Shown: positions 1 through 38,041 of the stretch, one piece after another
Numbering within the stretch: the stretch's first letter is position 1
How the letters are laid out: the number at the start of each line of letters is the position of its first letter
Assembly: GCA_903834625.1 (NCBI GenBank)
Contig: CAILJQ010000216.1
Span: 1-38,041, forward strand
Reading direction: 5' to 3'
Length of the DNA stretch: 38,041 bases
Origin: an uncultured Bacteroidota bacterium
GTDB lineage: Bacteria > Bacteroidota > Bacteroidia > UKL13-3
Translations under genes and position numbers: made by a program
The notes under the pieces: generated by a model
Database searches by the model: none
Told to the model about the DNA's origin: nothing
The model's input: the letters and a program-made list of their open reading frames with translations, nothing else

Positions 1-414
1 ATCTTTAAAAAGGTTGATAAGGGATGTAGGTTTTTTATTTCACAGTGCGTATACAGTCCAAACAATGCCAAAAACTTATTATCCGATTATTATTACTCAA
101 GCATAGACAGCAACAAAGAGTTGTTTCCCATGGTATTTACCTTGGCGCCATGTGGTTCATTAAAAACCTTACATTTCATGGAATGGCTAGGAATAGATGT
201 GCCCAAATGGTTGTTCAACGACTTAAAACATTCAGAAAATATTCTAGATAAATCAGTTAAGGTTTGTAAAAACATTGCCTCAGAAATGATGGAATATGCG
301 TATGCTAAGAGCATCCCTATTGGATTTAATATTGAATCTGTATCTATTAAAAAAGAAGAGATTGACGCCTCGAGTTTATTGCTACAGGAAATATCTAAGA
401 TGTTAAAATCTTAG
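1..414 (+). CDS. Methylenetetrahydrofolate reductase family protein, C-terminal part (truncated by window edge)
   Basis: Frame 1 is open from base 1 (IFKKVDKGCRFFISQCVYSPNNAKNLLSDYYY...) into ORF 121..414; 'LAPCGSLKTLHFMEWLGIDVPKWLFNDL' resembles MTHFR-like proteins. Confidence 0.6.
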   Translation: MFKKVDKGCRFFISQCVYSPNNAKNLLSDYYYSSIDSNKELFPMVFTLAPCGSLKTLHFMEWLGIDVPKWLFNDLKHSENILDKSVKVCKNIASEMMEYAYAKSIPIGFNIESVSIKKEEIDASSLLLQEISKMLKS

Positions 415-487
415 ATTTTTATATAAATTAGGGCCTGTACAACTTGTACCATAGCCTTAATATGTTTTTAGCCTAAACCCCAAATGA

Positions 488-2314
488 ATGCCTAAGTCAT
501 ACAAATGGTTGATGAATACCATTTATCCAAAAAGTTTGCTGCTCTTGTGCGGTTTGCTTTCATTGTTTTCAGAACCCTTACGAGCCCATTCAAGAGACAG
601 TTTATTGTTGGAGGTTGCAAGAGCGAAAGATACCACCTTGGCTCAATTGCAGCTACAAATTGGTGTAAGCTATTACCAAGAAGGCAAATTAGATTCTGCC
701 ATATTTTGGCTAGAACCAAGTGCCTCCCTGAGTAAAAAACTTCAACTTCCAGAAGTATTAATAAGAGCCCAAACAAACATAGGAAACTGTTATGCAGACA
801 AAGGTGAAAACCCGAAGGCATTACAATTTTACCAAGAAGCGTTAAAAGATGCTGAGGCCAATGGAAACAAAAAATACATAGCCAATATTCAAAAAAACAT
901 TGGTGCCTTACATCTCAGTTGGAAAAATTTGCAAGAGGCACTTAACTACTATAATAAGGCCGAAAAAACTGCCATTTTACTTAAAGATAGCAGCCTTCTT
1001 GCAGATATTTATAACAACAAAGGCACCGTTTACGAGCAATGGGAAAAATTTCCGGATGCGCTAATTTATTATGGAAAAGCACTCTCATTTTATGAAAGCA
1101 ATGGGAAAGATGATGGTATTGCCATGAGTTCAAGCAATATGGCTATTGTATACAAACTCATGGGCGATTTTGACAAGGCGATTTTATACAATGAAAAGGC
1201 CCTTTTTATTTCCAAAAAAATTGGCGACGATTGGATGTGCGCAGCAATTCTTAATAATATTGGCAACCTTTATGGGCAACAGGGAAAACTTCTTCAGGCT
1301 TTACTTAAATTAGAGGATGCGCTTTTTCTCGCAAGAAAAATAGATGCCAAAGAAATTGTTGTTATGGCACTTGAAAGCAAGGCAGATGCTGCCAGTAAAG
1401 CACAATTGTATGAAATGGCTTTTCAATACATGAAGGCATATACGCAGGCAAAAGATAGTTTTATTTCTGAGCAACAAACTGCCCAATTTAAAGAGCTTGA
1501 GGTGAAATACGACACTGAGAAAAAAGAGGCTCAATTGAGCTTACAGCAAGCAGAAATCGATAAACAAGAAAGCATCATTGCTTTCACTATATTAAGCACA
1601 TTGCTCCTTGGTCTTTTTGGATACTCTGCCTACAAGCGATACCAGAATAAGAAGGAACGTCAATTCATGGAAACGCTTCATGCACAAGAAATAAAAGCAA
1701 CCCAAGCCATCTTTCATAGCGAGCAGAATGAACGGTTTAGAATAGCACGCGATATACATGATAGCATTGGCCAATTGCTGTCGGTCATAAAAATGAAAAT
1801 AAACACAGCAGCGCAAATAGAAAATCAAAACCTCACACCGCTTGTTGATCAGGCCATCAAAGAATTAAGAGACATTTCTCATAACCTCATTCCAGAAGAG
1901 TTAGGATTGGGTTTATACAATGGTATTGAAAGCATGGTAGAGAAAATAAATGAAGCAGGTAAACTTAAAATAGAAGCACAAATTGAAGATGCCTTAATTA
2001 AAAAACCATTGAATAAAACCTTCGAATTATCTGTTTACCGCATCGTACAAGAGATATTAAACAATATGCTAAAACATGCACAAGCTTCCCATATTTCAAT
2101 ACAAATAAAAGAATCAGGTGAAGGAATTACCCTAAATTTAATAGACAATGGAATTGGTTTCGACAGCAGCAAGATTGAACAATCACAAGGTCTTGGCTGG
2201 AAGAATATTCGAGCTAGAGTAAACCTACTGGCAGGCAATATGCAGATTCGGTCTGAACCAAATAAAGGAACACAAATTACCATTCAACTCCCCTCTGTAT
2301 GGAAGAAAATTTAA
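488..2314 (+). CDS. TPR-repeat sensor histidine kinase (HisKA_3/HATPase_c, NarX-like)
   Basis: Signal peptide, TPR-like repeats, TM segment (IIAFTILSTLLLGLFGYSAY), H-box 'RFRIARDIHDSIGQLLSVIKMKI', HATPase 'VYRIVQEILNNMLKHAQA...LIDNGIGF...GLGWKNIRARV'. Confidence 0.9.
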   Translation: MPKSYKWLMNTIYPKSLLLLCGLLSLFSEPLRAHSRDSLLLEVARAKDTTLAQLQLQIGVSYYQEGKLDSAIFWLEPSASLSKKLQLPEVLIRAQTNIGNCYADKGENPKALQFYQEALKDAEANGNKKYIANIQKNIGALHLSWKNLQEALNYYNKAEKTAILLKDSSLLADIYNNKGTVYEQWEKFPDALIYYGKALSFYESNGKDDGIAMSSSNMAIVYKLMGDFDKAILYNEKALFISKKIGDDWMCAAILNNIGNLYGQQGKLLQALLKLEDALFLARKIDAKEIVVMALESKADAASKAQLYEMAFQYMKAYTQAKDSFISEQQTAQFKELEVKYDTEKKEAQLSLQQAEIDKQESIIAFTILSTLLLGLFGYSAYKRYQNKKERQFMETLHAQEIKATQAIFHSEQNERFRIARDIHDSIGQLLSVIKMKINTAAQIENQNLTPLVDQAIKELRDISHNLIPEELGLGLYNGIESMVEKINEAGKLKIEAQIEDALIKKPLNKTFELSVYRIVQEILNNMLKHAQASHISIQIKESGEGITLNLIDNGIGFDSSKIEQSQGLGWKNIRARVNLLAGNMQIRSEPNKGTQITIQLPSVWKKI

Positions 2315-2952
2315 CCGTTAAAATTCTTTTAGTTGATGACCACCCTTTGGTGCTTGAAGGACTTAAAGGATTATTGATGCATGAAAATGCCATAGAAATT
2401 GTTGCAACTGCCTATAATGGTAAGCAGGCATTAGAGTTCATTAAAGCCGCACATACTCCTATAGATCTGGTTGTAAGTGATATTGATATGCCAGAAATGA
2501 ATGGAATTGAATTATGTAAAGAACTTAAAAAATTAAACCACCCACCTCAAGTACTTGTGCTATCTGTGCATACCTCTTCAACCATGGTAAAAGGCGCCAT
2601 TGCAGCAGAAGCAGATGGATATATGCTTAAAAACGCTAGCAAAGAAGATATTATTTATGCCATACAGAGAGTAGCTAATGGAAGTTGTTTTTACTCGCAA
2701 GAGATAATCCCCATTATATACGCCCAATACCAGAAAGAAAAGAAAACAGACGAACAACTTGCTACCCTTACCCCAAGAGAAAAAGAAATTTTAAGCCTTA
2801 TTATGAAGGAGCTAACAAGCAATGAAATTGCTGAAAAATTATTCATAAGTAGAAAAACAGTAGAAGTTCACCGAGCAAATTTGTTAGAAAAAACTGCAAG
2901 TAAATCAACCATTGGCCTGGTGAAATACGCCCTCAAATTAGGAATAGATTAA
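2299..2952 (+). CDS. NarL/FixJ-type response regulator (REC + LuxR HTH)
   Basis: 'KILLVDDHPLVLEGLKGLL', 'DLVVSDIDMPEMNG', HTH 'LTPREKEILSLIMKELTSNEIAEKLFISRKTVEVHRANLLEK'; 16-nt overlap with upstream kinase. Confidence 0.95.
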   Translation: MEENLTVKILLVDDHPLVLEGLKGLLMHENAIEIVATAYNGKQALEFIKAAHTPIDLVVSDIDMPEMNGIELCKELKKLNHPPQVLVLSVHTSSTMVKGAIAAEADGYMLKNASKEDIIYAIQRVANGSCFYSQEIIPIIYAQYQKEKKTDEQLATLTPREKEILSLIMKELTSNEIAEKLFISRKTVEVHRANLLEKTASKSTIGLVKYALKLGID

Positions 2953-3050
2953 ATTAATAAGGGTATACCCTTAGATAATTACAGAAAGCTACCTATGGTT
3001 TGCTATATCATATAGTTAGAATTTTGACCTATTAAAAGGTAAACAACTAT

Positions 3051-4778
3051 ATGAAAACAAAACTACTCTCCTTATCATTACTAGTAGGCAACTTGGTTTC
3101 CTTGGCTCAAACCAACAATAACCAAGCATTTGAATGGGCTGTTAATACCAAAGCTGGAGCCAATACCATTAAACAAATAAAATACGACCCCATTGGAAAC
3201 ATGGTGGTGCTTGGCACCGTAAGCATGAAGGGTAAATGGGGAAACACAGATATTCCCACTAGTCCAAAGTTTGGTCAGTTCCCTGGTACAGGTGTATATG
3301 TTGGGAAGATTTCTCATACAGGAACCCAAACCCTTTTAAAATCATTTAACAACACTGCGGTAGCCCTAAGCAGTTATTTAATTGATGTTGACCTTCAAGG
3401 AAATATTTATTTATTAGGTTCTAGTAAGGCCACCACTGCATCACCAATTGATTTTGGTAATGGTATTACTATAAATAACAATGGTTATTTCTTGCTAAAA
3501 ATGGATCCTAATGGAAATGCCATATGGGCAAAAACCTATCAAATGGGTGTAACTACTTGGAATGCATTTACCAACCCAAGTGGCTTAAAAGTAATTCCAA
3601 CAGGAGAAATTTACATGAGCCTTTTATGTCCAAACGCCCCAGCTAAATATTGGCTGCTTAAAGTCAACAGCCAAGGCAATGAAATTTGGCATCGCGAAAG
3701 TTTAACCAATGCAACAGATCCATACAAATGTGCCACATCCGGACAATGGGTAGATGAAGCAGGAAACAGCTTCATTGTGAAATACAGTCCCAATAAAAAG
3801 GTTGTTTTTGGCTCAGACAGTATAGTGGCTAATGGAGCATTCGGCCCCTATTTATTTGTGGTAGGCTTTGATCCAAATGGAAATAAAAAATGGATGAGCG
3901 CATACAATAGAGCAAACATTGTAGATTATACCCTTCATCCCAAAACAGGTGAAATAACCATGATTTTGGTTCAGACCGGAGCCAATGCTGCACCGTTCGA
4001 TAGCCTAATATTTACAGGCTTACCTTACCCAAGTTCATTTCAAGGCTTGGTTAAAACTACCATCAATGGCGTAAAATTATCTTATCAGCCATTTGCAGTA
4101 TTAGATAGCATCAAAATTGGTGAACCCAACAATCTTATTACCTTGTCTGATGGAAATTTAGCAGTAGCTTCAAGGTTAATAAGGGCAGGAGAAATTTTTA
4201 TTAAAGGTCAAAGCCTAAGCGTTGACAACAAAAGAGACCAAGACCTATTTCTTGAATTTGGCAACAACTTGAAACCAAAATACTTCATTGCTTTGCAAAA
4301 AGCCGATGCGAGTAGTGAATTTAACATCGCATGTTTTCAAAACAAAATAGGTGTTTCAGGAAATGCTTCTTTGCCCAAAGATTCTATACTCATCATCAAC
4401 AAAACAACGTTGTATGCAGGCTCAAACGACCCAACGTTTGCTACAGAGTTTCCAGTTTTTGCTAACAGCAGACAAGATATTTATATCACCCAATTTGATC
4501 GCTCGCTACAAGCTGGAAGCAGCAATGCCTTAGTAGAATCAAATTGGCAAACAGTACTTCAGGTGTTTCCAAACCCATTCACCAATTACCTAAACATAAC
4601 AAGCACCCAAACCATTCAGGATGTTATAATCATGAATACCGCTGGCCAACTGGTATTTCAACAAAACACCCAAGCCATAGAGTTAGCAGTCAATTTAGAG
4701 GAGTTACCACTAGGAGTATACATTGCTCTAATCAAAACAAATCAAGGTGTGTTGAGCCAAAAAATCATTAAACAATAA
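3051..4778 (+). CDS. Secreted protein with T9SS type A sorting domain
   Basis: Signal peptide (MKTKLLSLSLLVGNLVSLAQ) and C-terminal 'VFPNPFTNYLNI...GVYIALIKTNQGVLSQKIIKQ'. Confidence 0.85.
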   Translation: MKTKLLSLSLLVGNLVSLAQTNNNQAFEWAVNTKAGANTIKQIKYDPIGNMVVLGTVSMKGKWGNTDIPTSPKFGQFPGTGVYVGKISHTGTQTLLKSFNNTAVALSSYLIDVDLQGNIYLLGSSKATTASPIDFGNGITINNNGYFLLKMDPNGNAIWAKTYQMGVTTWNAFTNPSGLKVIPTGEIYMSLLCPNAPAKYWLLKVNSQGNEIWHRESLTNATDPYKCATSGQWVDEAGNSFIVKYSPNKKVVFGSDSIVANGAFGPYLFVVGFDPNGNKKWMSAYNRANIVDYTLHPKTGEITMILVQTGANAAPFDSLIFTGLPYPSSFQGLVKTTINGVKLSYQPFAVLDSIKIGEPNNLITLSDGNLAVASRLIRAGEIFIKGQSLSVDNKRDQDLFLEFGNNLKPKYFIALQKADASSEFNIACFQNKIGVSGNASLPKDSILIINKTTLYAGSNDPTFATEFPVFANSRQDIYITQFDRSLQAGSSNALVESNWQTVLQVFPNPFTNYLNITSTQTIQDVIIMNTAGQLVFQQNTQAIELAVNLEELPLGVYIALIKTNQGVLSQKIIKQ

Positions 4779-4795
4779 TCATTAAAGCCTATCAA

Positions 4796-5608
4796 ATGAA
4801 AATAATTGCTAAATCTTTGTGCCTCTCTTTTATAGCAACACTCTTATTGCAATTTCCTATCAAAGCACAAACCACAAAAGTTGAGGTGGTTGATAATGAT
4901 ATCGAAAACTTCAAAAAACTTCAAATAAGACCACACTTCGATTTTTTTATTCCTGCAGGCGAATATTCATCGCCACTGCCAACAAACTTTAACATAGACG
5001 CTCAATATTGGATGGGTAGCATTTGGGATGCAAGAGCCGGAATTAAATTGGGTAGCATGAATGGGTTTACCGCTGGAGGAACACTTCACCTAAAAGATCG
5101 TGTGACAGACAGAGCACATAAATTTGTTTTGAGTAGAACCACGTCTAACAGTGGAAGAACTGAAACCGTGAATTATATCAAAAAAAACATGAAAGCACGC
5201 GTAATTAGTGGACCATGTGCAGATGTGTTTATAGGAAACATCAAAGGAGGTGGCTTTCACACTCAACTCGCATTTGGTCTCGATTTTCAGAGAATGAGTA
5301 AGGCCTCCATTAAACCTGAAGGATGGCAAAATCCTATTCAAGCATCAAGCAATGGTTGGTATAGTTTAAAATTACAGGCTGTGGTGCAAAGTTTAACCGC
5401 TGAATCTGCTGTGATAAATTACAAAATGGTAATTGGTGGCCGAGAAATGGGCTTTGGTGGCCAAGCAGATGTAAGTGGTTCATTGAGGCCATGGAAAAAA
5501 GCAACATTACATGCAGGACTAAGTATGGGTGCCATTAAGGTAACTGGTGTTACAGGTAGTGTAAAGCCTATTTTATCCATCAGATTTGGAATGGCTTTCT
5601 GCCAATAA
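4796..5608 (+). CDS. Hypothetical secreted or outer-membrane protein
   Basis: Signal peptide (MKIIAKSLCLSFIATLLLQFPIKAQ), 270 aa, 17 nt after the preceding gene, C-terminal beta-like 'PILSIRFGMAFCQ'. Confidence 0.75.
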   Translation: MKIIAKSLCLSFIATLLLQFPIKAQTTKVEVVDNDIENFKKLQIRPHFDFFIPAGEYSSPLPTNFNIDAQYWMGSIWDARAGIKLGSMNGFTAGGTLHLKDRVTDRAHKFVLSRTTSNSGRTETVNYIKKNMKARVISGPCADVFIGNIKGGGFHTQLAFGLDFQRMSKASIKPEGWQNPIQASSNGWYSLKLQAVVQSLTAESAVINYKMVIGGREMGFGGQADVSGSLRPWKKATLHAGLSMGAIKVTGVTGSVKPILSIRFGMAFCQ

Positions 5609-5614
5609 TTAAAC

Positions 5615-5649
5615 ATTAACCCGGGTTATTTTTCTTAACCTGGGTTAAT
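5615..5649. terminator. Hairpin of two near-identical palindromes (ATTAACCCGGGTTA / TAACCTGGGTTAAT); terminator or tandem operator
   Basis: 14-bp stem with one G.T pair and a 7-nt T-rich loop; starts 7 nt after the stop codon at 5608. Confidence 0.55.
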
Positions 5650-5671
5650 CAATTTTGTTTGAACACATAAT

Positions 5672-5679
5672 TACTTTTG
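5672..5679 (+). promoter_or_regulatory. Candidate Bacteroidetes -7 element (TACTTTTG) for the 5702 gene
   Basis: Matches TAnnTTTG, 22 nt before the ATG; no well-spaced -33 TTTG found. Confidence 0.35.
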
Positions 5680-5701
5680 TAAGCGTATTATTCAAACAAA
5701 G

Positions 5702-6184
5702 ATGAAATTACACGTTTTAAAAACCATTTCTAAGGCCATAACGCCAATGGTATTATTAGTCCTTTTTTCTTTTCAGTGTTCAGATACTCATTTGCCTAAA
5801 GAATACATGGGCAATTGGCATACAAAGGCTACAAAGGTTACGGTTCGAACCAAAATTAAATGGATGAAATACCAATTTACCTCTGAAAATATTCCTTTGA
5901 GTTTAAGTATAAACAACACGCAAACTGCCTCAGGAAAAATTGGGATGGCATCCTTTGAAAACGCCAGCATAACAGAAAATAAAGGCAATTCAAGCGTCAC
6001 AGGTATTTCATATATCATTCATTGTGGCAAACTCAACAAACTATTCGAAAGCGATAATAGCGGAGAAAAGACCCTCGAAATTTGGCTCAAACCGAAAAAA
6101 AATAGCCAAGCACTTGAAGCAGAATTGCGCCTAAGAGATGGATGGGACACCTTTCCTATGGCAGATTGTTCCTTCTCTCAATAA
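5702..6184 (+). CDS. Hypothetical lipoprotein
   Basis: Lipobox-like N-terminus 'MKLHVLKTISKAITPMVLLVLFSFQCSD'. Confidence 0.75.
   Translation: MKLHVLKTISKAITPMVLLVLFSFQCSDTHLPKEYMGNWHTKATKVTVRTKIKWMKYQFTSENIPLSLSINNTQTASGKIGMASFENASITENKGNSSVTGISYIIHCGKLNKLFESDNSGEKTLEIWLKPKKNSQALEAELRLRDGWDTFPMADCSFSQ
5841..5856 (+). repeat. Dispersed 16-mer CGGTTCGAACCAAAAT, copy 1 (inside lipoprotein CDS)
   Basis: Exact string, also at 11041 and 34906. Confidence 0.7.
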
Positions 6185-6202
6185 AATTAATTAATTTTAT
6201 TG
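6179..6202. promoter_or_regulatory. 24-bp perfect palindrome CAATAAAATTAATTAATTTTATTG upstream of Crp/Fnr gene
   Basis: Self-complementary over all 24 bases; spans the upstream stop codon and ends 15 nt before ATG at 6218. Confidence 0.5.
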
Positions 6203-6217
6203 CTCAATCCCTCGCTT

Positions 6218-6808
6218 ATGCACAGCGAACTCATTCATTTATTTAAACAAATTGCCTACCTAAGTGAAGCAGATATTGAACTCATTAAAGCTTCATTTAA
6301 ACCGCATTTCCTGGGTAAAGGTGAATACTTTTTAAAGGCTGGAGACACCAATCAATACATAGGTTTTTTGCGAAAAGGTTTGGTTCGATATTTTGTAGAT
6401 AAAAATGAAACAGAGGCTACTTTTGAGTTCACCAAAGAAGGAGAGTTTATTGCCGACTACCAAAGTTTTAACAGCCACACACTTTCCATTCAAAACATTC
6501 AAGCCATAGAAGATTGCGAGTTATTACTTATTAACTTTCATGACGTACAATACATTTTTAACCATACCCAAAATGGCAACCTTTTAGGAAGAATAATTGT
6601 TGAACACCGCTTTGATGTAATGGTTAATCAATTACTTTCTATTTACATGCAAAATCCAGAGGAACGCTACAAACGCTTTGTGGCTAATTATTCCAGCCTT
6701 GCACAAAGAATTCCGCAATACCTCATAGCATCATATGTAGGCATACAACCTCAATCATTGAGTAGAATGAGAAAACGTTTTGCCCAAGAAAATAAACCTC
6801 ATCATTGA
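6218..6808 (+). CDS. Crp/Fnr family transcriptional regulator
   Basis: cNMP-binding fold 'LGKGEYFLKAGDTNQYIGFLRKGLVRYF' and HTH 'SLAQRIPQYLIASYVGIQPQSLSRMRKRF'; ATG at 6218 preferred over TTG at 6200. Confidence 0.9.
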   Translation: MHSELIHLFKQIAYLSEADIELIKASFKPHFLGKGEYFLKAGDTNQYIGFLRKGLVRYFVDKNETEATFEFTKEGEFIADYQSFNSHTLSIQNIQAIEDCELLLINFHDVQYIFNHTQNGNLLGRIIVEHRFDVMVNQLLSIYMQNPEERYKRFVANYSSLAQRIPQYLIASYVGIQPQSLSRMRKRFAQENKPHH

Positions 6809-6818
6809 GTTTAAGGCA

Positions 6819-9800
6819 CTACCTAAGTACCTTAAATTGACTGAGCCTATTCTCTTGTTTTACACTTACAAAATAAACCCCTTTGGCATAGTCACTCATG
6901 TCTATATTCAACTGGTTTTCTGCCTTTACAGCGGTGGCAACCAATTGCCCTGCACTATTGTAAACTTCAACCCAAGCTTCACCTTGCGGTAACTCTACTG
7001 TTAATACAGAGCTCACAGGATTAGGATAATATTTAATTTCACCCAATGAGCTTGAATTCGTTATACCTGTTGGTACACCTGGTTTACAACTTCCAATTTT
7101 ATAAGAGTTTTTATTGGTAGATGTGTTCTTCTCTCCTGCTCCAGGATACGAATACGTATAATAAAAATAAACCATGGTACCTTTACTTGCTGTCATTCTA
7201 TATGGCACATTAGGCGTTACTATATAGCCAGGCATGCTGTTAGCATTGGCTCCATAATACAATATACAAGTAGGAGAACCCACTCCAGTTTTGCTTGGTA
7301 TAAATGTAATAGTTGGATTGTTCTCGTCTTCACTAAACAAATAATCATAGTCGCTGTTAAACGCGGTACCACGACATGATGGTGTTGGGTCAACATAAAT
7401 TAATACAGGCGCTGAGGTAGTGCTTGCTCCATTATTATCTGTTGCTACTGCCGTGATAGAATAAATACCTACAGCTGCATTCCAGTTCATTTGGTATGGG
7501 TATTGCGTGGTGCTGCCAATAAACTTCTGACTGGCATAAAATTTAACCTCTGCAATGCTTCCATTTAAATCAGATGCCAAAGCAGAAATAAAAACAGGTT
7601 CATTAGCTAAATGCCTGGTTTTGTCAACCGGACTATTAATAGATATTTTAGGCAATACATTGTTTTGTGTAGAGGAGATAAGATACATATCATCTTCATC
7701 TGAATAAGCGCCACTACTTACTTTTAAGCGAATTAAATAAATGCCTTCCTCCAAACCACTCACGGTTGGGGCAACCACTTGTTTGTTTGAAAAAGTAAGC
7801 ACACTTGGTCCATATACCTGTAACCATTCATAGGTTAAAGTTCCAGAGCCCGGAACGCTGCTCGCACTGCCATCAAGATTGGAGGTGCTGGTTGGTAATA
7901 CTACCAATTTATTGGCTCCGGCATTGGCAATGGGTTGGTTATAGGTAAGCGGGCCATTATATGAAAAAGTTAATTTTCCAATGTTTAACTCACCACTTTC
8001 AAAAACCAATTTTAATACTTGAACACCACTTTTTAAAGGAATAGAAGCTATTGATTTATTGGCCCAAGTTGTCCAATTATTTGTATAAGAAACGGTAATA
8101 TTAGAAGCAACAAGTTGTCCATCTGCATATATAGAAAATGGTCCACCTCCTGCTGTATTGCCGCATGCATAACGCATCTGTAGTTGGTATGTTCCTGCTT
8201 GTTTCACATCTACCGTATAAGATAACCATTCACCGGCAGTTATCCAGCCCACTACTTTTCCTTCATTTGCGTCAGAAGATGCGTCTACATACTCTGTTGT
8301 TCTAAAATCACCTTCATTTTTGGCTGCATTGTCGTTGTAGGTAATTCCTTGGCCAACGCCTCCTTCAAATACATCAAACTCTCCAGCCATTACAGTACCA
8401 GGAATGTTTATAGGATTGCCTGAATAGGGAAGTCGATCGCCTACAGTAACCACCACAAAATTGCTCAATTTATAGTTGGTTCCTGAATACACCTTGGCAT
8501 ACAAATAGTTTTTACCAACGGGCAAATTGCTTGCTTTCATAGCGTAGGGAGCAACATTGTCTTCACCCAATTCAACTTCGCCATTCATAAAAACAACTTT
8601 GCTTGGGGTGCCGCCAATTACTTGCATTTGCAACTGTACACTTCCACCCGGATAGGCTTGGGTAAAGTTACTCTGTAAAGAACCTCCTATAGTAACATCT
8701 TTACTAGTTACCATTTGGCGTGCAGGAACTGTTAATACATAGGCATCAGAAAATGTTACTTGTATGCTTGCATTGCTATAATTATGGGCAACATAGGTAT
8801 TCACTCCATTTTTGGTAAATACCGCTGCTAAAGGATAATTAGAACTAATAGCAGTATTAAATGTACCCAACACATTCATGGAATGTAACCAATGGTATGT
8901 TTGCGCATCCGATATCCCAAATTTTAAATTTCTATTGGTATTAGAATTGTATAAATCAATGGCCTTTTGTGGGTTCACAAATGCCAAATAAGAATACATC
9001 ACATCATGCCATAAATTATCGTTTACTTGATTACTCAAAATGCCTGTGTTCTTTTCAATTTCCGCCCACAAACGTTTTACGTAATTGGTATCGCTACTTA
9101 AGTACAATGAGCCACCATGTATTGGATACATCTCTATGCCATAGGATGCAGCAATATCACTGGTCCAAAAGGTACCATTATCATAACTGTTACCCCACAC
9201 GCGTGATACCAAACTATAGTTTTGATTTGGTCCAAAATTTCTATCGTGTATGTCTAACCAATATTCTTCAATAGCACTTTGCTCGGTAGTATATAAATAG
9301 ATTCCTAAATCTCTGATGGCTTTGTTATTGGTAACAGCTCCCCAATGAATCAAAGAAGAATTAAACTGCATACTTTCTGAGGTAGATTCTTGGTCGTTCC
9401 CTTGAGGGAAAGTAGCAAATCCATTGGCCCAACAATGTCCGGCGTATGGACTAAAATTCCTTAAATAAGGAAACTGTGTGCTGTTACGTTCACTGTTTGC
9501 AGCATCCTTTACCAATAGGTTCACCATAGTTCCCCATTTGCTTATCCAACCTGGTTCAAACTGCTCAACAAAAGAAGCCGCATGTATAAAATATCCCCAA
9601 TGAAAATGATGGTCGTTGATGTTTCCATCTTGTCCGTGTCCTGCTGGGTAACCAATTAATGTTGACCAATTCTGGTTATAATAAAACAAGAAAGCCACCT
9701 CACCTGGTTTGGCATGTAACCAATTTTCAAGTCGGTCTTTTACAGTAACAAATATGGTACGTAATGCAGCTGTATCCTTTGTAAGCTCTGCTATCCTTGC

Positions 9801-10952
9801 TGTTTGAATGAGTCTATTTAAAACCTGACCTTCATTATAAGAATCTGTCCAGGTACTTAAGCCTTCATTTTTAAGGGCATCTATTTTTTCTTGCAACTTA
9901 AGCGGACTAAATCCATTGCTATAATAATCTAAATAAGGCAGGGTGGGCAATATGCCATAAAATTTATTTTCTACGGCATACCTATTGGTAGCCATGGTTT
10001 TTATCTGTCCTCTCACACCGGCATAGGTGTATGTTTCGAAGCTTGTAGACCCAGAAACTAAGTGCGACCACTGATGTGGCAATAAGCCCAAAAGAACCAC
10101 CGAGTCTGTGCCCTCTTTCACTTCTTTTTCAACCACAAACTCAGTTCTTACAATGGCTGTACTTTCATTATAACTCCAATTGGCCAAAGTGTTTTTAGGA
10201 AAAACATAAGCGTATTTTTGGTAAATATTTGCAGTACTATTTACATCAGATACAGTTAATGGAATAAAGGCCATAGACCAATAGTTTTTTCCATTAAGCG
10301 TAGATGTATACACGCTGCCCGACTTAAGCCAAACACTTCCTTTTGGAGCGTATACAACAAAGTCGGCACCATTACGCAAATTCATAATAATGAGCTTTTC
10401 ATTATCTATGGTTGCGGTACCTTGGTTTACTGTAACCTGCGCGGTAGAAGCGCTGTCTTTGGTAAAATACAAAAATGGCATTGCCAATCCACTGGTAGCA
10501 GTAAAGCTATTGCTTCCATTGTTCCAGTTCATTGAAACGGTCCAATCAGAAAAATCTGATACTTTAGCTGCACTTGCATTTAAGCCAGTTACACCCACCA
10601 CTACAGGTTGCACATCATCTATTACTCCCCATGGAATATACGTAACAACTAAACCACTGTTTACTGTTTTAAGTGTGTATGGATAATTGAATAAATTATC
10701 GCTGTGGTTATTTTTAATTTTATTCGACCACCAATCATTTGTTGGAGCAGGCTTACCTGCAGCAGCGCCTGTTGTTAGTGGTGCTCCCGAAGGAAAACCA
10801 TTCCTACCAGCCACATCGGTTCCCGGAAATGTGAGGGTATAACTTCCAGAACCTACTGGAACTATTTGCGCAAATACCATTTGTTTGGCAAACAACAAAC
10901 ACAAAACAAATATTGCTTGTAGGACTTTGGTTTTTGAAAAATTGGGGTTCAT
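6819..10952 (-). CDS. Multimodular GH81 endo-1,3-beta-glucanase (GH81, CBM6-like, PKD/Ig-like, CBM56-like, T9SS sorting domain)
   Basis: GH81-type 'NINDHHFHWGYFIHAASFVEQF...WANGFATFPQGNDQESTSESMQFNSSLIHWGAVT'; CBM6-like 'GEFDVFEGGVGQGITYNDN...GEWLSYTVDVKQAGTYQLQMRYAC'; C-terminal 'IKYYPNPVSSVLTVELPQGEAWVEVYNSAGQLV...FKVLR'. Confidence 0.92.
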   Translation of the reverse strand: MNPNFSKTKVLQAIFVLCLLFAKQMVFAQIVPVGSGSYTLTFPGTDVAGRNGFPSGAPLTTGAAAGKPAPTNDWWSNKIKNNHSDNLFNYPYTLKTVNSGLVVTYIPWGVIDDVQPVVVGVTGLNASAAKVSDFSDWTVSMNWNNGSNSFTATSGLAMPFLYFTKDSASTAQVTVNQGTATIDNEKLIIMNLRNGADFVVYAPKGSVWLKSGSVYTSTLNGKNYWSMAFIPLTVSDVNSTANIYQKYAYVFPKNTLANWSYNESTAIVRTEFVVEKEVKEGTDSVVLLGLLPHQWSHLVSGSTSFETYTYAGVRGQIKTMATNRYAVENKFYGILPTLPYLDYYSNGFSPLKLQEKIDALKNEGLSTWTDSYNEGQVLNRLIQTARIAELTKDTAALRTIFVTVKDRLENWLHAKPGEVAFLFYYNQNWSTLIGYPAGHGQDGNINDHHFHWGYFIHAASFVEQFEPGWISKWGTMVNLLVKDAANSERNSTQFPYLRNFSPYAGHCWANGFATFPQGNDQESTSESMQFNSSLIHWGAVTNNKAIRDLGIYLYTTEQSAIEEYWLDIHDRNFGPNQNYSLVSRVWGNSYDNGTFWTSDIAASYGIEMYPIHGGSLYLSSDTNYVKRLWAEIEKNTGILSNQVNDNLWHDVMYSYLAFVNPQKAIDLYNSNTNRNLKFGISDAQTYHWLHSMNVLGTFNTAISSNYPLAAVFTKNGVNTYVAHNYSNASIQVTFSDAYVLTVPARQMVTSKDVTIGGSLQSNFTQAYPGGSVQLQMQVIGGTPSKVVFMNGEVELGEDNVAPYAMKASNLPVGKNYLYAKVYSGTNYKLSNFVVVTVGDRLPYSGNPINIPGTVMAGEFDVFEGGVGQGITYNDNAAKNEGDFRTTEYVDASSDANEGKVVGWITAGEWLSYTVDVKQAGTYQLQMRYACGNTAGGGPFSIYADGQLVASNITVSYTNNWTTWANKSIASIPLKSGVQVLKLVFESGELNIGKLTFSYNGPLTYNQPIANAGANKLVVLPTSTSNLDGSASSVPGSGTLTYEWLQVYGPSVLTFSNKQVVAPTVSGLEEGIYLIRLKVSSGAYSDEDDMYLISSTQNNVLPKISINSPVDKTRHLANEPVFISALASDLNGSIAEVKFYASQKFIGSTTQYPYQMNWNAAVGIYSITAVATDNNGASTTSAPVLIYVDPTPSCRGTAFNSDYDYLFSEDENNPTITFIPSKTGVGSPTCILYYGANANSMPGYIVTPNVPYRMTASKGTMVYFYYTYSYPGAGEKNTSTNKNSYKIGSCKPGVPTGITNSSSLGEIKYYPNPVSSVLTVELPQGEAWVEVYNSAGQLVATAVKAENQLNIDMSDYAKGVYFVSVKQENRLSQFKVLR

Positions 10953-10964
10953 AATGGGTGGTTT

Positions 10965-10976
10965 ATAGTATACTAT
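10965..10976. promoter_or_regulatory. 12-bp perfect palindrome ATAGTATACTAT upstream of GH81 gene
   Basis: Self-complementary; 12 nt upstream of the GH81 start codon. Confidence 0.3.
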
Positions 10977-11040
10977 TAGAAATAAAACATGGCCAATAAA
11001 AATCTAAAATATGCCTTGGCAAGCAAGTGTTCTGTGGGTT

Positions 11041-11056
11041 CGGTTCGAACCAAAAT
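11041..11056 (+). repeat. Dispersed 16-mer CGGTTCGAACCAAAAT, copy 2 (between GNAT and GH81)
   Basis: Exact string. Confidence 0.7.
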
Positions 11057-11068
11057 CAAAAGAAAAAT

Positions 11069-11551
11069 TTATGGATGCAATTGTTTAAGCATCCAAACAT
11101 TGCAAGAAAAGTGGCCAGTATTTCCAAGGGATTGCGCTAATCTTTGGTAGCCAAATTTTTCATACAAGTGTATGGCAGCTTCCATATCTGGAAACGATTC
11201 TAGGTACAAATGTGTATAGCCCATTTCCATAGCAAGCTTTTCACATTGTTGCATCAACTCATTGCCAATTCCCATTCCACGTACCTTTGGGTCAAGGAAA
11301 AAACGAACCAATTCTGCATGATGGTCTGGCAAACCATTAGAAGGATAAATACCACAGCCGCCAATTACCTCACTTGCTTCCTCAACAACTATATAACCTG
11401 AAAGGGGTTTCTGAAAGAGTTCAAACAAAAAATCGGTTGTTGGATCGCTATGTGCTGTGCCTTCAGTAGGCAGGTTCAAGGCTTCAATGCTTCGCCGGAT
11501 GATAGCAGCCAGCGAAGCATTGTCTCCTTGTTGAATAGGTCTAAATATCAT
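11069..11551 (-). CDS. GNAT family N-acetyltransferase
   Basis: 'LVRFFLDPKVRGMGIGNELMQQCEKLAMEMGYTHLYLESFPDMEAAIHLYEKFGYQRL'. Confidence 0.92.
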   Translation of the reverse strand: MIFRPIQQGDNASLAAIIRRSIEALNLPTEGTAHSDPTTDFLFELFQKPLSGYIVVEEASEVIGGCGIYPSNGLPDHHAELVRFFLDPKVRGMGIGNELMQQCEKLAMEMGYTHLYLESFPDMEAAIHLYEKFGYQRLAQSLGNTGHFSCNVWMLKQLHP

Positions 11552-11563
11552 ATAAGATACTGC

Positions 11564-12589
11564 CTATTTGTAAACTCTTACATAATCTATCTCCATGGCA
11601 CCGCTAGAGAAGGCAGGATCAATGGCACCGCCAAAATTACCGCCCATAGCCACGTTTAAGATGATAAAGAAATTATGGTTGTATGGAACTGTACTATTAT
11701 TTGGGAAGGTGTATTTTAAAGTACCATCTACAAAAAACAGAATAGAAGCAGCAGTCCACTCCATGGTATACACATGGAATTCGGTAGTAGCATTGCTAAT
11801 GGTGTGATTAAACCCAGTTGCATTGCCACCAGAATGACCCGGATAATGTAATGTATGGTAAATTTTGTTTTCTTGATTACCCAAGTGTTCCATGATATCA
11901 ATCTCGCCACAAGCTGGCCAACCCACTTGGTCAATATTGCTACCCAACATCCAAATAGCTGGCCACGTACCCCCGCCCTTAGGCAGCTTTGCACGCACCT
12001 CTACTTTACCATATTGCATTACAAATTTTCCCTTAGTTAACATCCTAGCAGAGGTATATGATTTGCCACCAAAGTTTTCTGCTTTTGCAGTAATCTTTAA
12101 GGTACCGTTAGAAACAAAAGCATTTTCTTGGCGATCTGTGTAATACTGTTGTTCTGCATTACCCCAACCATTGCTTCCAGTTCCAATATCATATCCCCAC
12201 TTGTTAGGGTCTGGTGAACCTGTATAATTGAACTCGTCTGACCAAAAAACAGCAGTGGCTACAATCACATCTACCTTAAGAGATTTACTTGTAAAGCCAA
12301 TATCATTTTTAGCCAAAACAGTTACGTTAAACAGGCCAGACTTACTATACTTATAAGATATTTTACCATCAACACTTGCACGCGAAACGCCATCACCAAA
12401 ATCATATTCATAGCTAGTTGCCTTACTCGCACTGGCTACAAAAGTAACATTACCCGTGCTGTCTTGAGCAATAGTTGCCTGTACTGTTAGTCCACTTGGT
12501 GCAACTTCTGCTGGGTCTGCTGATTCTGCCTTAGAGCATGAAATCATGATAAGAGCAGCGAGTAAAACAAATATCTTAGAGTTTCTCAT
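11564..12589 (-). CDS. GH16 beta-1,3-glucanase (laminarinase) lipoprotein with N-terminal PKD-like domain
   Basis: Lipobox 'LIMISCSKAE'; GH16 signature 'WPACGEIDIMEHLGNQENKIYHTLHYPG'; C-terminus 'MEIDYVRVYK'. Confidence 0.95.
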   Translation of the reverse strand: MRNSKIFVLLAALIMISCSKAESADPAEVAPSGLTVQATIAQDSTGNVTFVASASKATSYEYDFGDGVSRASVDGKISYKYSKSGLFNVTVLAKNDIGFTSKSLKVDVIVATAVFWSDEFNYTGSPDPNKWGYDIGTGSNGWGNAEQQYYTDRQENAFVSNGTLKITAKAENFGGKSYTSARMLTKGKFVMQYGKVEVRAKLPKGGGTWPAIWMLGSNIDQVGWPACGEIDIMEHLGNQENKIYHTLHYPGHSGGNATGFNHTISNATTEFHVYTMEWTAASILFFVDGTLKYTFPNNSTVPYNHNFFIILNVAMGGNFGGAIDPAFSSGAMEIDYVRVYK

Positions 12590-12590
12590 A

Positions 12591-13490
12591 TTATTTCTTT
12601 GGGGTTAATTTCATGAACCAAGCATTGCCATCTACACCAATATTTCTTAAATGGATTTGATTATCGGTAATAGAAAGAATTTCATACTCAGTTCCGCCTG
12701 TTCCAAAGTTAATAATTCCGTTGCCAGGAACAATAAACTGAATTTGTGTAGAAATATCAGGCGTAGATCCAGAAGAAGCATCCATAAATGCCAAGTTCTT
12801 TGGTCCGGCTGTAATGGCATAACAACCATCCTTACCAGAAAAACCATAATAACTTGTTGATGCCTCAATGGCAAAAAACTGACCTTTATTGTCAATTGAC
12901 ATGCTTACATTATTCTGCGCATCTTTGGTGAAAGTAATTTCATCATCGTAAGCACAAGCATCTCTGCTATTTGGTCCTGCAGAATACCAGATAGGTGAAA
13001 ACTCTGTGTTTGGACCTACTCCAAAGTGTCCAGGAGCCTCTTTATCTGTTACCCATACACGTGAACTACCATTGGTTAAGAATTGTAAAATATTGGCAGG
13101 AATTTCAAAAGCCACAAATACCGTAACGTATTTAGCGGTAGTTGTGCTTAAGCCTCCTTTACCAATTGCATTAATTGTAACCAAATAGGTTTTTGTACCA
13201 GGTGTTTTATACTTATAGGTAATTGCACCACTTTGGGCCTCTTTGCTCACGCCATCGCCAAAATCTATCCAATAGGTTAGGGCGTTTGAGCTACTTACAT
13301 TTACGTTTACTTTACCAGAGCCGTTGCCTGCAGGTGCTGTAGCAGAATCAGCGCCTTCAACATTTAAACTCACACTTAAATTGGCGGGTGCTTTTGCCTC
13401 CCCAAATTTATAGTTCTCCTTTTTACATGCACCTGCCATTAGCAGAACAAATGCAGTTAATATACTTATTCTTTGAATTGGATTTTTCAT
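12591..13490 (-). CDS. PKD-domain surface lipoprotein, probable glycan-binding protein
   Basis: Lipobox 'VLLMAGACKKE'; PKD 'YWIDFGDGVSKEAQSGAITYKYKTPGTKTYLVTI'; C-terminal domain 'SSRVWVTDKEAPGHFGVGPNTEFSPIWYSAGPN'. Confidence 0.85.
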   Translation of the reverse strand: MKNPIQRISILTAFVLLMAGACKKENYKFGEAKAPANLSVSLNVEGADSATAPAGNGSGKVNVNVSSSNALTYWIDFGDGVSKEAQSGAITYKYKTPGTKTYLVTINAIGKGGLSTTTAKYVTVFVAFEIPANILQFLTNGSSRVWVTDKEAPGHFGVGPNTEFSPIWYSAGPNSRDACAYDDEITFTKDAQNNVSMSIDNKGQFFAIEASTSYYGFSGKDGCYAITAGPKNLAFMDASSGSTPDISTQIQFIVPGNGIINFGTGGTEYEILSITDNQIHLRNIGVDGNAWFMKLTPKK

Positions 13491-13501
13491 GTTCGTCTGT
13501 T

Positions 13502-15067
13502 TTAATTCAGTTCAATATCATCAAAATAATAGGTGAAATTGGCAGAGCCATCTCCCATGGTGCCATTCTCAAAAATAAGAATAACCTTTTGGTAGGTTTT
13601 AGCCACATTAATTCCCGAGAAATCAAAGCTTAATTGCTCCCAAGCATTGCTGGTAGTAGTTGTAACCTCCTTTTCGTAACTAATGCCACCATCGGTTAAA
13701 TTCTCAACCTTCAACAAAACTTTCGCGCCTACTTTTGGTGAGTATACCTTCATCTTAAAAGTTTTGGTACCTGTAAATGCCATAGGTGCTGCCAAGGTAG
13801 CAAAACTACCGCCCCAAGTTTGTCCGTTGCTCTTAATCATTTTACCTACTTTATCAGACACGTTGATTCCTGTTTTGCTAGGGTTTGTAGCTGTACTAAC
13901 TGCACCACCATCAAATGGTGTAAATGAATAGTCAACCAAAGTAGATTCAAAATTCATAGGTAGGTTCAAAGGCAATGAACCACTCAGGTTAATGTCATCA
14001 AACAAGAAAGTATAGTTTGGTGAACCATCTCCCATGGTGCCTAAATCAAAAATTACCACAACTTTATGGTATTCTTTGGAAACATCAACAGCGCTATAAT
14101 CAAACAACAATTCTTCCCAAGCATTTGCTACAGTAGTGCTTACTTCTTTCTCATAGCTAATGGAATTGTTAGATTTATTCTCAACTTTTAATAACACTTT
14201 AGCGCCAACACGTGGTGAATATACCTTCAATTTAAAGATTTTTCCATCGGCAAAGTTGATTGGCTTGCTCAATTCTATTAAGCTTCCGCCCCATACTTGT
14301 CCGGCACTTTTCACCATTTGTGCCACTTTATTGCTTGTGTTAACTCCTGTTTTACTTGGATTATCAATAACGGTTACCGCACCTCCATCAAAATTGGTAA
14401 ACTTATAATTAAGTGTTGCCGATTCAAAAGTTACAGGCAACAATATTGGGTCTTCTACCACAATCGTTTTCTCTATTTCTGAAATGGCTGTTCCACCACC
14501 CAATGCTTGCAATTTTAACTTATAGGTTCCTATTTTAGCATATACGTGAGAAACGGTATCGCCTTCATTAAACGAGATGGGTGCTGCCGTAGAATCTTCT
14601 CCAAAATAAATTTTGAAACTGGTTTCATACAAAGCTTTTGCACTTACAACAATTCTAAAACTGTTGCTCGCATCTGGCGTAGCTGTAAGTTCCAAAGCCT
14701 CTGGTGCCTTAAAGGTAACTGTAAGAGATTTGTTAAATTCGGCAGATTTTCCAGAGGGGCTGTAAGCTACCAATCTAACATCATACGTGCCTTCAGCATA
14801 TTTATGTACAAGCACTTTGCCTGCGTCTACCTTACCTGGCATGGTAGATGTATCACCAAAATAAACTTGGTAATAAGTAGCTCCTTCGCTTGTTGGAATA
14901 ATGGTAACGTTACCAGAATTGTCTTGAGTAATCTCAAACAACATTCCCAAATTAATTGGGGCCGACATCTCATTTAAAAAAGATGTATCTGTAAATTCTT
15001 TCTTTTTGCAACCCCACAAGGTGAGCACAATGGATGAAAGCACCAGTAAATATCTTAGTTTATTCAT
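13502..15067 (-). CDS. Surface glycan-binding lipoprotein with PKD-like N-terminus and two tandem CBM-like domains
   Basis: Lipobox 'IVLTLWGCKKKE'; two homologous domains 'LPVTFESATLNYKFTNFDGGAVTVIDNPSKTG...DDINLSGS' and 'LPMNFESTLVDYSFTPFDGGAVSTATNPSKTG...DDIELN'. Confidence 0.85.
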   Translation of the reverse strand: MNKLRYLLVLSSIVLTLWGCKKKEFTDTSFLNEMSAPINLGMLFEITQDNSGNVTIIPTSEGATYYQVYFGDTSTMPGKVDAGKVLVHKYAEGTYDVRLVAYSPSGKSAEFNKSLTVTFKAPEALELTATPDASNSFRIVVSAKALYETSFKIYFGEDSTAAPISFNEGDTVSHVYAKIGTYKLKLQALGGGTAISEIEKTIVVEDPILLPVTFESATLNYKFTNFDGGAVTVIDNPSKTGVNTSNKVAQMVKSAGQVWGGSLIELSKPINFADGKIFKLKVYSPRVGAKVLLKVENKSNNSISYEKEVSTTVANAWEELLFDYSAVDVSKEYHKVVVIFDLGTMGDGSPNYTFLFDDINLSGSLPLNLPMNFESTLVDYSFTPFDGGAVSTATNPSKTGINVSDKVGKMIKSNGQTWGGSFATLAAPMAFTGTKTFKMKVYSPKVGAKVLLKVENLTDGGISYEKEVTTTTSNAWEQLSFDFSGINVAKTYQKVILIFENGTMGDGSANFTYYFDDIELN

Positions 15068-15085
15068 GGATTCTATTTTTTAAAA

Positions 15086-16594
15086 TTAATAACCCGGATT
15101 TTGACTTAGGCCAGAAATGTTAATTTCCTCAAAAGGAATTGGGAATACTTCATGTTTTCCTTTAACAAATCCTGTGATCTTTGTTTCTGCCATACCCGTT
15201 CTCACTAAATCAAAGAAACGATCACCTTCCATGGCCAATTCTAAACGTCTCTCATCCAAAATAGCTAAATACAAAGCATTGCCACTTGCACTGATATTAT
15301 GGGTGTTATCACCAAAAGCTCTTTGTCTTACCAAATTTACATATTCCAATGCCTTTACTTCACTTCCACCCGATTTTACCAAGGCCTCTGCTGCCATTAA
15401 TAAAACATCTGCATAGCGAATGGTGCGGTAATTATTTAAGTAATTCAATTCTATTTGTCCTGAAGTTTGTCCCTTTCTTGGCAAGAATTTTTGATTATAT
15501 AATCCTGTGTTTTTGTAAGGCGCTTCTTGGTATGTAATATTATAGCTTGGATGTGCTGCTTTGTATGCTGCAATGTCTAATACTGTTACCGCTTTCCTTT
15601 TATCACCACTTTGATAAGCTGATGCCAAATCTGTAGTTGGCAAATTGGTACTCCAACCAGCTGCATATGGCATTGAGTCGGTTCCATTAATACCTCTTAC
15701 TCCACATTGTTGTACGGCATAGTTACCCTGACCTCTGTTAACAGCTCCCCAGTTGTAGTAAGGACTGGTATTTGAGTATTGAATTTCAAAAACCGACTCT
15801 GGTCCGTTTTCGCCACTTGATAAAAAGATACCTTCATAATTAGATGGCAAACTGAAAGCATTTGAATTGATCACATTCGCTAACATGTCTGATGCATCAG
15901 TGTATTTTTGTTGGTATAAATAAACCTTACCTAACAATGCTTGTGCAGCATATTTGGTTACCCTACCTTTTTGTATTTGAACACTAGGTAATACAGCAAT
16001 TGCACTTAATAAATCACTTTCAATTTGTGCATATACTTGCGCCTTATCTGTACGCTTCAATGATTTGCTTTCTGTTAAACCTAAACGCTTCTCTGTAAAC
16101 AAAGGAACATCGCCAAAAAAGCGTACCAAATGAAAATAATAATAAGCACGCAAGAAATAAACCTCACCATACAAAGCTTCTTTACCAGTAAAGCTTACTG
16201 TATTTCCTCCAGGGTTTTTAGCTTTATATTGGTGCATATAATTAGCTCTATTGATGCCCTCGTAAGCTGCTTGCCACAATTCTGTTAAAGTTGAATTGTT
16301 GGCATTGTGGGTCATGTCATCTATTTGTTGTAACGATAATACATCTGATGCACTTTCGCCACCAGATACTGCATTATCAGAAGCAATTTCTCCAACTACT
16401 ACACTTTGGTTCAACCATTGGATTGGGGTGTAAACACTCACAGCCATGGTACGGTAGTCGGCTTCTGTTCTTAAGTAGTCTAATTCTGTTTGTTTAAAGT
16501 CTTCATGTGGATCATAATCTACCCACTTTTTACAAGATGCCAGTGTTAAAATCAACACCGACAGGACAACTATTGTTGATATTCCTTTTTTCAT
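15086..16594 (-). CDS. susD: RagB/SusD family nutrient-uptake lipoprotein
   Basis: 'LTLASCKKWVDYDP', 'YFLRAYYYFHLVRFFGDVPLF', 'LNNYRTIRYADVLLMAAEALVKSGG', 'ILDERRLELAMEGDRFFDLVRTG', 'VFPIPFEEINISGLSQNPGY'. Confidence 0.97.
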   Translation of the reverse strand: MKKGISTIVVLSVLILTLASCKKWVDYDPHEDFKQTELDYLRTEADYRTMAVSVYTPIQWLNQSVVVGEIASDNAVSGGESASDVLSLQQIDDMTHNANNSTLTELWQAAYEGINRANYMHQYKAKNPGGNTVSFTGKEALYGEVYFLRAYYYFHLVRFFGDVPLFTEKRLGLTESKSLKRTDKAQVYAQIESDLLSAIAVLPSVQIQKGRVTKYAAQALLGKVYLYQQKYTDASDMLANVINSNAFSLPSNYEGIFLSSGENGPESVFEIQYSNTSPYYNWGAVNRGQGNYAVQQCGVRGINGTDSMPYAAGWSTNLPTTDLASAYQSGDKRKAVTVLDIAAYKAAHPSYNITYQEAPYKNTGLYNQKFLPRKGQTSGQIELNYLNNYRTIRYADVLLMAAEALVKSGGSEVKALEYVNLVRQRAFGDNTHNISASGNALYLAILDERRLELAMEGDRFFDLVRTGMAETKITGFVKGKHEVFPIPFEEINISGLSQNPGY

Positions 16595-16614
16595 TTTTAA
16601 TTCAATTAGTGTGA

Positions 16615-19509
16615 TTAAAATTTAACATCAATTCCTAATGCAAATGTTCTCGCTTGAGGATAAGCACCTCTGTCGATACCAGTATCTAATACGCCTCCAG
16701 CAATTTCTGGATCAAAACCTGAATACTTGGTAATAACAAAAGCATTCTTCACTTGCGCATAGAACCTAATTTTGTTGATCTTAATACGCTTAGGGAAATT
16801 GCTTATGCTATATCCCAATTGGATGTTCTTCAATTTAACAAAAGATCCATCCTCTACATACCTATCTGAAACCCTGCTATTGTTGTTTGCGTCTACAAAA
16901 GAATATCTTGGATTTTCTGCACTGTTTGTACTTCCTTCTCCTGTCCATCTTTCTAAAATTCTTCTGTCTTTGTTGGTATAGTTACCATTACGCTCATACG
17001 CTCTGTAAATGTCATTACCTACTGAAGCATATGTGAAGGCGTTTAAATCAAAGTTTTTGTACTCAACAGTTAAATTCCAACCTAAGGTAAAATCTGGAAA
17101 TGGATTACCAATTTGGGTACGGTCATCAGCATTAATTACTCCATCACCATTTACATCCACAAATTTGATGTCTCCAGGCTTTGCTCCTAATTGCTTAGCT
17201 GCAGCTGCTATCTCTTGCTCGTTCTGGAACAAACCATCTGTTTTGTATCCATAGAAATAACCTGGCGAGAAACCTTTTTCAAATACCGTTACACTTTGTG
17301 ATTGACCATTAAAATAGTAACCACCAAAAATCTTAGCAGTACCATCTGTATTGGTTGCAGTAACCTCATTTTTAGCAGCAGTAAACGTGATTGAATTGCT
17401 CAGTTTTACTTGATCTTTTATTTTTTCATAGTAAGCAAAAGTAATGTCAACACCTGTAGTTTGGGTTGAACCAATATTGTCTGTAGGAATAGGTACAGTA
17501 CCTAAATAAAGAGAAGCAGAAGGAGTAAACAACAAACCATCTACTGATTTTCTAAATACATCTGCACTTAAAGAGAATTTATATTTGTGGAAAATCATGT
17601 CAAATCCAAAGTTAGATTGAATTTGTTTCTCCCATCTCAATGCATTGTTTGCTGCTGAACCAACGGTAGCACCTGGCACAAATATGTCGCCAAAACTGTA
17701 ACCATTGCTATTACCAGTTGGACCATAACTTGGACCACCCGTTATAATACCTACAAACTGTGGATTTACATTCTCGTTTCCAATAGCGCCATAACTACCT
17801 CTTACCTTAAGGTTGTTAATGAATTTAGATTTGAAGAAGTCTTCTTCAGATACAATCCATCCCAATGAACCAGAGTAGAAGTTTGCATATTTATTGTCGA
17901 TACCAAAAGCATAAGAACCATCTCTTCTAATGGTAACTGAAGCCAAATAACGTGATTTGAAATCATAGTTTACACGAGCAAAAGATGAAAGGTTTCTTCT
18001 AAAATATTGGTAGTAATATCCATTAATGGCAGTTGGATTCAGAGCGGTGTTGGTTCCTGTGGCAGCTGTAAAATCTGCAAATTCCCACGAGTTAAAAGGC
18101 ACATCTTGGCGCGATGCTCCTAAAGCATTGCCTGATACTTTTGCCAATGCAAAACCTAATACTGTTTCAAAATCATGGTCCTCTTTGTATTTAAAGTTAT
18201 AGTTTGCAAACGACTCCCATGTCCAATTAAAGTTACCCATTTTATCATGGTTAACTTGGTTAAACTTACCTGCTACTGCAGTACCATCAGCATTCATGGT
18301 ATTGTCTACGTTTAGTGGGCCATAAAACACCAATGGTGTAAATGATTTCGCGTCGTTGTCAAATTTGGTATAACCAAAGCGAGTACTCACTTTTAGGTTA
18401 TCCAAAATATCATATTGAAACTCAAATTTACCGTAGATTTTAGTACCTACATTTTTGTTATAGGTATTATCTAATTTGGTAAGAGGGTTATAAATTTCTG
18501 AAAGCAACAAATTACTATAACCAGCATTGCTGTTAGCCACTGTAGGATCAAAATTAATTGCGCTTCCTAATACACTATTGAATGAATTCTCTTGAACACC
18601 TTTACTATTCAAAACAACACCTGTAGTGTTCATAATGAACTTCAATTTAGGTGTTAAGTCAAAAATCAAGTTTGCTGTTAAGTTACCTCTGGTAAAATTA
18701 GATTTATCCATACCACCCACAATACCTCCTTGCTGTAAGGCTCCAGCAGATAAGAAATAAGTCATCTTATCACTACCACCTCTTGCAGTTACGTTGTGCG
18801 ATTGAATGGCAGCTCTTTTGAAAACCTCATTTTGCCAATTGGTTCCAACACCTAACTTACTCAAATCAGAAAACACCAATCCACCACCAGCTAATCTACT
18901 TCCTTCATTTACCATGGCACCATATTCAGTTGCATTTAAAACACCAACTGTATTAACTACCTCTTGAAATCCGTAATAACTGCTGTAGTTAATATCAGTT
19001 TTCTGATTACGCTTACCAGATTTGGTTGTTACTACTATTACTCCATTACCACCTTTCACACCATAAATAGCAGTAGTAGCCGCATCCTTCAACACGTTTA
19101 TTGATTCAATGTCACTTGCGTTAATTGAATTTAAATCTGTTAATGTTTGTGGCACCCCATCAATAATAACCAATGGATCTGTTCCAGAGAATGAAGGTAT
19201 TCCTCGCACAAAAACGGTTGGCTTTGAACCTGGACTACCACTGTTAATAATAGATAAACCAGATGCTCTTCCTTGCAAAGCATCTTCTACACGCACCGGT
19301 TGCAGCTTTTCAATATCAACGCTTTTGATGGTAGAAATGGCTCCAGAAACCTTGGTCACCTTTCGGGTTCCGTAACCAACAACAACCACCTCCGAAAGTT
19401 TGGTTGTGTCGGACAGTCTACCGGGTTTTGGTCCCGTTTGCCCATTCACCTGCTGCGTGGAAAAACCCAACAGGAGTGCTAAGGGCAGAATTGTAAATTT
19501 TCCTCTCAT
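16615..19509 (-). CDS. susC: SusC/RagA family TonB-linked outer-membrane transporter
   Basis: TonB box 'LSEVVVVGYGTRKVTKVSGAI'; plug 'VEDALQGRASGLSIINSGSPGSKPTVFVRGIPSFSGTDPLVIIDGVP'; C-terminal barrel strand ending in F. Confidence 0.97.
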   Translation of the reverse strand: MRGKFTILPLALLLGFSTQQVNGQTGPKPGRLSDTTKLSEVVVVGYGTRKVTKVSGAISTIKSVDIEKLQPVRVEDALQGRASGLSIINSGSPGSKPTVFVRGIPSFSGTDPLVIIDGVPQTLTDLNSINASDIESINVLKDAATTAIYGVKGGNGVIVVTTKSGKRNQKTDINYSSYYGFQEVVNTVGVLNATEYGAMVNEGSRLAGGGLVFSDLSKLGVGTNWQNEVFKRAAIQSHNVTARGGSDKMTYFLSAGALQQGGIVGGMDKSNFTRGNLTANLIFDLTPKLKFIMNTTGVVLNSKGVQENSFNSVLGSAINFDPTVANSNAGYSNLLLSEIYNPLTKLDNTYNKNVGTKIYGKFEFQYDILDNLKVSTRFGYTKFDNDAKSFTPLVFYGPLNVDNTMNADGTAVAGKFNQVNHDKMGNFNWTWESFANYNFKYKEDHDFETVLGFALAKVSGNALGASRQDVPFNSWEFADFTAATGTNTALNPTAINGYYYQYFRRNLSSFARVNYDFKSRYLASVTIRRDGSYAFGIDNKYANFYSGSLGWIVSEEDFFKSKFINNLKVRGSYGAIGNENVNPQFVGIITGGPSYGPTGNSNGYSFGDIFVPGATVGSAANNALRWEKQIQSNFGFDMIFHKYKFSLSADVFRKSVDGLLFTPSASLYLGTVPIPTDNIGSTQTTGVDITFAYYEKIKDQVKLSNSITFTAAKNEVTATNTDGTAKIFGGYYFNGQSQSVTVFEKGFSPGYFYGYKTDGLFQNEQEIAAAAKQLGAKPGDIKFVDVNGDGVINADDRTQIGNPFPDFTLGWNLTVEYKNFDLNAFTYASVGNDIYRAYERNGNYTNKDRRILERWTGEGSTNSAENPRYSFVDANNNSRVSDRYVEDGSFVKLKNIQLGYSISNFPKRIKINKIRFYAQVKNAFVITKYSGFDPEIAGGVLDTGIDRGAYPQARTFALGIDVKF

Positions 19510-19528
19510 GGTATTTTAAATTTTACTT

Positions 19529-21760
19529 TTATGGATGTATTTCGATTGAATCTTTCAAACTAGAAACGCTAAAGAAAAACTTGCCAGGCTCTAATTCAAA
19601 TTGGTTTTTAAGTCCAACAAACGACAGCTCTTTTGTAGCCATTACAAATGGTACAGTTAGTTTTTCACCTGCTTTTAAATGAACACGTTTAAACGCTCTG
19701 AGTCTTTTTACAGAGGGGGTAATGCTTGCAAATTCGTCTGATGAAAAAACCAAAATGGTTTCATCTCCATCTGTGGTTCCTGTATTGCTTAAGGTTACCT
19801 CCATTTGAATGCTGTCTTTTGCACCTAAATTACGCTGGCTAATGCTCATGCCATTATAATTAAATTGGGTATAACTGAGGCCTGAACCAAATTCGTACAA
19901 AGGATTAAAACCATTGCGTTTAAATTCTTTATCATATAGTTCAGTATACTTGCAATCATAGGTGCTATGTGTTGAGCTGAACCTAGGATAGGTAAATGGC
20001 AATTTTCCGCTTGGATTTACTTTGCCAGATAATATAGCAGCAATAGCATCACCTCCAGCATTTCCTGGCAACCCGGCAAACAAAATAGCATCACACATAG
20101 GTTCAGTAGTAGCAAAAGTTCTTGGCCTTCCTTCCACCAATACAACCACTACCTTTTTGCCTGACTTGTGGTATACCTGAATCAATTCTTGTTGCGCATT
20201 TTCTAATTCTAAATCGTTTATATCTCCTGGCTTTTCGGTATAAGTATCTTCACCCAAACACAATACTACCGTACTCACCCCAGATGCTGCACGCAATAAT
20301 TCTGCATCCGATAAACGCGTGGTATAGGTATTACCTTTTAAATAGGATACATTTCCTTGCTTCATTTCTTCTTGTAGTGCGTTTAAAATAGTATTTACCT
20401 CTGGGTTATAAGCTGTATCTCTTCCTTGCCAAGTATGCGTCCAACCACCATTCAAAGCGTTTATGTAATTTGCGTTCGGACCAGTAACCAATACTTTTTC
20501 ATCTGCTTTAAATGGCAGCACATTTCCTTGGTTTTTTAATAGCACAATAGCTTCAGAAGCCAATTCAAAACTTAAGGCCTTACTCGCATCTGTGTGCAAT
20601 GTATGGTTACCCATTAAGTTAACTACAGGATTTTCAAATAAACCTAATTCATACTTCAATTGTAGAATACGTGTAACAGCCTCGTCTATTCTCGATTCTT
20701 TGATTTTACCTTCTTTTACATTTTCAATAAGGTATTTGGTAAAATCTAAATCTAATGGAACCATAGCCAAATCAATACCCGCGTTAATAGACATGGCAAC
20801 AGCCTCTTTGTATGTGGCAGCCACATGATGACGCTCAATTAAATTTTTGATGTCTTCCCAATCTGTCACAGCAACACCTTTAAAACCCATTTCTTCGCGT
20901 AATACCTTGGTAAGTAAAAAATGACTGGCATGCACTGGCTCACCATTCCATTCTGAGGAGTTAACCATAACGGTTTTGGCACCTGCACGAATAGCGTTGG
21001 CAAATGGTGGCAAAAATATTTCGCGCAATTGGCGTTCTGGAATATAGGCTGGGGTTCTATCATGACCATTTCTAGGGTCACTGTAACCAACATAATGTTT
21101 CAAACAGGCAGCCATCATGGTATCTCCTTCTTGATATCCTTTTACCATACCACAACCCAATTCAGAAACAACATACGGATCTTCCCCAAATGTTTCCCAA
21201 AATCTTGGCCACATAGGGTTTCTACCTACATCTAATACAGGAGAGAAGTTCCAAGGAATACCACTCGATTTAACGTCTTGAGCCACTTTAACGGCCATTT
21301 CATGCAATAACTCCCTATCGAAAGTTGCCGCCAATGAAATTTGTTGAGGATATAAAGTTGCTCCAACAGTATAATTTGCACCATGGATAGCATCTATTCC
21401 ATACAAAACAGGAATCTGCAAACGGCTGCTTTTAGCATAGGTTTGTATGCTGCCAATAATTTCTTTCCAATGCTCTTGTGAATAGGTATAACCACCTACA
21501 TTTAGAATCGAGCCTACGCCCATGTCTACAATCACTTGACGGAGTTTACTGCTATCCAGTGCATGCGGCTTACTTAAGGCTCCTGTAGTGTCATAAACAG
21601 AAAGCATTTCAATGGTCAATTGCGTCATTTGCCCAGCCTTTTCTTCGAGGGTCATTTTCTTGACCAAACTTTTCGCCTTGCTTTCAGCCGAGTCATTGGC
21701 AGGCAAGTTGCATTGAGTCAGCAAAATAAGTAAACTAAGTACCGTAAATATTTTCTTCAT
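19529..21760 (-). CDS. GH3 family beta-glucosidase, lipoprotein
   Basis: 'MTLEEKAGQMTQLTI', 'FGEDPYVVSELGCGMVKGYQ', 'GVAVTDWEDIKNLI', C-terminal Fn3-like domain. ORF opens at 21808, but 'MKKIFTVLSLLILLTQCNL' lipoprotein signal starts at 21760. Confidence 0.95.
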   Translation of the reverse strand: MKKIFTVLSLLILLTQCNLPANDSAESKAKSLVKKMTLEEKAGQMTQLTIEMLSVYDTTGALSKPHALDSSKLRQVIVDMGVGSILNVGGYTYSQEHWKEIIGSIQTYAKSSRLQIPVLYGIDAIHGANYTVGATLYPQQISLAATFDRELLHEMAVKVAQDVKSSGIPWNFSPVLDVGRNPMWPRFWETFGEDPYVVSELGCGMVKGYQEGDTMMAACLKHYVGYSDPRNGHDRTPAYIPERQLREIFLPPFANAIRAGAKTVMVNSSEWNGEPVHASHFLLTKVLREEMGFKGVAVTDWEDIKNLIERHHVAATYKEAVAMSINAGIDLAMVPLDLDFTKYLIENVKEGKIKESRIDEAVTRILQLKYELGLFENPVVNLMGNHTLHTDASKALSFELASEAIVLLKNQGNVLPFKADEKVLVTGPNANYINALNGGWTHTWQGRDTAYNPEVNTILNALQEEMKQGNVSYLKGNTYTTRLSDAELLRAASGVSTVVLCLGEDTYTEKPGDINDLELENAQQELIQVYHKSGKKVVVVLVEGRPRTFATTEPMCDAILFAGLPGNAGGDAIAAILSGKVNPSGKLPFTYPRFSSTHSTYDCKYTELYDKEFKRNGFNPLYEFGSGLSYTQFNYNGMSISQRNLGAKDSIQMEVTLSNTGTTDGDETILVFSSDEFASITPSVKRLRAFKRVHLKAGEKLTVPFVMATKELSFVGLKNQFELEPGKFFFSVSSLKDSIEIHP

Positions 21761-21813
21761 AATGTTTGTTTTTGAATGCATCCATGTTTTACCAAAAGAC
21801 GCATGCACTTACA

Positions 21814-21823
21814 ATCTGCAAAT
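21814..21823 (-). promoter_or_regulatory. ATTTGCAGAT box (reads ATCTGCAAAT on + strand) upstream of GH3 operon
   Basis: Near-identical to + strand ATCTGCAAAAT at 27888-27898 upstream of the T9SS modular gene. Confidence 0.3.
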
Positions 21824-21881
21824 GATTTGGTAAATCTCCACTGAAATCGCATAAATACCGCTTTTTAACTCCCCAAAACGC

Positions 21882-21922
21882 CTACATCATCAAAGAAGAT
21901 TACTACATCATGCCTACTACAA
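21882..21922 (+). promoter_or_regulatory. Direct-repeat operator candidate: CTACATCAT (21882), CTACATCAT (21903), CTACTACAA (21914)
   Basis: Repeat starts spaced 21 and 11 bp, in the divergent regulator/GH3 intergenic region. Confidence 0.55.
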
Positions 21923-21999
21923 CAAATGTCAACTATCTGATAACAAATAAATTATTTTTTGTAATTGTAAATTCAATTTTGTATCATTTGCAATTCAAA

Positions 22000-24885
22000 A
22001 TGAAGTTGCATTCAATAAAATATACCCTCATTATCCTTTTCGTTGGCATAGGTGTTTTTGCACATCATAAAGCATTGTCCCAAACGCTATCTGCTGAACC
22101 GATGGTAAAAAGCTACCCGAAACAGATATACAAAGGCGGTACCCAAACTTGGGACATATCAGAAGGAGATAATGGCTTAATATATTTTGCCAATAACAAT
22201 GGCCTCATTCTCTTTGATGGCAAGCAATTTAACAACTTTCCATTGCCCAAAAACACCATCCTTCGTTCCATTTTGTTTGATCCAAAAAGCAAACGAATTT
22301 ATGCAGGTGGACAGAATGAAATTGGTTACTTTGAAATAACGCCTACAGGTAAGCTCGAATTTAACTCACTCACCTCCTTGCTTCCTCCTGGAAATAGTGG
22401 CTTTGAAGACGTTTGGGGGATAAAATCATTTGAGGGCAAAATCTTCTTTCAAACCCGTCGTCAAATATTCATTTATACAGGCAAAACCTTTCAGGAAATT
22501 AAGCCCTCTGAATTTGTGCTTCAAAACATTTTTACCGTAAACAACCGCCTCATACTAACAGATGCTGCTGGAGGAATTTATGAACGTAAAAATGGCGGAT
22601 TTGAGCTCTTGTTGCGCGCGAACGACTTAGATGTCTCTAGCATTCTGCCTTATAAAAACAACAGTTTACTTATTACAACTTACAAAAACGGATTATATAT
22701 TTTAAGCAATAACCAGCTTTTACATCCTGAAATTAACGACGCTGTATTGCGTTCAAACCGAATTTACCGTGCTTGTGCCTATGGATCCTACTATGTATTA
22801 GCAAGTAATAGAGGAGGTATTTTTTTCTTAGATAGTACCCTACAAATTATCAATAATATTGGCGTTAAAGAGGGCTTACAAAACAACAATATCCTTTGTT
22901 TACTTAAAGATAAAAACGGCAATGTGTGGCTAGGCCTCGATAATGGAATTGACTTGGTTCGGCTCAACTACCCTTTTGGATATGTAATTCCCGATGGATT
23001 ACTGAAAGGAACGGGATATTGCATGGTTGAATCAATGAACAACTATTATTTTGGCACCAATAATGGCTTCTATTTTAGGAACAAGCAAAACCATTCAAGC
23101 AATGGGTTTCAATTGGTTGCAAACACCGAAGGACAAGTTTGGTGGGCACAAGATATTCATGGAAAAATTTTCGTTTCGCACCATGAAGGCCTTTTTGAAA
23201 TTGATGGCGCCGTAGCTAAAAGAATCTCCACCATTCAAGGCTGTTGGAAAATGATTCCCTTGAAGAAGTACCCTGGTTATTACCTCATGGGGACTTATGA
23301 CGGTTTGAACCTTTTTAAATGGGAAAATAACAGCCTAACATTCTCAGGAAAGCTTGGCCCCTTCAAAGAATCGAGCCGCTTTTTAGAAGAAGATGAATTA
23401 GGAAATATTTGGGTGGGACATCCATACAAAGGTATTTACCGATTGAGGTTAAGCGCAGATTTAAAAAGCATTCAACAAGTAAAACACTATGGCATTAAAG
23501 ATGGTCTGCCCTCTGAAACAGAGAACTACGTTTTTAATTGCAACCAAGGTGTTGTGTTTTGCACCGCTAAAGGCTTATATGAATATAGAGACGACAAGAA
23601 ACGCTTTGAATTATCTGGCGCATTTGCTCCACTTACCGACAGCTTGAAGACCTTAAAACGCGTTATTAATGGCCAAAATGGGAACATCTGGTTTGTTGCT
23701 GAACAAGAAATCTTCTGCCTTAAACCAGCTTACAATGGTATGGATTATTCTTTTACCAAATTGCCCATGCCTAAGTTAGACCAAAACTTAGTTGGTGGTT
23801 TTGAATACCTCAATGAAACTACTGATGGAACAGTATTTCTGGGATTAGAAGCAGGATTTGCAGAAATAAATGCTTCCCAAATTTCCAATTTTGTTCAAAT
23901 ACCTCCCAATGTATTGATTACTGCCATTCAATCATTAAGTATTCCAGATTCTGTGTATTACAGGTACATTCAAGCCAATGGCGACAAGCTAACCATTTCA
24001 GATAGGTCTATTGAATTTGGATACAGCTCTCCAAATGCCAACTTTTTTGCCGACCTAAGTTTCTCAAGCTATCTAGAAGGATGGGATAAAAGTTGGTCGG
24101 TTTGGAAACCTGGCAACTCTAGAGAGTATAGCCAGCTTTCAGATGGCGATTATACCTTTCATGTAAAGGCTCGGTATATGGGACTAGAAGGCCCCGAAAC
24201 CATTGTGAAGATTCATATCCCTGCACCTTGGTATTGGACCAAATATGCACGACTGATTTATTCCCTTCTCCTTATCCTCATTGTTCTTATCATTGGATTT
24301 TACCCGCAAATGTTGGTTCGGAAAAAAGCCATAAAAATAATTGCGGAAAAAGACGACCATTTCAAAAAACAAACCAGCGCCTTGATATTGGAGAAAGAAA
24401 AGCAAGAAAAGGAGCTCATAGAACTGCGTAACCAACAATTGCAGAAAGAGGTGGAGCACCAAGGAAAGGAGCTTGCCTCCTCTACCATGCACATTGTTCA
24501 AAAAAGTGAAATGCTCATGTCTATCAAAGACAAACTCAAACATATTTCACAAATTAGCAACGACCCAAAAATCAAACCTGAAATCTCTGAACTCATTAAA
24601 AACATTGAGAAAGACACGCTTATCGACAAGGATTGGGGCAAGTTTGAATTGTATTTTAATAATATCCACGACAGTTACACCAAAAGCTTAAAAGATCGAT
24701 TTCCTGTGCTTACAGCTAACGATATTAAAATGTGTGCCTATTTGCGCATGAATCTCTCTACTAAGGAAATTTCAACCATTCTGAATATATCTACACGAGG
24801 TGTAGAAATTAGCAGATACAGACTTCGCAAGAAAATGGGCCTTGAGAATGGCATCAATTTAAGCGATTATTTATCGAAGATATAA
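22000..24885 (+). CDS. Membrane-anchored one-component regulator: two-component-type beta-propeller, Y_Y_Y domain, TM, coiled coil, LuxR-type HTH
   Basis: Propeller repeats ('GNVWLGLDNGIDLV', 'GNIWVGHPYKGIYRL'), Y_Y_Y-like 'YSQLSDGDYTFHVKARYMG', TM 'YARLIYSLLLILIVLIIGFY', HTH 'LTANDIKMCAYLRMNLSTKEISTILNISTRGVEISRYRLRKKMG'. ORF opens at 21910; 22000 (MKLHSIKYTLIILFVGIGVFAHHKALSQ) preferred. Confidence 0.9.
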   Translation: MKLHSIKYTLIILFVGIGVFAHHKALSQTLSAEPMVKSYPKQIYKGGTQTWDISEGDNGLIYFANNNGLILFDGKQFNNFPLPKNTILRSILFDPKSKRIYAGGQNEIGYFEITPTGKLEFNSLTSLLPPGNSGFEDVWGIKSFEGKIFFQTRRQIFIYTGKTFQEIKPSEFVLQNIFTVNNRLILTDAAGGIYERKNGGFELLLRANDLDVSSILPYKNNSLLITTYKNGLYILSNNQLLHPEINDAVLRSNRIYRACAYGSYYVLASNRGGIFFLDSTLQIINNIGVKEGLQNNNILCLLKDKNGNVWLGLDNGIDLVRLNYPFGYVIPDGLLKGTGYCMVESMNNYYFGTNNGFYFRNKQNHSSNGFQLVANTEGQVWWAQDIHGKIFVSHHEGLFEIDGAVAKRISTIQGCWKMIPLKKYPGYYLMGTYDGLNLFKWENNSLTFSGKLGPFKESSRFLEEDELGNIWVGHPYKGIYRLRLSADLKSIQQVKHYGIKDGLPSETENYVFNCNQGVVFCTAKGLYEYRDDKKRFELSGAFAPLTDSLKTLKRVINGQNGNIWFVAEQEIFCLKPAYNGMDYSFTKLPMPKLDQNLVGGFEYLNETTDGTVFLGLEAGFAEINASQISNFVQIPPNVLITAIQSLSIPDSVYYRYIQANGDKLTISDRSIEFGYSSPNANFFADLSFSSYLEGWDKSWSVWKPGNSREYSQLSDGDYTFHVKARYMGLEGPETIVKIHIPAPWYWTKYARLIYSLLLILIVLIIGFYPQMLVRKKAIKIIAEKDDHFKKQTSALILEKEKQEKELIELRNQQLQKEVEHQGKELASSTMHIVQKSEMLMSIKDKLKHISQISNDPKIKPEISELIKNIEKDTLIDKDWGKFELYFNNIHDSYTKSLKDRFPVLTANDIKMCAYLRMNLSTKEISTILNISTRGVEISRYRLRKKMGLENGINLSDYLSKI

Positions 24886-24891
24886 AAACAA

Positions 24892-24918
24892 CAAAGCCCC
24901 GCTGCGGGCGGGGCTTTG
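24892..24918. terminator. Strong GC-rich hairpin between convergent genes
   Basis: CAAAGCCCCGC-TGCGG-GCGGGGCTTTG: perfect 11-bp stem, 5-nt loop, 6 nt after the regulator stop codon. Confidence 0.85.
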
Positions 24919-24945
24919 AATGAAAAAAAAACACACTTCGGGAGC

Positions 24946-27870
24946 TTATTCTTTAATCAATTTGAAGGTTCTCATCGAATCTCCAACTGTTACTTTAACC
25001 ATATAAACTCCAGGAGTGATAGATTCAATATTCATGTTCATTTCACTTGAACCTTTAACTTTACTGCTTAATACTTCAGCACCTAATAAATTGCAGATAG
25101 ATACTTGAACATTTTCGTTCAAACTCATTCCAAAATCTACGTGTAAGTCATTACCAGCAGGGTTAGGATACATGCGCATTGCATTTAATTTGTTCTCATT
25201 TAATCCTACTAATTTACAAGGACCACAACTTTCCCAACATACAGTAGCTAAAGTATCATTTAACTTACTTACCACACTTGTACGGTTGGTGAAACCAGAT
25301 TTTGTAGTTACACATGGCATGGTGTCTTTCAAGTTTTCTTGTGAAGCCCAGTTGCCAATTACGTATTTGTAATCGTATGAAGAATCTTTGTCTAATAACA
25401 AGGTAGTTTGCCAAACATTGCTGCTTCCCATACGGGTCATTTTGTTACAAGCACCACACCAGTTGTTAAATGTACCATTTAAAGTTACGGTATCACCAGC
25501 ATTCATAGTATATTTCGACATATCTACTCTAAATGTCATAGTTGTTTTTGGTGGAGCCACTGTAGCACAAGCAGCACATGATTCCCAACATACCAATGGT
25601 AAAGTATCATGCATTTTAGTTGTTCTGTAAACACGGTTAATAAAAGAACCTGTTGTTTTTGTACAGCTAGAACCATCTTTTAAGGTTTCTTGTTGAGCCC
25701 AGTTACCAATAGTAAACTTGTATTCAATTTCTTTACTTGTATCCATTGGAACGGTAGTATACCAAATTTTGGTTCCTGGTACATTGTTTAATTTAATACA
25801 AGCACCACACCAGTTGTTGAATGTACCATTAAGCGTTACTGTATCACCAGCTGCCATAGGTACGTTTTTCATATCAACTCTAAAGGTAATATCAACCTTG
25901 CTTGGCGGCGGAGGTGCAATAGAACCAGCAAATTCTACATCATCTGCATAATACGTTTTGGCTCCAGCAGTTGCACCGGTAGTTCCAAAATTGAAGAAAA
26001 CAGATAACATTTTATATGAATAGGTATAGTTAATAGCTGCTGTACCGGCAGATTGGTTCGCAAAGTCAAACTCAAGTACTTGCCATGCGTTAGCAACAGT
26101 AGTACGGGTATCAGTTTCTACGCTCTTGGTACCATCACCAACAACTTCAGCCTTCATTTTTACTACAATACCGCTATCAGGTGAAAATACTTTCATCTTA
26201 ATTTTGGTTGAACCAGCTACAAAAGGAATAGGCATAGCCAAACCTGCTGGAGTGCTTAATGTTGTTCCAGCCCATAACTCAGCTGTGTTTCCCTTGATAA
26301 ACTTAGCAACTTTGTTGTTTGCGTTATTTGGATCAGCTACAACAGATGAAGCATTACCACCAAAATCAACCATGGTATAATCTACATTAGTAGCATCAAA
26401 GTTGATAGGTAATTTTACTTGTTGTGGCGGTGGAGGTAAGGCATTTGTCATTCTTACATCATCAAAATAATAGGTTTTGGTTCCAGCAGTTGCACCAGTT
26501 ACGCCAAAGTTGAAGAAAATAGAAAGCATTTTATAGCTAAAAGTATAGTTAATTGCTGCCGTACCACTTGATTGGTTTGCAAAATCAAACTCAAGTGTTT
26601 GCCAAGCATTAGCAACAGTTGTACGTGTATCAGTTTCAACACTCTTAGTAGGATCACCTACTACTTCAGCTTTTAACTTAATTGAAATACCACTATCAGG
26701 TGAGTACACACGAACACTCATTTTGCTTGAGTTAGCGCTAAAAGGAATAACCTCAGCTAAACCAGATGCGGTACTCAAAGTAGTTCCAGCCCATAATTCA
26801 GCTGTGTTTGATTTAACTGCTTTTCCAACTTTATTGTTTGCGTTGGTAGGATCAACAGCAACAGACGATGCATTGCCACCAAAATCAACCATGGCATAGT
26901 CTACATTGCTTGAATCATAGTTAATAGGAAGTTTTACTTGTTGCAATACTGGAGCACTAGGTGGCACCATTTTCAAATCATCAAAATAGTAAATCTTGTT
27001 ACCTGCAGTGGCACCAGTAACACCAAAGTTGAAAAATACAGATGCTTTCTTGTAAGTATAAGTATAGTTAATAGCGCCTGTACCTGCACTCTGGTTTGCA
27101 AAGTTAAACTCTAAAGTTTCCCAAGAGTTAGACTTAGTGGTTCTCACATCTGTTTCTACACTCTGTGAACCATTTGAAGCATTTTCAATTTTTAACTTAA
27201 CCAAAATACCACTGTCAGGTGAGTAAACACGCATGGTCATTTTGGTAGCGTTAGGAGCTACTGGAATAGCTGTTGCAAAACCACCACCTGTTCCTACTGT
27301 AGTTCCTGCCCATAATTCAGCAGTGTTTGGCTTGGTTACTTTGGCAACCTTATTGGTGCTTACCATTGGATCGGCAACAACAGCGCTGATATTACCACCA
27401 AAATCTGTCATGGTGTAATCTACGTTGCTACTGTCAAAATTTACTGGCAAGTTAATGGCTTGTAAGCCAGCACATGCCGAGCACGACTGCCAGCAAACAA
27501 CCGGTAAGGTAGTGTTAGCAGTTACGTTAATGGCCCTGTTGGTAAACGCACCTGTAGTAATTGTACATGGTGTTCCAACTGTTAAACTTTCTTGGCTCGA
27601 CCATCCGTTGATGGTATACTTAAATTCATGGGCACCTGTTGGAATAGAAATGGTTGCTTCCCAAACTTGTGTACTTCCTTGCTTCACCAATGGATTACAC
27701 TTTCCGCACCATGAATTCCAGGTTCCGTTAACATATACCGTGTCGCTTGCGCCCAAACCGGTATACTGTGACATGTCTACCTTAAAGGTAACATTGTAGT
27801 TCTGAGCCGATACCGTCCCGCAAAAGAGCAGTAGCAGCCAGAGAAATGATAATTTTGTAAAAACTCGCAT
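24946..27870 (-). CDS. Large non-catalytic modular secreted protein (A-B-B-B-A-A modules) with T9SS sorting domain
   Basis: Signal peptide 'MRVFTKLSFLWLLLLFCGTVSAQ' from 27870; three A modules (FKVDMS...NGTWNSWCGKC...CWQSCSAC), three B modules (LPVNFDSSNVDYTMTDFGGN...DDLKM), C-terminal 'MRMYPNPAGNDLHVDF...GVYMVKVTVGDSMRTFKLIKE'. Confidence 0.9.
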   Translation of the reverse strand: MRVFTKLSFLWLLLLFCGTVSAQNYNVTFKVDMSQYTGLGASDTVYVNGTWNSWCGKCNPLVKQGSTQVWEATISIPTGAHEFKYTINGWSSQESLTVGTPCTITTGAFTNRAINVTANTTLPVVCWQSCSACAGLQAINLPVNFDSSNVDYTMTDFGGNISAVVADPMVSTNKVAKVTKPNTAELWAGTTVGTGGGFATAIPVAPNATKMTMRVYSPDSGILVKLKIENASNGSQSVETDVRTTKSNSWETLEFNFANQSAGTGAINYTYTYKKASVFFNFGVTGATAGNKIYYFDDLKMVPPSAPVLQQVKLPINYDSSNVDYAMVDFGGNASSVAVDPTNANNKVGKAVKSNTAELWAGTTLSTASGLAEVIPFSANSSKMSVRVYSPDSGISIKLKAEVVGDPTKSVETDTRTTVANAWQTLEFDFANQSSGTAAINYTFSYKMLSIFFNFGVTGATAGTKTYYFDDVRMTNALPPPPQQVKLPINFDATNVDYTMVDFGGNASSVVADPNNANNKVAKFIKGNTAELWAGTTLSTPAGLAMPIPFVAGSTKIKMKVFSPDSGIVVKMKAEVVGDGTKSVETDTRTTVANAWQVLEFDFANQSAGTAAINYTYSYKMLSVFFNFGTTGATAGAKTYYADDVEFAGSIAPPPPSKVDITFRVDMKNVPMAAGDTVTLNGTFNNWCGACIKLNNVPGTKIWYTTVPMDTSKEIEYKFTIGNWAQQETLKDGSSCTKTTGSFINRVYRTTKMHDTLPLVCWESCAACATVAPPKTTMTFRVDMSKYTMNAGDTVTLNGTFNNWCGACNKMTRMGSSNVWQTTLLLDKDSSYDYKYVIGNWASQENLKDTMPCVTTKSGFTNRTSVVSKLNDTLATVCWESCGPCKLVGLNENKLNAMRMYPNPAGNDLHVDFGMSLNENVQVSICNLLGAEVLSSKVKGSSEMNMNIESITPGVYMVKVTVGDSMRTFKLIKE
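25921..27462 (-). repeat. Three tandem in-gene repeats of about 500 bp (approx. 26961-27462, 26440-26937, 25921-26417)
   Basis: Nucleotide-similar blocks, e.g. 'gcattaccaccaaaatcaaccatggtataatctacatt' and 'gcattgccaccaaaatcaaccatggcatagtctacatt'; boundaries approximate. Confidence 0.85.
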
Positions 27871-27973
27871 GTTATTTTTTGATTTGTATCTGCAAAATAC
27901 AATCAAACAAAAACCTTCCTTACATACCCAACCCCTACATCGCTTTCCAATCCAAATTTTGTTTATCTTTTTA

Positions 27974-27993
27974 CTACTACAACGCTACTACAA
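27974..27993 (+). promoter_or_regulatory. Exact tandem repeat CTACTACAA-CG-CTACTACAA upstream of the T9SS modular gene
   Basis: Two exact 9-mers 11 bp apart; the same 9-mer occurs at 21914. Confidence 0.6.
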
Positions 27994-28217
27994 AAAAACG
28001 TTAATATATGATTTTCAATTTTTTGCAAAAATATTTTTAAAGGTTTGAAAAGGGCGTAATCAAGGGCTATTGGCTACTAAAAATTCAATTCAATAAAACT
28101 TAGAGGCTAAATTATTTTGAGATAATGAACTCCACTTAGCACTGTTAAAAGCCTGTATTCAGCTTAAACCAAAACAAGCATTGGGCTTGCTCAATTTAAA
28201 TTTATCTTAGCAGCCAC

Positions 28218-28865
28218 ATGAATAGTATTTCCTTTACCATTTCTTCAGCATGCGTAAAAACTTGGGTTGTTACACTATTGCTAATTCATTTCGGTTCGAA
28301 CCTAAAAGCCCAAACGACAGACATTGAGTTATTAGAAAAGATTAACCTAAATAGAAACAAAAACCTCGACCCACTTTGGTCAGGTTTGTCTTATAGTGTA
28401 ACCCCAAGTATTATCCTATTTCCAGCTACTATGATAATATATCAACTTAAAACAAAAGACTCTGCACAAGCATATAAAACCAAACTCGTTTGCGGAACGG
28501 TAATTATTAGTGCAGTAATTGCCACCTCATTAAAATACTCCATTCAGCGACCAAGGCCCTATATTACCTATTCAAACCTTGATGAAAACACAGAAAGTAC
28601 AAGTCCATCCTTCCCATCCGGACATACTTCTGCAGCCTTTTCTTTGGCTACATCACTCAGTGTTGCTTATCCAAAATGGTATGTGATAGTTCCAGCATAT
28701 ACTTGGGCAAGTGGTGCTGCTTATTCACGTTTAACACTTGGCGCCCACTATCCCAGCGACGTATTGGCTGGAGCAATCATTGGAAGTGGCTCCGCCTGGT
28801 TGTCGCTAAAATTAAACCATTGGATCAACAAGAGATCATCTAAAAAACGCCCTAATGAAAACTAA
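28218..28865 (+). CDS. PAP2 superfamily phosphatase
   Basis: 'KYSIQRPRPY', 'SPSFPSGHTSAAFSLATSLS', 'SRLTLGAHYPSDVLAGAIIGSGSA'. Confidence 0.95.
   Translation: MNSISFTISSACVKTWVVTLLLIHFGSNLKAQTTDIELLEKINLNRNKNLDPLWSGLSYSVTPSIILFPATMIIYQLKTKDSAQAYKTKLVCGTVIISAVIATSLKYSIQRPRPYITYSNLDENTESTSPSFPSGHTSAAFSLATSLSVAYPKWYVIVPAYTWASGAAYSRLTLGAHYPSDVLAGAIIGSGSAWLSLKLNHWINKRSSKKRPNEN
28292..28307 (+). repeat. Dispersed 16-mer variant CGGTTCGAACCTAAAA (inside PAP2 CDS)
   Basis: Perfect 10-bp core GGTTCGAACC; A-tail diverged. Confidence 0.6.
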
Positions 28866-28921
28866 CATATCTACAAAACAATTTCAATTTGGAATAGCCC
28901 TTATAGCCACCCTATCAATTA

Positions 28922-29077
28922 TTAGCAGCCTGACCAGTTTTGTAGAACTGAATTCAACAAGACATATCCATTGTTTTTTGTGTTTTCATTTGTAAAGCCA
29001 TCCGCGCTAATGGCCATAGCAGCAACAAAACCCAAAAATACCTTCTTGAAGGGGAGGAAATTCACTACACCCTCCAT
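28922..29077 (-). CDS. Candidate 51-aa small secreted peptide (speculative)
   Basis: 'MEGVVNFLPFKKVFLGFVAAMAISADGFTNENTKNNGYVLLNSVLQNWSGC': basic/hydrophobic leader and terminal Cys; starts 19 nt after the deaminase stop codon, same strand. Confidence 0.4.
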   Translation of the reverse strand: MEGVVNFLPFKKVFLGFVAAMAISADGFTNENTKNNGYVLLNSVLQNWSGC

Positions 29078-29096
29078 AGAATTACACCTTAAGGTT

Positions 29097-29600
29097 TCAC
29101 TTTGTTGACTCGTATTTCTGCATTTCATCGTGAAAAAACTCAAGTGAAACACCAGCCATTTGTAACATGGTTTCGCTTTCTCCCCCAGCATGGTACTTAC
29201 GTTCACAAACCACGCGTTTAATACCACAATTGATGATTAACATAGCGCAAACCCTACAAGGAGTCATTCTACAGTACAAAGTGGAGCCGTCAAGAGACAC
29301 ACCATTTTTAGCTGCTTGACAAATGGCATTCTGCTCTGCATGCACCGTTCTCACACAATGCTCAGTGATGCTATCGTCTTCATGAATCATTTTCTTCATC
29401 TGATGACCTACTTCATCACAATGCGGTAAGCCAATGGGCGAACCTACATATCCGGTAACCAAAAGCTGATTCCCTCTTGCAATAACACATCCACTTCTAC
29501 CTCTTCCACAAGTTGCACGTTTGCTTATGGCATCCATTACTTCCATAAAGTACTCATCCCAAGATGGACGTACATAGGGCGTCTCTGTTTTATTTGTCAT
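29097..29600 (-). CDS. dCMP deaminase family protein
   Basis: Zn-site 'TVHAEQNAICQAAKNG...YCRMTPCRVCAMLIINCGIKRVVCERKYH'. Confidence 0.95.
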   Translation of the reverse strand: MTNKTETPYVRPSWDEYFMEVMDAISKRATCGRGRSGCVIARGNQLLVTGYVGSPIGLPHCDEVGHQMKKMIHEDDSITEHCVRTVHAEQNAICQAAKNGVSLDGSTLYCRMTPCRVCAMLIINCGIKRVVCERKYHAGGESETMLQMAGVSLEFFHDEMQKYESTK

Positions 29601-29602
29601 AA

Positions 29603-30151
29603 CTATTGCATTACAACGGCATCTATTTGACGATACAAATCATCAAAAGTTCCATTATTGGTAAAATGAAAATCGGCCAACTGCATACAGGCATTTAAAT
29701 TCTGTTTGTTGGGGTCGCTTGAACTTAACTCGCGTTCCTCATTGGCTGCAAAGGTATCAAAGGATATATGATCTGTTTCTGATGCCCTCAAAACAATACG
29801 ATCATACCTAATCCGTCTATCTGTATCTACAGAATATAAACTAAAGCCACCTTTTGCCTGAAGTGCATTCACCTCTCCCACTGTCCTTATGCTTTCAATG
29901 ATGCAATTCTTCCCGCTTTTCATGGCTTCTAAGTACAATTCCTCGGCAATAAAACTTGGACTATTTTGTGCCCTTAATTCATTTGCCGTTTGCGTAAGGG
30001 TGTCTCTATTCACTTCCATTCCTCTCTTTTGTAAAACGCCAATTAAATACCCACGCACAGAGTAATGTGTAAATCCATGCTTAGAAACCAAATAATCAAC
30101 TATGGTGCCTTTTCCAGCACCCAAAGTGCCTGTTATGCCAATAATTTTCAA
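29603..30151 (-). CDS. P-loop nucleotide kinase-like protein (dephospho-CoA kinase/dNMP kinase-like)
   Basis: Walker A 'GITGTLGAGKGTIVDYL'; 'DTDRRIRYDRIVLRAS'. Confidence 0.85.
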   Translation of the reverse strand: MKIIGITGTLGAGKGTIVDYLVSKHGFTHYSVRGYLIGVLQKRGMEVNRDTLTQTANELRAQNSPSFIAEELYLEAMKSGKNCIIESIRTVGEVNALQAKGGFSLYSVDTDRRIRYDRIVLRASETDHISFDTFAANEERELSSSDPNKQNLNACMQLADFHFTNNGTFDDLYRQIDAVVMQ

Positions 30152-30427
30152 AATATTTTGCCTTTGATCAACGAATGTATAAAACAGGAAGCAGGTTTTA
30201 AAATTTATTCCTCCTATCTAAAATTCTTTGCCTATCAATGCGCTATTGAAGGCCGTACTTATCTGAACCTCAAAAAAAATCACCCTAACCAGATTATAAT
30301 CAAAATTCTACTGCCCTAAATACCAACTCAATTAACATGAAATGGTCAAATTTTTCCTCATTTTAACGAGTAAAATCATCTATTCACAAGAAATTAGATA
30401 TTTTTGACGAACAATAGATTTTAGCTG

Positions 30428-32596
30428 ATGAAAGACCAAAATATTTATGCCAATTTGAAAAAATGCACATTTTTGGTCCTATCTGTTTTTTCGTTTTTGG
30501 GTTCATGGGCCCAACAAAATAGGATCAATGAATTAAACAAATTGCTCCTGAAGCATAAATCATCAGATACTACTCGTGTTCAACTTCTTTCAGAACTCTC
30601 GTTTTTATACAGAAACATTAACCCAGATTCAACCATTATTCTGGCACAACAAACTTTTGACCTCTCAACACAAATTAATTACCCAAAGGGGAAAGCAAAC
30701 GCAATAAAGGATTTGGCCATAGGAAATTATGTAGTTGGCAACTACGCCAAGGCGGCACAACTCAACAACACAGCGCTTAAACTGTACCAACAAATAGGAG
30801 ACAAAAAGGGAGAGGCAGCCATATTAAACAACATGGCTATAGTTGTTCAGAACGAAGGAAAATTTTCTCTCGCCTTAAGTTATTACAAGCAAAGTTTGCA
30901 ATTGCGCGAAAGTATAAATGATCAAAAAGGTATTGCAGATTGTAAGAACAATATGGGTAATATCTATACCGATATTGGTAACTACACAACAGCCTTAGAA
31001 AACCTTTTCGAATCTCTCATCATTAGAGAAAATATCAAAGACTCTTTAAGCATTGCCAATAGTTATGCAAACATAGCAGGGGTGTATTATTACCTCAAAA
31101 AGTTTGACGAAGCATTCAAACATGCCCAAAAAGCATATGACATACAAGAAATGTTGAATGACAAAGAAGGCATGATTCAATCTTCTGTTTCTTTAGGGGG
31201 TGTTTCAAGTGAAAGGAAAGATTATACCAGAGCACATTTTTATTTTGAAAGAGCCCTTCACATTGCCGAGCAAATAAACAATGAAGATGGTAAGGCTGTT
31301 GCGCTTACTAATCTAGGTGAAATACATAACCTCTTAAACGAACCAGATAGAGCCATTGAATACTTTAACCAGGCATTAACCATTTGTAACAAGCTTGAAG
31401 ACCCTCAAGGTATTGCCATTTGTGAGGTAGGAATTGGGAGGTCTTTGTACAAAAAAAATCAAGTGAAAGAAAGTATTGTTAGGCTCCTTAATGGATACAA
31501 ATTAGCCAATAACGTACACCATAAATTGCAACTATATGAAGCATCGAAATACCTTGCAGAAGCATATGAAAAAGACGGTAACAAACCGCTTCAAATAAAG
31601 TATTTGAAAGAATCCATCATGTATAAAGATAGTTTGTATAATGAAGAGAATGCCAGAAAAACCAAAGAAATTGAATTCAACTATCTCTTAGAAAAAAAAC
31701 AAAGTGAAATTACTATTTTAGAGAAAGACCGCTCCATTCAACAAGCAAGAAATAGGTTTCAATACCTTCTTCTAATGGTGCTTATTATAGGAATACTAGG
31801 TTTGTTGTTATTTACATTTTATGTCAACAAGTTTAGAGTGAAAGAAAAGCAAGCCAAAGAATTGATTATTCAACAAAAAGCTTCCCTCGAAAAACAGGCA
31901 CAAAACCTAGAAGAACTAAATAATTATAAAAATAAAACCTTCTCAATTCTCTCACACGACCTCCGAAACCCAATCTCTTCACTTGCTCAAATATTAGACC
32001 TAATAGACCATGAAGTGCTTAGCGAAGAAGATTTTGCCCAAGTAAAAGGGCGATTCAAAGCACAGTTGGAATCACTCCGTCTCTTATTAGACAATACCTT
32101 AAATTGGTCGAAAAGTCAAATGAGTGGCGAATTACAAGCACACAAAAAAATGGTGAATGTGCGTGAATTAGTGATTAGAAATTTTGACCTCTTCAAAGAA
32201 AATGCAGCTGATAAAAATCTAAAATTATCTCTGCATGTACCACCAGATTTGTTTGTATTAATGGATCAAGACCACCTAGATATCATCTTAAGAAATGCCA
32301 TCCAAAATGCCATTAAATTTACCTTTCCAGAAGGAGAAATACATGTTACTGCTTTTCAAAATACAGATTCAATTACCATTAAGGTAAATGATAATGGTCA
32401 AGGTATGTCAACCGATACCTTAAGCAGTTTGTTTAGTTACAAAAAACAACCTGGCATTTACGGTACAAATGGCGAACGCGGAGCAGGTATCGGCCTTATC
32501 CTTACCAAAGAATTTGTCGACCGTAATTTGGGTCAGATAAAAGTGAAAAGCGAATTAAACAAAGGCACAGAAATAGAGTTCAACTTCCCTGCTTAA
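30428..32596 (+). CDS. TPR-repeat sensor histidine kinase (HisKA/HATPase_c), orphan
   Basis: TPR-like repeats, TM 'YLLLMVLIIGILGLLLFTFYV', H-box 'FSILSHDLRNPISSL', 'VNDNGQGM', 'GAGIGLILTKEFVDRNLGQI'. Confidence 0.92.
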   Translation: MKDQNIYANLKKCTFLVLSVFSFLGSWAQQNRINELNKLLLKHKSSDTTRVQLLSELSFLYRNINPDSTIILAQQTFDLSTQINYPKGKANAIKDLAIGNYVVGNYAKAAQLNNTALKLYQQIGDKKGEAAILNNMAIVVQNEGKFSLALSYYKQSLQLRESINDQKGIADCKNNMGNIYTDIGNYTTALENLFESLIIRENIKDSLSIANSYANIAGVYYYLKKFDEAFKHAQKAYDIQEMLNDKEGMIQSSVSLGGVSSERKDYTRAHFYFERALHIAEQINNEDGKAVALTNLGEIHNLLNEPDRAIEYFNQALTICNKLEDPQGIAICEVGIGRSLYKKNQVKESIVRLLNGYKLANNVHHKLQLYEASKYLAEAYEKDGNKPLQIKYLKESIMYKDSLYNEENARKTKEIEFNYLLEKKQSEITILEKDRSIQQARNRFQYLLLMVLIIGILGLLLFTFYVNKFRVKEKQAKELIIQQKASLEKQAQNLEELNNYKNKTFSILSHDLRNPISSLAQILDLIDHEVLSEEDFAQVKGRFKAQLESLRLLLDNTLNWSKSQMSGELQAHKKMVNVRELVIRNFDLFKENAADKNLKLSLHVPPDLFVLMDQDHLDIILRNAIQNAIKFTFPEGEIHVTAFQNTDSITIKVNDNGQGMSTDTLSSLFSYKKQPGIYGTNGERGAGIGLILTKEFVDRNLGQIKVKSELNKGTEIEFNFPA

Positions 32597-32598
32597 GC

Positions 32599-34725
32599 TT
32601 ACACATCTTTCATAGATAGTGAAATGCGTTTTCTTACCACATCTACCTCCATTACCTTTACCATTACCTGCTGTTGCAACTTCACTATTGTTGCAGGATC
32701 AGATACATATTGATTGGCCAATTGCGAGATATGAACCAATCCATCTTGCTTTACGCCAATATCTACAAAGCAGCCAAACTTGGTCACATTACTTACTATC
32801 CCGGGCAACACCATACCAATTTCTAAGTCTTCCATTTTTCGGACCGAACCAAATGAAAATTGTTTGAAGCCCTCCCTAGGATCTCTTCCAGGTTTTGCTA
32901 ACTCTTTTACGATATCGTCTAAGGTATATGTTCCAACAGTTTCACTCTTAAACATCTCTGACTTTATCTGGTTCCTATACGCTGAATTTTGGATCAAATC
33001 ATTTACTGTACACCGCAACTCCTTTGCCATCTCTTCTACCAATGCATATCTTTCTGGATGAATAGCACTATTGTCTAAAGGATTGTTTGCCCCAGGAATG
33101 CGCAAGAAAGCAGCACATTGCTCAAAAGCTTTTGGCCCCAACCTACTAACTTTCTTCAATTCATTTCTACTTTTAAAGGCTCCATACTCGCTCCTGTAGT
33201 TTACAATATTTCCTGCTAATTGCTCATTTAATCCAGAGACATACATCAGCAAACTTTTGCCAGCACTGTTCAAATTTACGCCCACCAAATTCACACACGA
33301 CTCAACTACCACATCTAATTTCGCCTTTAACAAATGTTGGTCAACATCATGTTGGTATTGTCCTACTCCTATCGACTTGGCATCTATTTTTACCAACTCT
33401 GCCAATGGATCGGCCAAACGCCTACCTATTGATACCGCACCCCTTACAGTAATATCCTTATCTGGGAACTCTTCCCTGCCTATAGGAGAAGCAGAATAAA
33501 CCGATGCCCCATTTTCATTTACCATAACAAGGTCAATTCCATCTGGCAAATTCATTCCACGCAACCAATCCTCAGTTTCTCTTCCTGCGGTGCCATTTCC
33601 AATAGCAACGACTTCAGGTTTGTATGCGCTTATAAAGTGCATCAACTGTTTAAACGCAGCATCAACTTGCCTTTGCGGTTCATGCGGAAAAATAACCGCA
33701 TCATCTAAAAGATCTCCTTGCTCACTCAAACTAACCAGCTTGCAACCCGATCGAAAACCTGGGTCGATGGCCAAAATTCTTTTATTCCCAAGTGGCGCTG
33801 CAAGCAATAAATTACGCAGGTTATCTGCAAACACCGCAATGGCGTCTTCATCGGCTTTTAACTTAAGTTGCTTTCTTAATTCATTTTCCAATGAGGGAGC
33901 CAATAGCCTTTTATATGAATCTGTTACAGCCTGCTTCACCTGCTTACTGCTATCTGTATTTCGCTTTACCCAATGTTTTACCAAATGATAAAAGGCATCC
34001 TCTTCTTTTGGTTCAATAGACAAGCGTAAAAACCCTTCTTCCTCGCCACGAAACATAGCAAGTATTCTATGTGATGGGCATTGACGTGCACGTTCCGTAT
34101 ACGAAAAATAATCGCGGTATTTTGCCCCATCCAGTTCCTTTCCTTTTACCAATTTGGCTTGCACAATAGCTTCCTTTTGAAAAAGGGTTCTTAACTTCGC
34201 ACGTGTCTCTGCATCTTCACTTACACGTTCTGCTATAATATCTCTAGCCCCCTGAAGAACCTCTTCAATGCTTGTAACTTCGCCTTTGCAATACTTGCTT
34301 GCCTCCCTAGAAAGGTCTTCATAGTTTTCCTTGAGCAAAAAAATAGCCATTGGTTCAAGGCCTTTTTCTTTGGCAATACTTGCCCTCGTCTTCCTTTTGG
34401 GTTTATAAGGCAAATACAAGTCCTCTAACACATCTTCCTCCCAACATTGGATAATACGTTGAATTAATTCTGCCGGTAAATTACCTATGGTTTGTAAGGT
34501 ACTTAAAACAGTTTGTTTACGCTTTTGCAAAGCTTCCAATCGTTGCAAATGATTTCGAATGAGTTCAATTTGTACTTCGTCTAAGCCGCCTGTTAACTCT
34601 TTTCTGTAACGTGCTATAAAAGGGGTAGTACAAGCATCTTCTATCAATTGAATGCAAACCTGCACTTGCCTCTGAGATACTCCTGTTAACTGCGTAATCT
34701 GATTCGCTATTTCCTTCTCTGCCAT
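32599..34725 (-). CDS. tex: Tex family RNA-binding protein (YqgF-like, HhH, S1 domains)
   Basis: 'CTTPFIARYRKELTGGLDEVQIE', 'RILAIDPGFRSGCKLV', C-terminal S1 'GMVLPGIVSNVTKFGCFVDIGVKQDGLVHISQLA'. Confidence 0.97.
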   Translation of the reverse strand: MAEKEIANQITQLTGVSQRQVQVCIQLIEDACTTPFIARYRKELTGGLDEVQIELIRNHLQRLEALQKRKQTVLSTLQTIGNLPAELIQRIIQCWEEDVLEDLYLPYKPKRKTRASIAKEKGLEPMAIFLLKENYEDLSREASKYCKGEVTSIEEVLQGARDIIAERVSEDAETRAKLRTLFQKEAIVQAKLVKGKELDGAKYRDYFSYTERARQCPSHRILAMFRGEEEGFLRLSIEPKEEDAFYHLVKHWVKRNTDSSKQVKQAVTDSYKRLLAPSLENELRKQLKLKADEDAIAVFADNLRNLLLAAPLGNKRILAIDPGFRSGCKLVSLSEQGDLLDDAVIFPHEPQRQVDAAFKQLMHFISAYKPEVVAIGNGTAGRETEDWLRGMNLPDGIDLVMVNENGASVYSASPIGREEFPDKDITVRGAVSIGRRLADPLAELVKIDAKSIGVGQYQHDVDQHLLKAKLDVVVESCVNLVGVNLNSAGKSLLMYVSGLNEQLAGNIVNYRSEYGAFKSRNELKKVSRLGPKAFEQCAAFLRIPGANNPLDNSAIHPERYALVEEMAKELRCTVNDLIQNSAYRNQIKSEMFKSETVGTYTLDDIVKELAKPGRDPREGFKQFSFGSVRKMEDLEIGMVLPGIVSNVTKFGCFVDIGVKQDGLVHISQLANQYVSDPATIVKLQQQVMVKVMEVDVVRKRISLSMKDV

Positions 34726-34905
34726 ATGCTAGCAATACTAAGAAATAAATCTAATTCCCCTGCCTTTTTGTAAGCTATATTTCTATCCACAACTACCCTT
34801 CCTTTGAAAAAATGAGTTGGCCCATTCCTTATTTTAGGCATTCTTAGCTTTTGGTATTTTGCACCAAAATAAATACATTCGATTTTCGGGGTATTCGCTT
34901 TGTTT

Positions 34906-34921
34906 CGGTTCGAACCAAAAT
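34906..34921 (+). repeat. Dispersed 16-mer CGGTTCGAACCAAAAT, copy 3 (upstream of AraC gene)
   Basis: Exact string; ends 24 nt before the AraC start codon. Confidence 0.7.
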
Positions 34922-34945
34922 AATACCCTGCACACAAATAGATGT

Positions 34946-35881
34946 ATGGCAAAAATTAGGGTAACACCAAACCTACCAGAACTTACTCACGAGAACTCAC
35001 TCAAAACATTGGTTGAAAACAGAACCATTTACAACCTCGAAAATTGTGAGCTAAATTTGTTTGAAACCTATCAAAGGTCGGTTCAAGTGCCGCTTAAATT
35101 CAACGACCTTGTGGTTACCAGTATGCTTAGAGGCAAAAAAGTAATGCACCTTTTTGAAGATCCAGCTTTTGATTACCTGCCTGGTGAATCTGTGGTAATT
35201 CCTGCCAATGAACTCATGCACATCGATTTTCCCGAAGCATCTAAAGAAAAGCCCACCCAATGTTTAGCACTTGCCATCGACAACCATAAAATAGTAAATA
35301 CCCTTGATCTGCTAAACGAAAAATATCCTAAAGAAGGAAGAAAAGATTATTGGAAGTTAGACGAACATAATTACTTCTTTTATAACAACGACGACCTGGC
35401 ACAAACCATCAATAAAATTATTGGAATCTGTAGAAGCTCTGAAATCACCAAAGATGCATTGGCCGATTTGGCTTTACAAGAATTATTGATCAGAATCATT
35501 CAAACCCAAACGCTCAAACAACTAGATAAAGATGAAAGCAAACCCACCAATAATTACCTAATAGGCGTAGTTGGATTGATTCAAGGAAGCTTATCAGAAA
35601 AATTAAACCTAAAGGTAATTGCCCAACATGCAGGCATGAGCACGGCCTCTTTGTATAGGTTGTTCAAGCGTGAGCTGGGAATTAGTCCTGTAGAATACAT
35701 CATTCTTGAGCGCATCAAATTGGCCAAGAAATTGTTAAAAGACCAAAACATGTATATCAAAAATGTTTCTTTCGAAACAGGATTTGATGATTGCAATTAT
35801 TTCATCCGTACCTTTAAATATTACGAAGGTGTAACGCCTAAGCAATATCAAATGATGAATGGTAAAGATCAATCGGCATAA
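34946..35881 (+). CDS. AraC family transcriptional regulator
   Basis: HTH 'LNLKVIAQHAGMSTASLYRLFKRELGISPVEYIILERIKLAKKLL...VSFETGFDDCNYFIRTFKYYEGVTPKQY'; ATG at 34946 (MAKIRVTPNL) preferred over 34859. Confidence 0.93.
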   Translation: MAKIRVTPNLPELTHENSLKTLVENRTIYNLENCELNLFETYQRSVQVPLKFNDLVVTSMLRGKKVMHLFEDPAFDYLPGESVVIPANELMHIDFPEASKEKPTQCLALAIDNHKIVNTLDLLNEKYPKEGRKDYWKLDEHNYFFYNNDDLAQTINKIIGICRSSEITKDALADLALQELLIRIIQTQTLKQLDKDESKPTNNYLIGVVGLIQGSLSEKLNLKVIAQHAGMSTASLYRLFKRELGISPVEYIILERIKLAKKLLKDQNMYIKNVSFETGFDDCNYFIRTFKYYEGVTPKQYQMMNGKDQSA

Positions 35882-36243
35882 GTAAGAAGAGTTAAATTGC
35901 CTAACTCCTCTTGGGTAAACATCCTCGATTGGGTCAAAAACCTCAAGCCCATAGGTATCTCCAGAGAAAAACTAGCGCCTCTTCCAGGCGCTATATGAAT
36001 GTTTAATTGTGTGTATTGCCAATACTCAAATTGGTCTTTACTCATCCAAAATTTACACCCTTCAATTTCTCCCAAACATACATCACTGCTGCCTACTTTA
36101 AAGTCGCCAAGCTCAAAGCACATAGGCTGCGAACCATCGCAACATCCGCCACTTTGATGGAACATCAAATCGCCATATTTCTCCTTTAAAATAGCAACTG
36201 TTTGCGCTGCCTCCTTACTTATTGTTACTCTAGGTATGATCAT
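35869..36243 (-). CDS. DUF779 domain-containing protein
   Basis: 'LKEKYGDLMFHQSGGCCDGSQPMCFELGDFKVGSSDVCLGEI'. Confidence 0.92.
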   Translation of the reverse strand: MIIPRVTISKEAAQTVAILKEKYGDLMFHQSGGCCDGSQPMCFELGDFKVGSSDVCLGEIEGCKFWMSKDQFEYWQYTQLNIHIAPGRGASFSLEIPMGLRFLTQSRMFTQEELGNLTLLTYAD

Positions 36244-36252
36244 GGTATAAAA

Positions 36253-36287
36253 ATAAAAAATTCCGACAGAGATTGCTCCCTGCCGGA
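36253..36287 (-). terminator. Intrinsic terminator or attenuator between the aldehyde dehydrogenase gene and DUF779
   Basis: Minus strand TTCCGGCAG-GGAGCAATCT-CTGTCGGAA (9-bp stem, one G.U) followed by TTTTTTATTTTTATACC then ATG at 36243. Confidence 0.75.
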
Positions 36288-36310
36288 AATGATTCTAAAC
36301 GCGGTTCCCA

Positions 36311-37810
36311 CTAAAAGAAGCCGAGTTTGTTTTTGTTGTATGAAATCAACATGTTTTTGGTCTGGCGATAATGGCTCAACATCATTTTGTGGGTCTCTCT
36401 TCCAAAACCAGATTTCTTGTAGCCACCAAATGGTGCATGTGCTGGGTATGCGTGGTAACAATTTACCCAAACCCTACCCGCTTGAATAGCTCTTGGAACT
36501 TGATACAATTCATGTGCATCTCTTGTCCAAACACCCGCTCCTAAACCATACAACGTATCGTTGGCAATTTCTATGGCTTCTTCAGTGGTTTTAAAAGTGG
36601 TTACACATACAACCGGACCAAAAATTTCCTCTTGGAAAATGCGCATTTTGTTATGGCCTTTAAACAAAGTAGGTTGAATATAATATCCATTGGCTAAATC
36701 ACCTTCCAATTTCTGAACATCACCGCCACACAATACTTCAGCTCCTTCTTCTTTACCTAACTTCAAATAAGATTGAATCTTTTCATATTGATCGTTTGAA
36801 GCTTGTGCACCCATCATGGTAGATGAATCTAAAGGATTACCCATTTTAATGGCTTTGGTGCGCTCAATTACTTTGCTCATGAACTTATCATAAATACTTT
36901 CATGAACTAAAATTCTAGACGGACATGTACATACCTCTCCTTGGTTCACGGCAAACAATACTGCTCCTTCTACCGCTTTATCAAAAAACTCATCATCTGC
37001 ATCAGCAACAGATGGGAAGAAAATGTTCGGAGATTTTCCACCCAATTCCATTGTAACAGGAATTAGGTTCTCTGAAGCGTACTGCATAATTAATCTGCCA
37101 GTGGTAGTTTCACCTGTGAAAGAAACTTTTGAAATTCTTGGCGATTGTGCCAACGGTTTTCCCGCTTCTGGACCGAAGCCTGTAACCACATTTAATACAC
37201 CTGCAGGAATTACATCTTTTAATAACTCCATCAAACATAAAATAGAGGTAGGTGTTTGTTCTGCAGGTTTAACCACAGTACAACATCCCGCTGCCAATGC
37301 TGGAGCAATTTTCCAAGTGGCCATCAATAAAGGGAAATTCCAAGGAATGATTTGCCCAACAACACCAATAGGTTCAGACAAAACAATACTCACTGTAGTA
37401 TCATCTAATTCAGAAATGGTACTTTCTTCTGCACGAATAACGCCCGCGAAATAACGAAAATGATCAATACACAATGGCAAATCTACATTGATGGTTTCGC
37501 GAATAGGTTTACCATTATCAATGGTTTCAATGGAGGCAAGTAACTCAAGGTTCTCTTGCATTACGTCTGCAATTTTGTTTAAAATGCCAGAACGATACGT
37601 TGGAGATGTTTTGCTCCATGTAACAAAAGCTGCATGCGCTGCATCCAAAGCCAAGTCAATATCTTCCTTGGTTGATCTGGCTGCTTTGGCAATGAGTTTG
37701 CCATCTACAGGACTGATGTTTTCGAAATACTCTCCCTTTACAGGAGCAACAAATTTTCCTCCGATAAAATTATCGTAATGAGGTTTAAAAGTGGGTCTTT
37801 GATGTGACAT
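36311..37810 (-). CDS. NAD(P)-dependent aldehyde dehydrogenase
   Basis: '[27 protein letters not shown]', '[14 protein letters not shown]', '[14 protein letters not shown]', '[34 protein letters not shown]'. Confidence 0.96.
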
Positions 37811-37919
37811 AATTGTTTAGTTTAGAATGAGTACAACAATTTTGCACAATAAAAATCCCACTGAATAGAAGTATTCAATCAAAAGATAGCACAATTCGTG
37901 CAGCCAAGAAAAAGATAGG

Positions 37920-38041
37920 TTATAAAGTTATTCCGCCGTCTACGCTCAAGCAATGTCCGTTAATAAACGAAGCTGCTTCAGAACTTAAAAACACATAAGC
38001 ATTCGCTATGTCTTGGGGTGTTCCCAATCTTTGCAAAGGTG
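37920..38041 (-). CDS. SDR family oxidoreductase, C-terminal fragment (truncated by window edge)
   Basis: Reverse-strand '...[38 protein letters not shown]'. Confidence 0.88.

Follow-up and report, generated by a model that had tools for sequence, protein, structure and literature searches.

Helically phased direct repeats in a putative laminarin-type PUL of an uncultured Bacteroidota bacterium: a candidate operator for the adjacent propeller/LuxR-type regulator

Genes and repeats at the locus

The window, that is, the whole stretch of 38,041 nucleotides analysed, carries a susCD/glycoside hydrolase locus comprising SusC (TIGR04056), SusD (PF07980), GH3, GH16 and GH81 genes, and within this locus lies a regulator gene (22000..24885, + strand). 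Divergent from the regulator, on the − strand, runs a candidate target operon whose first gene encodes a GH3 (19529..21760; PF00933, PF01915), followed by a SusC-like TonB-linked receptor (16615..19509; TIGR04056), a SusD-like protein (15086..16594; PF07980, PF14322), two PKD-domain proteins (13502..15067, PF18911; 12591..13490, PF00801), a GH16 of the laminarinase-type family with PKD (11564..12589; PF00722) and a GH81 with CBM6 and a T9SS tail (6819..10952; PF17652, PF03422, PF18962). A second candidate target, also on the − strand, encodes a CBM48/AMPK1_CBM modular protein with a T9SS tail (24946..27870; PF16561, PF02922, PF18962). In Bacteroidota, the prediction of PUL substrates rests on gene neighbourhood; here, the presence of GH16, GH81 and GH3 together fits a PUL whose substrate would be a beta-1,3-glucan of the laminarin type.

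Pfam analysis of the regulator identified Reg_prop (PF07494), Y_Y_Y (PF07495) and GerE/LuxR HTH (PF00196) domains in a single protein, all above the gathering cut-offs (27.9 bits against a cut-off of 23.5 for PF00196). A signal peptide, one TM helix (a hydrophobic stretch) and a coiled coil were read from the sequence, and the recognition helix is TRGVEISRYRLRKK. The sensor part matched the solved HTCS sensor structures 3v9f and 4a2l by sequence (PDB), while the Pfam search found no histidine kinase, receiver or AraC domain in the protein, indicating that the regulator is not an HTCS. The TM/coiled-coil/HTH part is common to many open frames of about 550–700 aa with another build, and a scan of named genomes for the regulator returned two close relatives.

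The preliminary description had located short direct repeats upstream of the two candidate targets, and all of its coordinates were confirmed on the + strand. Exact copies of CTACTACAA start at 21914, 27974 and 27985, and those of CTACATCAT at 21882 and 21903. Its remark that no other exact copy had been found needs two additions: an overlapping half-site copy, CTACAACAA, starts at 21917, and a further CTACATCAT at 25935, within the coding sequence of the CBM48-T9SS gene. The half-site consensus is CTACWWCAW, and two half-sites with a period of 11 bp form the tandem CTACWWCAW-NN-CTACWWCAW. In the regulator/GH3 intergenic region, the pair consists of half-site 2 (CTACATCAT, 21903..21911) and, 11 bp on, half-site 3 (CTACTACAA, 21914..21922, overlapped by the CTACAACAA copy), both conserved in the family, and half-site 1 (CTACATCAT, 21882..21890), the third box of the candidate operator, lies 21 bp before the pair. 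In front of the CBM48-T9SS gene, two CTACTACAA half-sites 11 bp apart form the pair, the first (27974..27982) conserved upstream of orthologues and the second at 27985..27993. The distances to the start codons, 122–165 nt for GH3 and 104–123 nt for CBM48-T9SS, were roughly as previously claimed. On the same strand, each array also includes a distal CCC box that had been missed: CCCCAAAACGC (21871..21881), 32 bp from the tandem pair, and, with a degenerate half-site, CCCCTACATCGC (27932..27943), 42 bp from its pair.

We compared the frequency of these elements with that expected by chance. Lone half-sites were weakly above chance in the window (8 as compared with 3.1 expected; 3 of 100 shuffles reached 8). 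The exact 11-bp tandem occurred twice in the 3.38-Mb genome, both times in this locus, as compared with 0.016 occurrences expected from base composition, while the reversed pattern used as a control was found 0 times in the same genome. Rather than being scattered genome-wide, which the preliminary description had considered, the exact tandem is limited to two sites of this PUL. When spacers of 2–24 bp were allowed, four matches were obtained in this genome, three of them being these sites, against one match for the control. When one mismatch was allowed, the single additional match, on another contig (C39), lies within an open reading frame and was rejected as a further genomic site, being attributed to chance.

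Co-occurrence with the regulator and its recognition helix

The exact tandem was present in 22 of the 64 genomes of the same family, with one match in total for the reversed control. When the genomes were classified by the presence of the regulator, the exact motif accompanied it in 20 of 25 cases, whereas 1 of the 37 regulator-less genomes had the motif (20/5 against 1/36; p 1e-10 in a Fisher test, kinship ignored). Four of the five regulator genomes without the exact tandem hold a one-mismatch version, and in the fifth the contig ends before the promoter, so that the upstream DNA is absent; the one motif without a regulator (G079) is a match within a coding sequence and was rejected as a true site. 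Seven same-genus genomes without a detected regulator had no motif in any of them, indicating that the motif tracks the regulator gene and not the genus. Promoters of orthologues in several genera of the family also retained the tandem. None of the refuting conditions named in the preliminary description and assessed in silico was borne out, which gives strong, if indirect, support to the operator function that it had proposed.

Within the family, the arrays mark the regulator/PUL intergenic region and the CBM48-T9SS gene. They also precede GH81 in three relatives (L113, L114, L126), on contigs other than the regulator's, and susC in G004 (L119), with the regulator on a different contig. The G004 susC promoter has the same composite candidate operator, with the CCC box at 31 bp, and its SusC is 94% identical to that of the window, as compared with 57% for the regulator, whose own site is degenerate; in G004, the candidate operator stayed with the target genes. 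Over the stretch L119:7284-14001 (contig C17 of G004), compared with window positions 12591-19509, the SusC, SusD and PKD genes are 81–94% identical, against the same 57% for the regulators, and the PUL core and the operator were probably transferred recently between these genomes, which have different resident regulators. A different operon was observed in many relatives, at L112:7593-13382 and likewise at L107, L109, L116, L121, L124 and L125, where the regulator-divergent operon opens with four proteins of about 616, 573, 344 and 390 aa, followed by GH3 and GH16. The first three had no Pfam match at 1e-5, the 390-aa one matched CBM30/SGBP_B, and no recognised susC/susD lies beside the array.

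Sampling 395 genomes across the class, we found the exact tandem in 10 non-family genomes. In five of these, a homologue at 29–37% identity was encoded no more than about 6 kb from the match; in a sixth (G161), the match separated another homologue from susCD. Half-site and phasing were likewise the same before homologues in about ten other families. We searched the 450 bp before each of 81 non-family homologues (25–37% identity) and found 32 exact half-sites; 400 permuted patterns gave 3.8 on average, and the best-scoring among them overlap the motif itself. All but one of these half-sites (31/32) were on the regulator's strand, the spacing of half-site pairs peaked at 11 bp (12 cases against 0.5 expected, with fewer at 21–23 and 32–33), and the density per kb was 0.88 upstream, as compared with 0.11 within the coding sequence of the regulators and 0.23 in flanking DNA farther out. 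At L219:5886-5999, two arrays of opposite orientation lie between a regulator homologue and susC. At L218:5387-5406 (contig C1 of G102), an exact tandem was found within or close to a small ORF, at a great distance from the two regulator homologues of that genome, and may represent either chance or an unrecognised target.

The half-site was absent upstream of many homologues, chiefly in families f40, f54 and f11, an absence that could be explained by different recognition helices. Motif-bearing homologues mostly have the helix RGVE-x-[S/A/G]-RYR, and many motif-less ones have RGVEIRRYR, RSVEIKRYR or SGVEKRKYR. Allowing up to one mismatch, we found a phased pair in 14 of 36 homologues with Ser, Ala or Gly before RYR and in 0 of 31 with Arg or Lys (p 4e-5, phylogeny ignored). 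On the regulator tree, the motif label changed 11 times, as compared with 30.9 times when shuffled, indicating that it is clustered by descent. Across these homologues, the half-site appears to track a single recognition-helix residue, accompanying Ser/Ala/Gly and not Arg/Lys.

Among the alternatives, the one that survives best, although we consider it improbable, is that the arrays bind another transcription factor co-travelling with the PUL, such as an HTCS of the AraC type or a global regulator. The link to the neighbouring regulator is one of predicted binding, and the comparative genomics study of Ravcheev et al. (2013, PMC3878776) likewise gives HTCS operators as predicted direct repeats, on average 21 bp apart. 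However, the motif follows the presence of the regulator even inside one genus, it lies beside regulator homologues in about ten other families, and the presence of the half-site follows the regulator's own recognition helix; for a global regulator, two sites per genome would not be expected.

Anatomy of the arrays

Within the family, 23 regulator promoters were aligned with the tandem as the anchor. CTACWWCAW-NN-CTACWWCAW was nearly invariant, and the third half-site and the CCC box were also present. Depending on the genus, either 20–21 or 31–32 bp separated the third box from the pair; the two distances differ by one helical turn, indicating that the helical register is kept. The CCC box, which reads CCCAACTCAC in most relatives, was found in 22 of the 23 promoters, either 30–32 or 41–43 bp from the pair, and in 9/9 CBM48-T9SS promoters compared it was found at 40–43 bp. 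A helical face kept through an insertion is the signature that would be expected of a protein assembly touching both sites.

The orientation of the array varied by gene, with TTGTAGTAG reading toward GH3, susC and CBM48, and CTACTACAA toward the regulator and GH81, which rules out a constant gene-relative orientation. We also considered and discarded a simple −7 box of the Bacteroidota type (TAnnTTTG) placed at a constant distance, as it was found in some promoters only. Downstream of the array and before the regulator gene, most relatives have a block like CTGAAAATAAATTAATTATTA (window 21923-21999), possibly part of the regulator promoter.

It is very unlikely that the repeats are a promoter, a UTR/RNA element or the remnant of an upstream coding start, with no dedicated protein involved. 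An in-frame ATG at 21910, inside the array, makes a longer regulator ORF readable, but in most relatives a stop between the array and the gene closes the frame. The occurrence of arrays in both orientations relative to genes also argues against this reading, and a third box that moves by one helical turn would be expected of a protein binding to double-stranded DNA rather than of an RNA fold. Chance or low-complexity repeats, toward which the mild enrichment of lone 9-mers in the window would point, are hardly credible, being already refuted by two tandems against 0.016 expected per genome and by the conservation and strand bias in relatives.

Known systems, proposed mechanism and the wider regulator class

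With high probability, the observations as a whole are best explained by the repeats serving as the operator of the one-component transmembrane regulator encoded next to them. Among the NarL/GerE-type HTH proteins, some have tandem, helix-phased sites, and the NarL heptamer, TACYYMT, is best known from an inverted 7-2-7 arrangement. The window regulator belongs to the same HTH family, and the TAC core of the half-site resembles the NarL heptamer, but the order is inverted for NarL and direct here.

For the SusR-like regulators of Bacteroides, Ravcheev et al. (2013, PMC3878776) present direct-repeat operators predicted by comparative genomics, with 67 or 77 bp between sites. These regulators share with the window system a membrane-spanning one-component protein with a C-terminal HTH, located inside a glycan locus, and predicted direct-repeat operators on one helix face. 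They differ in the distances between site centres (67/77 bp there; 11, 20–21/31–32 and 30–32/40–43 bp here), a comparison by spacing alone in which the letters of the SusR motif may overlap with the half-site described here. HTCSs share the propeller/Y_Y_Y periplasmic sensor (from Pfam and the 3v9f and 4a2l matches) and direct-repeat predicted operators, but they have a kinase, a receiver and an AraC HTH, whereas the window regulator has a GerE/LuxR HTH, another repeat unit and an 11-bp period. Direct-repeat operators with other spacings have already been predicted for both SusR-like regulators and HTCSs; the 11-bp tandem and the composite layout differ from these. According to a recent paper on laminarin PULs, many clusters begin with a LuxR regulator gene; the passage names no operator (PMC13188888). 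In the open literature searched, we found predicted but no measured operators for the propeller/Y_Y_Y/LuxR class, and studies of a xylan regulator and of carrageenan were set aside as precedents, since their LacI/AraC-type and AraC regulators are of another family.

We propose that the periplasmic propeller would bind a beta-glucan oligosaccharide imported by the SusCD system, and that the signal would cross the single TM helix and then the coiled coil. The protein, as a dimer or larger oligomer, would stay anchored in the inner membrane while its cytoplasmic GerE/LuxR-type HTHs occupy the half-sites side by side, contacting CTACWWCAW head to tail every 11 bp, with further contact at the third box and the CCC box, two to four turns off on the same DNA face. 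Once bound, the regulator would act on the GH3-susCD-GH16-GH81 operon and on the CBM48-T9SS gene as an activator, not a repressor, and may autoregulate its own gene; the array may act on the regulator gene too, the two effects being inseparable in a shared intergenic region.

A defined operator would tie distant genes to one sensor, namely the CBM48-T9SS gene here and GH81 and susC on other contigs in relatives, and such linkage would make regulons callable from DNA alone. In addition, a composite helix-phased operator opens to experiment the general question of how a regulator tethered to the inner membrane can occupy sites arranged in tandem on DNA. We give even chances to a broader proposal, according to which the whole propeller/Y_Y_Y/TM/LuxR family of Bacteroidia would use one cis code, with head-to-tail half-sites at multiples of 11 bp and letters set by the recognition helix. 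If so, the PUL regulons of a large, experimentally almost untouched family would be readable from sequence. Where exact CTACWWCAW arrays were absent (61 homologues), direct repeats 8 to 80 bp apart most often had lags of 33, 22 and 11, observed in 8, 6 and 5 sequences, respectively, as compared with about 1 expected, and other half-sites, such as ACCGGACA and ACACATCA, were found in array-less homologues.

Two further repeats were observed upstream of homologues. Direct repeats of ACACCGGACA, 22 bp apart, lie upstream of propeller/LuxR homologues of f11 (L200, L203) and are likely operators of the clade with the helix SGVEKRKYR. Upstream of f54 regulators with the helix GGVELARYR (L174, L193), TACAAAAACACATCA was repeated at 33 bp.
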